Assembly (NCBI RefSeq): GCF_003402475.1
Contig: NZ_BFAB01000004.1
Location: forward strand, 248,001 to 312,000
Direction of reading: 5' to 3'
Length of the DNA: 64,000 nucleotides
Source of the DNA: Mycobacterium sp. MFM001
GTDB taxonomy: Bacteria; Actinomycetota; Actinomycetes; Mycobacteriales; Mycobacteriaceae
Every line of letters starts with the position of its first letter. Position 1 is the first letter of the stretch. The notes below the pieces were generated by a model, which searched no databases, was not told the DNA's origin, and saw only the letters and a list, made by a program, of their open reading frames with translations. Shown here piece by piece: positions 1-64,000 of this stretch. The position numbers and the translations under genes are program-made.

Positions 1-1
1 G

Positions 2-220
2 GCCATCACGATGTTCCGCCTGCTGGCCGGGCCGAGCACGCTGGATCGGCTGGTGGCGGTGGACACGCTGATCGCGGTGGCGATGTGCGCGATCGGCACC
101 TGGGCCGCAGCCAGTTTGGACAGCACGGTGACCTACAGCCTGGCGGCGCTGGCGCTGATCAGCTTTGTCGGCTCGGTCAGCGTGGCCCGCTTCCGAGTTC
201 CCGACCGGGACCGCCGATGA
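2..220 (+). CDS. mnhF: Na+/H+ antiporter subunit F (MnhF/MrpF), 5' end outside window
   Basis: Small hydrophobic subunit of the multi-subunit Mrp/Mnh cation/proton antiporter in the cytoplasmic membrane. The open frame runs in from the window edge, so the first residues (roughly 15 by family length of 85-95 aa) are missing; the ATG at position 11 is internal. The visible part has two membrane segments and the family core GPSTLDRLVAVDTL. Its stop overlaps the mnhG start (ATGA), which is the usual translational coupling of mnhF to mnhG. The remaining antiporter genes should lie just upstream of the window. Confidence 0.9.
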   Translation, partial: AITMFRLLAGPSTLDRLVAVDTLIAVAMCAIGTWAAASLDSTVTYSLAALALISFVGSVSVARFRVPDRDRR

Positions 221-555
221 GCCCCCTCGACGTCGTCTCCGGCGTGCTGGTGCTGGCCGGCGCCGTGCTGGCGTTGACCGCCGCGATCGGCGTGGTCCGC
301 TTCGGCGACACGCTCTCGCGCATGCATTCGGCAACCAAGCCGCAGGTGCTAGGCCTGCTGCTGGTGCTGGCCGGCGCCGCGATCCGGCTGCGCGGCAACC
401 CCGACGTCGGAATGCTGGTGCTGACTGGGACGTTCACAGTGATCACCGCCCCGGTGGTCGCACACCGGGTCGGGCAATTGGCGTACCGGGAACAAAACAT
501 TCGAGGATCCCTGACGGTCGACGAGATGGATAGTGGCGATGACGAGAACGGATGA
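217..555 (+). CDS. mnhG: Na+/H+ antiporter subunit G (MnhG/MrpG)
   Basis: Last subunit of the Mrp/Mnh cation/proton antiporter, 112 aa, with three predicted membrane helices. The conserved core RFGDTLSRMHSATKPQVLG is typical of MnhG/PhaG. The start is fixed by the ATGA overlap with mnhF. The cytoplasmic tail after about residue 90 is acidic and poorly conserved. The next gene begins inside this tail, 23 nt before the stop, so the methyltransferase may be translated from the same transcript although its function is unrelated. Confidence 0.92.
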   Translation: MSPLDVVSGVLVLAGAVLALTAAIGVVRFGDTLSRMHSATKPQVLGLLLVLAGAAIRLRGNPDVGMLVLTGTFTVITAPVVAHRVGQLAYREQNIRGSLTVDEMDSGDDENG

Positions 556-1426
556 CGACAGCTGGGACATCACCGAGAGTGTGGGCGCGACGGCGCTCGG
601 TGTGGCGCTGGCACGGGCCCGCGAAACCGACTGCGACTGCCCGCTGTTCACCGACCGCTACGCGCAATACTTCGTCGACGCCGCCATCGAAAGGGGCTGG
701 CGGCCACCGTCTTCCGGCCCCATGGCAGAGCGGCTGCGGGTCATCGGCGGCTACGCGGCGGCACGCACCAAATGGTTCGACGAGCAGTTCATCGCCGCCG
801 GTGCTAACGGCATCGAGCAGGCGGTCATCCTGGCCGCCGGTCTGGACGCGCGGGCCTGGCGGCTGCCGTGGGTGCACGGCACCGTCGTCTACGAGATCGA
901 CCAGCCCAAGGTGCTGGAGTTCAAGGCCGAAACCCTGGCCGCGCACGGCGCCCGGCCGGCGGCCGGCTACCGCGCCGTCCCGGTTGACTTGCGCCAGGAC
1001 TGGCTGAAAGCATTGCGGGACACTGGTTTTGACACTTCGGCCCCGACCGTGTGGTCGGCCGAAGGGCTGCTGTCCTACTTGCCCGCGACCGGCCAGGACC
1101 TGCTGTTCGACCGGATCGCGGAGCTCAGCGCGCCGGGCAGCCGAGTGGCGGTCGAGGCGTTCAGCCCGCGATTCTTCGACCCCGAGTACTTAGAAGCGCG
1201 TGCCGAGCAGTGGCGTCGCATGCGAGAGAGCGGCGAGAAGACTCCCGAAGATCTGTGGTACGTCGAAGAACGCACCGACCTCGAACAGTGGCTGACCCAA
1301 CGCGGCTGGGAGGTCAACGCGATCGAGGCGCTGGATCTGATGCGGCGCTACGGTCGATCACCCGCCGCCGCCGACGAAGAGACCATCCCCCGCAGCGTCT
1401 TCATCGAAGGCCGGCTACCGAGTTAG
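533..1426 (+). CDS. Class I SAM-dependent methyltransferase (LCM/TIGR00027 family)
   Basis: Putative S-adenosylmethionine-dependent methyltransferase of the leucine-carboxyl-methyltransferase-like family that is expanded in mycobacteria; substrate unknown. SAM-binding motif I is visible as ILAAGLDARAWRL (about residues 99-111), followed by the family motif EGLLSYL near residue 185. Length, 297 aa, is typical of the family. Two starts are possible: GTG at 533, or ATG at 539, which gives MTRTDDDSWD and fits family N-termini better. Both overlap mnhG. Neither has a strong ribosome-binding site. Confidence 0.88.
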   Translation: MAMTRTDDDSWDITESVGATALGVALARARETDCDCPLFTDRYAQYFVDAAIERGWRPPSSGPMAERLRVIGGYAAARTKWFDEQFIAAGANGIEQAVILAAGLDARAWRLPWVHGTVVYEIDQPKVLEFKAETLAAHGARPAAGYRAVPVDLRQDWLKALRDTGFDTSAPTVWSAEGLLSYLPATGQDLLFDRIAELSAPGSRVAVEAFSPRFFDPEYLEARAEQWRRMRESGEKTPEDLWYVEERTDLEQWLTQRGWEVNAIEALDLMRRYGRSPAAADEETIPRSVFIEGRLPS

Positions 1427-1478
1427 ACACGCCGAAAAATCGGATGCATGGCCGGCGGCCGCCGGGTACGTTCGGCTG

Positions 1479-2708
1479 ATGCTCACCGTGGCACAACGGC
1501 TTACGGGAGCACGGCGGTTGTTCATCGTGTCGACGACGGTCGCGATGGTCAACCACGGCCTGTGGGTCCCGTTGGTCTTCCTGTTCTTCACGATCGGCCG
1601 CGGGCTACCGCTCACCGGGGCCGGGGTGGCCGCGACGGTCGGCAACACCGGCGCGCTGTTCGTCGGCGCCGTCGTGTCCGGGCGAGTTCTGGACCGGCTG
1701 GGCCCGTTTCGGACGATGACTGTGTCGGGTATGCTGGCCGCCGGTGCGTTCCTGGGCTTCCTGACCACCACCACCCTCGCGGCGGCCGCACTGTTCTGCT
1801 TTGCCGCCTCGATGGCCGCCAACATGTTCTTCACCAGCGATCCCGAGGCGGTTCGCCGCCTGACGGCAGAGGGGCACGACCGAACCCAGATGTTCGCGGC
1901 ACTGACATCAGTGCGAGTACTGGGCTTCGGCATCGGTGCGCTGGGTGCGACGTTGGGTCTGGTCCTCGACAACGGTTCCGGATGGTTCTGGTCGGTCCTT
2001 GTCGCGCTGATCGCCTTCGGTGAATTGATCACCGCGATCCTGTACTGGCAGTTGCGCTGGGTCGACGACGTTGGCGGTCCCGACGAGCCGGGTGAATGGC
2101 AGCCGCCGCGGTACCGCGACGTCGTCCGGCAAGGCGGCTTCATGGCGTTCGTTGCGGGCGTATTCGTCGTTGCGCTGACCACGATCGGGATGGACACCGC
2201 GCTGCCGCTGTTCATGCTGTCGGTGGGGCTGCCGAAGTGGTCGACGACGGTGGCGTACGTGGTCATCTGTGTGGCGGTTGCGGCGTCGGCGCGGCTGGTG
2301 TCGTGGATCGGCCGGCGGGTGGCACACTTGCGGGTCCTGTCGTGGTCTACCGCGCTGTGCGCGGTCAGTTTCCTGGTGGTGGACAGTCTGGTCGCGGTCC
2401 AAAATGCCGGGGCCGCGGCGTTGTTCGCGGTGCTGGCCGTCGGGCTGATCCTGTTCAGCATGTCCGACGCGGCCTGCAATACGCTCGGTGCGAACATCAT
2501 GCTGACGTTTGCACCGGAGGAGTCGTCGGGGCGGCACGGCTCGCTGTTGCAGACGGCGTGGGCGGCGGCCACGGCCGTCGCACCGGGCATGTACGCCGCG
2601 TTGTTCAGCGCCGGCCGGATCCTGCCGTGGCTCGTCAGCTCGGCGTTGTTGGCCGTCGCCGCAACGGTATTCGGCGCGGTACACCGCGGCGCCGAGCGCG
2701 CGACTTAG
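1479..2708 (+). CDS. Major facilitator superfamily transporter
   Basis: Membrane transporter of the MFS fold, 409 aa. Two hydrophobic bundles of about six helices each are separated by a polar loop around residues 195-210 (RWVDDVGGPDEPGEW). A loop 2-3 signature of the GxxLDRLG type (SGRVLDRLGPFR) follows the second helix. The substrate cannot be deduced. The gene follows the methyltransferase by about 50 nt and could be co-transcribed. Its 3' side holds a large imperfect inverted repeat before the convergent LON-domain gene. Confidence 0.85.
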   Translation: MLTVAQRLTGARRLFIVSTTVAMVNHGLWVPLVFLFFTIGRGLPLTGAGVAATVGNTGALFVGAVVSGRVLDRLGPFRTMTVSGMLAAGAFLGFLTTTTLAAAALFCFAASMAANMFFTSDPEAVRRLTAEGHDRTQMFAALTSVRVLGFGIGALGATLGLVLDNGSGWFWSVLVALIAFGELITAILYWQLRWVDDVGGPDEPGEWQPPRYRDVVRQGGFMAFVAGVFVVALTTIGMDTALPLFMLSVGLPKWSTTVAYVVICVAVAASARLVSWIGRRVAHLRVLSWSTALCAVSFLVVDSLVAVQNAGAAALFAVLAVGLILFSMSDAACNTLGANIMLTFAPEESSGRHGSLLQTAWAAATAVAPGMYAALFSAGRILPWLVSSALLAVAATVFGAVHRGAERAT

Positions 2709-2723
2709 TACAAGTGCGTTCGC

Positions 2724-2782
2724 CGAGCGTGGGGGAAATGCACACATTCCGACCACTTTTCGTCCATATCCCCCACGTTCGC
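2724..2782. terminator. Intergenic imperfect inverted repeat, possible bidirectional terminator
   Basis: CGAGCGTGGGGGA (2724-2736) is matched in inverted orientation by TCCCCCACGTTCG (2769-2781), one mismatch in 13, around a loop of about 32 nt. It sits exactly between two convergent genes (MFS transporter and LON protein). There is no U-tract, as is common for mycobacterial terminators. It could equally be a dispersed intergenic repeat. Confidence 0.45.
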
Positions 2783-2832
2783 GAGCCGAAGGGCACCGAG
2801 CGTCGACGACGACGGGCCCTAGTGCGGGAATG

Positions 2833-3468
2833 CTATTCCGACAGCTGGAATTCGATCATCGCCGCCACGGACTCGACGGCCTCGCGAAGCGCCACCAGTC
2901 GATCGGCCGCCGACGGCGCGGACAACACCGCATAGCGGTCCGCCTGGCCCATCGGAACGCGAGTTGCCAACGCGTACAACCGCTCTCCCGCGTCATCGGA
3001 CCGCGGACCCAGCAGCATGTCAGGCCCCGGCAACACCACGCCGCGGGCGCTCGCGATCCGCTCGAACAGAGCCAGCACCTGATCCTCGACCTCGCGCAGT
3101 TGGTCGGTGCTCACCGGATCCCCGGGCTCGTCGGGCCAGAACCGCACACGAGCCCGCGGGTACGGATCGTCAGGCAGCCATTCGCTCACCCGGATCCGCC
3201 CGTGGGTACGGCAGCGCAGCGAGAACCGGCCGGAGCCCATCTCGATACATTCGTTGATCCCGGCAAGCGTCCCCACGTCGCAGCGCGCGTCGCCACCACC
3301 AACCTCACGGCCACGCGAGATCAGCACTACCCCGAAGCCCGGATCGGCGCTGCGCATGCAGTCCTGCACCAACGCGGTGTAGCGCGGCTCGAAGATGCGC
3401 AGCGGCAGATCCTCGTTGGGCAGCAGTGCCGACTCGAGCGGAAACATCGGCAACTCAAAAGCTTCCAC
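2833..3468 (-). CDS. LON substrate-binding (LON N) domain protein, Rv0434-like
   Basis: Stand-alone LON N-terminal domain protein of 211 aa with neither the AAA nor the protease domain of Lon. The opening motif MFPLESALLPNEDLPLRIFE matches the domain signature FPL...P...LPLxIFExRY. Such proteins bind unfolded or misfolded substrates, but their partner in mycobacteria is unknown. The stop of the upstream ligase gene lies 2 nt from this start, so the two are very likely co-transcribed. Corresponds in order and orientation to the Rv0434/Rv0433 pair. Confidence 0.88.
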   Translation of the reverse strand: MEAFELPMFPLESALLPNEDLPLRIFEPRYTALVQDCMRSADPGFGVVLISRGREVGGGDARCDVGTLAGINECIEMGSGRFSLRCRTHGRIRVSEWLPDDPYPRARVRFWPDEPGDPVSTDQLREVEDQVLALFERIASARGVVLPGPDMLLGPRSDDAGERLYALATRVPMGQADRYAVLSAPSAADRLVALREAVESVAAMIEFQLSE

Positions 3469-3470
3469 GA

Positions 3471-4574
3471 TCAGATGTCCAGCTCGCCAACCAGCGCGTC
3501 GACGACAGCACGCAAATCTCCGTCGTGTTCCTCGGCCACCCGGCGCTGCCGTTGATACGACGCCCCGACCCGGGGTATGTCGGCCACGGCGGCCAGCTCG
3601 TCGACGCAGTGCAGCGACTTTGCCACCGGCTCAAGGCGATTGAGCACTTCGGGCAGATGGTCGGTGACCAGCCGTTCGTTGCTGTCGGCGTCGAGGATGA
3701 TCACCGCGTCCAGGCCGTACCGGGCGGCCCGCCACTTGTTCTCCTGGACATGCCAGGGCGGCATTGTCGGCAGCGTCTCACCGGCTTCCAGTCGGCGATC
3801 CAGATCGACTACCAGGCAATGCGTCAATGCCACCAGCGCGGAGAGCTCCCGCAAGTTCGAGACCCCGTCGCAGATCCGCACCTCCAGCGTCCCGTTATGC
3901 GGTGAAGGGCGTATGTCCCAACGGATTTCGTCGATGTCGTCGATGATCCCGGTCTTCTTCTGGTCGTGTACGAACTTCTCGAACTCGGCCCAGGTCTGAA
4001 ACTGGAACGGCAGCCCGGCGGTGGGCAATTGCTGGAACATCATCGCCCGGTTGCTCGGATATCCGGTGTCCTCACCGCCCCACCACGGCGACGACGCCGA
4101 CAGCGCGAGCAGATGTGGGTAGTAGTCGAGCAGCGACGACATGATCGGCATCACCTTGTGCGCCGACGACAGGCCGACGTGGACGTGCACACCCCAGATC
4201 AGCATCTGCCGTCCCCACCACTGGGTGCGCTTGATCAGCTCGGCGTAACGCGGTGCGTCGGTGAGCTTTTGGGCGGACCACAGCGCGAATGGGTGCGCGC
4301 CCGCACCGAACAGCTCCATCCCGCGGTCCCGGACGATGGGGCGCGCGGTGCGCAATGTGTCGCGCAGGTCCTCCATGGCCTCGGCGGTGGACTCACAGAC
4401 GCCGCTGACGATCTCGACGGTGTTGCGCAGCAATTCCTTGTGGACGCGCGGGTTTTCGCCGATCGCCCCCATGACCTCGACGGCTTCGTTGCTCAGGTCA
4501 CGGGTCTGCGCGTCGACAAGAGCGAATTCCCACTCCACTCCGATCGTCGGTCTCGGCGAGCCGACGAAATCCAC
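3471..4574 (-). CDS. Carboxylate-amine ligase, YbdK / GCS2-like (Rv0433-like)
   Basis: Member of the glutamate-cysteine ligase type 2 family (YbdK), ATP-grasp-like ligases with weak or unknown gamma-glutamyl ligase activity. Motifs include TIGVEWEFALVD at the N-terminus, HVHVG in the middle and RWDIRPSPHNGTLEVRICD in the C-terminal half. The open frame extends back to 4766 through sodC, but family similarity begins just before SPRPTIGVEWEF. GTG at 4574 is the nearest start; TTG 4616 and GTG 4622 are alternatives that would overlap the sodC 3' end. With the 4574 start the protein is about 367 aa, close to the family length. Confidence 0.87.
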   Translation of the reverse strand: MDFVGSPRPTIGVEWEFALVDAQTRDLSNEAVEVMGAIGENPRVHKELLRNTVEIVSGVCESTAEAMEDLRDTLRTARPIVRDRGMELFGAGAHPFALWSAQKLTDAPRYAELIKRTQWWGRQMLIWGVHVHVGLSSAHKVMPIMSSLLDYYPHLLALSASSPWWGGEDTGYPSNRAMMFQQLPTAGLPFQFQTWAEFEKFVHDQKKTGIIDDIDEIRWDIRPSPHNGTLEVRICDGVSNLRELSALVALTHCLVVDLDRRLEAGETLPTMPPWHVQENKWRAARYGLDAVIILDADSNERLVTDHLPEVLNRLEPVAKSLHCVDELAAVADIPRVGASYQRQRRVAEEHDGDLRAVVDALVGELDI

Positions 4575-4602
4575 ACGCTCGGTTACCCTGTTGCCCGACG
4601 GG

Positions 4603-5307
4603 CTAACCGGAACCAATGACACCGCACGCCACCCGCTTGCCGGCGTCGCCGGTGGCCATGGTGGTCTGGTCGGGACCGGGTGCGCCGTTGACCTGGGTAT
4701 AGCGGTCCGGCGGGATGTTGGCGAAGTTGTCGGCGCCCTCGTGAATGACGATCGCCGAGCCGTCACCGGATACCAGGTCTTCCTTGGTGAAAGCGTCGGT
4801 GGTGGTCACCAGCAGCGCGGCGCCGTCCTTGCGTACCTGCAGCGAGGTCAGGTCGCCGCTTTCGGGTTCCCCGGTGTGCCCCGGCGCTTGGTAATGGCCG
4901 CCGGCAGAAAGGAAGTCACCGGGAGGCCCTCCCGTCGGGGCGACGGAGTTGGGCTCGCACTTGCCCACCGAGTGAATGTGCACGCCGTGGAATCCCGGCG
5001 ACAGCTGGCCCAGGCCGGTGGTCTCGATCGTGACGGTCACAAAGCCGTTGTCGAACTCGAACTTCGCCGTGGCGACCTGCACGCCGGTGGGCGACATCAA
5101 ATGCGTGGTCAGGCTCTCCGGCGCCACCGGGCCGCCTTTGGGCGGCGTGCTGGCCGGCGCCGGTGACCCGGTCCAGACCGACGGCGTGGTCCCGGGCGAC
5201 GTCGCCGGCGGCTGGTTGGGCGAACAGGCGCTCAGCAGCGCGACGGGGGCGGCGAGCATTCCCAGGGCGGTTGCGGCGACGACTTTTCGGCTCACGGGCT
5301 TGACCAT
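4603..5307 (-). CDS. sodC: Cu/Zn superoxide dismutase, lipoprotein
   Basis: Periplasmic/cell-envelope Cu,Zn superoxide dismutase that removes superoxide outside the cytoplasm. The N-terminal signal peptide ends in a lipobox (LLSAC), so the mature protein is lipid-anchored, as in M. tuberculosis SodC. A Pro/Ser/Thr-rich linker follows. Metal ligands are visible in [21 protein letters not shown] and [11 protein letters not shown], and the conserved ending GKRVACGVI is present. Length is 234 aa. It lies between the YbdK-like ligase and virR on the same strand. Confidence 0.96.
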
Positions 5308-5373
5308 GGCGTAAAGACTATCCCGGCGACGATGCGGCCCGGAACGGGCTGCTGAGGAGCGGGATCATCAGGC

Positions 5374-5838
5374 TCAGCCCGCGACCACCACGATGACGCC
5401 GGGCGGCTGGTCGGCCACCTCGGGGACCCGCGGTTCGACCGGAGCGTCCAGCAACTTGCCCACCGCGTCGGCGGTCTCCCGCTCCCCGGGGGCGTTGCTG
5501 AAGTACACCGTGGTGGTCGACACGTCGGGCAACGACAGGTTGCCGACCTCGGGGACGTCGTAACCCTTGCCCTTCAGCTGGTCGGCGGTGCGCCCGGCGA
5601 CGCCCTCCTGGCCGGAGATGTTGTAGACCCGCACCTGGGCTTTGGCCGCGGCCGGCGTCGACTTCTTCGGCGGCATTGTGCTGGTCGTCACTGTCGACAC
5701 CGAATCGTCGTCGTCGGAGTGCCCGCTGGATCCCATGGCCTGGAACCCCACCAGCAGGAAGATGACGCCGAGAAACAGCAGCACCATCACCATGGCCCGC
5801 AGGGGTAGTCCGGAAGAGTCGGGAACACGTTCGTTCAT
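5374..5838 (-). CDS. virR: LytR C-terminal domain membrane protein, VirR-like (Rv0431)
   Basis: Single-pass membrane protein of about 154 aa. One TM helix lies near residues 15-36 (MVMVLLFLGVIFLLVGF), then a Ser/Thr/Pro linker and a C-terminal LytR_C domain (QVRVYNISGQEGVAGRTADQLK). By position and architecture it is the homologue of Rv0431/VirR, reported to influence vesicle release and cell-wall integrity in M. tuberculosis. The frame opens earlier at 5877, but MNERVPDSSG at 5838 is the family-like start. It is flanked by a DUF3263 gene upstream and sodC downstream. Confidence 0.85.
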   Translation of the reverse strand: MNERVPDSSGLPLRAMVMVLLFLGVIFLLVGFQAMGSSGHSDDDDSVSTVTTSTMPPKKSTPAAAKAQVRVYNISGQEGVAGRTADQLKGKGYDVPEVGNLSLPDVSTTTVYFSNAPGERETADAVGKLLDAPVEPRVPEVADQPPGVIVVVAG

Positions 5839-5890
5839 TTCAGGCCACTGTATCCAGGAGTGGGCCCAAACCCACAAAACCGGATGAACG

Positions 5891-6199
5891 TCAGGTGACC
5901 TCGAAGCCGAGCCGCCGCGCGGCCCGCGCCTTCTGCCGGCTGGCGCGCAGCCGTCGCAGCCGTTTCACCAGCATCGGATCGGCCGCCAGCGCCTCGGGCC
6001 GGTCGACCAGCGCATTGAGCACCTGGTAATACCGCGTCGCCGACATCGAGAACAACTCTTTGATGGCTTCTTCTTTCGCACCCGCGTATTTCCACCATTG
6101 GCGCTCGAACGCCAGAATGTCGTGTTCGCGGCGGGTCAGCCCATCAACGATTTCAGAGTCGTCCCCCGATCGATTAGCCCGCGCCTCAGCGCTGTCCAT
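5891..6199 (-). CDS. DUF3263 protein (Rv0430-like)
   Basis: Small cytoplasmic protein of 102 aa conserved in actinobacteria; function unknown. The core matches DUF3263: LTRREHDILAFERQWWKYAG, then SATRYYQVLNALVD, ending in an Arg/Lys-rich tail (RLRASRQKARAARRLG). The helical, basic character suggests nucleic-acid binding, but this is inference. It is transcribed divergently from def and precedes virR by about 50 nt, matching the M. tuberculosis order Rv0430-Rv0431-sodC. Confidence 0.88.
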   Translation of the reverse strand: MDSAEARANRSGDDSEIVDGLTRREHDILAFERQWWKYAGAKEEAIKELFSMSATRYYQVLNALVDRPEALAADPMLVKRLRRLRASRQKARAARRLGFEVT

Positions 6200-6329
6200 A
6201 TCGCTCCTCTGAGCCTTCCCAAGACCCTTCGAATCTCGAATGCTGGCTGTTCCGGCGATTATTCAACCACGCCCGCAACAGCTGACCCGTAACCCTCGCC
6301 CGCGAGTCGCCCGCTTAAGCTTGCCGACC

Positions 6330-6923
6330 ATGGCAGTCGTACCCATTCGGATCGTGGGAGATCCGGTCCTGCACACACCGACCAAGCCGGTGCCGGTGGC
6401 CGCGGACGGTTCGCTGCCAACCGATCTGCCGGAGTTGATCACCACCCTCTACGACACCATGGACGCCGCTTACGGCGTCGGCTTGGCGGCCAACCAGATC
6501 GGCGTGAGCCTACGGGTGTTCGTCTACGACTGCGCCGACGACCGCGGGCAGACTGCGCGCCGTCGCGGCGTAGTGGTCAACCCGGTGCTGGAGACGTCCG
6601 ACGTCCCCGAGACCATGCCCGACCCGGATCACGACGACGAGGGCTGCCTGTCGGTGCCCGGCGAGTCGTTCCCGACCGGACGCGCCAAATGGGCCCGGGT
6701 CACCGGCCTCGACGCCGACGGCAGCCCGGTCACCGTCGAAGGCACCGGCCTATTCGCCCGAATGCTGCAACACGAAACCGGGCATCTGGACGGCTTTCTG
6801 TACCTGGACCGGCTGATCGGACGGCATGCCCGCGCCGCAAAACGGGCCGTCAAGTCGCACGGCTGGGGCGTTCCGGGACTGTCCTGGACACCCGGCGAAG
6901 GGCCGGATCCTTTCGGGCACTGA
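6330..6923 (+). CDS. def: Peptide deformylase
   Basis: Removes the N-formyl group from nascent proteins; iron/zinc metallohydrolase. All three family motifs are present: [17 protein letters not shown] and QHETGHLDG, supplying the Cys and two His metal ligands and the catalytic Glu. Start chosen at 6330 ([14 protein letters not shown]), giving 197 aa like the M. tuberculosis protein; the frame is open further back to 6240. The stop overlaps the next gene's ATG (TGATG), indicating coupling to the GNAT gene. Confidence 0.96.
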
Positions 6924-7774
6924 TGGTTTCGTGGCCCGATCTCGGGACCCGGGTGACGGTTCGCTACCGCAGGGCCGCCGGCAGCGTGCCGCCGCTGACT
7001 GACGCGGTGGGTCATCTGCTGGCCGTCGCGCCGCTGGTGCGGATTCGCACGAAAAGCGGTGAGGTGGTGCAGTTCTCGCCCGACGACGTGGTGGTAGTGC
7101 GGGCGCTGACCGACGCGCCGGTCCGCAACTCGCAGATCCGCGCCGTCGAGCACGCCGCCGCGCTGGCCTGGCCGGGCCTCGAGCAGCAGTGGCTGGACGG
7201 CTGGCTGCTTCGCGCCGCTCCCGGAGCCAGCGTGGAAGTGAACTCCGCTGTACCACTGGATGTTTCAGCGACCAACGCGGCCATCCCGGCGATCGTCGAC
7301 TGGTACACGCAACGTGGGCTGACGCCGTGGCTGGCGGTACCCGACCGGCTGCTACGGCTGCCCGACGCCGGCGGGCACGCTTACCGGATGCTGGTGCGCG
7401 ACGTCAGCACCGCCGGGCCGGACCCGGCCATCCGACTCACGGCCCGGCCCGACGACGACTGGCTGCGCTGCTACCGCGGTGCAGAGCCCGTCGAGGTGCT
7501 GACCGCCGTGCTCGACGGCGAGCTGGCGTTCGGACTCCGCGACCGGGCGGCGGCCCGGGCAGCGGTGACCGACGCCCCGGACGGCACCCGCTGGGTCGGT
7601 CTGTCGGCGGTATCCGACGACCGCTTGTGCGAGGCGCTGCTGGCGTGGGGTGCATCCCGCGGCGCGACCCGCGGCTATGTGAGGGTGCTCGACGTCGAGA
7701 ACGCCGGCCTCGTCGAATCGCTCGGTTTCACAACACACCACCGAGGCCGCTACTTCGAGGTGCATACGCTATAA
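6923..7774 (+). CDS. GNAT-family N-acetyltransferase (Rv0428c-like)
   Basis: Predicted acetyltransferase of 283 aa. The N-terminal part (about 1-75) is a small beta-rich region found in actinobacterial homologues. The rest has the GNAT pattern, with acetyl-CoA site features near the C-terminus (WGASRGATRGYVRVLDVENAGLVESLGF, that is, the usual NxxAxxLYxxxGF-like ending). Substrate unknown. It starts on the last base of the def stop codon and ends 2 nt before xthA, giving a def-GNAT-xthA operon conserved across mycobacteria. Confidence 0.88.
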   Translation: MVSWPDLGTRVTVRYRRAAGSVPPLTDAVGHLLAVAPLVRIRTKSGEVVQFSPDDVVVVRALTDAPVRNSQIRAVEHAAALAWPGLEQQWLDGWLLRAAPGASVEVNSAVPLDVSATNAAIPAIVDWYTQRGLTPWLAVPDRLLRLPDAGGHAYRMLVRDVSTAGPDPAIRLTARPDDDWLRCYRGAEPVEVLTAVLDGELAFGLRDRAAARAAVTDAPDGTRWVGLSAVSDDRLCEALLAWGASRGATRGYVRVLDVENAGLVESLGFTTHHRGRYFEVHTL

Positions 7775-7776
7775 GC

Positions 7777-8586
7777 ATGCTCAGGCTGGCCACCTGGAAC
7801 GTGAACTCGATCCGCACGCGCCTCGACCGCGTGCTCGACTGGCTGCGCCGCGCCGATGTCGACGTCCTGGCGATGCAGGAAACCAAATGCGCCGACGACC
7901 AATTTCCGGCACTGCCGTTCTTCGAACTCGGCTACGAGGTGGCGCACTGCGGCTTCAACCAGTGGAACGGCGTCGCGATCGCATCACGGGTCGGGCTCGA
8001 CGACATCGAGGTTGGCTTCGACGGCCAGCCGAGCTGGAGCAGCAAGCCGGACATTGCCGCCGCGGCCGAAGCGCGCGCGTTGGCCGCAACCTGCGGCGGG
8101 GTCAGGGTGTGGAGCCTCTACGTGCCCAACGGCCGCGCGCTGGGCGATCCGCACTACACCTACAAGCTGAATTGGCTTGCCGCGCTGCGTGATACGGCTG
8201 CAGGCTGGCTGCGCGACGACCCGTCGGCGCAGATCGCGCTGGTCGGCGACTGGAACATCGCCCCGACCAACGACGACGTCTGGAGCGTCGACTACTACCG
8301 GGGCTGCACACACGTCTCCGAGCCGGAACGCAAAGCATTCGACGCGATCGTCGACGCTCAATTCGCCGACGTGGTACGGCCTTTCACGCCCGGACCCGGC
8401 GTGTACACCTACTGGGACTACACGCAGCTGGCCTTCCCCAAAGGACGCGGCATGCGCATCGATTTCATTCTCGCCTCACCCGCGCTGGCTGCCCGGGTCG
8501 CCGGCGCGCAGATCGTCCGCGACGAGCGCAAAGGCAAGGCGCCCAGCGATCACGCACCGGTTTTGGTGGATTTGCGCCGGGATTGA
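7777..8586 (+). CDS. xthA: Exodeoxyribonuclease III / AP endonuclease
   Basis: DNA base-excision repair enzyme of the exonuclease III (EEP) family: cleaves at abasic sites and trims 3' ends. Motifs seen are LATWNVNSIRTR, MQETK (metal-binding Glu), YVPNG, GDWNIAPT and the C-terminal SDHAPV with the catalytic His. 269 aa from ATG 7777. It overlaps the end of the upstream frame region closely, so it is probably co-translated with the GNAT gene. Confidence 0.95.
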   Translation: MLRLATWNVNSIRTRLDRVLDWLRRADVDVLAMQETKCADDQFPALPFFELGYEVAHCGFNQWNGVAIASRVGLDDIEVGFDGQPSWSSKPDIAAAAEARALAATCGGVRVWSLYVPNGRALGDPHYTYKLNWLAALRDTAAGWLRDDPSAQIALVGDWNIAPTNDDVWSVDYYRGCTHVSEPERKAFDAIVDAQFADVVRPFTPGPGVYTYWDYTQLAFPKGRGMRIDFILASPALAARVAGAQIVRDERKGKAPSDHAPVLVDLRRD

Positions 8587-8762
8587 TCGGCGGCCAAGCA
8601 GAGCGGCCAAGGATATGTGTTGTCTATGTATTTTCTCGGGGACGGGCATCCGGCTGTGATGCTCAATAGGCTCGTCAGCTGAACCCTGCGTATCCGCTGG
8701 ATGTACAGCGGTCGCGGAGCCGGTTCACAACGGGTAAATCAGCGAAGATCGGGGAAGACATC

Positions 8763-9155
8763 ATGCTCGGCGACGCAGCACGCAGCCTGACTCAAACGGC
8801 CAGTCGTGCGGCGAAGGCAACCACCTCGGCCGCCGGCGCGGTGGGCGGTGCCGCGGTCAACGGCGTCATCGGCGGGGTGACAGGCGCCGCCGCGGGCATC
8901 CAACGTGGACTCGGCAACGGAAGCCATTCGACAGCGGCAGCGGCGCTGGCCCTGGGGGCGATCGGTGTCACCGGGCTGGTCGAATGGCCGGTGGTATTGG
9001 CAGTTGGTGCCGGGGCGTTGGCGTTACGGCAGATGAACCGCGGCTCGACGACTCCGCCGAAGGCGGTGCCCGCCAAGGCGAAAACCTCTGCACCCCCCAA
9101 AAAACGCAAGCCGCCGTCGCGCGGCGGTCAGCGCCGTGCCACCGCCAGCCGGTAG
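8763..9155 (+). CDS. Small glycine-zipper membrane protein, cassette copy 1 (Rv0426c-like)
   Basis: 130-aa protein of unknown function, the first gene of a duplicated cassette with the CtpH ATPase. An Ala/Gly-rich segment with regular small residues (AGAVGGAAVNGVIGGVTGAAAG, residues about 24-44) looks like a glycine zipper. It is followed by two hydrophobic stretches (AAALALGAIGVTGLVEW and VVLAVGAGALAL) and a Lys/Pro/Ala-rich basic tail. RBS-like GGGGAAG lies about 6 nt upstream of the ATG. The paralogue at 13709-14146 shares the core and the GLVEWP motif. It may be an accessory subunit or regulator of the ATPase; this is inferred only from linkage. Confidence 0.82.
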   Translation: MLGDAARSLTQTASRAAKATTSAAGAVGGAAVNGVIGGVTGAAAGIQRGLGNGSHSTAAAALALGAIGVTGLVEWPVVLAVGAGALALRQMNRGSTTPPKAVPAKAKTSAPPKKRKPPSRGGQRRATASR

Positions 9156-9211
9156 GCATTGCAAGTCACAGCACAAAGACGCATCAAGCAACGATTGAAT
9201 ACGGTTTAACC

Positions 9212-12200
9212 TTGCAAAAATCCATACCGTTGCGCGTCGTTTCGAAGGGTATTCAAGCAACGAGCGCCCTCGCCGACGCGTGCATTCAGACTGCAACCAC
9301 CGCCGCCATGCTGGCCACCACGATCGTCGGCTCTGGCGCGGAGCTGGCCGCCACTGCCGTTCGGGAAGGGGCCCAAGCACTCTCGCTCGGTCGCTCCGGT
9401 GCGGCGCCGACCCGGCGCTGCTGGCGCGGCGAAGCCCGGGCGTGGATCGAGGTACGTGGACTGCACGGTCCCGGCGCGGTCGAACGCGAACGCGTAGTAC
9501 TCGACGCGCTCCGGTCCCAGCCGGGCGTCATCTCGGCGAGCCTCAACCGGCCGCTGTCGCGGCTCGTCGTCGAGATCGAAGGCGACTCTACGTCGCTGCC
9601 CGCCTTGTGCCGTGCCGTCGACGATGCCGAAAAGCGCTCCGGGGACGCCGCAGAACGCGCAGGCAGCCTGCCGGGTGATGGCCTGTTGTTGGCGACCAGG
9701 GCAGTGCTGCTCGGCGCCAATGCGGCTGGATTGGGTATCGCGCTGGCGGGCCGGGCCCTGCGGCTGCCGGGAGCGCCGATTGCCGTCAATGCGGCCGCGG
9801 AGATCGCCAATTACCAACCGCGGCTGCGCGGCCTGCTCGAGAACCGAATCGGCACCGGCGCAACGGACGCGCTACTGACGTTGACCACCACCGCCGCGAA
9901 CATCGTCACCCTGTCACCGGCATCGCTGTCGGTGGACTTGATGACCCAGGCGCTCAAGACCGCGGAGTGTCGCGCCGCAGCGCAGGCATGGGCCCGCTAC
10001 GAGCCGGCGCTGGCCCGGTATGCCGACTACCCGGACGACGTACGGCAGCCGTCGCGACCATCACGGCCGGCGGCAGGATCTGTCGAACGGCACGCAAAGC
10101 GTGTCGCGCTGGTGCAGGCGATTGGCGCCGGGGTGATCGGCGCCATCACGCGTAACGTCGGCACGGCATCGACGGCGGCGGTGGTGGCTGCCCCCAAAGC
10201 GATGCGGACCACGCGCGAGTCGTTCACCGCGAAGCTCGGCATCGGGCTGGCCGAGCAGCACGGGGTGCTGCCGTTGCGACCGGACAGCTTGCACCGCCTG
10301 GACAAGGTCGACGCGCTGCTGATCGACCCACGCGTACTGCACAGCGACAAGTTGCGCGTGGTCCGGGTCCGCGGCGCCCGTGACAACGAACTGTCCAGCG
10401 CATGGAACAGCGCCCAAACTCTGCTGGACACAAGCGACCTGAAAACAGGTTGGCACCCGGTGCCCGGGACGAAAGGCGTCGACGCGCTGATCCTTCCCGC
10501 CCAGCACCCGTTGGCATCGGCACTGGTGGCGGAGGCCCGGAGGGCGGGCACCCAGATGCTCTCGGTCGACGCCGACATCCTCGGCGAGTTGCGGCCCGCA
10601 TTCGACGACGTCCGGCCCCTTCACGACACGTCGATCGACGACGCGCTCACTGCGGCATTGGCCGACCTGCAACGGGCCGGGCACACCGTAGCCGTCGTGT
10701 CATCGACTGGCGCGCAAGCACTTTCCGCCGCTGACGTTGCGCTGGGGATTATGCCGAACAGCGCTGAGCCGCCGCCGTGGTACGCCGACCTGCTGCTGCC
10801 CGACCTGGCTGCGGCATGGCACGTACTGCACGCCCTCCCGGCAGCCAGGGCGGCGAGTCGACGAGGCGTCGAAATCTCGGCCGGCGCGTCGGCCATGGGT
10901 GCCCTGTTCATGGTGCCCGGTGTCCGGGGAGCGCGAGGGCCCGGACCGGTGACCGCCGGTGCCGCGGCTGGATTGGTGTCGGGATACCTGCTGGCTCGGG
11001 CGGCAGTTCGCGCCAGCGCACCGAGGCCGGCGCCGGCCTACGACTGGCACGCGATGTCGGTTGCACAAGTCCGCGAGGTGTTGCCGCCACGCGCCGCAGA
11101 GCCGGAGGCTGCCAAGCGCCTCGCCGGGACCGGCACGCAAGCTCCGAACGCGGTATGGCAGTTCGCCAAGGCGGTCGGCGCCGAGTTGTCGGACCCGTTG
11201 ACCCCGGTGCTGGCATTGGGTTCCGCGGCCACCGCCGTGCTGGGTTCGCCGATCGATGCGGCGATGGTCGGCACGGTGCTCGTCGGAAACTCGTTCCTGG
11301 CGGCCGGTCAGCGGCTCCGGGCCGAGACGCGGCTGGACCGCCTGCTGGCCCAGCAGACCCCGCCGGCCCGCAAAGTCGTCGGCGACGACTACAGCGAAAT
11401 CCCCGCCGAGCAGCTGCAACCGGGTGACCTCATCGAGGTGCGCAGCAACGAGGTGGTGCCGGCCGACGCCCGGCTGATCGCAGAAGAGGACCTCGAGGTC
11501 GACGAATCGTCGCTCACCGGCGAGTCGCTGTCGGTGGAAAAACAGGTCGAAGCCACGCCCGGCGCAGAACTCGCCGATCGTCGCTGCATGCTCTATTCGG
11601 GAACACACGTTGTGGCGGGCACCGGTGTCGCACTGGTGACCGCCGTCGGCGCCGACACCCAGGAGCGTCGCGCAGCCGAACTGGCCTCCGGCGATGAGCC
11701 GACCATCGGCTTGCAGCACCAGCTCGGTCAGCTCACCCGTCGCGCTTTCCCGGCCACCGCGGTGGGCGGTGCGGTGGTCAGCGTGCTCGGATTGTTGCAC
11801 CGCAGAGGCCTTCGCCACGCGCTGGGCAACGGCATCGCGGTCGCCGTCGCCGCGGTCCCGGAGGGAATGCCACTGGTGGCCACGCTCGCCCAGCAGGCAT
11901 CGGCATGGCGCCTGAGCAAGTTCGGCGCCTTGGTCCGCGTTCCGCGGTCGGTGGAGGCCCTCGGCCGCGTCGACGTGGTCTGCTTCGACAAGACAGGGAC
12001 ATTGAGCGAAAACCGCCTTCGGGTCACCAAGGTCCGGCCGGTGTCGGGCTTTTCCCGCGACGAGGTGTTGGCCTGTGCGACACATGCGGCTCCGGCGCCC
12101 AATGGCGCCCCGCACGCACATGCCACCGACCAGGCCATCATCGAGGCCGCGTTGGCTGTTAACGGCTCGGGCCCCGCCGTTGAACGGGCCGCTCACCTTC

Positions 12201-13609
12201 CGTTCCGCTCCGGTAGATCGTTTTCGGCGACGGTGTGGGGTACCGAGCTGGCCGTCAAGGGTGCGCCGGAAGTGGTGCTGATGGCCTGCCGAGACGCCGG
12301 CGTAGACGCGCACGACACCGTCGACCGGTTAGCGGCGGAAGGGTTGCGGGTCATCACCGTGGCCCGGCGTCGACTAACCGCACAACAGGTGCGGTCGGTG
12401 CAGAAAGACCCCGACAGCATCGTCGACCTGTGCGGCGAGGGCCTGTCGTTGCTGGGGTTCCTCGGGCTGTCAGACACTCCGCGAGCCGAAGCACCGCAGC
12501 TGCTCGCCGATCTGGCCGCCCACGACGTCGCCATCCGGCTGATCACCGGGGACCATCCCATCACCGCCACAACCATCGCCGGGGAACTTGGCCTTCCGGT
12601 AACCGCCGCCCAAGTCATCACCGGTTCCGAATGGAATGCGTTGTCGCGCAACGAACAAGAACGCGCGGTGTCCGAACGGGTGATCTTCGCCCGGATGTCG
12701 CCGGAAAACAAGGTGCAAATCGTCCAGACATTGGAGCGAACAGGGCGGGTGTGCGCGATGGTGGGCGACGGCTCCAACGACGCGGCAGCGATCAGGGCTG
12801 CCACCGTCGGCGTCGGTGTAGTCGCACACGGAAGCGACCCGGCCCACACCGTCGCCGATGTCGTGCTGACCGAAGGCCGCATCGAATCGCTGCTGCACGC
12901 ACTCGAGGAAGGACGCCGACTGTGGCAGCGGGTGCAAGCGGCGGTGTCTGTGTTGCTCGGCGGCAACGCCAGCCAGGTGATTTTCGCGATCATCGGCAGC
13001 GCATTCAGCGGCAACTCGCCGATGAACACCCGTCAGTTGCTGCTCATGAACGTATTCACCGATGCATTACCAGCCGCGGCCCTTGCGGTGAGCATGCCCA
13101 GCGGGCCGGTGCAGCATCCCCGACACGGCCCGGATGACCGAGCGCTGTGGCGTGCGGTAGCCCTTCGCGGAGGGACCACCGCGGCCGCCGCCACGACCGC
13201 ATGGGCGATGGCCGCGGTCACCGGAAGGCCGCAACGCGCGTCCACGGTGGCGCTGATCGCATCTGTCAGTACCCAACTCGCCCAAACCCTGAAGGAATCG
13301 CACGCTCCGCTGATGGTGCTCACGGCAGCGGGTTCGTTTAGCGCCTTCATGGCACTGATCACCACGCCGGGGGTCAGTCAACTCCTCGGATGCACGCCTG
13401 TCGGTCCGCTTGGGTGGGCGCAGGGGCTGGGATCGGCCGCCGCCGCAACCATTGCGGTGTCGTTGGCGACTCGACTGCTGGCCAACCAGCGCAGCACAAC
13501 AGCACATCTGCGTCCGTCAACCGCATCGTCAACAGCCGCGCCGGCTGGGGCGCGCAGCAACGAAGAAAACGAAGAAGGGGCACCGGCGCTGGTCGGGTCC
13601 GGCGCGTAA
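9212..13609 (+). CDS. ctpH: CtpH-type P-type ATPase, copy 1
   Basis: Very large P-type cation ATPase, about 1465 aa; ion unknown. The C-terminal half is a complete pump: LTGES in the actuator domain (about residues 768-772), phosphorylation site DKTGT at D926, the TGDHPITA motif, GDGSND (D1186) and C-terminal membrane helices. The N-terminal half holds a ferredoxin-like module without CxxC (ARAWIEVRGL) and a degenerate ATPase-core copy with DPRVL (D372) in place of DKTGT. No ATG or GTG lies near the expected N-terminus; TTG at 9212 fits alignment with copy 2 (KSIPLR versus RSMPLR). ATG 9308 is the next option. Codon choice looks less GC-rich than in copy 2. Confidence 0.9.
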   Translation: MQKSIPLRVVSKGIQATSALADACIQTATTAAMLATTIVGSGAELAATAVREGAQALSLGRSGAAPTRRCWRGEARAWIEVRGLHGPGAVERERVVLDALRSQPGVISASLNRPLSRLVVEIEGDSTSLPALCRAVDDAEKRSGDAAERAGSLPGDGLLLATRAVLLGANAAGLGIALAGRALRLPGAPIAVNAAAEIANYQPRLRGLLENRIGTGATDALLTLTTTAANIVTLSPASLSVDLMTQALKTAECRAAAQAWARYEPALARYADYPDDVRQPSRPSRPAAGSVERHAKRVALVQAIGAGVIGAITRNVGTASTAAVVAAPKAMRTTRESFTAKLGIGLAEQHGVLPLRPDSLHRLDKVDALLIDPRVLHSDKLRVVRVRGARDNELSSAWNSAQTLLDTSDLKTGWHPVPGTKGVDALILPAQHPLASALVAEARRAGTQMLSVDADILGELRPAFDDVRPLHDTSIDDALTAALADLQRAGHTVAVVSSTGAQALSAADVALGIMPNSAEPPPWYADLLLPDLAAAWHVLHALPAARAASRRGVEISAGASAMGALFMVPGVRGARGPGPVTAGAAAGLVSGYLLARAAVRASAPRPAPAYDWHAMSVAQVREVLPPRAAEPEAAKRLAGTGTQAPNAVWQFAKAVGAELSDPLTPVLALGSAATAVLGSPIDAAMVGTVLVGNSFLAAGQRLRAETRLDRLLAQQTPPARKVVGDDYSEIPAEQLQPGDLIEVRSNEVVPADARLIAEEDLEVDESSLTGESLSVEKQVEATPGAELADRRCMLYSGTHVVAGTGVALVTAVGADTQERRAAELASGDEPTIGLQHQLGQLTRRAFPATAVGGAVVSVLGLLHRRGLRHALGNGIAVAVAAVPEGMPLVATLAQQASAWRLSKFGALVRVPRSVEALGRVDVVCFDKTGTLSENRLRVTKVRPVSGFSRDEVLACATHAAPAPNGAPHAHATDQAIIEAALAVNGSGPAVERAAHLPFRSGRSFSATVWGTELAVKGAPEVVLMACRDAGVDAHDTVDRLAAEGLRVITVARRRLTAQQVRSVQKDPDSIVDLCGEGLSLLGFLGLSDTPRAEAPQLLADLAAHDVAIRLITGDHPITATTIAGELGLPVTAAQVITGSEWNALSRNEQERAVSERVIFARMSPENKVQIVQTLERTGRVCAMVGDGSNDAAAIRAATVGVGVVAHGSDPAHTVADVVLTEGRIESLLHALEEGRRLWQRVQAAVSVLLGGNASQVIFAIIGSAFSGNSPMNTRQLLLMNVFTDALPAAALAVSMPSGPVQHPRHGPDDRALWRAVALRGGTTAAAATTAWAMAAVTGRPQRASTVALIASVSTQLAQTLKESHAPLMVLTAAGSFSAFMALITTPGVSQLLGCTPVGPLGWAQGLGSAAAATIAVSLATRLLANQRSTTAHLRPSTASSTAAPAGARSNEENEEGAPALVGSGA

Positions 13610-13708
13610 CGCAGAGTTTCCTGCGAATCCCGGTTTACCGCGAACTTTGAACGCTCGCGGGTATACAACGGTCGTCAACGGGAGAACAATCGAGCCTCAG
13701 GAGTGATC

Positions 13709-14146
13709 ATGGGTGCCATCGACGGCGCGGTGCGCAAGGCGAGTCGAACGGTGGGCCGCGCCGCGGCGGCCACCACTGCGGCCGCCGGCGCGGTGGGCGG
13801 CGCCGCGGTCAATGGCGCCGTCGGAGCCGTGTCCGGTGCGGCGGCCGGTGTGCAAAAGGGAATCAATTCCGGTAGCCATTCGGTGCCGGCGGCCGCTTTG
13901 GCGTTGGGTGCGCTGGGTGTTACCGGGCTGGTCGAGTGGCCGATCCTCTTGGCCGTCGGCGGCGGCGCGTTGGTGTTGCGGCAGCTGAACAATCGTCAGC
14001 GCGACACCGCCACCCCGGCCAAGGCGCAGCCCGCCAAGCAATCGGCCCCCGCCAAGAAGTCGGCACCCGCGAAGAAGTCGACAACCCGCGCCAAGAAAGC
14101 ACCGCCACGGCAGTCGCGCAGCACCCAGTCGCGCGCCCGCCGTTAG
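13709..14146 (+). CDS. Small glycine-zipper membrane protein with H1-like tail, cassette copy 2
   Basis: 145-aa paralogue of the protein at 8763-9155. It has the same Ala/Gly zipper (AGAVGGAAVNGAVG), the same GLVEWPILLAVGG membrane segment and the same GSHS motif before it. The C-terminal about 45 residues are a repetitive Pro-Ala-Lys-Lys tail (AKKSAPAKKS type) like histone H1 or the HupB tail, which would favour binding to acidic phospholipid or nucleic acid. Start at ATG 13709 is supported by AGGAG at 13699-13703; an in-frame GTG at 13703 would bury that site. The ATPase gene follows after 9 nt. Confidence 0.85.
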   Translation: MGAIDGAVRKASRTVGRAAAATTAAAGAVGGAAVNGAVGAVSGAAAGVQKGINSGSHSVPAAALALGALGVTGLVEWPILLAVGGGALVLRQLNNRQRDTATPAKAQPAKQSAPAKKSAPAKKSTTRAKKAPPRQSRSTQSRARR

Positions 14147-14155
14147 TTCACCGGA

Positions 14156-17100
14156 TTGAGTACCGTCGAATCCGTGCGAAGATCCATGCCGCTGCGCGCG
14201 GTCGCCATGGGCTTTCAAACCCTGAGCACGACCGCTTCCGTCGGCGCCAGCATGGTCGCTATTCCGGTGCGCGAAGCCGTCAGAGCGGTGTCGGGCGAGC
14301 TGCCCGGCCCGCCGCTGAATCGGCATTGCTGGCGCGGACACAACCGCGCCTGGATCGAGGTGCGTGGCCTGGACCGCCCCGACGGCGACGAACTCGCAAG
14401 TACCGTCCTCGACGCGGTCACCGCCCGCCCAGGCGTCGTCTCGGCCAAGCTGAACCGTCCGTTGTCGCGGGTGGTCGTCGAACTCGACGGCGACCACGTG
14501 TCGCTGCATGAGCTGTGTCGGGTGGTCGAGGGCGCCGAAACCGGCCGCGCAGACGGCGAACGCCCCAAACCGCTGCCCGGCGACGGCCTGGTGCTGGCCA
14601 CCAAGGCCGTGGCGGTCGGCGCCACCGCCGCCGGGATGGGCGCCGCGCTGGCCGGCCGGGTGCTGCGCTGGCCGCGGCTGCCGGACACCGTCGAGGCGGT
14701 CGTGGTGGCCGTGGACTACCAGCCGCGGCTGCGCCGTCTGCTCGAGGACCGGATCGGCCAGCCGGCCACCGACACCGTGCTGACGCTGGCGATGACCGCC
14801 GCGCACATCATTTCGCTCGCCCCGGCGTCGCTGGCGGTCGACCTGATGATGGAAACGATCAAAGCCGCCGAGTGCCGCGCCGAGGCGCAGGCCTGGCACC
14901 GGCACGAGCCGAGGCTGGCCCCCCACGCTGACAATGACGACGTCTATCTGCCGTCGCGGCCGGTGCCGGCACCGCCGGGGCCCGCCGAGCGCCACGCCCA
15001 GCGGGCGGCGTACGCGCAGGCCGTCGGCGCGGGCGTCGTCGGCGCCGCTGCGCGCAACGTCAACATGGCCGGCACCGCGGCGCTGGTCGCCGCACCCAAG
15101 GCGCTGCGCACCACCCGCGAGTCGTTCGCCGCGGCGCTCGGCCAGGGGTTGTCCGACCGGCACGGGGTGCTGCCGCTGCGCCCGCACAGCCTGCGCCGGC
15201 TCGACCAGGTCGACGCCCTGCTCGTCGACCCGCGGGTGTTGTGCACCGACAAACTGCGGGTGGTGCGCGTCCGCGGCGCCCGCGACGACGAACTGGCGCA
15301 GGCATGGGAGCGCGCCCAGTCGCTGCTGGACGACGCCGACGTGGGCTGGCACCGGGTTCCCGGCGGGCGGGGCCGCCGAGTCGAAGCGCTGATCTGCCCC
15401 ACCCACGACCCGCTGGCGCCGGCGGTGATGGCCGAGGCCCGCCGCTGCGGCGTGGACCTGATCTCCGTCGACACCGACGCGCTCGGCGAACTGCGGCGCG
15501 CGTTCGACGAGGTCCGGCCGCTGGATGTCGGGTCCATTGACGACGCGCTCGTCGACGCGCTGGCGCACCTGCAGCAAGACGGTCATACCGTGGCGGTGCT
15601 GTCGTCGGCGGCGGCGCAGGCACTGTCGTCGGCCGACGTGGCGCTGGGCCTCATCCCGGGCGACGAGAACGAGCCGCCGCCGTGGTACGCCGATCTGCTG
15701 CTGCCCGACCTGGCCGCTGTCTGGCGGGTGCTGCACGCGCTGCCGGCGGCCAAGTCCGCCACCCAGCGTGGTATCGAAATATCCACTGGCGCTTCGGCTT
15801 TGGGCGCGCTGCTGATGCTTCCCGGCGTCCGCGGCCGCGGGCCCGGCCCGGTGACCACAGGCGCGGCGGCCGGGTTGCTGTCCGGCTACTGGCTGGCCCG
15901 CGGGGTGGTTCACGCCCCGACACCGCGACCGGCTCCGGTCCAGGAGTGGCACGCGATGACCGTCGAACAGGTCCGCCGCGAGCTCCCGCCGCCCGCCGAG
16001 CCCGACGTCGCCACGCCCAGCCGCGCCGTCGCCACGGCTCAACGCGGCGCGGAGATCACCGCCCGGCCAAGCCGCGCGGTCTGGAATTTCGTCAAGGCCG
16101 TGCGCGCCGAATTGTCAGACCCGCTGACCCCGGTCCTCGCGCTCGGCTCGGCGGCCAGCGCGGTGCTGGGCTCGCCGGTCGACGCGGTTCTGGTCGGCTC
16201 GGTGCTCACCGGGAACGCCGTGCTCGCCGCCAGCCAGCGACTGCGCGCCGAGAGCCGGCTGAACCAGTTGCTGGCGTTGCAGATTCCGCCGGCCCGCAAG
16301 GTCACTGCCGACGGCTACACCAATGTCAAAGCGGCGCAACTGCGTCCAGGCGACGTGATCGAGGTGCGCACGCACGAGGTGGTGCCCGCCGACGCCCGGC
16401 TGATCGAGGAAGAAGACCTCGAGGTCGACGAATCCACCCTCACCGGCGAGTCGCTGCCCGTCGAGAAGCAGACCGAGCCGACTCCGGGCGTGGACCTGGC
16501 CGACCGTCGCTGCATGGTGTTCGCCGGTACCACCGTGGTGGCCGGCACCGCGCTGGCGGTGGTGACCGCCGTCGGCGCCGACACGCAGGCGCGCCGCGCC
16601 GCCGAACTCGCGTCCGGTGAGCTGCCCGACGTCGGGCTGCAACACCAGCTCAGCCAGCTGACCAACCGCGCCTTCCCGGTCAGCATGGCCGGCGGTGTCT
16701 TGGTGAGCGCGCTGGGAATGTTGCGCCGCAAGGGTTTACGCCAGGCGGTGGCCAGCGGCATCGCCGTCACCGTGGCGGCCGTGCCCGAAGGGATGCCGCT
16801 GGTGGCCACCCTGGCCCAGGCGGCGTCGGCCCGACGGCTGACCAATTACGGTGCGCTGGTACGCATTCCGCGGTCGGTGGAGGCGCTCGGCCGCGTCGAC
16901 GTGGTGTGCTTCGACAAGACCGGCACGCTGTCGGAGAACCGGCTGCGGGTGTCGCAGGTGCATCCCGTTGGAAGCCATTCGCGCGAAGAGGTGCTGCACT
17001 GCGCGGCGCACGCCGCGCCGACCGCCAACGGCAGCCCGCACGTGCACGCCACCGACCGGGCCATCATCGAAGCGGCGCAGTCGGTCAACGGCTCCGCGCC

Positions 17101-18568
17101 CACCGACGAGCCCGATGCGCACCTGCCGTTCCGGTCCGGCCGGTCGTTCTCGGCCTCGGTGTCCGGCGACCAGCTCACCGTCAAGGGCGCACCGGAAGTG
17201 GTGCTGCGCGCCTGCCAGAACGGCGCCGCCGACTCCGAGCGCACGGTGCGCGGCCTAGCGGGCGAAGGGCTGCGGGTAATCGCGGTGGCACGCCGGCAGC
17301 TGACCGCGGAGCAGGCTCGTTCGGTCCAGGACGACGAGGACGCCATCGACGACCTGTGCCGAGACGGCTTGTCGCTCACCGGATTTCTCGGGCTGTCCGA
17401 CACGCCGCGGGACCAGTCAGCCGGCCTGCTGGCGGACCTGGCCGAGCGCAACACGGCCATCCGGCTGATCACCGGCGACCACCCGATCACCGCGACCGCG
17501 ATCGCCGCGGAGCTGGGCATGCCGGTGACGCCCGAGCAGGTGATCACCGGCACCGAGTGGGACGAGTTGTCCCGCAAGGATCAGGAGCGGGCCGTCGCCG
17601 AGCGGGTGATCTTCGCCCGGATGTCACCGGAGAACAAGGTGCAGATCGTCCAGACGCTGGAACGCACCGGCAAGGTGTGCGCGATGGTCGGCGACGGCTC
17701 CAACGACGCCGCCGCGATCCGGGCGGCCACCGTCGGCATCGCCGTCGTCGCGCGCGGCAGCGACCCGGCCAGCGTCGCGGCCGACGTGGTGCTGGTCGAC
17801 GGCCGGATCGAGGCGCTGCTGCACGCGATCGAGGAAGGCCGCGAGCTGTGGCGCCGCGTGCAGGCGGCGGTGTCGGTGCTGCTGGGCGGCAACGCCGGCG
17901 AGGTTGGCTTCGCGATCATCGGCAGCGCGCTGACCGGCAGCTCACCGCTGAACACCCGCCAACTGCTGCTGGTGAACATGCTCACCGACGCGCTGCCGGC
18001 GGCGGCGTTGGCCGTCAGCCAGACGACCGGGTCGGGCAACCGCGAGGGACGCGGGCCCGACCAGCAGGCGCTGTGGCGTGCGGTCGCAATCCGCGGGACG
18101 ACGACGGCCGCGGCCGCGACTGCGGCCTGGGCGATGGCCGGGGTGACCGGACGGCCGCGGCGGGCGTCGACGGTGGCGCTGGTCGCGCTGGTGTCCGCCC
18201 AGCTGGGCCAGACCCTGCTCGACTCGCACGCCCCGCTGGTCGTGCTCACCGCGGGCGGCTCGCTGGTCGCGATGGGGACGCTGATCAGCATCCCGGGAGT
18301 CAGCCAGCTGCTCGGCTGTACACCTCTCGGGCCCATCGGCTGGGCGCAGGGGCTGGGATCAGCCGCGGTGGCAACCGTCGCGGTAGCCGCCGCACCCCGT
18401 CTGCTGTTTGGCCAGCTCCAAGAGTCTGATCAGCCGGAACAGCCTCCAGAACACCGGCCCGCCACAGCACCGCGTACAACTCGATCACCGGAACGGTCAA
18501 CGCAACAGCGAGCGCTGAAGCTAGTGGATCGGCCAGAGCATCGGTCGTCGACATACCTCCGACAGTGA
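14156..18568 (+). CDS. ctpH: CtpH-type P-type ATPase, copy 2
   Basis: 1470-aa P-type cation ATPase, paralogous along its whole length to the copy at 9212-13609. Functional motifs are intact: TGES (residues 763-766), DKTGT with phosphorylated D920, TGDHPITA and GDGSND. The N-terminal half again carries a ferredoxin-like module (RAWIEVRGLDRPDG) and a degenerate ATPase core with DPRVL at D358. The start is probably TTG 14156 (MSTVESVRRSMPLR); GTG 14174 and ATG 14186 are alternatives. It follows its small partner gene by 9 nt. Transport substrate cannot be read from the sequence; M. tuberculosis CtpH is usually listed as a metal-cation transporter. Confidence 0.92.
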   Translation: MSTVESVRRSMPLRAVAMGFQTLSTTASVGASMVAIPVREAVRAVSGELPGPPLNRHCWRGHNRAWIEVRGLDRPDGDELASTVLDAVTARPGVVSAKLNRPLSRVVVELDGDHVSLHELCRVVEGAETGRADGERPKPLPGDGLVLATKAVAVGATAAGMGAALAGRVLRWPRLPDTVEAVVVAVDYQPRLRRLLEDRIGQPATDTVLTLAMTAAHIISLAPASLAVDLMMETIKAAECRAEAQAWHRHEPRLAPHADNDDVYLPSRPVPAPPGPAERHAQRAAYAQAVGAGVVGAAARNVNMAGTAALVAAPKALRTTRESFAAALGQGLSDRHGVLPLRPHSLRRLDQVDALLVDPRVLCTDKLRVVRVRGARDDELAQAWERAQSLLDDADVGWHRVPGGRGRRVEALICPTHDPLAPAVMAEARRCGVDLISVDTDALGELRRAFDEVRPLDVGSIDDALVDALAHLQQDGHTVAVLSSAAAQALSSADVALGLIPGDENEPPPWYADLLLPDLAAVWRVLHALPAAKSATQRGIEISTGASALGALLMLPGVRGRGPGPVTTGAAAGLLSGYWLARGVVHAPTPRPAPVQEWHAMTVEQVRRELPPPAEPDVATPSRAVATAQRGAEITARPSRAVWNFVKAVRAELSDPLTPVLALGSAASAVLGSPVDAVLVGSVLTGNAVLAASQRLRAESRLNQLLALQIPPARKVTADGYTNVKAAQLRPGDVIEVRTHEVVPADARLIEEEDLEVDESTLTGESLPVEKQTEPTPGVDLADRRCMVFAGTTVVAGTALAVVTAVGADTQARRAAELASGELPDVGLQHQLSQLTNRAFPVSMAGGVLVSALGMLRRKGLRQAVASGIAVTVAAVPEGMPLVATLAQAASARRLTNYGALVRIPRSVEALGRVDVVCFDKTGTLSENRLRVSQVHPVGSHSREEVLHCAAHAAPTANGSPHVHATDRAIIEAAQSVNGSAPTDEPDAHLPFRSGRSFSASVSGDQLTVKGAPEVVLRACQNGAADSERTVRGLAGEGLRVIAVARRQLTAEQARSVQDDEDAIDDLCRDGLSLTGFLGLSDTPRDQSAGLLADLAERNTAIRLITGDHPITATAIAAELGMPVTPEQVITGTEWDELSRKDQERAVAERVIFARMSPENKVQIVQTLERTGKVCAMVGDGSNDAAAIRAATVGIAVVARGSDPASVAADVVLVDGRIEALLHAIEEGRELWRRVQAAVSVLLGGNAGEVGFAIIGSALTGSSPLNTRQLLLVNMLTDALPAAALAVSQTTGSGNREGRGPDQQALWRAVAIRGTTTAAAATAAWAMAGVTGRPRRASTVALVALVSAQLGQTLLDSHAPLVVLTAGGSLVAMGTLISIPGVSQLLGCTPLGPIGWAQGLGSAAVATVAVAAAPRLLFGQLQESDQPEQPPEHRPATAPRTTRSPERSTQQRALKLVDRPEHRSSTYLRQ

Positions 18569-18614
18569 TGGCAGCACCCGGCCCGGCGGCAAACCCAACG
18601 TTTCAGAAAGGCAA

Positions 18615-18893
18615 ATGATGGTGGAAAAGAAGGCGCGCCGCAGCGCCACCCAGCGCGAAGCCGTCGACCACATCCGCGAGGGCGAGACCTTCTTCGTCAA
18701 CCTGCCGGTCGTGGGACGGGTGGAAGTTCCGCGGCCCGAGCAGCTGGCCTATTACGGCGGTTTGGCCGCGCTGGCCGCCTTCGAGCTGATCGACTGGCCG
18801 GTCGCGCTGGTCATCGCCGCGGGCCACATCCTGGCCAGCAACCACCACAACAAGCTGCTCGAGGAGCTCGGTCAGGCCATGGAAGAGGTCTGA
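18615..18893 (+). CDS. Small conserved membrane-associated protein (Rv0424c-like)
   Basis: 92-aa protein of unknown function. A basic N-terminus and a hydrophilic first half (REGETFFVNLPVVGRVEVPRPEQ) are followed by two short hydrophobic stretches (LAYYGGLAALAAFELI and WPVALVIAAGHILASN). The WPVALVIAAG segment resembles the EWPVVLAVGAG segment of the small cassette proteins upstream, so the three may be distant relatives. A GAAAGG ribosome-binding site precedes the tandem ATGs at 18615 and 18618. The 3' end overlaps the convergent hybrid kinase gene by 22 nt. Confidence 0.85.
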   Translation: MMVEKKARRSATQREAVDHIREGETFFVNLPVVGRVEVPRPEQLAYYGGLAALAAFELIDWPVALVIAAGHILASNHHNKLLEELGQAMEEV

Positions 18894-21800
18894 CCCACCG
18901 CGTGGTCGAACCGCAGGCTGATCCGGGTGCCCGCAGCGGTGCGCGCCGTCTCGACGTGGTCGGCGAGCCCGTTGATCAGCATGAGCCCGCGTCCGCGCTG
19001 CAGGCTGCGCAGGCTGGCCGACGAATCCCCTGACCAGCGGCCGGCGTCGCTGACGGTCACGGCCACGCTGTCGCCGCGCACGAAGGCCTCGACGGAAACC
19101 GTGGCGGCCCGGTCGTCGCGGCTGCCGTGTTCGATCGCGTTGGTGACCGCTTCTCCGGTGGCCAGCAGGATGTCGGCCTCGCGTGGCGGGTCGGCCACGA
19201 CGCCGGACAACCAGCGGCGCAGCCGGCGCCGCGCGCCCGCGATGTGGGCCACCTCGGCGGGAATCACGGTGGCGAAGCTGCGCGCGGCGACGTGGCTGGG
19301 CCGCAGCGCCAGCACCGCCACGTCGTCGGTGTAGCCGCCGGGCGGGCGCATCCGGTCGAGCAGCACCCCGCAGATGTCGCCGACCGGCAGCTCGGCGCAG
19401 TCCGCGGCCGCCGCCCGCAGCCGCGCGAATCCCTGGTCCAGACCCTCCCCCGGTCGCTCGATCAGCCCGTCGGTGTAGAGCAGAACCACACTTCCCGGCG
19501 GCAACTCGGCGGTCGCAGCCTCGTGGGTCGAGCGGTTTTCCGCCACCGACACCGGCGGACGGCGGCCGGACTGCAGAAACGCCGGCTCGTTGCCGGGTGC
19601 GACCAGCAGCGGGTAGGGATGGCCCGCGCAGCTGTAGCTGATGCCGGCCACATTGTCGCCGACGTCGACGACGGCATAGGCCACCGTCGCGCAGCGCGCA
19701 CCCTGGACGGTCAGCGCGTAACGATCCAGGGCCGTCAGCACCGCGGCCGGATCGGGGTCGGTGAGGGCGGCGGCGGCCACGGCGGCCCGCAGCCTGCTCA
19801 TCACGATCGCGGCGGGCAGACCGTGTCCGACCACGTCGCCGACGGAGATTGCCAGCTGGCCGGGTCGGTCGAGCGGGGTCACCAGGTACCAGTCGCCGCC
19901 GACGCGCAGTGCCTCGCCGGCGGGTTGATATGTGGCGGCGACGACGGCGGCGGTGGTCCCGCGGTCCAGGTCGAGCAGATGCTCCTGGAAGTCGGCGGCG
20001 ATGCGGTGCTCGTGCGCCATGTTGCGGATCCGGTCGACGGCCGACTGGGTGATCTGCGCGGTGCGGGCGAACGTGTCGAGCTCGTCGTCGTCGAACGTGC
20101 GGGGTTGCGGCCACACCAGCATCAGCGCGCCGATCACCCGTCCGGTCTGGCCGCGCAGCGGGTGGACGACCAGGGCGCGTGCGACGTCGGCGCCGTCGCG
20201 CACGGCGTGCTGGTAGCGCGGCGGCAGCCGGAACGTGTCCGTAATGACCGCCGGCTCACCGGTTTTCACGACGTCGACCAACACCAGCAGCGCGTCCAGT
20301 CCGAGCACGTGGTAGCGGTCCTGCAGTTCGGTGGGCACCGCGCCGGCGTAGTCGACGCGGATGTTGTCCTCCTCGGTGTCGAGGACGCCGATCGCCACCG
20401 CCGAGGCGTCGCCCACCGCGTCGACGGCGGAGTGCAGCAGCTCGGGCAGGATGCCGGGGACCGACTCGATGGCCTGCAGCGCAGCGTCGAGTTGTTCCGT
20501 TGCAGCAGAATGCTTTTGGCGGCTAGCAGCGGACAGCCGCGCGGCGAGCCGGTCGATCAGCTCTTGGGAGCGGAACGGCTTGGGCAGGTAGTCGTCGGCG
20601 CCGCCGGCGTAACCTTCGCTGACGGCTTCGGCGCCGGCCCGCGCGGACAGCATCAGGATCGGGGTGCCCGCCAGCTCGGGGTCGGCGCGGATGGCCGCGA
20701 CAAAGTCGAATCCGTCGAGCCGCGGCATCATCACGTCGGTCACCACCGCATCCGGGCGAAGCTCGCGGGTGGTCCGCAGGGCCGCTTCGCCGTCGGCGAC
20801 GAGCACGGTTCGCCAGTGCGCGGAGACGATCCTCTCCAAATGGGCCCGCATGTCGGCGTTGTCGTCGGCGATCAGCACCAGCTCGCGGTCGTCGTGTTGG
20901 CGGGTCGGTGACGCGGACACCGGGGCCAGCCACTGGCCGGCCTCGACGACGTATGGGTTGTCGGCCAGCCCGGCCGGTGAATGCTCGACCGGTGTGCCGC
21001 CGGCGGATTGCGGCAGCACGATCGTGACGGTGGTGCCGCGGTCGAGTTCGCTGTCGATGTGCACGGTCCCGCGCTGCAGCTCGACCAGCCCGCGCACCAG
21101 CGACAGCCCGATGCCGGTGCCCTCCACGCTGCGGCCGCGGGCGGTGCCGGCGCGAAAGAAGCGCTCGCCCAACCGGTTGAGGTCGTCGCCGCCGATGCCC
21201 ACCCCCGTGTCGCTGACGATGATCCGACACTGCCCGGAATCGCACTGCGCCCCAACCGTTATCGAGCCCTTCAGCGTGTACTTGACCGCGTTGGACAGCA
21301 GGTTGAGCATGATGGTTTCCCACATCGCCGGGTCGACGTCGGCCAGCGCCGGCCGGCAGTCCAGCACCAGCTCGAGCCCGGCCCGCTGGCACAGTTCGCT
21401 GAACGACGACGCGATGTCGGCGGTCAGCGCACCGACATCGGTGCACACCAAATCGGCGGTGGCCCGGCCGGCTTCGATCCGGGAGAAGTCGAGCAGCGAG
21501 TCGACCAGGCGCAGCAGCCGGCCCGCGTTGCGCCGGGCGGTGCGCAGCCGCTGCGCCAGCAGCGAGTCCGGGCCGATATCGGACAGCGCGTCGTCGAGCG
21601 GGCCCATCAGCAGGGTCAGCGGGGTGCGGAATTCGTGGCTGACGTTCGTGAGGAACGCGGTCTTGGCGTGGTCCAGCTCGGCGAGCGCGTCGGCGCGTTG
21701 CCGCTCCTGCTCGTACGAAGTGGCGGACGCCAGCGCCGACGACAACTGGTCGGCGAGCAGTTGGCAAAAGCCGCGGTACTGCGTGTCCAGCGGGCAGCGC

Positions 21801-22669
21801 GGGCTGACGCCGACCACCAGCGCGCCGGCGGTCGAGCCCTCGCCCAGCGCCACCACCAGAATCTGCTCGGGACAGTCGCTGCCCAGCACCTCGTCGAGCC
21901 CGGGGATCAGCGACGCCGCCCCGTCGATCACCTGCAAGTCGGCTCGGGACCGCTGCGCGGGATCCCAGTCGGTCAACTCCGCCAGTGCGTGCGGCAGCAG
22001 CGGCAGCACCGACGGTGTGCCGCCGCGCAACGTGTTGCCGACGTAGGCCGCGACGAGCGGCACGTCCGCGGATTGGTTGGCGCACACCGCAACTGCGGCG
22101 TCGACCGCGTCGTCAATCGTGCGGGTCTCCATCGTCGCCGAGGCCACCGCGTTGAGCAGGTGCAGGCGACGCTCGCTCAGCACCCGTTCGGTGGTTTCGA
22201 AAGACGGGCAGAAGATGCCGTAGATCGCGCCGTCGGAGCCGATCAGTGGGCTGTAGGTGAACGTGAAATAGCGCTCCCGGCGCCGGCCGCCGGTCACCAT
22301 CGGCAGCATCAGGTCGTGCGACCAGGTGGCCTCGCCGGTGGCGACGACGCCGGCGAGCATCGGGCTGATCGGTTCCCAGATGTCCCACCACACCTCGCGG
22401 CCGGGCCGGCCCAGCGCCCCGGGGTGCTTGTCGCCCAGGATCTGGATGTAGGCGTCGTTGTAGACCAGGAACAGGTCCTCGGCGCCCAACCACAGCACGA
22501 TCGGGAACCGCGAGGTCAACACCACCGCCACCGCCGAGCGCACTTCGGCGGGCCAGTCCTGCGGGGCCCCCAAAGGGTGTGCGGCCCAGTCGAATTCGGC
22601 GAACAGTCGGCCCAGTTCGCCGCCGAGTTCAACCGCGGCGGCAAGGTCAGCGGGTAGGTGCTCGCTCAC
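18872..22669 (-). CDS. Hybrid histidine kinase / receiver / SpoIIE phosphatase / RsbW-like ATPase fusion
   Basis: 1265-aa signalling protein. Order: PAS-like region (about 20-165), GAF-like region (170-320), HisKA with phospho-His H345 (SHEFRTP), HATPase_c with N-box LSNAVKYT and G-boxes SDTGVGIG and EGTGIGLSL (450-555), receiver domain with phospho-Asp D645 (TDVMMP) and K697, second GAF (720-880), SpoIIE-type PP2C phosphatase with GGDWY, GDVVGHG, YTDGLIE and TDDVAV (920-1125), and a C-terminal RsbW-type HATPase with EAVTNAIEH (1173-1181). All catalytic residues appear intact. The GTG start at 22669 overlaps the STAS gene stop (GTGA). Likely role: convert a phosphorelay signal into partner-switching control of an anti-sigma antagonist; that is inference from domains. 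Confidence 0.93.
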   Translation of the reverse strand: MSEHLPADLAAAVELGGELGRLFAEFDWAAHPLGAPQDWPAEVRSAVAVVLTSRFPIVLWLGAEDLFLVYNDAYIQILGDKHPGALGRPGREVWWDIWEPISPMLAGVVATGEATWSHDLMLPMVTGGRRRERYFTFTYSPLIGSDGAIYGIFCPSFETTERVLSERRLHLLNAVASATMETRTIDDAVDAAVAVCANQSADVPLVAAYVGNTLRGGTPSVLPLLPHALAELTDWDPAQRSRADLQVIDGAASLIPGLDEVLGSDCPEQILVVALGEGSTAGALVVGVSPRCPLDTQYRGFCQLLADQLSSALASATSYEQERQRADALAELDHAKTAFLTNVSHEFRTPLTLLMGPLDDALSDIGPDSLLAQRLRTARRNAGRLLRLVDSLLDFSRIEAGRATADLVCTDVGALTADIASSFSELCQRAGLELVLDCRPALADVDPAMWETIMLNLLSNAVKYTLKGSITVGAQCDSGQCRIIVSDTGVGIGGDDLNRLGERFFRAGTARGRSVEGTGIGLSLVRGLVELQRGTVHIDSELDRGTTVTIVLPQSAGGTPVEHSPAGLADNPYVVEAGQWLAPVSASPTRQHDDRELVLIADDNADMRAHLERIVSAHWRTVLVADGEAALRTTRELRPDAVVTDVMMPRLDGFDFVAAIRADPELAGTPILMLSARAGAEAVSEGYAGGADDYLPKPFRSQELIDRLAARLSAASRQKHSAATEQLDAALQAIESVPGILPELLHSAVDAVGDASAVAIGVLDTEEDNIRVDYAGAVPTELQDRYHVLGLDALLVLVDVVKTGEPAVITDTFRLPPRYQHAVRDGADVARALVVHPLRGQTGRVIGALMLVWPQPRTFDDDELDTFARTAQITQSAVDRIRNMAHEHRIAADFQEHLLDLDRGTTAAVVAATYQPAGEALRVGGDWYLVTPLDRPGQLAISVGDVVGHGLPAAIVMSRLRAAVAAAALTDPDPAAVLTALDRYALTVQGARCATVAYAVVDVGDNVAGISYSCAGHPYPLLVAPGNEPAFLQSGRRPPVSVAENRSTHEAATAELPPGSVVLLYTDGLIERPGEGLDQGFARLRAAAADCAELPVGDICGVLLDRMRPPGGYTDDVAVLALRPSHVAARSFATVIPAEVAHIAGARRRLRRWLSGVVADPPREADILLATGEAVTNAIEHGSRDDRAATVSVEAFVRGDSVAVTVSDAGRWSGDSSASLRSLQRGRGLMLINGLADHVETARTAAGTRISLRFDHAVGQTSSMA

Positions 22670-23034
22670 GTCTCTTTTGGATGGTGATCCTGCAGCGCAT
22701 CGGCCAGCGTCGGGAAGATATGCAGGACGCTGTCCAGGTTGGTCACTTCGATCGGCCGGGTCACCAGGTCGTTGTCGGCCACCAGCCGCACCGACGTTCC
22801 CGCTTCGGCTCCTCGCCGGTGGCAATCGAGCACAGCGTTCAGCCCGGCGCTGCCGAAGTAGGTCAGCGACTGCAAGTCGAGGACGAGCAGCCGCGCGACA
22901 TGAGCCGTAGCCTGCTCGAGCGCGGAGGTGAGATCGGAAACGAAGGCGCCGACGTTGCTGGAATCCAGTTCACCCTTGACGTGCACGACGACCGCTTCGG
23001 GAAGAACTTCACAGTCGATCGCCAACAATTCCAT
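22666..23034 (-). CDS. STAS-domain anti-sigma factor antagonist
   Basis: 122-aa SpoIIAA/RsbV-like protein. The STAS pattern is clear: VHVKGELDSSNV, LLVLDLQSLTYFGSAGLNAV with the phosphorylatable serine at S62. Such proteins are phosphorylated by an RsbW-type kinase and dephosphorylated by a SpoIIE-type phosphatase. Both activities are encoded in the protein translated immediately downstream (GTGA overlap), so this is very probably its cognate substrate. The sigma factor or other target is not encoded in the window. Confidence 0.92.
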   Translation of the reverse strand: MELLAIDCEVLPEAVVVHVKGELDSSNVGAFVSDLTSALEQATAHVARLLVLDLQSLTYFGSAGLNAVLDCHRRGAEAGTSVRLVADNDLVTRPIEVTNLDSVLHIFPTLADALQDHHPKET

Positions 23035-23132
23035 CCATTCACCCGCTTCGATGCACGCGCGGAAACGGAATGCGGTGCCGACCCGCCGTCTCTGCAGCCC
23101 AACTCTGTACCGAGCCTAGCCTGGACGTGAGT

Positions 23133-23807
23133 CTAATTGCGCGAGTCGCCGGATACCCGTCCGTGGACCGTGAGCAAGAGATGGTCGAATTCGCTTTGGA
23201 CGTGGGGCGATGGCGGCGGCAGGGTGCTGACTTCATCGACCAACTGCTTGGCCAGCTCGCGCAGTTTGGTGTTGGTCTCCTGCGATCGCCACCGCAACAC
23301 GCCGAAGGCCTGCTCGGCGCTGACCCGGTAGATGGCCATCAGCACACCCTTGGCCTGCTCGATCACCGCGCGGGCCTCGAACAGGTCGGGCAGCGTCTCG
23401 TCGAGGACCTCTTGGCGGGTCTCCTCGAACGTGTCGGTCAGGTCGATGTAGTAGCCGGCGGTCCCCACCACCGCGCCGGTCTCGTCGGTCATCCGGTCGC
23501 CGACCACGATCGCGTCGTGCACAGTGCCGGCGGTGTCGAGGAAGCGGTGGCGGCTGGAGAACGTGCCGCCGCCGTGCAGCGCGCGGTCGAGGATCTCCTG
23601 GACGTGGGCGCGGTCCTCGGGATGCTTGTGCGCGAGCATCAGTTCCGTCGTCGGCACCACCGACCCGGGTTCGTAGCCGTGCATCCGGGCCACCTCGTCG
23701 GACCACTCCCAGCGCTGACCCACGAACCAGAACCGGAACGCGCCGACGTTCGAGTAGGCGTCGGCGCCGGGAGGGAATCCCGTCGTCGCTCTGGCAGTCC
23801 TCTGCAC
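23133..23807 (-). CDS. PAS-ANTAR domain RNA-binding antiterminator
   Basis: 224-aa regulator with an N-terminal PAS fold (about residues 20-123; RFWFVGQRWEWSDEVARMHG, HPEDRAHV, YYIDLTD) and a C-terminal ANTAR domain (about 141-195; EARAVIEQAKGVLM, the family signature). ANTAR proteins bind paired stem-loops in leader RNAs and prevent termination. Start is GTG 23807. The gene is upstream of and co-directional with the STAS and hybrid kinase genes (98 nt gap), suggesting one sensory module. It is divergent from thiC. Confidence 0.9.
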   Translation of the reverse strand: MQRTARATTGFPPGADAYSNVGAFRFWFVGQRWEWSDEVARMHGYEPGSVVPTTELMLAHKHPEDRAHVQEILDRALHGGGTFSSRHRFLDTAGTVHDAIVVGDRMTDETGAVVGTAGYYIDLTDTFEETRQEVLDETLPDLFEARAVIEQAKGVLMAIYRVSAEQAFGVLRWRSQETNTKLRELAKQLVDEVSTLPPPSPHVQSEFDHLLLTVHGRVSGDSRN

Positions 23808-23914
23808 GGTAAGAAATCATTCCACCCGCGAGGCCTACCGGCCAGGGGTTGTGCCTCGGTCGAATTCTTTCCAGCCGCCGCGGTCGCACTGCGCTAGCGT
23901 GGTCAGGGTCCGAC

Positions 23915-26439
<2,525 letters not shown>

Positions 26440-26443
<4 letters not shown>

Positions 26444-27075
26444 ACCTCGAGGAGATCGCCGGCGTCGCGCACCATCCCGACGGCACCCCGTCGGGCGTGG
26501 TGGTGTTGACGCACGGCGCCGGCGGCAACCGGGAATCCCCACTGTTGCAACGGGTTTGCGACGAGTGGGCGCGGCGCGGCTGGCTGGCGGTGCGCTACAA
26601 CCTGCCCTACCGGCGGCGCAGACCCAAAGGGCCGCCGTCCGGTTCGGCGGCCACCGACCGCGCCGGCATCGTCGAGGCCATCACCGTGTGCCGCAAGCTC
26701 GCCGACGGCCCGCTGATCACCGGCGGGCATTCCTACGGCGGCCGGCAGACGTCGATGGTGGTGGCCGCCGGGGATGCGCCGGTAGATCTGTTGACCCTGT
26801 TCTCCTACCCCGTGCATCCCCCCGGCAAGCCGGAACGCCCGCGCACCCAGCACCTGCCCGACATCGCGGTGCCGACGGTGTTCACCCACGGGACGTCGGA
26901 CCCGTTCGGCTCTCTCGACGAAGTGCGCGACGCCGCCGCGCTGATTCCGGCGCCGACCGAGGTCGTCGAGATCACCGGCGCACGGCACGACCTGGGCGCC
27001 AAGAGCCTCGACGTGGCTGCGCTGGCCGTCGATGCGGCGCTGCGTCTACTATCCGGTACCGCGGGTTCTGTATAG
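26440..27075 (+). CDS. Alpha/beta-hydrolase, dienelactone-hydrolase-like (Rv0421c-like)
   Basis: 211-aa cytoplasmic alpha/beta hydrolase. The oxyanion/strand region VVLTHGAGGNRESP, nucleophile elbow GGHSYGG (Ser in GxSxG), an acidic residue in THGTSDPFG and a late His in GARHDLG form a plausible catalytic triad. Substrate unknown; conserved position behind thiD in mycobacteria suggests a house-cleaning or thiamine-linked role, but nothing in the sequence proves it. Start ATG 26440 overlaps the thiD stop. Confidence 0.86.
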
Positions 27076-27082
27076 TCGCGTC

Positions 27083-28567
27083 ATGGACTCACCACAGTAT
27101 GACTTCGTCATCGTGGGTGCGGGCTTCGCCGGTATCGGCACCGCGATCCAGCTGAAGCGGCTCGGCTACGACAACTTCGTCATCCTCGATCGCGAGGCCG
27201 ACCTGGGCGGCACCTGGCACGTCAACCGGTACCCGGGCCTGGCCGTCGACATCCCGTCGACCACGTACTCGTACTGGTTCGAACCCAACCCCTACTGGTC
27301 GCGGCTGTTCGCGACGGGTCCCGAGCTCAAGCAGTACGCCGACCACGTCGCCGACAAATACGACGTCCGCCGCTACATGCGGTTCAACACCACCGTCGAG
27401 GGCGCCCGCTGGGACGAGGACTCGCAGATCTGGCGGGTGGCGCTGGCCGGCGGCGAAACGCTGACCACCCGCTTCCTGATCACCGCGACCGGCTTCCTGT
27501 CCCAGCCGCACACCCCGGACATTCCCGGCATCTCCTCCTTCGAGGGCAGGATCATCCACACCACGGCCTGGGACGACAGTTACGACTTCGCCGGCCGCCG
27601 GGTCGGGCTGATCGGCACCGGTGCCACCGCCATCCAGCTCATTCCGGAGCTGGCCAAGACCGTCGCCGACCTGACGGTGTATCAGCGCACTGCGATCTGG
27701 GTGGCGCCCAAGGTCGACTTCCGGATCTCGCCGGCCGTGCAGCGGCTCTTCGCCCGGGTGCCGCTCACCCAGCGGGCAGTGCGGTGGGTGACCGACGGCC
27801 TGCTCGAGGTCATGACGGTCACCGGCGTGCTGAACTACCGCTACTTCCGGCGGCTGTCCATCGCCGCGATGGACCTGTGCAAGATTCACCGGTTCGTGCA
27901 GGTTCGCGACAAGGAGTTGCGGCGCAAGCTGACCCCGGACTACGACATCGGCTGCAAGCGGCCGAGCTGGTCCAACGACTACTACCGCAGCTTCACCAAA
28001 CCGCACGTGCACTTAGAGACCGGCGGCATCGACCGGATCGAGCCGGACGGCATCGTCACCAACGACGGCAACAAGGCCGACATCGACACGCTGGTGCTGG
28101 CCACCGGATTCGACCTGTGGGACGCCAACTTCCCGGCCATCGAGGTGGTCGGTCGCGAAGGCCGCAACCTCGGCAAGTGGTGGCGGGAGAACAGGTTCCA
28201 GGCCTACCAGGGTGTCTCGATTCCGTATTTCCCGAACTACCTGAGCCTGGCCAGCCCGTACGCCTTCTCCGGGCTGTCGTTCTTCAACACCATGGAATAC
28301 CAGATGCGGCACATGGATCGGCTGCTCGGTGAGGTCAAGCGCAGGGGCGCAACGACTTTCGAGGTGACCGAAGAGGCCAATGCCCGCTTCCTGGATCGGA
28401 TGACCCGGCATCTGGACAGCTCGGTCTTCTACGCCGGCGACTGCGCCACCTCGCGGTCCTACTACTTCAACCACAGCGGCGAGGCGACCCTGCTGCGGCC
28501 CACCTCGGTGCGCAACGCGGTGCGGGACGGGTCTAAATTCCCGTTGGACGACTACGCAATCGCCTAA
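27083..28567 (+). CDS. Flavin-containing monooxygenase, Baeyer-Villiger type
   Basis: 494-aa FAD/NADPH monooxygenase. FAD-binding GAGFAGIG lies at the N-terminus, the Baeyer-Villiger fingerprint FxGxxxHxxxW[P/D] is visible as FEGRIIHTTAWD (about residues 153-164), and the NADPH-binding GTGATA follows about 35 residues later. Together with DLGGTWHVNRYPGL this places it in the class B flavoprotein family that oxygenates ketones, often sterol or lipid derivatives in mycobacteria. It opens the accessory region that follows the thiamine operon; the intergenic gap is only 7 nt, so read-through from the thi operon is possible. Confidence 0.92.
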   Translation: MDSPQYDFVIVGAGFAGIGTAIQLKRLGYDNFVILDREADLGGTWHVNRYPGLAVDIPSTTYSYWFEPNPYWSRLFATGPELKQYADHVADKYDVRRYMRFNTTVEGARWDEDSQIWRVALAGGETLTTRFLITATGFLSQPHTPDIPGISSFEGRIIHTTAWDDSYDFAGRRVGLIGTGATAIQLIPELAKTVADLTVYQRTAIWVAPKVDFRISPAVQRLFARVPLTQRAVRWVTDGLLEVMTVTGVLNYRYFRRLSIAAMDLCKIHRFVQVRDKELRRKLTPDYDIGCKRPSWSNDYYRSFTKPHVHLETGGIDRIEPDGIVTNDGNKADIDTLVLATGFDLWDANFPAIEVVGREGRNLGKWWRENRFQAYQGVSIPYFPNYLSLASPYAFSGLSFFNTMEYQMRHMDRLLGEVKRRGATTFEVTEEANARFLDRMTRHLDSSVFYAGDCATSRSYYFNHSGEATLLRPTSVRNAVRDGSKFPLDDYAIA

Positions 28568-28575
28568 GGAGCCCC

Positions 28576-28851
28576 ATGTCACGCAAGAGCAACCGTGTCG
28601 CCCGATTCTCGGGTTTGGCCTTGGCAGGCGCCGGGGTGTCCCACTTCACCAGCCCGCAGTTGTTCGAGCCGATCAGCAAGCCGGTGTTCCCCCGCAACAC
28701 CCGCCAGCACATCTACACCAACGGCGGGATCGAAACGGTGCTCGGGCTGGGCTTTTCCAGCCGGCGGACCCGCAGCGCGGCGATCGTCGGGTTGATCGCC
28801 TACCTGGCCTATCTGGGTGGCAGCGCTATTCGGAACGGCCAAAAAGCGTAG
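28576..28851 (+). CDS. Small hydrophobic protein of unknown function
   Basis: 91-aa protein starting 8 nt after the monooxygenase stop, with an AAGGAG ribosome-binding site overlapping that stop region. Two weakly hydrophobic segments (FSGLALAGAGVSHF and SAAIVGLIAYLAYLGGSAI) flank the polar segment PRNTRQHIYTNGGIETVLG. It resembles the small DoxX-like proteins that often accompany monooxygenases in mycobacteria, but the match is too weak to name. Tight spacing suggests it functions with the monooxygenase. Its end overlaps the convergent TetR gene by 26 nt. Confidence 0.75.
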   Translation: MSRKSNRVARFSGLALAGAGVSHFTSPQLFEPISKPVFPRNTRQHIYTNGGIETVLGLGFSSRRTRSAAIVGLIAYLAYLGGSAIRNGQKA

Positions 28852-30058
28852 CCTGCATCAGCTTTCGCACACATGCCTGCGGGTAGGCGGACTGCTCGGC
28901 CGATTCTTCGTAGTGCACCAGCCGGCCCAGGTCGACCACCAGCGCCATCGCGGCGTGTACCAAAAACCGCGCCTGCGCTGCCGTCAACGCCGGCCGCGCC
29001 GCCTCCAGCAGCCGCGTCCAGGAATCGATCGTGGTCCGCTGCACGTCGCGCAGCAGCTCCTGGTCGGTGCGGGTCAGGTTGACCCGCTCGGTGTAGTAGA
29101 TGGACGCCAGTTCGGGGTTGGCGAACGACGTCGCCACAAACGCCTCGATCAGCACGGTCAGCATCTGGCGTGGCTCTCGCAGATCGCCGAGGATCGCCGA
29201 CAGGTGGCCGGAGACCCGGTCGGCCGCGCGGCGCAATCCGGTGGACAGGATCTCGCACTTGCCGGAGAAGTACCGGTAAATGCCCGATACGGGAATGCCG
29301 ACCGCCGACGCGATTTGCGCCATGCTGGTTTCGGAGTACCCGTGGTGGTTGAACAACACCATCGCCGCGCCCAGCAGGGCTTCGTACATGCCGGCATCCG
29401 AGGCGAAGATCCGCCAGGCCGCTGGGCGGCCGACGATGTCGTCCGGATGCGGGAGGTCGGCGGCGAGCACCGCTAGAGCGGCTTCGCGCAGCAGCGCGCG
29501 GATATCGTCGTCGGGCAGCCGGACCCGATGGTCGACGATGCTGCCGATGACACTGAGCGTTCCCGACGAAAGCATCCACCGCTGCGACGACGTCAATGCC
29601 GGCCGAATTGCCATGAGAGGACGCTGAATTCGGCGGTTGACCACCCGCAGCTGATCGGCCAGCGTGGCCTCGTCCTCGCCGTGCAGATAGCGGGCCTGCC
29701 AGCGGTACAGACCGCCGGACTCCCGGTTGGCCAGCGTCACGTCAACGAGTGCGTCGACCAAGCGCTCCAGCATGGCGGCCGGATCGGCATCGGTGGGCTC
29801 GGCGTCCGCGAAGTCGGTGCAGTCGACCAGCTGCTGGCCCAGCGCGAGCACCGCGTCGCGAAACAGGTTGTACTTACCGGAGTAATGCCGGTACAGCGCC
29901 GCCGCCGATATCCCGACCTTGGCCGCGATGGCCTCCATGCTGACCGCGTGATAGCCCTGCGCGCTGAAGGCCTCGGCCGCGGCGCGCGCGATCTGCGCCT
30001 TGCGGTCTTTCGGCCGTCGGCGCACCGGCGCCGCCGACTGCGCACGAGCGGTCGTCAC
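28826..30058 (-). CDS. Transcriptional regulator with two fused TetR domains
   Basis: 410 aa, about twice the usual TetR length. The first TetR helix-turn-helix is at residues 20-66 (ISAAALYRHYSGKYNLF) and the second at about 223-269 (IPVSGIYRYFSGKCEIL), each followed by its own helical ligand/dimerisation region. Both HTHs look intact. A single chain may therefore act as a pseudo-dimer on DNA. It is divergent from the small membrane protein/MpaB pair and convergent with the monooxygenase pair, so it may control either. Double-TetR proteins are known in actinobacteria but rarely characterised. Confidence 0.88.
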   Translation of the reverse strand: MTTARAQSAAPVRRRPKDRKAQIARAAAEAFSAQGYHAVSMEAIAAKVGISAAALYRHYSGKYNLFRDAVLALGQQLVDCTDFADAEPTDADPAAMLERLVDALVDVTLANRESGGLYRWQARYLHGEDEATLADQLRVVNRRIQRPLMAIRPALTSSQRWMLSSGTLSVIGSIVDHRVRLPDDDIRALLREAALAVLAADLPHPDDIVGRPAAWRIFASDAGMYEALLGAAMVLFNHHGYSETSMAQIASAVGIPVSGIYRYFSGKCEILSTGLRRAADRVSGHLSAILGDLREPRQMLTVLIEAFVATSFANPELASIYYTERVNLTRTDQELLRDVQRTTIDSWTRLLEAARPALTAAQARFLVHAAMALVVDLGRLVHYEESAEQSAYPQACVRKLMQATLFGRSE

Positions 30059-30114
30059 CGCCTCACCCTAGCCGTAGATTCACAGTCTCGAAAACCTACC
30101 GCTGGGTCAGAACC

Positions 30115-30128
30115 TTTATTAACATAAA
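30115..30128. promoter_or_regulatory. AT-rich inverted repeat between divergent genes, possible operator
   Basis: TTTAT-TAAC-ATAAA is a perfect 5-bp inverted repeat in the 124-nt gap between the double-TetR gene and the divergent 74-aa gene. The stretch is strikingly AT-rich against the GC-rich surroundings. It could be an operator or the -10 region of a promoter. No supporting second site was seen. Confidence 0.35.
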
Positions 30129-30182
30129 TGCTATTCCGTCGCCGGAGCTACGGCGCACGGGTTTCCTGCCGAAGGGACGCAC

Positions 30183-30407
30183 ATGCTGGAGAAGGTTCGC
30201 CAGGTGCTTGGCTTCCAGATCACCGTCGCCGAACTGATCGGGCTCGCCCTGATCGTCGGAACGCCGTACTTGCTGGTCGGCGTGATCTGGTCGACGACGC
30301 ACACCGATCATCTGCACAAGATGCACGGAGCCGATCTGGTGGTGTCGTTCCTCGGGTCGATCGTGTCGTGGCCGGTGCTGTTGTTCGCCGATGTCTGTAT
30401 GACATGA
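30183..30407 (+). CDS. Small two-helix membrane protein
   Basis: 74-aa protein of unknown function, with two clear membrane segments (VAELIGLALIVGTPYLLVGVIW and LVVSFLGSIVSWPVLLFAD) joined by a His-rich polar loop (THTDHLHKMH). Start ATG 30183 is preceded by GAAGGGA. The stop overlaps the MpaB-like gene start (ATGA), so the two are translationally coupled and probably act together at the membrane. The His-rich loop could coordinate metal or haem; this is speculative. Confidence 0.8.
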   Translation: MLEKVRQVLGFQITVAELIGLALIVGTPYLLVGVIWSTTHTDHLHKMHGADLVVSFLGSIVSWPVLLFADVCMT

Positions 30408-31288
30408 CCGCCGAAGCCGGCGCGCCGCTGACGACCGCTGATACCCGTATTCACATCACCCGCCGCACCGCACGGTGGGACAACCGGCCGGCCACCGTCG
30501 CCGACGCTCTGGACTTCTGGTCGTTCGCCGCTGGCGCCGCCAATGTCGTCATGCAATTGTCGTGGCCCGGTGTCGGCTACGGGGTGATCGAGAGCAAGGT
30601 CGAATCCGGCAGCCTGATGAAGCACCCTTGGAAGCGTGCCCGCACCACGTTCAGCTATCTGGCGGTGGCGATTCTGGGCAGCCCCGAGGACCGGGCCGCC
30701 TTCCGCGACGCCGTCGACGTCGCGCACCGGGAAGTCCGCTCAGGCCCCGAGAGCCCGGTCAAATACAGCGGTTTCGACCGCGATCTGCAAATGTGGGTCG
30801 CGGCTTGCCTTTTCGTCGGGCTGGAAGACACCTATGAGCTTCTGCGCGGCAAGCTGACCGGCGAGCTGGCCGAGCACTTCTACCGCTCGGCGTTCCCGCT
30901 TGGCACCACGCTGCAGGTCACCGAGGACCAATGGCCGGCGACCCGTGCGGATTTCGATCCGTACTGGAACGAGGCGTGCGGGCGTGTAGTGCTCGACGAC
31001 ACCGTGCGGAGGTACCTGCAGGACCTGATCAGCCTGCGGATGATCACGCCGCCGCTGCGCATCTTCGTCCCGCTGTTGCGGTTCTTGACCACCGGTTTTC
31101 TTGCTCCGGTTTTCCGCGATGCGTTGCAGGTCTCGTGGACGCCCGGTCAGCAGCGTCGATTCGAATACCTCTTTTTGTTGGTGGCACTGGTCAACCGGTT
31201 TCTGCCCAAGTTCATCCGGCAGGGCGGCAGCTATGTGCTGCTGACCGACGTGCGCAGCCGAATCCGGCGGCGCCGCAAGCTGATTTGA
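30404..31288 (+). CDS. Oxygenase MpaB / DUF2236 family protein
   Basis: 294-aa protein of the DUF2236 (MpaB, latex-clearing-protein-like) family, haem-dependent or putative oxygenases common in mycobacteria. Family features visible: an N-terminal helical segment with AAGAANVVMQLSWPGVGYGV, R-x-x-x-T-x-x-Y (RARTTFSYL), AHREVR and YSGFDRDLQMWVAACL. Membrane association is likely through a hydrophobic C-terminal half. Substrate unknown. Coupled to the small membrane protein upstream and adjoining a strong Shine-Dalgarno for the next gene. Confidence 0.85.
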   Translation: MTAEAGAPLTTADTRIHITRRTARWDNRPATVADALDFWSFAAGAANVVMQLSWPGVGYGVIESKVESGSLMKHPWKRARTTFSYLAVAILGSPEDRAAFRDAVDVAHREVRSGPESPVKYSGFDRDLQMWVAACLFVGLEDTYELLRGKLTGELAEHFYRSAFPLGTTLQVTEDQWPATRADFDPYWNEACGRVVLDDTVRRYLQDLISLRMITPPLRIFVPLLRFLTTGFLAPVFRDALQVSWTPGQQRRFEYLFLLVALVNRFLPKFIRQGGSYVLLTDVRSRIRRRRKLI

Positions 31289-31298
31289 AAGGAGGTGA
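31287..31298 (+). promoter_or_regulatory. Extended 12-nt Shine-Dalgarno match
   Basis: GAAAGGAGGTGA is complementary over 12 nt to the 3' end of bacterial 16S rRNA and overlaps the stop of the MpaB-like gene. It is the strongest ribosome-binding site in the window, but it ends 9 nt (core GGAGG 12 nt) before the GTG at 31308, slightly longer spacing than usual. Confidence 0.7.
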
Positions 31299-31307
31299 GA
31301 AAGCATT

Positions 31308-31664
31308 GTGCGACATCTGAGTCACAGCCACTTCTTCGCCGGTGTGGTGGCCGTAGTGCTGATCACCGTCGGATTGCTGGCCCTGTGGTGGCCGGTCTAT
31401 CTCGACCAGTTCGACCACTACGGAGTTCAGATCACTTGCGGCAGAGGCTTCAGCGCCAACCTGACCCAGGCCGCCGACGCCGGCGGTGACGACATAGCCG
31501 GCAAATGCGGTACTGCGTTGCTCGTCCGTCGCGCCTGGGCGATCCCGACCGCCGCCATCGGATGGGTGATGATCACCATCGTGTTGGCGATCTGGGTCCA
31601 CACTCCGCCCGGCCCCCAAGAGGAAAGCACCCGTTTCTGGGAATTGCGCGGGGACGCCACATAG
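31308..31664 (+). CDS. Membrane protein of unknown function
   Basis: 118 aa, start GTG 31308. Two membrane helices are evident (FFAGVVAVVLITVGLLALWWPVYL and AWAIPTAAIGWVMITIVLAIWV) around an external loop with two cysteines (ITCGRGFSANL and GKCGTALLV) that could form a disulfide. No family recognised. It follows the MpaB-like gene by 19 nt and shares its direction, so it probably belongs to the same operon. It converges with the Mce-associated gene. Confidence 0.78.
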   Translation: MRHLSHSHFFAGVVAVVLITVGLLALWWPVYLDQFDHYGVQITCGRGFSANLTQAADAGGDDIAGKCGTALLVRRAWAIPTAAIGWVMITIVLAIWVHTPPGPQEESTRFWELRGDAT

Positions 31665-31682
31665 CAACGCGCGCCGCAATTC

Positions 31683-32264
31683 TCACGGCAGCTCGACCTT
31701 GCTGGCCAGCCATCGGCCGTCGACCTTCTCCATCGTCATCGTGACCCGGCTGCGGTCCAACTGCGGCTCGGGCGCAGCAGCATTGCTCACCGACTGATCG
31801 ACGAACAGCACCACCTCGACCTTGTTCGTGCTGGCCGACTTCACTGCCGCTTCGATGACATTGCCGTGTGCGGCCGCCTTGTTGTCCACCAGCGTCTGAC
31901 GCAACTGCGCGCTCGACTGGGTATACATGTCTTTGAACTCGCCAGTGGCGCCGTCGAGAACGTCGGTGAAGTTCTTGTCGATCGCCTTGGTGTCGATGCT
32001 GGTGAGCGCCAGCGCGTATTTGGTTGCGGCGTCCACTGCTTGGGCCGAAGCGACCTTGACCTGATGGTGCTGATACAGCAGCCACCCTTCGTATCCGACG
32101 CCGGCCAGTACGGCGGCAAGCACGCCGGCCGCGACCCATCGGCCTATTCTGCGCGGCCGTCCTTGCGGCTCTTGCGGTTCCTCCTCAACGGACTCTTCGG
32201 TGTCTTCAGCCGCAGTGTCTTCGGCCACGGTGTCGTTCTCGGTGCTAGTGGTCATCAGCTGCAT
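31683..32264 (-). CDS. Mce-associated membrane protein
   Basis: 193-aa protein: acidic Glu/Thr-rich N-terminus (about residues 1-38), one TM helix (WVAAGVLAAVLAGVGYEGWLLY) and an extracytoplasmic domain of the Mce-associated type ending MTMEKVDGRWLASKVELP. The domain is closely similar to that of the protein at 42135-42608 at the far end of the mce operon (shared FKDMYT, QLRQ-L-DNKA-AHG, WLASKVELP). Such proteins are thought to stabilise or feed Mce transporters. Start could be ATG 32264 or the second ATG at 32255, which overlaps the upstream stop by one base. Confidence 0.86.
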   Translation of the reverse strand: MQLMTTSTENDTVAEDTAAEDTEESVEEEPQEPQGRPRRIGRWVAAGVLAAVLAGVGYEGWLLYQHHQVKVASAQAVDAATKYALALTSIDTKAIDKNFTDVLDGATGEFKDMYTQSSAQLRQTLVDNKAAAHGNVIEAAVKSASTNKVEVVLFVDQSVSNAAAPEPQLDRSRVTMTMEKVDGRWLASKVELP

Positions 32265-32842
32265 GCCCCCAAATCGCGGATCGCGTTACCCCATCCCGTC
32301 GCTGCCACGATGTTGGCGTGGGTAACGCCTGACGGGTCTTTCTTCTTGATACTGGTGCCGATTCGCGACAGCTGAAACGCCACGCTGGCCATCGATTCAC
32401 CCCCGTATATCGGCGAGTACGGGCCGAAGTTGTCGGGAGTGTTGGTGACAATCAACGGCTTGACCCGCGGTGCCAAGAAGGCCGTCGACTGGTCGATATT
32501 GGCGACGACGGCATCAGCCTGGCGTTGCACACCGGCGGCCGAGTAGTCGTCGTGGTGGTCGCCGAGGTTGCGGTTGAACTCGTTGATCTGGCCCATCAGC
32601 GGGTCGAACTGCGCGTTGAACCACTGGCACGAGTCCGACATGCCGCCGACCATCTCCGGTGTCACCCGATAGGTGAAGGTGTTGTACGGCCAGATGTCGA
32701 AGTTGGGCGACCAGTCGCTCGGCGCCGGGCTGAACACTGGCAGCGGTGGCGGTGGATTCGGATCGGCATGCGCGACGCCGGCCAGTCCGACCGCGGCCGC
32801 AGCCAGACCGCCCGCCGCACGCAACACCGCGGTCGGACGCAT
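32255..32842 (-). CDS. Secreted protein of unknown function, Mce-linked
   Basis: 195-aa exported protein. Signal peptide about residues 1-25 ending AGVAHA/DP, then a Pro-rich start (NPPPPLPVFSPAPSDW) and a mainly helical domain with two Cys (SDSCQW and GACS at the C-terminus). The frame is open back to 33058, but ATG 32842 gives the signal peptide. No family recognised with confidence; similar exported proteins accompany mce clusters. It overlaps the Mce-associated gene downstream and is divergent from yrbEA, so the pair may share a regulatory region with the mce operon. Confidence 0.75.
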   Translation of the reverse strand: MRPTAVLRAAGGLAAAAVGLAGVAHADPNPPPPLPVFSPAPSDWSPNFDIWPYNTFTYRVTPEMVGGMSDSCQWFNAQFDPLMGQINEFNRNLGDHHDDYSAAGVQRQADAVVANIDQSTAFLAPRVKPLIVTNTPDNFGPYSPIYGGESMASVAFQLSRIGTSIKKKDPSGVTHANIVAATGWGNAIRDLGACS

Positions 32843-33164
32843 GAGGCCACCGTAAATGACGAAATTCTCGTTAACAAGAGCCGGCTTCCGTTCCCTGATC
32901 CGCCTGCCGGGGAGGTTAGCGGAGAGTCGCACGATGTCTCGCAGGTTCAGGGCTGCAGCGCCGCCGAGCGGGTTGCTGCGGCACAGTTGGCTGATGTCGT
33001 CGAAACCGGTTGTGAGACTGGCGTTCTTTACAAATCCAGGGCTTCTGTAGGAATTCATGTGACTCGGCGATCCGCCACCTGACGCGCATGGTGCTACGGT
33101 CGTTGATCACGGCGCCTGCTTGCTCCGGCCAGTTTCGCGAAAGCCTTCCGCTCGGCGCAGAATC
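32843..33164. other. Divergent intergenic region upstream of the mce operon
   Basis: About 320 nt without a convincing gene, between the minus-strand secreted protein and yrbEA. It must hold promoters for both directions. AT-richer patches occur near 32852-32875 and 33020-33060 (TTCTTTACAAAT), but no -35/-10 pair with acceptable spacing and no clear palindrome was found. Confidence 0.5.
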
Positions 33165-34034
33165 ATGATTAACATGCTCGCCGTGGATCGTGGCACGGAT
33201 CTGGCGCCTGACGGCGTGGCCGCCATCGAAGAGTGGACCGCAGGGTACGTCCGTCGGCACCCGCTCGCGTCACTCACCACCGTCGGAGAGCAGTACGTCC
33301 TGGCCGTGCGGACCATCCAATATTTCTTCGTCGACCTGTTCACCGGACGCTTCCAGTGGATCGAGTTTTTGCGGCAGGGCGCGTTCATGGCGGGCACAGC
33401 CGTGCTGCCGACGGTGCTGGTGGCGCTGCCGATCGGGGTGACGCTGTCGATCCAGTTCGCGCTGCTGGCCAATCAGGTTGGTGCGACGTCGCTGGCCGGA
33501 GCGGCGAGCGGGCTGGCCGTGATCCGGCAGGCCGCGTCGCTGGTGGCGGCGGTGCTGATGGCGGCGGCCGTCGGGTCTGCGATCACCGCGGACCTGGGCT
33601 CGCGCACCATGCGAGAGGAAACCGATGCCATGGAGGTCATGGGCGTTTCGGTGATCCGCCGCCTGGTGGTGCCGCGGTTCGCCGCGGCGATCATGATCGG
33701 CGTCGCCCTCACCGGAATCACCTGCTTTGTCGGCTTTTTGGCGAGCTACCTGTTCAACGTCTACTTCCAGCGTGGCGCACCGGGCAGCTTCGTCGCGACG
33801 TTCTCGTCGTTCGCCACCACCGGCGACATGATCGTGGCGCTGTGCAAGGCCGTCGTGTACGGCGGCATCGTCGCGGTGGTGGCCTGCCAGAAGGGCCTTT
33901 CCACCAGGGGCGGGCCGACGGGTGTCGCCGACTCGGTGAATGCGGCTGTGGTGGAAGCGATTTTGGTGCTGATGATCGTCAACGTCGGCATCAGCCAGCT
34001 CTACAACGTGCTGTTTCCGCGGACAGGTCTGTGA
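33165..34034 (+). CDS. yrbEA: YrbE/MlaE-type permease, first subunit of mce operon
   Basis: ABC-type permease subunit of an Mce lipid transporter, 289 aa from ATG 33165 (ATG 33174 and GTG 33183 also possible). About five membrane helices with the MlaE signature region (REETDAMEVMGVSVIRRLVVPRF, the conserved E-x-DA-x-x-x-MG) near residue 160. It works with YrbEB, the six Mce proteins and the ATPase MceG, which is encoded elsewhere. First gene of the operon; a 53-bp MIRU separates it from yrbEB. Confidence 0.93.
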   Translation: MINMLAVDRGTDLAPDGVAAIEEWTAGYVRRHPLASLTTVGEQYVLAVRTIQYFFVDLFTGRFQWIEFLRQGAFMAGTAVLPTVLVALPIGVTLSIQFALLANQVGATSLAGAASGLAVIRQAASLVAAVLMAAAVGSAITADLGSRTMREETDAMEVMGVSVIRRLVVPRFAAAIMIGVALTGITCFVGFLASYLFNVYFQRGAPGSFVATFSSFATTGDMIVALCKAVVYGGIVAVVACQKGLSTRGGPTGVADSVNAAVVEAILVLMIVNVGISQLYNVLFPRTGL

Positions 34035-34087
34035 CCATGCGCGCCGGCGACAATGCAGAGCGAAGCGATGCTGAGGAGCGGCGCTAG
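34035..34087 (+). repeat. MIRU-type 53-bp intergenic repeat within the mce operon
   Basis: The element contains GCGCCGGCGACAATGCAGAG and GCGAAGCGATG, with its own small reading frame (ATG 34037 to TAG 34085-34087). It fills exactly the gap between the yrbEA stop and the yrbEB start, as classical mycobacterial interspersed repetitive units do. Related copies in this window lie at 52338-52391 and 53466-53636. Confidence 0.85.
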
Positions 34088-34945
34088 ATGACCGCCTCGA
34101 CCTACGTCCCCGCCGTCGCGCGACCGGTCGTCGCGATCTACCGCAGGGCTTCCACGCCGACGATCCGGCTGGGGCACATGCTGGTGTTCTTCGCGCGCGC
34201 TCTGGTTGCCGTACCTGCGTCGCTGCGGCAATACCGCAAGGAATTCCTGCGACTGCTCTCCGATATCGCTTGGGGCAACGGCTCAATCGTGGTCGGTGGC
34301 GGCACCGCCGGAGTCGCGGTGGTCCTCGGGTTCACGGCGGGCGCACTGGTCGCCGTCGAGGGCTACAACTTCCTCAACCTGCTCGGCCTGGGTCCCGCGA
34401 CCGGCATCATCTCGTCGCTGGTGAACACTCGAGAACTCGCGCCGATCATGGCGTCGCTGGCATTCGCGATGCAGGCCGGTTGCCGATTCACCGCGCAGCT
34501 GGGCGCGATGCGGATCGCCGAGGAGATCGACGCGCTGGATTCGCTGGCGATTCGGCCGATCCCGTTCCTGGTCACCACGCGGCTGATGGCCTCGATCATC
34601 GCCGTGATCCCGCTCTATGTGGCCTGCCTGGCCGTCACCTACCTGACCTGCCAGCTGGTCGCCGGTGTGATCAGCGGCGGATCCGTCGGCCCGTACCTGC
34701 ACTACTTCACGATGATGTTGAGCGGCAAGGACATCATCTATTCGGTGCTCAAATGCGTGGTGTTCGTGTGGATTTCCTCCACCGTGCAGTGCTACTACGG
34801 GTTTTACGCCGGCGGCGGTCCCGAAGGGGTGGGGGTGGCCGCCGGGCATGCCATGCGAGCGAGCATCACCGTCGTGATCATGGTCAACATGCTGCTCACC
34901 ATGGCGTTGTGGAGCATCGACGCCGGCGCGAGATTCGGTGGCTAG
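34088..34945 (+). CDS. yrbEB: YrbE/MlaE-type permease, second subunit of mce operon
   Basis: Second integral-membrane permease of the Mce transporter, 285 aa, with five to six membrane helices. The conserved MlaE motif is RIAEEIDALDSLAIRPIPFLV, with the catalytic-loop-like E-x-x-A-L-x-x-x-x. Starts immediately after the MIRU stop codon and ends one base before mceA (TAG then ATG). Pairs with YrbEA to form the inner-membrane channel of the importer. Confidence 0.94.
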   Translation: MTASTYVPAVARPVVAIYRRASTPTIRLGHMLVFFARALVAVPASLRQYRKEFLRLLSDIAWGNGSIVVGGGTAGVAVVLGFTAGALVAVEGYNFLNLLGLGPATGIISSLVNTRELAPIMASLAFAMQAGCRFTAQLGAMRIAEEIDALDSLAIRPIPFLVTTRLMASIIAVIPLYVACLAVTYLTCQLVAGVISGGSVGPYLHYFTMMLSGKDIIYSVLKCVVFVWISSTVQCYYGFYAGGGPEGVGVAAGHAMRASITVVIMVNMLLTMALWSIDAGARFGG

Positions 34946-36457
34946 ATGGGGAATTCGCTGGATCTCGACGGGCGAGGCCCCTCCGATCAGCAGCTGCTGG
35001 CGTACGGCGTGACCGTTCTGCTGGTGATCGCCGCGGTCACCGGAACCCTGCTGCTGAAGTCCACCGGGCGACTCAACGACTACGTCCGGGTAGTTGCCGA
35101 GCTGATCAACGTCGGCGACGGGCTGCCGCAGCGTTCCGACGTGAAATACCACGGCCTGCTGGTCGGCGCCGTCGACAACGTCATCCCTGCGACGTACGGC
35201 AAACCCAACTACGTGCACATCAACCTCAAACCCGAATACGCCACCCAGATCCCGGCCACCGTGACCGCACGGGTGGTGCCCAGCAACGTGTTCGCGGTGT
35301 CGTCCGTGCAGCTCGTCGACCGCGGCCAGGGCGCAGGCATCCGCAACGGCGCGCACATCCGCGAAGACACCGAACTGTCCACGGTGATCTTCCAGACCAC
35401 CATCAGCAAGCTGCGTGACATCCTCGCCGCGACCGGGCGGGGACGCGAGGACCACAGCGTAGGCATCCTGGCCGCCGTCGGCGCGGCCACCGAGAACCGG
35501 CGCGTCAAGCTGCTCACGGCCGGTGCCCAGTTGACCCGGGTGCTGAACGAGCTCAACGCGATCGTGGCCGCCGAGCCTGGCCCGACGACGGTGTCGGCGC
35601 TGCTGGACGCCACCCGGGGCCTGCAGTCCACCGCGCCGGAGCTCGTCGACGCCCTGCACGACGCGGTCCGGCCGATGCAGACGCTGGCCGAAAAACGCGC
35701 CCAATTCCTGTCTTTGGTGGCTGGCTCGCAGCACACGTTCGGAGTGACCCGGCAGGCGTTCGACAACCACACCGACCAGCTGATCGAGATGACGCAGAAC
35801 CTCACGCCGGCCGTGGGCGTGTTCGCGATCAACAGCGACAAGTTCCTGCCCATCTTCACCCGGTTGAAGCGGTTGTCGGACAAGTTCTTTGACGAGGTGT
35901 GGGATCCCGAGCTGGATACCGGCAACATGCGGGTCAACCTGGCGCTGACGCCTACCTACACCTACACCCGCGCCGACTGCCCGCGCTACGGCGAGTTGAA
36001 GGGCCCCAGCTGCTTCACCGCCCCGGAGATCGCAGTGCGGGCCGACCTACCTGAGGTGTTGTTGCCGCAGAACTACCATCCGCCAGCGGATCTCGCGCCG
36101 CCACCCGGCACTCAGATCGGGCCGGACGGCAACCTGGTCGCGGTCGGGCCGCCGCTGGTCAACCCTGGCGGCCCCAACCTGGAGGACCCCAATCCGCCGT
36201 TGCCGTGGTGGCCGTGGCCCACTGGTCCGGCACCACGGGTTCCCGGCACGGCCGATCCCGACGATGCTCCGCCGCCGCCACCCCCGCTGCCCGCCGAGGC
36301 CGCGCCCGCGTCGTACGGCGGAAACGTGGGCCCGGTGGGTAGCCAACGCGAACGCGATCAGCTGGGCCTGATCACCGGGCAGCCGCATCCGGCGTCGGTG
36401 GCGACCCAGCTACTGCTGGGGCCGGTGGCCCGCGGTACGACGGTGGGCGTGAAATGA
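34946..36457 (+). CDS. mceA: MCE-family protein A
   Basis: 503-aa lipid-binding subunit. One N-terminal TM helix (YGVTVLLVIAAVTGTLLL), an MCE domain (about residues 38-125; VGDGLPQRSDVKYHGLLVG), a long helical region and a Pro-rich C-terminal tail (about 385-450, runs of PPPP). Mce proteins assemble as hexamers bridging the periplasm to carry lipids or sterols. The sequence is clearly MceA by position but differs from Mce1-4A of M. tuberculosis, so no operon number is assigned. ATGA overlap with mceB. Confidence 0.92.
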   Translation: MGNSLDLDGRGPSDQQLLAYGVTVLLVIAAVTGTLLLKSTGRLNDYVRVVAELINVGDGLPQRSDVKYHGLLVGAVDNVIPATYGKPNYVHINLKPEYATQIPATVTARVVPSNVFAVSSVQLVDRGQGAGIRNGAHIREDTELSTVIFQTTISKLRDILAATGRGREDHSVGILAAVGAATENRRVKLLTAGAQLTRVLNELNAIVAAEPGPTTVSALLDATRGLQSTAPELVDALHDAVRPMQTLAEKRAQFLSLVAGSQHTFGVTRQAFDNHTDQLIEMTQNLTPAVGVFAINSDKFLPIFTRLKRLSDKFFDEVWDPELDTGNMRVNLALTPTYTYTRADCPRYGELKGPSCFTAPEIAVRADLPEVLLPQNYHPPADLAPPPGTQIGPDGNLVAVGPPLVNPGGPNLEDPNPPLPWWPWPTGPAPRVPGTADPDDAPPPPPPLPAEAAPASYGGNVGPVGSQRERDQLGLITGQPHPASVATQLLLGPVARGTTVGVK

Positions 36458-37533
36458 AGTTCCGCGGCCCGCTGATCGGGCTGTCCATTTTCATGGTGAT
36501 CGCCACTGCCGTGACGTGGTTGGTGTACGCAACGCTTCGGCGCGACGTGTCCGGGTCGACGACGCCGTATGCGGCGATGTTCACCGACGTCTACGGGCTG
36601 CGCGTCGGCGACGACGTCCGGATGGCCGGCGTCCGGGTCGGTCGTGTCGAAAACATCGAGCTCGCAGGCAAACTGGCGAAGGTTTCGTTCATCGTCCAAA
36701 ACGACCAACAGGTGTACGGCAACACCGTCGCGTCGGTGACCTACCAGAACATCATCGGGCAGCGCTATCTCGGGCTGTCGCTCGGCGAGACCGGCAGCCG
36801 GAGCCAGCTGCCGCCCGGAAGCGTGATCGGAGTGCAGCAGACCGATCCGTCGTTCGACGTCGGAAAGCTGCTCAACGGCTTCGAACCGCTGTTCTCGCTG
36901 CTGAATCCGAAGCAGGCCGACGACCTCACCAAAGGGGTGATCCAGTCGCTGCAGGGTGACCGGGCGTCGATCCCGCAGCTGGTGGAGCAGACGTCGACGC
37001 TGTCCCGCACGCTGTCCGCGCGCGACCAAGCGCTCGGTGATCTGATCACCAGCCTGACCAGAGTCACCGACAGTGTCGCCGCGCAGAACGATGATCTCGA
37101 CCACGCGCTGAGCCAAACCCTCGACGTGATGGCGGATTTCGATGCCCGCCGGCCGTCGCTGCAGTCGTCGGTCGGCTCGATCGCTGCGGTCACCCGCCGG
37201 CTTTCCGCGATCGCCGACGACGTCTACCCCGCCTTGGACGAGATGATCACCCGCCAGCCGGGTTTCACCAAACACATGGCCGGCATGGAGCCACAGCTGG
37301 CGTTCACTGGTGACAACCTGCCGCTGCTGCTCAAGGGTTTGGCGCGGATCGTCGACGAGGGGTCTTACGGCAACGCCTATGCCTGCGACCTCAACGCCAC
37401 CGGATTCTTCCCGGGGCTCAACGACATCACCACGTTCATCGTCAACGCGGCGACCCCGGGCAACGCCTATCCGATCACCACGAAGAACCTGGGCTGGCAC
37501 ACCCCGCGATGCAGGAACATGGCCAATGGCTAG
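36454..37533 (+). CDS. mceB: MCE-family protein B
   Basis: 359 aa. N-terminal TM helix (GLSIFMVIATAVTWLVYATL), MCE domain with the diagnostic VYGLRVGDDVRMAGVRVGRV, then a coiled-coil/helical domain (residues about 150-290) and a C-terminal region with a Cys pair (ACDLNATG and RCRNM) typical of MceB. Second hexamer subunit. Starts on the mceA stop (ATGA) and overlaps mceC by 8 nt. Confidence 0.93.
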   Translation: MKFRGPLIGLSIFMVIATAVTWLVYATLRRDVSGSTTPYAAMFTDVYGLRVGDDVRMAGVRVGRVENIELAGKLAKVSFIVQNDQQVYGNTVASVTYQNIIGQRYLGLSLGETGSRSQLPPGSVIGVQQTDPSFDVGKLLNGFEPLFSLLNPKQADDLTKGVIQSLQGDRASIPQLVEQTSTLSRTLSARDQALGDLITSLTRVTDSVAAQNDDLDHALSQTLDVMADFDARRPSLQSSVGSIAAVTRRLSAIADDVYPALDEMITRQPGFTKHMAGMEPQLAFTGDNLPLLLKGLARIVDEGSYGNAYACDLNATGFFPGLNDITTFIVNAATPGNAYPITTKNLGWHTPRCRNMANG

Positions 37534-38548
37534 GCGCCGGCCGCTGGAGTCGTACAACAAGACCTGGCTCGGGTTCGTCGCCTTGGCGGTGGTCGGGGTT
37601 CTTGTCGCTGCATCGTTGTTGGTCAAGGTGCTCGGCATCGGCTACACCCACTACACCGCCGAATTCCTGCAGGCGGCGTCGCTGCGTGCCGGCAACCCGA
37701 TCACGATCGCCGGCATCGAGGTCGGCAGCGTGTCGAGCATCAAGCTCGCGGGTGATCACGTCGAGGCCGGGTTGAAGGTGCGCGACAACGTGCCGCTGGG
37801 CAAGGATACCAGGGCGGTCATCAAGGTCATGACGATCCTGGGCTCGCGCTATCTCGAACTGGTGCCCGACGGGCCCGGTTCGCTGCCCGGCAAGACGATC
37901 AGCCTGGCGCACACCGACGTGCCCTACGACCTGCAGTCGCTACTCGAAGACGCCACAACGACATTCGAGCAGGTCGACTCCGACCAGTTCGCGCAATCGC
38001 TGGCCGTGCTGGGTAGGCAGCTCGAGGGTGTGCCGCCGCTGGTTCCGCAGGCGATGGCTAACCTGCACACTCTCTCGGCGATCACCGCCGACCGTCGTGA
38101 CCAGCTCGGCGCACTGCTCAAGAGCACGCAGCGGGTGGCCAACACGCTGCGGCGCCAGCAGACGAATCTTGGCAACCTGATGGATCAGGGCCAGGACCTG
38201 ATCGGCCACTTGGTGGCGCGGGAGGCCACCTTTCACGCCATGCTGGCAGCGCTGACCCAGCTGGTCGACCAGCTCGACAAGATCGTCGTCAACCACCGGC
38301 CGATGCTCGACGAGCTGTTCACCAACCTGCACGAGCTCACCAACATGGTCGGCCAGCACGACGACCTGCTGCGCAATCTGCTGCAGGCCGCGCCGGTGCC
38401 GCTGCGCGGCCTGACGAACGCCACCGGGTACGGGCCCGTCGTCGAGTTCAACCTGGCCAACGGGCTTGCCATCGACTCGTGGATGTGCGCGATCAGTGGG
38501 CGCGCCAAGGAGTTCGGCATGATCCAGTACTTCAAGGACTGCAAATGA
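37526..38548 (+). CDS. mceC: MCE-family protein C
   Basis: 340 aa from ATG 37526; the frame is open further upstream inside mceB. TM helix (LGFVALAVVGVLVAASLLVKV), MCE domain (LRAGNPITIAGIEVGSVSSIKL) and a long helical region, ending with WMCAISGRAKEFGMIQYFKDC. The protein lacks the Pro-rich tail of MceA. ATGA overlap with mceD keeps the operon translationally coupled. Confidence 0.92.
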   Translation: MARRRPLESYNKTWLGFVALAVVGVLVAASLLVKVLGIGYTHYTAEFLQAASLRAGNPITIAGIEVGSVSSIKLAGDHVEAGLKVRDNVPLGKDTRAVIKVMTILGSRYLELVPDGPGSLPGKTISLAHTDVPYDLQSLLEDATTTFEQVDSDQFAQSLAVLGRQLEGVPPLVPQAMANLHTLSAITADRRDQLGALLKSTQRVANTLRRQQTNLGNLMDQGQDLIGHLVAREATFHAMLAALTQLVDQLDKIVVNHRPMLDELFTNLHELTNMVGQHDDLLRNLLQAAPVPLRGLTNATGYGPVVEFNLANGLAIDSWMCAISGRAKEFGMIQYFKDCK

Positions 38549-39654
38549 CCAGGCGCAGGGTTATCGCGGTGGTCGCGGCTGCGGCCGTGCTGGCCGTCGC
38601 GGGCCTCGGGGTGGTCGGCTATTACGTCAAGTCCCGGCTCGATACCATCACGCTGACCGCCCAATTCGACAGTGCCGCAGGCCTTTACGAGGGCAACGCG
38701 GTTGCGGTGCTGGGCATGCCGGTTGGTACGGTCTCCAAGATCACGTCGAAGGGCAGCTACGTCGAGGTCGAGTTCACCGTCGACAAGCACGTCAAGATTC
38801 CCGCCGCCGCGCAGGCGGTAACGGTCACCACCTCCATCCTGACCGCCCGCCAGATCGAGTTGACGCCGCCCTATCGCGGTGGGCCGGTGTTGAAGAACCA
38901 CGACACGATCGGGCTGACCCGCACCAAGACGCCGGTCGCCTTCGACCGGGTGCTCGACATGCTCGACAAGGTCTCGAAGTCGCTCAAGGGCAACGGCAAA
39001 GGCGGCGGACCGATCGCCGAGCTGACCGATGCCGCGGTCGGAATCTCCGACGGCAACGGTCAAAAGATCCTGTCGGCTCTCGACGAGCTCTCGAAAGCAT
39101 TGCGGCTCAGTTCCGAACGGGGCGAGACCACGCGCGACGAGCTGACCACGATCATTACCAACCTCAGCTCGCTGGTAGAGGCCGCCGCCCGCAACGACGC
39201 CAAGGTACGCGAATTCGGCTCGACGACACATCAGCTCAGCCAGATGCTCGCCGACGAACAATTCGGCACCGGCGCCACCGGCCGCACGATCAACAGGATT
39301 CTCGACCAGGTTGCTTCCCTGATCGAGGCGAACCGGGAAAACCTGAAGCAGGCGATCCGCAACGGCGACACCGCCGCCAAATCGATTGTGGACAACCAGC
39401 GCGGTGTCGCCGAGATGCTCGACGTGCTTCCGCTGACCCTGGAGAACCTCTACAACACCGTCGACCAGAACAACGGAGCAATCCGGGTGCACGGCCTGCT
39501 CGACAAGGCGCTGACCGACAGCCAGTCCGCCAAAGAGATCTGCAATCTCATGCACCTGCGTCAATTGGGCTGCAGCACCGGAACATTGCAGGACTACGGG
39601 CCCGACTTCGGCCTGACGTACATCCTCGACGGTCTCTCGGCGATGGGACAATAA
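38545..39654 (+). CDS. mceD: MCE-family protein D
   Basis: 369 aa. TM helix (VIAVVAAAAVLAVAGLGVVGYYV), MCE domain (LYEGNAVAVLGMPVGTVSKI), then heptad-like helical stretches between about residues 130 and 300, and a C-terminal segment with cysteines (EICNLMHLRQLGCSTG). It begins on the mceC stop and ends 2 nt before mceE. Confidence 0.92.
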   Translation: MTRRRVIAVVAAAAVLAVAGLGVVGYYVKSRLDTITLTAQFDSAAGLYEGNAVAVLGMPVGTVSKITSKGSYVEVEFTVDKHVKIPAAAQAVTVTTSILTARQIELTPPYRGGPVLKNHDTIGLTRTKTPVAFDRVLDMLDKVSKSLKGNGKGGGPIAELTDAAVGISDGNGQKILSALDELSKALRLSSERGETTRDELTTIITNLSSLVEAAARNDAKVREFGSTTHQLSQMLADEQFGTGATGRTINRILDQVASLIEANRENLKQAIRNGDTAAKSIVDNQRGVAEMLDVLPLTLENLYNTVDQNNGAIRVHGLLDKALTDSQSAKEICNLMHLRQLGCSTGTLQDYGPDFGLTYILDGLSAMGQ

Positions 39655-39656
39655 CG

Positions 39657-40874
39657 ATGGCGCACAAAGCGTTGGCGGTCATTGCCGCCGCAGCCGTGAC
39701 CGCCGGTTGTGCCACCAACGGGCTGAGCAGCCTGCCGCTGCCGGCGCCGGGGATCGGCAATGGCGGATACCTGCTGCACGCCGTCTTCTCCAACGCACTG
39801 AACCTGCCCGCACACGCCAAGGTGAAACTCGCCGGCGCCGATGTCGGCCAACTCGAGTCGATGGTCGCGCGAAACTACACCGCCCAAACCACGTTGCGCA
39901 TCATGGACGGCGTCCGGGTCCCGGTGGGAAGTACCGCCGAGCTGCGCTCAGCCACCCCGCTCGGCGACGTGTTCATCGCGATCAAGCCAAACCCGTTGCA
40001 GCCCAACGTACCGCTGTTGCACAGCGGCGACACCATCGGCCTGGAATCGACCCGCGCCGCCGCCACCGTGGAGTCCGTGCTCAGCTCGGCGGCACTGCTG
40101 GTCAACGGCGGCGCGGTGCGCAACTTCACCAATATCGTCAATGGCGCCGGTAAGGCGACCGGCGACCAGGGACAGGCGTTCGGCGACCTGATCAATCGAA
40201 CCAACGCGCTGCTGGTCAAGCTCAACGCCCGATCCGGCCAGATCGACGAGGCGCTGAGCGAAACCGCGCGGCTGGCCGATCGGCTCGACGAGAAGAACCA
40301 GGCCATCACCGACGTCTTGCGGGCGGTCGGGCCGGCGACCGACGTGTTGTCGGCCGACGCCGACCAAATCGCCGATGTCGTCGAGCAAGTCGGCGCCATT
40401 ACCCGCCAGCTGCAGAAGTTCCCGTCGATCGCCGGCACCGACAAGACCGGCCGCAGCGTCATCAAAGACGCGAATGCTATTGCCGCGGCGTGGAATGACG
40501 TCTCGGTGAGCCCAGACACCAGCCTGGCCGCCCTCAACAGGCTGATCGCGCCGCTGGTCAAGGGCACGTCGAGCTCGGCGATTTCGGTGCGTGCCAGCTT
40601 CGACCGGCTGGTCATGGGATCGCGGCCGGGCACCGGAGCGGAAACCGGTGGATTCAAGGGTGATCCGGTCTTCCACGGCCCGATGCACCGCGACATCAAC
40701 AAGCTCATCGGCTCGCTCAAGTACGCCCTGTGGCGACTGCAGGAACGTGTCATCGGGCGCGGCCCGAACACTTCGATGGGTCAGGACCCGTGGACGGCGG
40801 TCGGCCCGCCGCTGCCGCCGGCGCCGCCGGGAGAGGCACCGCCGGATCCGTTCGCCCAGGAGCCACCGGGATGA
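39657..40874 (+). CDS. mceE: MCE-family protein E, probable lipoprotein
   Basis: 405 aa. The short signal peptide ends AAVTAGC, a somewhat relaxed lipobox that fits the lipoprotein position (E) of mce operons. MCE domain follows (NLPAHAKVKLAGADVGQLESM), then helical domain and a Pro-rich C-terminus (PPLPPAPPGEAPP). By analogy this subunit is anchored to a membrane by its lipid. Start ATG 39657, two bases after the mceD stop; ATGA overlap with mceF. Confidence 0.92.
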   Translation: MAHKALAVIAAAAVTAGCATNGLSSLPLPAPGIGNGGYLLHAVFSNALNLPAHAKVKLAGADVGQLESMVARNYTAQTTLRIMDGVRVPVGSTAELRSATPLGDVFIAIKPNPLQPNVPLLHSGDTIGLESTRAAATVESVLSSAALLVNGGAVRNFTNIVNGAGKATGDQGQAFGDLINRTNALLVKLNARSGQIDEALSETARLADRLDEKNQAITDVLRAVGPATDVLSADADQIADVVEQVGAITRQLQKFPSIAGTDKTGRSVIKDANAIAAAWNDVSVSPDTSLAALNRLIAPLVKGTSSSAISVRASFDRLVMGSRPGTGAETGGFKGDPVFHGPMHRDINKLIGSLKYALWRLQERVIGRGPNTSMGQDPWTAVGPPLPPAPPGEAPPDPFAQEPPG

Positions 40875-42121
40875 TCGACACCTTGAGCCGGCTGATTGTC
40901 GGCATCGTCCGGGCGGGCCACCGCCAGCGGGCGTGGTTGTCCGGGATGGCGCTCGCACTGACACTCGTGGTGGCCGTGGCATATCTGTTGATCGGCGCGC
41001 TGCGGGTGAACCCGCTGGACGCGACCTATCGCGTCAAGATTCAGCTGCCGGAATCCGGTGGCCTGCTGCCCAATCAGGACGTTGCCATCCGCGGAATCCG
41101 GGTCGGGCGCATCGAATCGCTGGAGGCCACGCCGTCCGGCGTCGACGTGATCGCTGACATCAAGAAGAACGTCAAGATCCCGGCGTCGAGCCCCGTGCGC
41201 GTGTCGGGGCTGTCGCCGGCGGGCGAGCAGTACATCGACTTCGAGCCCGCGTCGAACACCGGCCCGTTCCTGGCCAATGGCAGCGTGGTCGGCGCCGAAC
41301 GGGCCACGACCCCGGTTCCGCTGTCAGCGCTGCTCGCCGACGCCGACGGGCTGCTGGCCCAGACCGATCCGAAGAAGCTCGAGCTCGTCAAGAAGGAACT
41401 GAGCCTGAGCAAGGAGGGACCGCGCAAGCTCACCGACATCATCGACGGCGGCATGTTCCTGCTGTCCACTATGGATCCTGTGCTGCCGCAGACGGTTTCG
41501 GTGCTGAAAACCAGCCGGGTGGTGCTGACCACGCTTGCCGACAAGAACGCCGGGCTGGCGGCCGCGACACAAGATGTCGCCCAGGTGATGGCCGGGGTCA
41601 ACAAGATGGACGGCGGGTTCCGGCGGTTCGTCGACCGGACACCGGGTGTGCTGTCCTCGGTGGACAACCTGTTCGACGACAACTCGGACACCATGGTCGG
41701 GTTGCTGGCCAACCTGGTGACAACCGCGCGGTTGGTGTACGTCCGCGTTCCGGCGCTCAACGCGGTGTTCCCCAACTATCGCGGGTCGACGCTGGAGGCG
41801 TTGGCGACCACGATGCACGAGCACGGGCTGTGGGCCACGGCGGACATCTACCCGCGGTACACCTGCGACTACGGCACCCCGCGCCGGCCGTCGTCGTCGG
41901 CGGACTATCCCGAACCGTTCCTCTACACGTACTGCCGAGACGACGACCCCGAGGTGCTGATCCGTGGCGCCAAGAACGCGCCCCGGCCTGGCGGCGACGA
42001 CACCGCCGGCCCACCGCCGGGCGCGGATCTGGGTCATACCACCGACCCAACACCCAAGGGCCGCTTCACGATTCCCACGCCCTACGGCGGGCCGACGCTG
42101 CCCGTCGAACCGCCTCGCTGA
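40871..42121 (+). CDS. mceF: MCE-family protein F
   Basis: 416 aa, last of the six hexamer subunits. TM helix (WLSGMALALTLVVAVAYLLIGAL), MCE domain (LLPNQDVAIRGIRVGRIESL), long helical section, and a Pro/Gly-rich C-terminal tail with Cys pair (YTCDYG and TYCRDD). The ATG 40871 overlaps the mceE stop. With this gene the set yrbEA, yrbEB, mceA-F is complete; no ATPase gene (mceG) is present in the window, as expected. Confidence 0.93.
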   Translation: MIDTLSRLIVGIVRAGHRQRAWLSGMALALTLVVAVAYLLIGALRVNPLDATYRVKIQLPESGGLLPNQDVAIRGIRVGRIESLEATPSGVDVIADIKKNVKIPASSPVRVSGLSPAGEQYIDFEPASNTGPFLANGSVVGAERATTPVPLSALLADADGLLAQTDPKKLELVKKELSLSKEGPRKLTDIIDGGMFLLSTMDPVLPQTVSVLKTSRVVLTTLADKNAGLAAATQDVAQVMAGVNKMDGGFRRFVDRTPGVLSSVDNLFDDNSDTMVGLLANLVTTARLVYVRVPALNAVFPNYRGSTLEALATTMHEHGLWATADIYPRYTCDYGTPRRPSSSADYPEPFLYTYCRDDDPEVLIRGAKNAPRPGGDDTAGPPPGADLGHTTDPTPKGRFTIPTPYGGPTLPVEPPR

Positions 42122-42134
42122 ATTGGAGACGATC

Positions 42135-42608
42135 ATGAAGTACGTGCGCATCGGGCTGGTGGCCGCAGTGTTCGTCGCCGCATTCGGCGTCGCCGGGATG
42201 CTGGGCTGGAAGTTGTGGGACGAGCATACGATCAGCCAGGGTGCCCAGGCTGCCCGGCAGAGCGCGGTCGACTATGCGCAGGTGCTGACCAGCATCGACT
42301 CCAACCAGGTGGACCAGAACTTCGCCGCTGTACTGGGCGGTGCCACAGGCCAATTCAAAGACATGTACACCAAGGCCAGTGTGCAGCTTCGGCAGTTGCT
42401 GATCGACAACAAGGCCACCGCGCACGGCGTCGTCGTCGCGTCGGCCATCCAGTCGGAAGCCAAAGACAAGGTCGTCGTGCTGTTGATGGTCGACCAGACG
42501 GTCACCAATGCGGCGCGGCCCGACGGCCGCGTTGATCGCAGCCGGATGAAGATGACGATGGAGAAAGTCGACAACCGATGGCTCGCAAGCAAAGTCGAAT
42601 TACCCTAG
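42135..42608 (+). CDS. Mce-associated membrane protein
   Basis: 157 aa from ATG 42135 with GGAG ribosome-binding site 5 nt upstream. N-terminal TM helix (IGLVAAVFVAAFGVAGMLGWKLW) and an extracytoplasmic domain nearly superimposable on that of the protein at 31683-32264 (ATGQFKDMYTKASVQLRQ, MTMEKVDNRWLASKVELP). It lacks the acidic N-terminal extension of that paralogue. Probably part of the Mce complex periphery. The next gene starts 31 nt before its stop. Confidence 0.88.
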   Translation: MKYVRIGLVAAVFVAAFGVAGMLGWKLWDEHTISQGAQAARQSAVDYAQVLTSIDSNQVDQNFAAVLGGATGQFKDMYTKASVQLRQLLIDNKATAHGVVVASAIQSEAKDKVVVLLMVDQTVTNAARPDGRVDRSRMKMTMEKVDNRWLASKVELP

Positions 42609-43366
42609 CCTGGCTGACGGCTGCCGCCTTGACCAGTGCGCCGGTGGCGTCGGCGTCAGCTCAGACCTTCTGCGGCGAGCTCGGCGGACAATGGGACGGC
42701 CAGTACTGCCACTCCTCGGTGACCTCCGAGCGAAAAGCGGTGCGCGACATCAAGATGGCCATCCCGGGTGATCTCGTCGACAACCCCACCGCCGGACCGG
42801 TGATTCGCGACTACCTGCGAACACTGTCGCAGAACTGGCGCACCAAGGGCGCCACGATGGTGCAGGACAGCTGGGGTGAGGAGAACTACCAGGTGTTCCA
42901 GCACGGGCCCGCGCTCAGCGTGGCGTTCCACGAGGACTACCACGCCGACGGACCGTGGATCAACAACGCCTACCGCACTTTCACGTTCGACATGGCTAGC
43001 GGCAGGCGTCTCGAGCTCGCCGATATCACCAGACCCGGCGTGGATCCGCGGGCGGCCATTCCGCCGCTGGCCGAGCCGTTCATCCAGCAGGCGCTCGACC
43101 GGGCTGCGTGGCAGCACTCCTCCGGGACATACCCGTTCACCCTTGACCGGTGGACGCCGGACAAGGTGTACTCGGGCGGTTACAAGGCGTGGGTGCTCAC
43201 ACCCGACGAGCTGATCCTGTACATGCCGGACTATCCGGTGGGCCACGACTCCCCTGTCCAGTACGACCAGCTGCAGCAATGGTCGATGGACGGCGGCACC
43301 GTGGAGCCGCACATCCCGCTGGCTCCACTGAGTTCGGTCCTGCGCCCGGAATTCGGCGGAACGTAG
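42578..43366 (+). CDS. Secreted DUF3298/RsiV-like protein
   Basis: 262-aa exported protein: signal peptide about 1-28 (WLTAAALTSAPVASASA/QT), then a domain with two nearby Cys (FCGELGG and YCHSS) and a C-terminal part resembling DUF3298 (AYRTFTFDMASGRRLELADI, LILYMPDYPVGHDS). Related exported proteins close several mycobacterial mce operons. Its role is unknown; binding of an envelope ligand is plausible. The ATG lies inside the preceding gene, so it is co-translated. The operon ends here, at the start of a MarR operator-like palindrome. Confidence 0.82.
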   Translation: MARKQSRITLAWLTAAALTSAPVASASAQTFCGELGGQWDGQYCHSSVTSERKAVRDIKMAIPGDLVDNPTAGPVIRDYLRTLSQNWRTKGATMVQDSWGEENYQVFQHGPALSVAFHEDYHADGPWINNAYRTFTFDMASGRRLELADITRPGVDPRAAIPPLAEPFIQQALDRAAWQHSSGTYPFTLDRWTPDKVYSGGYKAWVLTPDELILYMPDYPVGHDSPVQYDQLQQWSMDGGTVEPHIPLAPLSSVLRPEFGGT

Positions 43367-43401
43367 TAGACAGCTGAAACTGTTCAGTTCAGCCTGTCTA
43401 C
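43366..43401. promoter_or_regulatory. Long near-perfect palindrome, probable MarR operator
   Basis: GTAGACAGCTGAAACTG (43366-43382) is matched on the opposite strand by GTAGACAGGCTGAACTG (from 43401 backwards). This gives 8 perfect outer base pairs plus inner arms offset by one base each. It lies between the last mce-linked gene and the MarR gene, 15 nt before the MarR ATG at 43417, so it likely covers the MarR promoter. Autoregulation is the simplest reading. Confidence 0.65.
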
Positions 43402-43416
43402 TGTATGGTGGCAGGT

Positions 43417-43851
43417 ATGGACGGGCCGAGCGAGTCTGCGATGCGGGCGGCGCGCGATCTGCGGGTCTTCTTCAGCAGGTTGCGCCGCCGGATGCGCGAG
43501 GTTGCCACCGACGACGACCTCACGCCGTCGCAGACGGCAGTGCTGACCCGACTGTGGAAAGACGGCCCGACGTCGGCCAGCGTGCTGGCCAGCGCTGAGC
43601 GCGTTCGTCCGCAGTCGATGGCCGCCACGCTGACCGCACTCGATCGGCACGGCCTGATCCGGCGCGCGCCGGACCCGGAAGACGGCCGCCGGCAAGTGAT
43701 CTCGTTGACCGCCGCCGGACGGCGTCGCGCCGAGAACCACCGCCAGCTGCGCGGTGAATGGCTGGCCCGCGCCATGCAGGAGCAGTACTCGGAGGAGGAG
43801 CGCCGCGTCATTCTCGAGGCGTTGTCGCTGCTCGAGCGCTTGACCGACTAG
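43417..43851 (+). CDS. MarR-family transcriptional regulator
   Basis: About 144-aa winged-helix regulator. DNA-binding core ASVLASAERVRPQSMAATLTALDRHGLI and wing DPEDGRRQVISLTAAGRRR are standard MarR. The first ATG at 43405 lies 3 nt beyond the palindrome; the second at 43417 (MDGPSESAMR) gives a more usual leader and is preferred. Followed after 15 nt by an F420-type oxidoreductase gene, so the pair may be an autoregulated operon responding to a small aromatic or oxidant ligand. Confidence 0.9.
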   Translation: MDGPSESAMRAARDLRVFFSRLRRRMREVATDDDLTPSQTAVLTRLWKDGPTSASVLASAERVRPQSMAATLTALDRHGLIRRAPDPEDGRRQVISLTAAGRRRAENHRQLRGEWLARAMQEQYSEEERRVILEALSLLERLTD

Positions 43852-43866
43852 CGAAAGGACGTGCCA

Positions 43867-44736
43867 ATGGAATTGGCGATCCACTTCATCGACTTTCTGC
43901 CAGAACACCCGGCACGGCTGGCGCCGACGCTAGCATCCACCGCCAAGGCCGCCGAAGACATCGGCGCGACGCTGTTCACTTTGGCAGATCATTTCTTCCA
44001 GATGGAAACCGTTGGGCGAGCGGAAGATCCGTTCCTGGAGGGCTATACGTCGCTGGGCTATTTGGCGGCACAGACGTCCAGGATCGAGCTGGCCATGCTG
44101 GTCACCGGGGTCACATACCGCTATCCGGGGCTGCTGGCCAAGACCGTCAGCACCGTTGACGTGCTCTCACAGGGCCGCTCGATGTTCGGCATCGGGGCTG
44201 CCTGGTACGAGCGCGAGCACGTCGCGTTGGGTGTCCCATATCCGCCCTTGCGGGACCGGTTCGAGATGCTGGAGGAGACGCTGCAGATCTGCCGTCAGAT
44301 GTGGAGCGACGACGACGGTCCGTACCACGGCAAGCACTATCAGTTGGCGGAGACGATCTGTGTGCCGCAACCGATTCGGCGACCGCCGGTCCTGATCGGC
44401 GGCTCCGGGGAGAAGAAGACGCTGCGATTGGTCGCCCAATATGCGGATGTCTGGAACAGCACGGTCTCCGAACCCGAGGAGCTCTCGCGGAAGATCGATG
44501 TGTTGAATCGGCATTGTGAGACGGTCGGTCGCGATCCCGCCGAGATTCGCAAGACGGTGGGACTGCTCACGGATCCGTTTGCCGACCTCGACGGGTACCT
44601 ACGGACGGTCGAGCGCTATGCCGGGCTGGGGGTTTCGATGATCAACGTCGGCCCGCTGCCCGGCAATCCGGATCCGGCCGGCTTCGTGAAGCGTCTCGGC
44701 GACGATCTGATGCCGCGGATCGTCGAGATCGGTTGA
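43867..44736 (+). CDS. LLM-class F420-dependent oxidoreductase
   Basis: 289-aa luciferase-like monooxygenase-fold enzyme, in mycobacteria usually dependent on coenzyme F420. Features: LADHFFQ early, LAMLVTGVTYRYPGLLAKTVSTVDVLSQGR (family core), GIGAAWYEREHVALG and the C-terminal PPVLIGGSGEKKTLRLVAQYADVWN. Start ATG 43867 with GAAAGGA 7 nt upstream; GTG 43861 is an in-frame alternative. Substrate not deducible; likely regulated by the MarR protein encoded just before. Confidence 0.92.
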   Translation: MELAIHFIDFLPEHPARLAPTLASTAKAAEDIGATLFTLADHFFQMETVGRAEDPFLEGYTSLGYLAAQTSRIELAMLVTGVTYRYPGLLAKTVSTVDVLSQGRSMFGIGAAWYEREHVALGVPYPPLRDRFEMLEETLQICRQMWSDDDGPYHGKHYQLAETICVPQPIRRPPVLIGGSGEKKTLRLVAQYADVWNSTVSEPEELSRKIDVLNRHCETVGRDPAEIRKTVGLLTDPFADLDGYLRTVERYAGLGVSMINVGPLPGNPDPAGFVKRLGDDLMPRIVEIG

Positions 44737-44757
44737 GTACGGCGATATCCTTGCGCA

Positions 44758-45603
44758 ATGGCATCGAGCGTGTCCGGGAAGGTCGCATTCGTCACCGGCG
44801 GCGCGTCGGGCATCGGCGCCGCGTTGGCTACGCGGTTAGTCGACGGTGGCGCCGAGGTCTGGATCGCCGATCGTCAGATCGGACCGGCGCAGGAGCTGGC
44901 GCAACGTCTTAGCAGTGGCGGCGGAAGGGCGCACGCAATCGAGCTCGATGTGCGCGAGTATGCGTCAGTCGAGCGCGCTGTTGGTGACGTGGTGCAGCAA
45001 TCGGGACGGATCGACTATCTGTTCAACAATGCCGGCATTGGGGTCGCGGGCGAGGTCGACTCGTACACGCTCGACGACTGGAACGACGTCTTCGACGTGA
45101 ACCTGCGTGGTGTGGTGCACGGCATCCACGCGGTCTATCCGATCATGATCCGGCAGCGCTCGGGCCACATCGTGAATACGGCTTCCATGGCCGGTCTTGT
45201 CACAACTGCGGGCCAGGCGGGTTACACCGCTACCAAACATGCCGTGGTCGCGATCTCGAAAACGTTGCGAATCGAGGCCGAGCGCCACGGTGTGCAGGTC
45301 TCGGTACTGTGTCCGGGCGTGATCCGGACGCCGATACTCACCGGCGGTCGCTATGGACGGACCGAGAAGGCCGGCCTCAGCGACGACGAAATCCTCCGGC
45401 GCTGGGAGCAATTGCGGCCCATGGCACCCGAAAAGTTCGCCGAGCGCGCCCTTCGCGCTGTGTTGCGTAACGACGCGATCATCGTCGTGCCAGCGTGGTG
45501 GAAGACCTTCTGGTACCTGGAGCGGCTATCGCCGTCGTTGTCGATGCGACTTGCCCGAGTCACGCTCGAGCGCCTCCGCAAAACACAGTCCACCACGTCC
45601 TGA
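44758..45603 (+). CDS. Short-chain dehydrogenase/reductase
   Basis: 281-aa classical SDR. Cofactor motif TGGASGIG, NNAG (NNAGIG), catalytic Ser near VNTASMAGL and YTATK (Tyr and Lys) are present. The C-terminal extension with WWKTFWYLERLSP may be a membrane-facing or substrate lid. NAD(P)H-dependent oxidation/reduction of an alcohol/ketone, probably lipid-like; substrate unknown. Follows the F420 enzyme by 21 nt on the same strand and is convergent with the 13E12 gene. Confidence 0.91.
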   Translation: MASSVSGKVAFVTGGASGIGAALATRLVDGGAEVWIADRQIGPAQELAQRLSSGGGRAHAIELDVREYASVERAVGDVVQQSGRIDYLFNNAGIGVAGEVDSYTLDDWNDVFDVNLRGVVHGIHAVYPIMIRQRSGHIVNTASMAGLVTTAGQAGYTATKHAVVAISKTLRIEAERHGVQVSVLCPGVIRTPILTGGRYGRTEKAGLSDDEILRRWEQLRPMAPEKFAERALRAVLRNDAIIVVPAWWKTFWYLERLSPSLSMRLARVTLERLRKTQSTTS

Positions 45604-45609
45604 TCCTCG

Positions 45610-47130
45610 TCAAAACGGTGGCGGCTCGTCGTCGTCGCTGGGTGGGCTGGGGCCGAACATGGCGGTTTCGCGGGCTTTTCGGCGGGCTTGGCGGGTGTCT
45701 CGGTTGTGTTTGCGTTCGGCGGCGATGTAGTTGGCGCGGTTTTGGGCGCGGGTGCGGCGGCGTTTAGGCATCATCACGGTGCGCTCCGCGCAGCGTTCGG
45801 TGCGGACCGGTGCGGGTGGGGCCAGCTCGCCGGTGGGGGCGCACAGGCTGGGGAACAGCAGCGCGCTGCCCGGGGTGGTGACATAGGTCTGCCCGCTCGG
45901 GGAGGTCAGGATCAGGGTGCCGTCGGGCAACTGCTTGTCGGCCCAGCCCCAGAATGTTTTCACCAAATGATGGGCGCGGCAATAACATTTCAGGTTCGAC
46001 GCATGAGTGGGCCCACCCTGGGCATAGGGGATCGTATGATCCAGATCGCAGTCCCAGGCCGGCCGATCACAGCCGGGCCAGCGACACGTCAAATCCCGAC
46101 AGCGCACAAACTGCGCCAACGCCTTCGACGCCACATACCCGCGCTCGGGCGCGGCGTCGACAGGATGAGTCAACGCCACCAGCGTGGCCGACCGCGCCAA
46201 CTCGGCCACCAGTTCGGGCGGGATCAGCGCATCAGCACCCACCTCGGAAGCCACCCCCGTCCCGGCGCCCTCGATCGCGGCTTGGTCGGCGATCACATGA
46301 ATGAGCACCGGGCTCGGCGCCGGCTTACCACCCGCAGGACAGTCATCTCTCCCGCAGCCACACGCCAATCGCTGCGCCCCGACGGCCAGCGCCCCCATCG
46401 CATCGGCGCGCCGCTGGTTGCGGGTGCGCGGATCATGCTCACACACCGTGCCTGCCAATGCATCCAGGCGGGCATCGAGCGCGTGGGCGTCGGTGGCGAT
46501 CAACCGGCCGAACAGCTCGGCCAAACCGTTGCCGCTAGCGCAGATCGACACCTCCCGATCGGCCTGCTGCTCGCGGCGCTGGCGCAGCGCATCGCGATCG
46601 GCGCGGGCCACGATCTTATCGACCTGTCCGGCCAACCGACCTTGGGTCATCGACGGCCAGCGCGGCGCCTTGAGCGCCAACTGGGCATCCACGGCCGCCA
46701 ACACCTCGGCATCGGTGATCAAATCGGTGCGATACACGATGGTCTGAAACATCCGATAGTCGATATCCCCGGCTTGGAACACCGCACCCACCTTGGGTAG
46801 GCGCTCGCGCATCGCCCGCGCATACCGCAACCGGCTACCCGCTTGGCCCTGGCTGATCCGCAACGCCGCGGCCACCTCGGCAGCCACCGCCGCCTCGGTG
46901 TCCATCGCCCACTCCTCGGTCTCCGAACAACGCGAAAGCCGATAGCCAAACAACTGCCCGATCGCGACCAACTGCGCAGCCGCCGCCCGATTCTCAAACC
47001 GCCCCGCCGCACACATCCGCTCGACCAACGCCGCCGACTCCGCCGTCGTCGAGGGATAACAACGCTCAAAGAGCTCATCGAAGCGGGCAATCACCGCCTC
47101 CCGCGACCCCGGGCCCTCGATATCGAACAT
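45610..47130 (-). CDS. DUF222/HNH endonuclease-like protein, 13E12 repeat family
   Basis: 506-aa protein of the mycobacterial 13E12 (REP13E12-type) family: N-terminal helical DUF222 (about residues 1-330) and C-terminal HNH nuclease domain (CRWPGCDRPAWDCDLDHTIP, then NLKCYCRAHHLVKTF) with zinc-binding Cys pairs and intact His residues. The Arg-rich C-terminus (PKRRRTRAQNRANY) is nucleic-acid binding in character. These genes are multicopy, variable in number and linked to genome rearrangement and phage insertion in mycobacteria. Start ATG 47130 (MFDIEGPGSRE). It sits at the edge between the accessory block and conserved lpqL. Confidence 0.9.
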   Translation of the reverse strand: MFDIEGPGSREAVIARFDELFERCYPSTTAESAALVERMCAAGRFENRAAAAQLVAIGQLFGYRLSRCSETEEWAMDTEAAVAAEVAAALRISQGQAGSRLRYARAMRERLPKVGAVFQAGDIDYRMFQTIVYRTDLITDAEVLAAVDAQLALKAPRWPSMTQGRLAGQVDKIVARADRDALRQRREQQADREVSICASGNGLAELFGRLIATDAHALDARLDALAGTVCEHDPRTRNQRRADAMGALAVGAQRLACGCGRDDCPAGGKPAPSPVLIHVIADQAAIEGAGTGVASEVGADALIPPELVAELARSATLVALTHPVDAAPERGYVASKALAQFVRCRDLTCRWPGCDRPAWDCDLDHTIPYAQGGPTHASNLKCYCRAHHLVKTFWGWADKQLPDGTLILTSPSGQTYVTTPGSALLFPSLCAPTGELAPPAPVRTERCAERTVMMPKRRRTRAQNRANYIAAERKHNRDTRQARRKARETAMFGPSPPSDDDEPPPF

Positions 47131-47226
47131 GTGTTCGAGTCTACCAGAGGCGGGCGACAAGTTGCCCCAGCCAAGGCGGGCCGCCGGATTCAGCCCGTCA
47201 ACTGGGTGGACGGGCGCACCCGACAA

Positions 47227-48708
47227 CTACTTCTTCAGTTCGTGGCGAGTGCGGTCCTCGCGGATCGGAACGCCGTTGCGGCCGCTGAGGTCCTGGGCGT
47301 ACAGGCCGGTCGCATAGGCGACGCCAGCGCCGTGGATACCGAGCGCCTCCCGGTCGACGTGGTCAAGGGTGTCGGTGGCCTTGTGGTAATTGGGGTCGAA
47401 TGGCTGATCCGCCTCGCCGCCCCACAGCTTGGCCTGCTCCTCGGACTTCTTGTTCTCGGCGCCGGAGAACAATCCGCCGGCCGGGATGCCGGCGAGCGTG
47501 AAGCCGTCGTAGTCGGACCGTCCGTCGAACGACGTGTCCTGCGGCGTTTTCCCGGCCGAGCGAAGATACGCGGCCAGCGAGCGCTCGATACCGGCGGAGC
47601 CTTCGGGCACAATCGGCTCGCCCCGCTTGTCGACCGGCATCGACTGGTCGCCGTCGTAGGTGAAGTAGCCCGCATTGGGCGATCCCAACATGTCGAAGTT
47701 CAGGTACAACGCAATGTCTTTGAGCGCGTCGAGGTTCAGCGACTCGACGTACTTGCGTGACCCGATAAGCCCCAACTCCTCTGCTCCCCAGAAGCCAAAC
47801 CGCACCGCGTTGTGCACCTGCGGCGAACTGCCCAGCTGCAGCGCGGTTTCCAGCACCGCGGCCACACCTGAACCGTCGTCGTTGATTCCGGGCCCCTCCG
47901 GGACGCTGTCCAGATGCGCGCCGATCATCACGACGTCGGACGTGGAACCGGTCTTGGTCTGCGCAATGACGTTGCGGGCCGCGATGTCTCGGGTCTCGGC
48001 CTTCAGCTTGACGGTGACGGGACCGGGCTTGTCACGCAGTTGCACTCCGGCCGCTCGGGTGACGCTGACCACCGGGATCTTGACGTCGGTTTTGTCGCCC
48101 AGCGTTCCGCCCATTTCCTTTTCGTCGACGTTGTCGGCGACGATCAGCGCCACCGCACCGCGCTGCACCGCCGCCTCCTCCTTCTCGGTGAACGGGCAGG
48201 TGCCGCGGTCCACCAGCACGACCGCGCCCTTCACCGGCAGCTTGTCGTAATCCGACGGGGTGCACCCGGGAGTGTCGTCGACGGGAGCGGACACCAGCGG
48301 TCCGCTCACCCCGTCCGGCGGCGTGGGGAGGCTGAACTGCAACGCGCGGGCCTCGAAAGTTTTGTCGCCAATCGCCACCGACCCGGGCTCGGAGTGGAAC
48401 ACTCGCGCCTGAAACTCAGGGGTTTGCACGTCAAATCCCTTGTCGCGCAGCTTGTTTACTACGTAGTCGACGCTGGCATCGTAGCCGGGGGTGGCCACCG
48501 CCCTCGTGTTCCCGTTGGCCCGGGCGATGTCCTGCAGTTTCGACAGGTGCGCCATCATCGCGTCGGTGCTGATCTTCTGCCGCAGCGAGGTCGCGAAATT
48601 CGAAGCCGCCGACGACGTGGGCTGGGCGGACTTCGACGTGCCGCAGCCGCCGATCAGCAACGCGGCCGTCGCGGCCACTATCAGGACTACCTTCGATTTG
48701 TTAGCCAC
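47227..48708 (-). CDS. lpqL: M28-family aminopeptidase lipoprotein LpqL
   Basis: 493-aa exported zinc aminopeptidase. Lipobox LLIGGC near residue 22 anchors it to the membrane. A protease-associated (PA) domain (about 130-260; GAVVLVDRGTCPFTEKE) precedes the M28 catalytic domain. Zinc ligands appear in GAHLDSVPEGPGINDDGSG (His, Asp), WGAEELGLIG (Glu pair), LNFDMLGS (Asp) and ATDTLDHVD. Start is GTG 48708 (VANKSKVV), matching the M. tuberculosis N-terminus. Conserved order next to the thiG-thiS-thiO block, but here two regulators intervene. Confidence 0.95.
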   Translation of the reverse strand: MANKSKVVLIVAATAALLIGGCGTSKSAQPTSSAASNFATSLRQKISTDAMMAHLSKLQDIARANGNTRAVATPGYDASVDYVVNKLRDKGFDVQTPEFQARVFHSEPGSVAIGDKTFEARALQFSLPTPPDGVSGPLVSAPVDDTPGCTPSDYDKLPVKGAVVLVDRGTCPFTEKEEAAVQRGAVALIVADNVDEKEMGGTLGDKTDVKIPVVSVTRAAGVQLRDKPGPVTVKLKAETRDIAARNVIAQTKTGSTSDVVMIGAHLDSVPEGPGINDDGSGVAAVLETALQLGSSPQVHNAVRFGFWGAEELGLIGSRKYVESLNLDALKDIALYLNFDMLGSPNAGYFTYDGDQSMPVDKRGEPIVPEGSAGIERSLAAYLRSAGKTPQDTSFDGRSDYDGFTLAGIPAGGLFSGAENKKSEEQAKLWGGEADQPFDPNYHKATDTLDHVDREALGIHGAGVAYATGLYAQDLSGRNGVPIREDRTRHELKK

Positions 48709-48761
48709 CGCGCCCACGTTAGACGTCGGCGGCAACCGGATCACCGGCGGTTGGCCACCAC

Positions 48762-49625
48762 TTAGCCCGCGTCGGCGAGATCGGGATCTTCCACCCGCAG
48801 GTTGCTCAGCTCGAGCAGCTCGGCCAGCCGGGCCACCATGCGCCGGTCGGTCTGCAGGACCACCTGCCGCCCGTCCGCCGCGGCGAGCCGATCCATCGCA
48901 ACGAGCTGCGGGTGTGTGACGAAGTCCAAAGCCCGCGCGTCGACGACCACCTCGTCGCCGGCAGCCAGCGGCCAGATCCGTTGCAGCGCAGTGTTGAACG
49001 CCTCGCCGTCGGCTGCGTCGAGTTCACCGGCCAAGGCGAAATCGATGCCCTGCTCCGCATAGATGCGGAAGCCGACCGCACCCGCATTGACCATCGGATG
49101 CAGGCACATCAACTCCTTGGCGGTGTCACCCAAGATGCCGAGGTCGTAGGCACACAGCGCCCCGAAGGGCAGCACCGCCATCTTCTGGTCGACGAGGTAC
49201 TCGAGGCGGGCGAATGCGGCCCGCTGCTCGGGCGTGCGGACCAGCACCGCCCCGTCGACCACCGCGCGGCAGCCACTGCATCCCGTCCCGACCACGAACT
49301 TCATCGCGGCCACCCCGTCGGCCACCGTCGCCTCCGCGTCGACGATGTCGGTGCCCGGAACGAACCGATAGTGCTCGCGCACCGGCGTCACCGCGATCTG
49401 CCCGGTGCGCACCGCATCGGCGAAACCCATCTCGTCAAGCTCTGTGCGCAGGGCGGCGGCGCTGGCGTCGCACGCGTACAAAATGCGCTGGTTGCGCGCG
49501 AGGCCGTCGGCGATGTATTCCGCCGCGCGCCGCAGGAACTCCGAGCGACCGCGATAGCCCCACGCCACGTGCCCCAACGGATTGAGGCCGGCGGCGGAAG
49601 TGACTTCACCGTGCCGTCGGGTCAT
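48762..49625 (-). CDS. MEDS-domain sensor fused to degenerate STAS domain
   Basis: 287 aa. N-terminal MEDS (DcmR-type sensory) domain, about residues 15-165: HVAWGYRGRSEFLRRAAEYIADGL, a CxxC pair at C116/C119 (GTGCSGC), YLVDQKMAVLPFGALCAYD and LMCLHPMV. C-terminal STAS-like domain, about 190-280 (FALAGELDAADGEAFN, VVVDARALDFVTH). The position that carries the regulatory serine in STAS antagonists reads THPQL, so canonical phosphorylation is unlikely. It follows the MEDS-ATPase gene by 35 nt on the same strand; the two probably act together. Confidence 0.86.
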   Translation of the reverse strand: MTRRHGEVTSAAGLNPLGHVAWGYRGRSEFLRRAAEYIADGLARNQRILYACDASAAALRTELDEMGFADAVRTGQIAVTPVREHYRFVPGTDIVDAEATVADGVAAMKFVVGTGCSGCRAVVDGAVLVRTPEQRAAFARLEYLVDQKMAVLPFGALCAYDLGILGDTAKELMCLHPMVNAGAVGFRIYAEQGIDFALAGELDAADGEAFNTALQRIWPLAAGDEVVVDARALDFVTHPQLVAMDRLAAADGRQVVLQTDRRMVARLAELLELSNLRVEDPDLADAG

Positions 49626-49660
49626 GTCATTCCATCCTCAACCACTCGCTGACCACCGCA

Positions 49661-50626
49661 TCACATAATCGAGATATTCGCCGCGGTCATGCCGCCGACG
49701 CGGTCGAGCCGGAGGTAGGCATGAATGGTGGTGCCCTCCGGCGTGGTGTGCATGCGCAACAGGTCGACGACCGCATTGACGACGAAGAGGCCGGACGAGC
49801 TCGGTTTGTCGCGGCTCGGCGGCCGGCGTCCGGCCAGCGGGTCGGCAAGAACGCCGGTATCGCGGGCTTCGCACACCAGGTGACGCTCGTACTCCCACAG
49901 CGAGAGCCGGCACGCCGTCCCGCCGTGCTGCAGGCTGTTGGTGGCCAGCTCGGTGATGACGAGTTGCAGGTCGGCGACCCTGTCGGCGGGCAGGCCGAGC
50001 AACCGGGCGTAGCGATTGCCGTACCGGCGCCCACCGGCCAGGTCGAGCGGCCGGGCGACCGTGTACCTCACAGCGGCGGGACTTGCTCCCAGCGGTTGGT
50101 TGCAGCGCGCCAGCGCGACGTCGACGTCGTAGTCGGCGCTGCGCTCCCGCGTTCCGTTCCACCGGATCAGCGGATGCGTGGCACGGATGTCGGCCAGCAC
50201 AGCGTCGTCGAGCAGCGACGCATCGTACGGACACAGCCCCGCCACCTGGTAGTCGCCGAAGGCCTTGTTGACCAGGGCTTCGTGCTGGATGCAGGCGGGG
50301 TATTCGAGGGCGCTGCGCCCAGGCCACATCGGCTCGGTGACCATGCGGACAGCGCGGTGGCGGTGCCGTTCGGCGAAGGCCAGTTCCGCCGCGAGGATGC
50401 AGCCCGGATTGCGGCCCATCTCGCAGATGTCGACCCATGCCACCCGGCTCGCCGAGTCGCCCAGCGCGCACCGCAGCAGGGCCAGTTTGTCTGGCGGGAG
50501 CGCCGCCCACACCGGCTGCGCCTTGGCCAGCCCTTCGGAGATGAAGGGAACGACGGCGCCGAGGTATTCCTCCGGCGACCGGTAGAACATGGCGGCGTGC
50601 TGGTCCATCGGCTGACGCCTACCCAT
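49661..50626 (-). CDS. MEDS-domain sensor fused to RsbW-type anti-sigma ATPase
   Basis: 321 aa (or 315 from ATG 50608). MEDS domain at about residues 9-170 (AAMFYRSPEEYLGAVVPFI, VDICEMGRNPGCILAA, GLCPYDASLL). GHKL ATPase domain at about 195-310 with N-box ELATNSLQH (E226, N230), ARDTGVL and SSGLFVVNAVVD. This matches serine-kinase anti-sigma factors. A sensory domain on the kinase implies direct ligand control of partner switching. It precedes the MEDS-STAS gene and may recognise it or the STAS at 22666-23034. Confidence 0.87.
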   Translation of the reverse strand: MGRRQPMDQHAAMFYRSPEEYLGAVVPFISEGLAKAQPVWAALPPDKLALLRCALGDSASRVAWVDICEMGRNPGCILAAELAFAERHRHRAVRMVTEPMWPGRSALEYPACIQHEALVNKAFGDYQVAGLCPYDASLLDDAVLADIRATHPLIRWNGTRERSADYDVDVALARCNQPLGASPAAVRYTVARPLDLAGGRRYGNRYARLLGLPADRVADLQLVITELATNSLQHGGTACRLSLWEYERHLVCEARDTGVLADPLAGRRPPSRDKPSSSGLFVVNAVVDLLRMHTTPEGTTIHAYLRLDRVGGMTAANISIM

Positions 50627-50645
50627 CCGGCGACGGCTTAATCGG

Positions 50646-52337
<1,692 letters not shown>

Positions 52338-52391
52338 GCGCCGCTCCTCCTCATCGCTTCGCTCTGCATCGTCGCCGGCGCGGACGATCAC
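52338..52391 (-). repeat. MIRU-type repeat between thiO and thiS
   Basis: Reads on the minus strand as GCGCCGGCGACGATGCAGAG then GCGAAGCGATGAGGAGGAGC, closely matching the 53-bp element at 34035-34087. Its GTG (52391-52389) overlaps the thiO stop and the frame runs into thiS without a stop, as in MIRUs that link co-translated genes. Its GAGGAGGAG run may also act as the thiS ribosome-binding site. Confidence 0.85.
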
Positions 52392-53386
52392 GTGTGTGCT
52401 CCCATCGGAACCAGTTGCGACACAATCTGTTCAGCGGTCCACGGCGCCAGCAGGAAACCATTGCGCCCGTGGCCGGCGGCCACCAGCGTCCGCTCGTCCA
52501 AACGGCCAACCAGCGGCAAGTTGTCCGGTGTCATCGGGCGCAACCCGGCGGCACACTCCGCCAGCTCGTATTCGCCGAGGGCGGGTAGCACGGCGCACGC
52601 GTCGTCGAGCAGATCGCGCACACCGGAGACCGCCGGCGCGGTGTCGCGGCCGTGCTCGTACTGGGTGGCGCCGACCACCACGCCGTCGGCTCGCGGCACC
52701 AGGTACACCTGCCGCCCGTGCACTCGGGCCCGAATGACCCTCTGCGGCACCGGCATACAGCCTTTGCGCCACCGCAGCCGCAGCACTTCGCCCTTCACCG
52801 GGCGGATCGGCAGCGCCGGCCAGAGCGCCGGCGCGTCGATCCCGTTCGCGATCACGACGGCGTCGGCGTCGACCCCGGCCAAGTCACCCACCGGCCCGGC
52901 CCACTGCACGCCGAGCCGCTCACAAGCCGCCTCTAGCGCGTCCAGCACCGCGCGGTTGTCCACCGCCAACTCCGTGGCCACCCGGAAACCATGCCGGATG
53001 CCTTGGGCTAGAAGCGGTTCCACGTCGCGGGCGGCGGACTCCCAGACCACCGGATGGCCCTGCGCGGACAGCCAGTCGGCGACGGTGCGCAACTCGGCGG
53101 CGTCGGCGCGGTCGACGGCGACCACCAATGACTCGCGCGCGGTGATCACGTGGGGCGGTAAGCCGAAGTCGTCGTGCCAGAGCCGCAGCGATTCGAGGCC
53201 CAGCCGCAGCAGCCGTTCCTCGCCGGGCCAGCCCTCGCTGTGCGGGGCCAGCATGCCGGCGGCCACCCACGACGCCCCGTGGTCGCCGGTGCGATGCACG
53301 CGCACCGACCAGCCGGCCTGAGCCGCCCGGCGCGCCACCGATAGCCCGATGACACCTCCGCCGATGACGGCCAGTGAATCCGGCAT
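52388..53386 (-). CDS. thiO: Glycine oxidase ThiO
   Basis: 332-aa FAD-dependent oxidase of the DAO family, converting glycine to the dehydroglycine used by ThiG. N-terminal FAD-binding VIGGGVIGLSVARRAAQAG, MLAPHSE and C-terminal GLRPMTPDNLPLVG plus GHGRNGFLLAPWTAE are typical. Start ATG 53386 lies 6 nt behind a TPP riboswitch. The stop overlaps the MIRU leading into thiS. Confidence 0.95.
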   Translation of the reverse strand: MPDSLAVIGGGVIGLSVARRAAQAGWSVRVHRTGDHGASWVAAGMLAPHSEGWPGEERLLRLGLESLRLWHDDFGLPPHVITARESLVVAVDRADAAELRTVADWLSAQGHPVVWESAARDVEPLLAQGIRHGFRVATELAVDNRAVLDALEAACERLGVQWAGPVGDLAGVDADAVVIANGIDAPALWPALPIRPVKGEVLRLRWRKGCMPVPQRVIRARVHGRQVYLVPRADGVVVGATQYEHGRDTAPAVSGVRDLLDDACAVLPALGEYELAECAAGLRPMTPDNLPLVGRLDERTLVAAGHGRNGFLLAPWTAEQIVSQLVPMGAHT

Positions 53387-53392
53387 CCTTTG

Positions 53393-53466
53393 CTCCCTTC
53401 GCCGGCATGATCCGGATCAGGTGTGACGGTAAGGGCAGGCGTGCCCACTCTCAGACCCCGTGCTTG
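53393..53466 (-). promoter_or_regulatory. TPP riboswitch upstream of thiO (short-P3 form)
   Basis: On the minus strand: GCACGGGGTCTGAGAG, a hairpin GGGCA-CGCC-TGCCC, ACCGTCACACCTGA, TCCGGATCATGCCGG and CGAAGGGAG. These are the thi-box core elements. The P3 hairpin normally lying between CGGGG and CTGAGAG is absent or collapsed, unlike in the thiC aptamer. The purine-rich 3' end lies 6 nt from the thiO ATG, so control is most likely by masking of the ribosome-binding site. Its 5' edge touches the tandem repeat array. Confidence 0.9.
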
Positions 53467-53636
53467 CGCTCACTGCCCGGCTCCTCCTCATCGCGCTACG
53501 CGCTCTGCATCGTCGCCGGCCTGCGCTCACTGCCCGGCTCCTCCTCATCGCGCTACGCGCTCTGCATCGTCGCCGGCCTGCGCTCACTGCCCGGCTCCTC
53601 CTCATCGCGCTACGCGCTCTGCATCGTCGCCGGCCT
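53466..53636. repeat. Perfect 3 x 57-bp MIRU-type tandem repeat (VNTR)
   Basis: Three identical contiguous 57-bp units start at 53466, 53523 and 53580. Each contains GCGCTCACTGCCCGGCTCCT, CATCGCGCTACGCGCTCTGC and ATCGTCGCCGGCCT. The core CTCCTCCTCATCGC-...-CTCTGCATCGTCGCCGG matches the reverse complement of the single MIRUs at 34035 and 52338, with a differing middle (GCGCTACGCGC palindrome) and flank. It fills the divergent gap between the thiO riboswitch and thiE. The 53387-53684 gap contains nothing else recognisable. Confidence 0.93.
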
Positions 53637-53684
53637 GGGACTCCCGTGATTCGTCCTTTCCACGCTAGCGGCTAGCGTCGCGGT

Positions 53685-54356
53685 GTGCATCAAGCGAGGA
53701 CCCGGCTCGCGACCGCGAGGCTGTATCTGTGCACCGACGCCCGCCGCGAACGCGGCGACTTGGCCGAGTTCGCCGATGCGGCGCTGGCCGGCGGGGTGGA
53801 CATCATCCAGCTGCGCGACAAAGGGTCGGCGGGTGAGCAACGGTTCGGGCCGTTGGAGGCGCGCGACGAACTCGCGGCGCTCGAGGTGCTCGCCGACGCC
53901 ACGCGCAGGCACGATGCCCTGTTCGCCGTCAACGACCGTGCCGACATCGCCCGCGCGGCCGGCGCCGACGTGTTGCACCTGGGCCAGGGCGACCTGCCGC
54001 TGGGAGTGGCGCGTTACATTGTCGGCTCGGGGCCCCTGATCGGCCGCTCTACCCACGACGTCGACCAGGTCACCGGCGCGCTCACCGAAGATGTCGACTA
54101 CTTCTGCGTCGGGCCGTGCTGGCCGACCCCGACCAAGCCCGGCCGGCCGGCGCCCGGCCTGGCGCTGGTCCGGGCGGCCGCCGCGACGGCAACCGACAAG
54201 CCCTGGTTCGCCATCGGCGGTATCGACGCCGACCGGTTGCCCGAGGTCCTCGAGGCCGGGGCCCGCCGGGTCGTCGTGGTGCGCGCGATCACCGCGGCCG
54301 AGGACCCGCGCGCGGCCGCCGAGCGGCTCAGTTCGGCGCTGGCAGCAGCGAGCTGA
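53685..54356 (+). CDS. thiE: Thiamine-phosphate synthase
   Basis: Joins HMP-pyrophosphate and thiazole phosphate to thiamine phosphate. 223-aa TIM barrel; GTG start at 53685. Motifs: [57 protein letters not shown] and FAIGGID. Divergent from thiO across the MIRU array; no thi box is seen upstream of thiE on its own strand. The 3' end overlaps convergent mutT3 by 29 nt. Confidence 0.96.
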
Positions 54357-55002
54357 TCCGGCTGGACAGCTGCGACGGCGCCTGATCGGGGCCGCCCGCC
54401 GTGCACCACAGGAAAACCCCCGCCTCGATCTCGACCGTGCGCGGCAGGTGACGCCGCCGCTCGTCGCCGGGACTCAGCGGCACGGTCGCCGGCGCGGCGC
54501 GCAGCCGCTGCCAGCTGGCGGCGAACCCGGGATGCAGCGGCAGGTCGGCCACCTCGTCCTCGCCGACCCAGCGCAGCTCGGCGCTTTCCCGGTTGGGCAC
54601 GGTGTGCAGCAGCTCGCCGGCGTCGGCGACGACGGTGGTGTAGGTCCAGTGGGTGCCGCTGGCCGCAGCGGTGATCACCGTCGCGCGCACCGCCAGCTGC
54701 TCGCCGGACAGCCCGGCCTCCTCGAGCGCTTCGCGCACGGCGGCCTGCTCGGCGGTCTCGTGGCTGTCGCGGGCACCCCCCGGCAAACCCCAGGTGCCGC
54801 CCTGATGACTCCACGGCGCACGGTGTTGCAGCAACACGGCGGGGCTGCCGTCGGCAAGCGGCGCCCGCAAAAGCAGACCCGCCGCGCCGTGCCGGCCCCA
54901 GTACGGCACGCCCGTGTCGGAAATCACCCAGCCGTCGCCGTCGCCGCGCACGCGTTCAGGATAAGCAGCACAGCGGCTGCGACTCGGCGATGCTCCCCGC
55001 AT
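54328..55002 (-). CDS. mutT3: Nudix hydrolase MutT3
   Basis: 224-aa Nudix pyrophosphohydrolase; in mycobacteria MutT3 cleans damaged nucleotides such as 8-oxo-(d)GTP/GDP. The Nudix box GX5EX7REUXEEXGU is complete: GARDSHE then [12 protein letters not shown]. Similarity to the M. tuberculosis protein starts near residue 14 ([19 protein letters not shown]), so the start at 55002 is reasonable. Convergent overlap with thiE; divergent from glnX. Confidence 0.94.
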
Positions 55003-55076
55003 CCCGAAAACAAACTCTTAGACTTCGCTTATAGAGTTCGTGCGACGCACAGCGAAGAGATGAGGTCCGAACAGAC

Positions 55077-56392
55077 GTGACCGTTGAGTTGGCGCACCCG
55101 TCGACCGAGCCACTGGGGTCGCGGTCGCCAATCGAACCGGCGCACCCGCGCTGGTGGTTCATCTCGACGACACCCGGCCGCATCCTGTCCATCGGCGTCA
55201 TCCTCGCGATTCTGGGCGGCCTCAGCGCATTTGCCACCTCGACGACGATCAACCAGCGCCAGCAAGCGCTGACCACTGTGCTCAATCACACCGAGCCGCT
55301 GTCGTTCGCGGCCGGCCGGCTCTACACGACGCTGTCGGTGGCCGACGCGGCGGCGGCGACGGCGTTCATCGCCCAGGCTGAGCCGCGGACCGTCCGGGCG
55401 CGATACGAGCAGGCGATCACCGACGCCGCGGTCGCGGTCACCCGGGCGTCGAGCGGGCTGACCGACGAGCCGCTGGTGCAACTGCTCGGCCGGATCAACG
55501 CCGAGTTGGCCGTCTACACCGGGCTGATCGAGATTGCGCGAACCAACAACCGCGCGGGCAACCCGGTCGGCTCGTCGTATCTGTCCGAGGCGTCGGCGTT
55601 GATGCAGTCGCGGATCCTGCCCGATGCGCAACAGCTGTACCGGCAGACATCGGAGCGGGTGGACAGCGAGACAACAGCATCCACGCAAATCCCGGCTCCG
55701 GTGATCCTCGTCGTCGTCACCACGGTGATCTTCGGCGCGTTCGCGCATCGCTGGCTGGCCCGGCGCACCAATCGGCGGATCAACCCCGGTCTCGTCGTGG
55801 GCGCCCTGGCGATCCTCATTATGGTGGTGTGGGTAGGAACGGCCCTGGCGATTTCCACCTCGGCCAGTCGCAGCGCGAAAAACACTGCGGCAGAATCGCT
55901 GAAGACGGTCACCAACCTGTCGATCACCGCCCAGCAGGCGCGTGCCGACGAGACGCTGTCACTGATCCGGCGCGGGGACGAAGAGGTCCGCCAGCAGTCC
56001 TTCTACCAACGCATCGACGCCATGCACTCCCAGCTCGACGAATATCTGTCCCGCGGCGACGCCGTCGACAAGACCGACCTGCACGACGCCGACCAGCTGC
56101 TGGCCCGCTGGCGCCGGGCCAACGACCGCATCAATGCCTACATCTCGGTGGGCAACTACCAAGCCGCCACCCAGGTTGCGCTCGGTAACGGCGAAGACGA
56201 CTCGAGCCCCGCGTTCGACAAGCTCGACGAGGCGCTGCGCAAGACCATGGAGCAGAGCCGCAACCAACTGCGCAGCGACATCCTCAACGCGCGTCAGGGG
56301 CTGTCCGGCGCCACGGTCGGCGGCGTGGTGCTCAGCCTGGGCGCCGCGATCGCGGTCGCGCTCGGCTTGTGGCCCCGACTGAACGAGTACCG

Positions 56393-56396
<4 letters not shown>
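55077..56396 (+). CDS. glnX: Membrane sensor GlnX (Rv0412c-like)
   Basis: 439-aa integral membrane protein starting at GTG 55077. Four TM helices (about 36-57, 207-225, 240-262, 412-432) bracket two extracytoplasmic helical domains of similar size (about 58-205 and 263-405), a tandem CHASE-like sensor layout. In mycobacteria GlnX is proposed to receive amino-acid-bound GlnH and signal to PknG. The gene order glnX-glnH-pknG is preserved here with overlapping starts and stops, supporting that role. Confidence 0.92.
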
Positions 56397-59592
<3,196 letters not shown>

Positions 59593-59638
59593 TCTGCGTC
59601 GAGCGTGCCCTGCGCCGAGTGTGAATCCTTGGCGTCGA

Positions 59639-59689
59639 GTGTGAATGTAGGGCGGGATTTTCGGCGTTTTCCCGCCATGGCTTCACACT
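59639..59689. repeat. Intergenic imperfect inverted repeat, terminator-like
   Basis: AGTGTGAATGTAGGGCGGGA is matched in inverted orientation by TCCCGCCATGGCTTCACACT around the loop TTTTCGGCGTT. Outer 8 bp and inner 7 bp pair perfectly. CGAGTGTGAA also occurs at 59625-59634, and its inverse CACACTCGA at 59703. It lies downstream of pknG and of the convergent pseudogene. The T-rich loop and repeated GAGTGTGAA suggest a dispersed mycobacterial intergenic repeat that may also stop transcription. Confidence 0.55.
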
Positions 59690-59697
59690 GAAAACCC

Positions 59698-60552
59698 TCA
59701 CTGCACACTCGATTTCCGTGATTGCAACGCCTGTCGCACCCGTCGCAGGATGTCGACGGGATGGTCTCCGGCGACGACGCGGATGACGATCCAGTCCATG
59801 CGCTCGAGCGTCTCCCGCCGCCGAATGTCCTTGCGGTATTGGAGTGGATCGGTTCGATGGTGGTCGCCGTCCTATTCGACCGCGACCAGGCAGCCTTCCC
59901 AACCCATGTCGAGGTAATACGTCGTATCGGCGGTCACGACGGGAATTTGCGTCTGCGGCCGGAGCAGGCCGGCATCGATGAGCAGCAGCCGCAGGTAGGT
60001 TTCGCGGGGAGATTCCGCGCCCGCGTCGACCAGGTCAAGCACGTCCTCCAATCGCCGCAGTCCACGCACCCCAGGGTGGCGCAGGGCAAGGGATGCCGCA
60101 TCGTCGACCTTGAAACCCGATGCGCGGGCAAGCGCATCGAGTCGAGCGACTGCCAGGCGTCGCTCCTCACGCCGGCCGATGTCGAAAGCAGTGCGTTCGG
60201 GCGTGGTCACAGCGCGGCCGGCCACCTTCATCACTTCGCCGTCGAGCAACACGTCCCGACGGGTCAGCACACCCGGCGGAGGGTGGGCATTGGAATACAC
60301 CAACTCGACCGCGATGTCGGCGTCGATCCACTTCGTCCCATGCACAGCGGCTGCCGCGGTTCCGGCGATCACCCCTTGGCGATCTGACCACAGCCACGCC
60401 GCGGCAATGCGCTGCTCGAGCGTGGGGTCGGAGCGCCTCGGCAGGTACACATTGGGAAACACCGCCCGGTATCGCGTGCGCAGCTGATGCCGGTTCACCA
60501 GACCAAGCGCCAATGCCTCGCCGCCGACGAACGGCTCCCCCGACCGAACCAC
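59698..60552 (-). pseudogene. Nuclease-like (DUF559/Vsr-type) protein interrupted by an amber codon
   Basis: The minus-strand frame encodes a protein of a common mycobacterial family: N-terminal AbiEi-like winged part (FVGGEALALGLVNRHQLRTR, RAVFPNVYLPRR) and a C-terminal PD-(D/E)XK-like domain. A TAG at 59874-59872 interrupts VAVE-stop-DGDHHR, where the family has the catalytic-type motif EYDG. One base change from TAT/TAC accounts for it. The frame stays open after the stop for 57 codons (LQYRKDIRRRETLERMDW, VVAGDHPVDILRRVRQ) to TGA at 59698. GTG 60552 is a plausible start; the frame is open to 60606. Probably a recent inactivation; a sequencing error cannot be excluded. Confidence 0.85.
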
Positions 60553-60635
60553 CCCCGAAGAATCGCACGTTTGGCGGCCATCACGCTTCGGCGTGTGCAC
60601 AGGCAATTTCCAGTTTCGCGGTTCACAGTTGAGTC

Positions 60636-61952
60636 ATGGCGGGTCAATCCGACCGGTGGATCACCACTGCGCGAATCCTGCGTCGCGCAGGGTTCGGCGT
60701 GAGCGGCCCAGCCGTCGACGCGGTCGTCGCGCAAGACTGGCCCACCTATGTTGCGGCGGCCTTGGATTCGGACCCCGACGCCGACCCCGGCGCACGCGCG
60801 ACACCCATGCCCACCTTCGAGGTGCCACGCGCGCCCGGCAAGGGCGCGAGCAAAGAAGCGCGAAAGGCACACAACCGACAGCTTTCCGAGCAGATGTCCG
60901 AGTTGTCGGCGTGGTGGCTGCGGCGCATGGCGTCGGTCGACCAACCGGTGCACGAGAAGCTGACCTTGTTGTGGCACAACCACTTCGCCACCTCCGCCCA
61001 GAAGGTCCGCGTTGCCGACTACATGGCGGCGCAGAACCAGAAGCTGCGCACGCTCGCGCTCGGCGACTTCCGGACGCTGGCCTACGCGATGCTGACCGAC
61101 GCGGCGATGCTGCGCTGGCTGGACGGGCAGACCAACACCGCCAAGGCCCCCAACGAGAACCTGGCCCGCGAATTCATGGAGTTGTTCGCGCTCGGGCACG
61201 GCAACGGCTACACCGAGGACGACGTGCGGGCCGGCGCCCGGGCGTTGACCGGCTGGGTGATCAAGCCAAGCGGCGACACGTCGATGATGCCGAGGCGCCA
61301 CGACGACACCGCCAAGACCCTGCTCGGAGCCACCGGCGATTTCGACGCCGCCGGCTTCTGCGACACCGTGCTGGCCCAACCCAAGTCGTCGGAATACGTC
61401 GCCGGACGGCTGTGGCGGCAGTTGGCCTCCGACGACCTGCCGTCGGCAGGCGCCTTGAGCCGCGTCGTCGCCGCCTACGGACCCGGCCGTGACCTGAAGG
61501 CGCTCACCGCCGCGATCCTCACCGACGACGAGTTCGTCAGCGCCCGGGCCGCAATTGTCAACACGCCGGTGGAGTGGCTGGTCGGGATGATCCGGACGCT
61601 GCGTGTGCCGCTCGACGCCCCGAAGCGCATCAAGACGGTGGACGCGACGCTGAAAGCCCTGGGGCAGCGGCCTTTCTACCCGCCCGATGTGGGTGGCTGG
61701 CCGCACGGCCAGGTGTGGCTGTCCACCGCCAGCGCGGACGTGCGGTTCCGCGCGGCGAGCAACCTGGCCCGTGCCGGCGACCTGTCCACGATCGAGGGCA
61801 CCGCCGCCGGGGACCGCATCGACGCCGCCGGTTATCTCATCGGCGTGGGTGCATGGTCGGATCGCACCGTCGCCGCGCTCAAGCCGTTGGCGCGCAAGCC
61901 AGTTCAGCTGCTGGCCGCGGCTGTGAATACACCGGAGTACCTGACATCATGA
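60636..61952 (+). CDS. DUF1800 family protein
   Basis: 438-aa helical protein of the DUF1800 family, usually paired with a DUF1501 protein. Visible family blocks: TARILRRAGFGVSG, LTLLWHNHFATSAQKV, ANTAKAPNENLAREFMELFALG (ENxARELMELFxLG consensus), EDDVRAGARALTGW and PPDVGGWPHG. No signal peptide is evident. Function unknown; the pair is suspected in cell-surface assembly or export in other bacteria. Its stop overlaps the next gene (ATGA). Confidence 0.9.
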   Translation: MAGQSDRWITTARILRRAGFGVSGPAVDAVVAQDWPTYVAAALDSDPDADPGARATPMPTFEVPRAPGKGASKEARKAHNRQLSEQMSELSAWWLRRMASVDQPVHEKLTLLWHNHFATSAQKVRVADYMAAQNQKLRTLALGDFRTLAYAMLTDAAMLRWLDGQTNTAKAPNENLAREFMELFALGHGNGYTEDDVRAGARALTGWVIKPSGDTSMMPRRHDDTAKTLLGATGDFDAAGFCDTVLAQPKSSEYVAGRLWRQLASDDLPSAGALSRVVAAYGPGRDLKALTAAILTDDEFVSARAAIVNTPVEWLVGMIRTLRVPLDAPKRIKTVDATLKALGQRPFYPPDVGGWPHGQVWLSTASADVRFRAASNLARAGDLSTIEGTAAGDRIDAAGYLIGVGAWSDRTVAALKPLARKPVQLLAAAVNTPEYLTS

Positions 61953-63130
61953 ATCGCCGCAAGTTCCTGATCGCCAGCGCCGGCGTGGGCGCAGCCGGCC
62001 TGCTGTCCGGGACGGTGGCGGTCAGCTGGTCCGATCTGCTGCGGGCTGCGCACGACCGACCGTTGGCCGAAGGCAGCGGCGTGCTGGTGATCGTCACCCT
62101 GTACGGCGGCAACGACGGCATCAACACGGTAATCCCCTACGCCGACAATGCTTATCACGATGCCCGGCCCGAACTTGCCTATGCCCCAGGCGATGTGCTG
62201 CACCTCGATGACCAGCTGGGGCTCAACCCAGCGCTCAAAGGCATGGCCCAGCTGTGGAACCAGCGCAAGCTGGCCATCGTGCGGGGAGCCAGCTACCCCC
62301 GGCCCGACCACAGCCACTTCCGGTCGATGGATATCTGGCAGACGGCATCGCCGGCCGAGCCGGTCTCGACCGGCTGGATCGGCCGCTGGCTCGACGCTAC
62401 CGGCGACGATCCGCTGCGCGCGGTCAACATCGGGTCCGTGCTGCCCCCGCTGGCTGTGGGCGAAAAATGTACGGCGGCAGCGCTTTCCCCGACCGCCACG
62501 CCGGAATCGGCGGATAGGTTCGCCGCGACCATGGAGGCGCTGGGCGTCGACGACCCGGACGACACCCCGGCGATGTCCGCGGTGTGCGCCGCCTACCGCG
62601 CCAGCCGCACCACCGACACCACCTTGGCGGACATCAAACCGACTGGCGGGGAACACAACTCGCTCGCCGCCAAGCTGAGCATGGTGGCCAGCGCGGTAAG
62701 CGCCGGCGTGCCGACCCGGGTGTACGCGGTGCAGCTCGGCGGATTCGACACCCACGCCGACGAACGCGACACCCAGCAGCGGCTGCTGGGTACCTTCGAC
62801 GAAGCCCTGACGCCGTTCCTGCAGCAGATGGCCGCCGACCGGTACGGCAGGAACGTCGTCGTGCTGGCGTACTCGGAATTCGGGCGACGGGTGAAGGCCA
62901 ACGCGTCGCAGGGCACCGACCACGGCACTGCCGGCCCGGTGTTCGTGGCCGGCGCACCGGTCAAGGGCGGCTTCTACGGCGACGAGCCCAGCCTGACCGA
63001 TCTCGACAACGGAGACCTGAAGCCCACCACGGACTTTCGCGACGTCTACTACGAGTTGCTGGCGCGGACCCTGCAATCCGACCCCACCCCGGCGGTCGGC
63101 AGCGGCAGGCGCGCGCTGGGGTTCCTGTAA
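61949..63130 (+). CDS. DUF1501 family protein, Tat-exported
   Basis: 393 aa. The N-terminus MNRRKFLIASAGVGAAGLLSG is a twin-arginine signal, so the folded protein is probably exported. The alkaline-phosphatase-like/sulfatase-like DUF1501 fold shows VTLYGGNDGINTVIPY, RGASYPRPDHSHFRSMDIWQ, QLGGFDTHADERDTQ, YSEFGRRVKANASQGTDHGTAG, all family signatures. Translationally coupled to the DUF1800 gene. Ends 1 nt from the convergent NHL gene. Confidence 0.91.
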   Translation: MNRRKFLIASAGVGAAGLLSGTVAVSWSDLLRAAHDRPLAEGSGVLVIVTLYGGNDGINTVIPYADNAYHDARPELAYAPGDVLHLDDQLGLNPALKGMAQLWNQRKLAIVRGASYPRPDHSHFRSMDIWQTASPAEPVSTGWIGRWLDATGDDPLRAVNIGSVLPPLAVGEKCTAAALSPTATPESADRFAATMEALGVDDPDDTPAMSAVCAAYRASRTTDTTLADIKPTGGEHNSLAAKLSMVASAVSAGVPTRVYAVQLGGFDTHADERDTQQRLLGTFDEALTPFLQQMAADRYGRNVVVLAYSEFGRRVKANASQGTDHGTAGPVFVAGAPVKGGFYGDEPSLTDLDNGDLKPTTDFRDVYYELLARTLQSDPTPAVGSGRRALGFL

Positions 63131-63131
63131 G

Positions 63132-64000
63132 TCAGCTGGCGACCAGCTTCACCACCTGGTCGTTGCCGTAATCGGTGACGTAGACGTTGCCGGCGTCGTC
63201 GACCGCCACGCCCCTGGTGTAGCCGAGGCCGGTGACCGGCACCACGGTCTGCTGGTTCGACCGCGCATCCAGCCGCACCACCCTGCTGCCGTCGGTGACG
63301 TAGACGTTGCCCTGCTCGTCCGCCGCCAGCCCGGACGGGTCTTTCAGGCCGGTGAACGGGAGTACCTCCTGGCTGGTTGATCCGGGCGGCAGCTTCAGCA
63401 CCCGATTGTTGCCGGTATCGGCGATGTAGACGCGGCCCGCCTGGTCCACCGCGACTCCCTTGGGCCGTTCGAGGCCGTTGAACTGCAACACGCTCTGACC
63501 GGTCGACCCCGCATCGAGCTTGAGCACCCGGTTGTTGCCGGTATCGGCGACGTACACCCGACCCGCCCCGTCCACGGCCAGGCCCGCCGGCCGGTTGAGG
63601 CCGTCGAACGGCAGCGCGGTCTGGTTGGTCGACCCCACATCGAGTTTCACCACGCGGTTGCCGTCGGTGTCGGCGACGTAGACGTTGCCGTCCTTGTCGA
63701 CCGCCAGGCCATACGGTTCCTTCAGGTTGGTGAACGGCAGCACGGTCTGGCTGGTGGTCCCGGACTCCAGCTTCAGCACCCGGTCGTTGTCGATGTTGGC
63801 GACGTAGACGTTGCCCGCCGGGTCCACCGCCACGCCCTCCGGACCGGTGAGACCCGTGAACGGCAGTACGGTCGGCCGGTACGTTTTCGGTGCGGCCGAC
63901 GATTGGGCGTGCAGTTCTCCGCCCGTCGAGGCCACCCGCCACACGACGACGCCGACGGCGACGAGCACCAGCAGCGCAACCACAGCGATGGCCAGCGGCA
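63132..64000 (-). CDS. NHL beta-propeller protein, PknD sensor-like, 5' end outside window
   Basis: Partial gene: the frame is open to the window edge. What is visible is a TM helix (ALLVLVAVGVVVWRVAS), a short linker and a six-bladed NHL propeller. Blades recur about every 42 residues with the pattern GVAVDxxGNVYVADxxNNRVLKL and LPFTGL. This matches the extracellular sensor of PknD, so the missing 5' part may encode a Ser/Thr kinase, or the protein may be a kinase-less homologue. A GTG at 63983 could start a short form, but in-frame hydrophobic residues continue upstream (PLAIA), arguing that the gene extends further. Confidence 0.88.
   Translation of the reverse strand, partial: PLAIAVVALLVLVAVGVVVWRVASTGGELHAQSSAAPKTYRPTVLPFTGLTGPEGVAVDPAGNVYVANIDNDRVLKLESGTTSQTVLPFTNLKEPYGLAVDKDGNVYVADTDGNRVVKLDVGSTNQTALPFDGLNRPAGLAVDGAGRVYVADTGNNRVLKLDAGSTGQSVLQFNGLERPKGVAVDQAGRVYIADTGNNRVLKLPPGSTSQEVLPFTGLKDPSGLAADEQGNVYVTDGSRVVRLDARSNQQTVVPVTGLGYTRGVAVDDAGNVYVTDYGNDQVVKLVAS

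Follow-up and report, generated by a model that had tools for sequence, protein, structure and literature searches.

Mycobacteria are rich in partner-switch parts, and assignments of kinases and phosphatases to their STAS proteins are known for few of them. In the system described from Mycobacterium smegmatis, the histidine kinase RsfS, the receiver-PP2C protein RsfR, the RsbW-type kinase RsbW2 and the phospho-serine STAS protein RsfB are four separate proteins, which feed SigF through a separate anti-sigma factor (PMC10950880, PMC7693655). The RsbK-RsbY system of Bacillus cereus places a hybrid histidine kinase upstream of a receiver-PP2C protein that dephosphorylates the STAS protein RsbV; these are two chains, and RsbW is separate (PMC4574943). 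Several of these parts are combined in HsbR of Pseudomonas aeruginosa and CrsR of Shewanella, in which a receiver, a PP2C and an RsbW-type domain share one chain and act both ways on one STAS protein (HsbA and CrsA), while the histidine kinases are other proteins, which in P. aeruginosa signal by way of HptB (PMC6482189). SypE of Vibrio fischeri likewise holds an RsbW-like kinase, a receiver and a PP2C with opposing actions on the STAS protein SypA (PMC12826045, PMC8256260). In Rv1364c, the PAS, PP2C and RsbW domains follow in that order and the STAS domain is part of the chain, on which the kinase and phosphatase of the same protein act (PMC7693655; PDB 3ke6, 3k3c).

The locus described here comes from Mycobacterium sp. 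MFM001; the window is the whole stretch of DNA analysed, 64,000 nt of contig NZ_BFAB01000004.1. Histidine kinase, receiver-PP2C and RsbW, which are distributed over separate proteins in M. smegmatis, here form one chain, with PAS and GAF domains where RsfS has CHASE3, and with an ANTAR neighbour that is absent from the Rsf system as described (PMC10950880, PMC7693655). The chain shares with HsbR and CrsR the succession of receiver, PP2C and RsbW beside a presumed STAS partner, but differs in having a histidine kinase ahead of these domains and a GAF domain that separates receiver from PP2C. As this kinase is not supplied in trans, we regard the fusion as a variant of that group, not a member; HsbR and CrsR as described have neither a PAS/GAF block nor an ANTAR partner (PMC6482189). 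SypE has a different domain order, and the available accounts name no histidine kinase in its chain (PMC12826045, PMC8256260). Rv1364c has the same PAS, PP2C and RsbW succession as the fusion, but as described carries no kinase or receiver, and the separate STAS gene of the window sets the locus apart from the Rv1364c family (PMC7693655).

What is new here is the presence of the histidine kinase within the chain and the pairing with ANTAR, whereas the switch logic itself has precedents in HsbR/CrsR, SypE, Rv1364c and RsfSR-RsbW2. The first-pass annotation had called the arrangement an unusual built-in switch. This holds for the two elements just named, but not for a receiver-bearing chain with STAS kinase and phosphatase, which was already described in HsbR/CrsR (PMC6482189) and SypE (PMC12826045, PMC8256260). 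Since one chain unites a His-Asp relay with a phosphatase and the kinase that opposes it, and is encoded beside a single STAS protein, two proteins could suffice to reconstitute signal, switch and substrate.

Gene order and domain composition

All three genes lie on the minus strand, in the order PAS-ANTAR, STAS, fusion. The PAS-ANTAR gene (23133..23807) encodes 224 aa with PAS_3 at residues 33-118 and ANTAR at 144-190, and is separated by a 98-nt gap (23035..23132) from the STAS gene (22666..23034; 122 aa, Pfam STAS). The predicted phospho-acceptor of the latter is S62 (codon 22849-22851), the serine expected in an RsbU/RsbW/RsbV-type module. The reading frames of STAS and the fusion (18872..22669; 1265 aa) overlap by 4 nt in a shared GTGA. 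At its 3' end the fusion overlaps by 22 nt a convergent plus-strand gene (18615..18893), which we take to be Rv0424c-like; on the other side the locus is flanked by the divergent thiC.

All Pfam domain matches of the window proteins exceed their curated cut-offs. The fusion begins with PAS_4 (aa 67-163; 22181..22471), followed by a probable GAF-like domain at about aa 181-295 (21785..22129), suggested by the AlphaFold model and by Pfam GAF_2 matches at the corresponding place in two longer homologues. AlphaFold was applied to two pieces of the fusion, not to the whole chain; mean pLDDT over aa 1-323 is 92.5, and the PAS domain of Rv1364c is among the best structural matches to that region. The histidine kinase core (21008..21667) consists of HisKA (335-401, with H345) and HATPase_c (449-554) and has its N and G boxes, and the receiver (aa 598-708; 20546..20878) has DD602-603, the acceptor D645, S675 and K697, the set of features that characterizes a hybrid histidine kinase. 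A GAF_2 domain (aa 736-878; 20036..20464) is connected by a predicted 38-residue helix (aa 861-898; 19976..20089) to the SpoIIE-type PP2C (aa 924-1123; 19301..19900; Pfam SpoIIE 936-1123), in which the metal-binding aspartates 926, 945, 1067, 1115 and 1116 of that type are present. The chain ends with the RsbW-type ATPase (aa 1136-1253; 18911..19264; Pfam HATPase_c_2), whose N, G1 and G2 boxes are intact, with the E1173, N1177, D1208 and G1228 of a partner-switch kinase. The Rv1364c structure 3ke6 matches aa 907-1252, the PP2C-RsbW part.

All four activities of the single chain apparently are intact, as far as their motifs indicate. The first-pass annotation had already proposed this, and the domain search together with H345, D645 and S62 confirms it; the N-terminal PAS, the GAF-like region and the second GAF had been overlooked.

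The proposed switch and its output

We consider it rather probable that PAS-ANTAR, STAS and fusion form one unit, likely a partner switch, with the fusion setting the phosphorylation of STAS Ser62. The PAS and GAF domains would sense a signal, and the kinase would phosphorylate H345, from which the phosphate would pass to D645. Through the GAF domain and the predicted helix, the receiver may then alter PP2C activity, in either direction: phosphorylation inhibits RsfR of M. smegmatis (PMC10950880, PMC7693655), activates RsbY of B. cereus (PMC4574943) and turns HsbR to a phosphatase (PMC6482189). Phosphate on Ser62 would be added by the RsbW domain and removed by the PP2C, and unphosphorylated STAS would capture a partner encoded elsewhere, most likely a SigF-type anti-sigma factor. 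The ANTAR protein would form a second arm, controlled by its PAS domain and acting on RNA.

We favour such a partner because a Pfam domain search of the three proteins finds no sigma factor gene among them, and because the anti-sigma homologue beside SigF lacks the kinase boxes, like the kinase-negative RsbW1. In this genome the SigF homologue lies at C5:219132, and the anti-sigma-like match just upstream of it (28.4 bits) is without N, G1 and G2 boxes; a separate Rv1364c-like gene is found at C6. Alternatively, the RsbW domain of the fusion might itself be the anti-sigma factor, its sigma factor being released when unphosphorylated STAS binds. CrsR and HsbR, which have the same order of receiver, PP2C and RsbW and whose third domain binds RpoS by two-hybrid, are proposed to hold RpoS in that way (PMC6482189), and Rv1364c, which binds SigF in vitro, has been suggested to play such a role (PMC7693655). 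We regard this as unlikely for the fusion, given that no sigma factor accompanies it in the three genes and that the kinase-competent homologue RsbW2 of M. smegmatis did not bind SigF (PMC7693655).

Conservation and apparent loss of the fusion across the genus

This STAS is carried by 116 of 297 sampled genomes of the genus (matches at E 1e-22 or better), and 115 loci outside the window were classified. The same full-length fusion is present in 49 of them, a longer homologue in 33 and a short form lacking both kinase and receiver in six, while 27 have no such chain. The recurrence of the fusion exceeds chance, with 49 orthologues at the same place in other genomes. Two Nocardia share the ANTAR-STAS-fusion order in a stretch from which thiC and the Rv0424c-like gene are absent, and a one-genome oddity is ruled out by these and the 49 orthologous loci.

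The 4-nt overlap of STAS and fusion recurs in 47 of the 49 full-length loci, in all six short ones and in 21 of the 33 with longer homologues, which agrees with the earlier suggestion of a cognate STAS. The PAS-ANTAR gene, previously noted 98 nt upstream on the same strand, likewise has counterparts directly upstream of STAS in 113 of the 115 loci. Of the three genes, ANTAR and STAS are co-conserved with hardly any exceptions, but the fusion is not. Mycobacterium kyorinense E861 (L036/L124) has STAS and fusion without ANTAR.

The catalytic positions examined are invariant in the 49 full-length (RsbW readable in 48) and 33 longer chains, and the sole exception is a phosphatase Asp replaced by Asn in one of the six short forms. 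Five of the latter read PAS-GAF-PP2C-RsbW and one GAF-PP2C-RsbW; the part expected to act on STAS is thus what survives. It could be argued that domain shuffling produced the chain and that it works as no more than a hybrid kinase, its phosphatase and ATPase being vestigial, as the domain content varies, the kinase-receiver part is missing from the short forms and the whole chain from 27 loci. Nevertheless, the catalytic invariance and the retention of phosphatase and ATPase, not kinase, in the short forms render this very improbable.

The fusion appears to have been lost repeatedly among relatives that retain STAS and ANTAR. On the ANTAR+STAS tree, at least 13 changes in its presence are counted, and fusion debris is found in three loci. 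The counterpart of Ser62 is kept in all 115 other loci, including the 27 without fusion, and STAS is under purifying selection in 19 fusion-less thiC loci (pN/pS 0.08-0.50). We conclude from the presence changes, the debris and the purifying selection that ANTAR-STAS is the durable core of the locus and the fusion an expendable, replaceable controller. The 27 loci in which STAS occurs without such a chain further imply that the fusion is not its sole possible regulator, and the 19 genomes with fusion-less thiC loci have 2 to 10 SpoIIE-domain matches elsewhere in each. Taken together with the presence changes, the retained Ser62 and the selection on STAS, these observations would also fit a merely accessory fusion, which adds one input to an ANTAR-STAS pair served mainly by other cellular RsbW/PP2C proteins. 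We find this somewhat unlikely, since the frame overlap and the three-gene order in Nocardia suggest that STAS and fusion, where both occur, are dedicated to each other, and 33 more loci couple STAS with a longer kinase-phosphatase homologue.

The loci that kept ANTAR-STAS without fusion are natural knock-outs, which raise the question of the pair's role on its own and make a link between partner switching and RNA control testable. It is conceivable, albeit quite improbable in our view, that STAS, its phosphorylation state set by the fusion, binds PAS-ANTAR and regulates it, with RNA binding as the output instead of a sigma factor. This idea arises because the pair occurs together in 113 of the 115 loci (the thiC locus and elsewhere) and repeatedly outlives the kinase, and no sigma gene is among the three. 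If true, a circuit of His-Asp and Ser phosphorylation would drive RNA-level control directly.

Evolutionary distances were compared in 43 of the 49 full-length loci (L155 is cut, L116 has a partial ANTAR, L124 none, and three are without ThiC). With flanking genes accounted for, STAS distances correlate with those of the RsbW domain (partial r 0.65, permutation p 0.002), a relation that is not specific to the ATPase, as the histidine kinase (0.71), the second GAF (0.70) and ANTAR (0.63) give similar values. Conditioned on the other fusion domains, partial r is 0.38 (RsbW), 0.31 (kinase) and -0.16 (PP2C). Two extra fusion copies outside the 115 loci, L109 (= L051, Mycobacterium gordonae) and L110, are 61-62% identical and have no ANTAR match; their STAS is either divergent (41%) or not found.

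Search for RNA-level control at the ANTAR-STAS gap

The 224-aa protein has a Pfam ANTAR domain, and the first-pass annotation linked the locus to antitermination at the RNA level. The ANTAR-STAS gap of the window has no terminator-like site, nor a hexaloop target overlapping a terminator beside the regulated gene, and TTTT occurs in just two of the 95 ANTAR-STAS leaders that are at least 60 nt long. Given the missing terminator and the scarcity of TTTT, antitermination in this gap was rejected, and classical antitermination at the locus is not supported. The single terminator-like site in 18500-24050 lies near 18640, fewer than the 2.0 sites that chance would give. A sigma-70-type promoter match is missing from the 98-nt gap, which contains a TAGGCT that resembles a mycobacterial -10 element. 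The SigF-type promoter consensus pattern is found upstream of ANTAR in none of 113 loci, which, for a pattern as rare as 0.003 per 350 nt, says only that there is no obvious site.

That the STAS leader contains a conserved RNA element is a weak lead. An alignment of 25 leaders gives just two consensus pairs and no two-sided change. Within five clades, consensus folds compared with column shuffles reach z -6.0 (15 leaders), -4.8 (9), -0.7 (6), -2.0 (11) and -2.5 (4), values inflated by near-identical rows and column shuffling; two-sided changes affect none of 29 pairs in the first clade, three of 23 in the second and two of 26 in the fifth. Against dinucleotide shuffles, six of seven single leaders are within range (z -0.97 to 1.56) and one reaches -2.87, and the leader of the window folds no better than its shuffles (z 0.21). 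UCGGGY is present in no more than 24 of the 41 class A leaders and absent from that of the window; 23% of 60 occurrences form loops on stems of at least four pairs, against 7% of background positions. The only Rfam match above gathering score in 18500-24300 is the TPP riboswitch of thiC (23913..24023, plus strand).

Layout of the locus and architecture of the fusion

All three genes are encoded on the minus strand of the window, the PAS-ANTAR gene at 23133-23807, the STAS gene at 22666-23034 and the fusion gene at 18872-22669. The ANTAR and STAS genes are separated by 98 nt, and the STAS and fusion reading frames have a GTGA in common. The block is flanked on one side by thiC, which carries a TPP riboswitch, and on the other by an Rv0424c-like gene. 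The latter is convergent with the fusion gene, and the last 22 nt of the two (18872-18893) are shared.

Pfam domains of the fusion follow in the order PAS_4, HisKA, HATPase_c, Response_reg, GAF_2, SpoIIE and HATPase_c_2. Pfam gave no match at aa 181-295; GAF_2 is found at the equivalent place in two longer homologues, and AlphaFold models aa 1-323 (mean pLDDT 92.5) with an alpha/beta fold there. Structurally, this model comes closest to PAS-GAF photoreceptors and to the PAS of Rv1364c, at low TM-scores over the query (about 0.35). A second model, covering aa 713-1265 (mean pLDDT 82.3), best matches the Rv1364c RsbU-RsbW structure (3ke6), and an unbroken helix at aa 861-898 joins its GAF domain to the PP2C. 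PMC12143880 shows for RsbU, and predicts for others including OsaC and Rv1364c, a helical linker through which sensor domains are coupled to PP2C dimers.

The residues H345, N460, D487, G519, D602, D603, D645, S675 and K697 of the kinase and receiver are identical in all full-length fusions (49/49) and all longer homologues (33/33) at the loci compared, as are the five PP2C aspartates. The RsbW positions E1173, N1177, H1181, D1208 and G1228 are likewise identical in both groups (48 of the 49 full-length chains being readable here). Short chains lacking kinase and receiver keep the PP2C and RsbW positions with the sole exception of one D926N. Ser62 of the STAS, its predicted phospho-acceptor, is a serine in 115/115 loci, including 27 without any such chain.

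The combination of kinase and phosphatase in one chain acting on one STAS, which the first-pass annotation had regarded as unusual, is already known, and relatives of the fusion are present in public databases, e.g., as "SpoIIE family protein phosphatase". As far as searched, there is no earlier description of a histidine kinase within such a chain, of an ANTAR partner or of a controller that is repeatedly absent. Titles and abstract openings of the open-licence full texts listed, a corpus that leaves subscription literature mostly outside, described neither a mycobacterial histidine kinase-receiver-PP2C-RsbW chain nor an ANTAR-STAS pair.

Distribution and classes of the loci

The genus was sampled with 297 genomes, taken evenly out of a larger group. 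Of these genomes, 164 match the fusion at E 1e-100 or better, 116 the STAS at 1e-22 and 222 the ANTAR protein at 1e-60, the last with paralogues counted in. Among the fusion matches listed, 51 are near whole-chain (the window included, and one ended by a contig edge), and most of the remainder span only about aa 1-723. Order-wide, a fusion match at 1e-200 occurs in 7 of 298 genomes, two of them short forms, and in one of 76 genera, the window's own. A scan of named genomes recovered the three genes in identical order in Nocardia otitidiscaviarum and Nocardia sp. CC227C. Among named records, M. kyorinense DSM 45166 comes nearest (fusion 90%, both flanks present).

One STAS locus per other genome, 115 in total, was sorted by tblastn. 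Class A (49 loci) has the full-length fusion, although L155 ends at a contig edge, and class B (six) the short form, in L102 without PAS too. In class C (33) the homologue is longer, its open frame comprising 1384-1575 codons; in two such chains Pfam places additional PAS domains between receiver and PP2C. Class D comprises thiC loci without such a chain (16, and three more with debris), and class E eight loci elsewhere without one, of which L205 has only 3 kb downstream. Every A, B and D stretch contains thiC and/or the Rv0424c-like gene, and no C or E stretch contains either. The ANTAR gene is immediately upstream of the STAS gene in 113 of the 115 loci (in L116 matching by its C-terminal part only), at class-median distances of 86-137 nt, one class C value being an artefact of start choice. 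Of the exceptions, L173 starts close to a contig end, and L124, from M. kyorinense E861 (also L036), has STAS and fusion with thiC and the Rv0424c-like gene in place and no ANTAR match, a natural ANTAR-less case. Outside the 115, no ANTAR match accompanies the fusions (61-62%) of L109, a second STAS hit of its genome, and L110, a second fusion copy. In 12 of the 33 class C loci (e.g., L184, L214, L221) a second, distant STAS match (26-38%) directly follows the kinase in another frame, possibly giving two STAS substrates per chain.

Recurrent absence of the fusion and retention of the STAS

On a quick tree of the aligned ANTAR and STAS (114 rows; 43 of 111 inner branches below 80% support), fusion presence at the thiC locus requires at least 13 changes. 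Over the whole tree the label "no chain" requires 15, ten of them forced by well-supported branches alone. In some cases debris of the fusion shows that it was lost: PAS pieces persist in L115, L156 and L158, followed in L115 by a stop, and by eye the gap in L161 starts like the first fusion codons. Some of the changes could be gains, which the tree alone does not tell apart from losses. In L113, the row nearest the window, nothing separates the STAS from the end of the Rv0424c-like gene. Between the same genes, L115 has, after the broken PAS, the apparent end of another STAS-like frame (by eye).

STAS pN/pS is 0.08-0.50 in the 19 chain-less thiC loci, each compared with its nearest fusion-bearing relative, and has a median of 0.27 among 48 fusion-bearing loci. 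The STAS of chain-less thiC loci is under purifying selection, perhaps with mild relaxation. Away from the locus, each of the 19 genomes contains 2 to 10 SpoIIE-domain matches.

Class C forms one side of a single branch (support 98), so that this STAS was probably already coupled to a kinase-phosphatase chain before the split. Class B rows sit among thiC-locus rows, and their chain aligns with the window fusion over aa 5-152 and 713-1252; the short chain was therefore most likely derived by losing the intervening block.

Proposed receiver gate, possible link to SigF and possible RNA targets

Sequence does not reveal in which direction phosphorylation of the receiver would act: RsfR is inhibited and RsbY activated by it (PMC10950880), and HsbR is drawn as a kinase that turns into a phosphatase (PMC6482189). 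The kinase in M. smegmatis is RsbW2, and the anti-SigF RsbW1 does not phosphorylate RsfB (PMC7693655). A similar division of labour would fit the window's genome, since the anti-sigma homologue adjoining SigF lacks the N, G1 and G2 boxes, which are kept in the fusion's RsbW domain, an Rv1364c-like protein (contig C6) and an 887-aa PP2C-RsbW protein (contig C1). The STAS may feed SigF.

Targets of ANTAR domains are hexaloops with G at position 4, according to extracts of PMC8934654. The ANTAR-STAS leader is a weak lead as such a target, and a terminator-like site looked for there was not found. The main text of an actinobacterial ANTAR RNA survey (PMC8164766), searched by term, contains neither STAS nor sigma factor nor anti-sigma. 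The genome has a second PAS-ANTAR paralogue, 52% identical (C7:150419-151030), with no STAS or fusion match in the surrounding 12 kb.

Elsewhere in the window, minus-strand genes at 48762-49625 (287 aa, with an end STAS-like by eye) and 49661-50626 (321 aa, with a C-terminal RsbW-like ATPase that matches HATPase_c_2 at 50 bits) are a possible second partner-switch pair. On the plus strand, 8984-13609 and 14156-18568 encode two neighbouring P-type ATPases, one of 1541 and the other of 1470 aa, that have the same three Pfam domains and are CtpH/CtpI-like.
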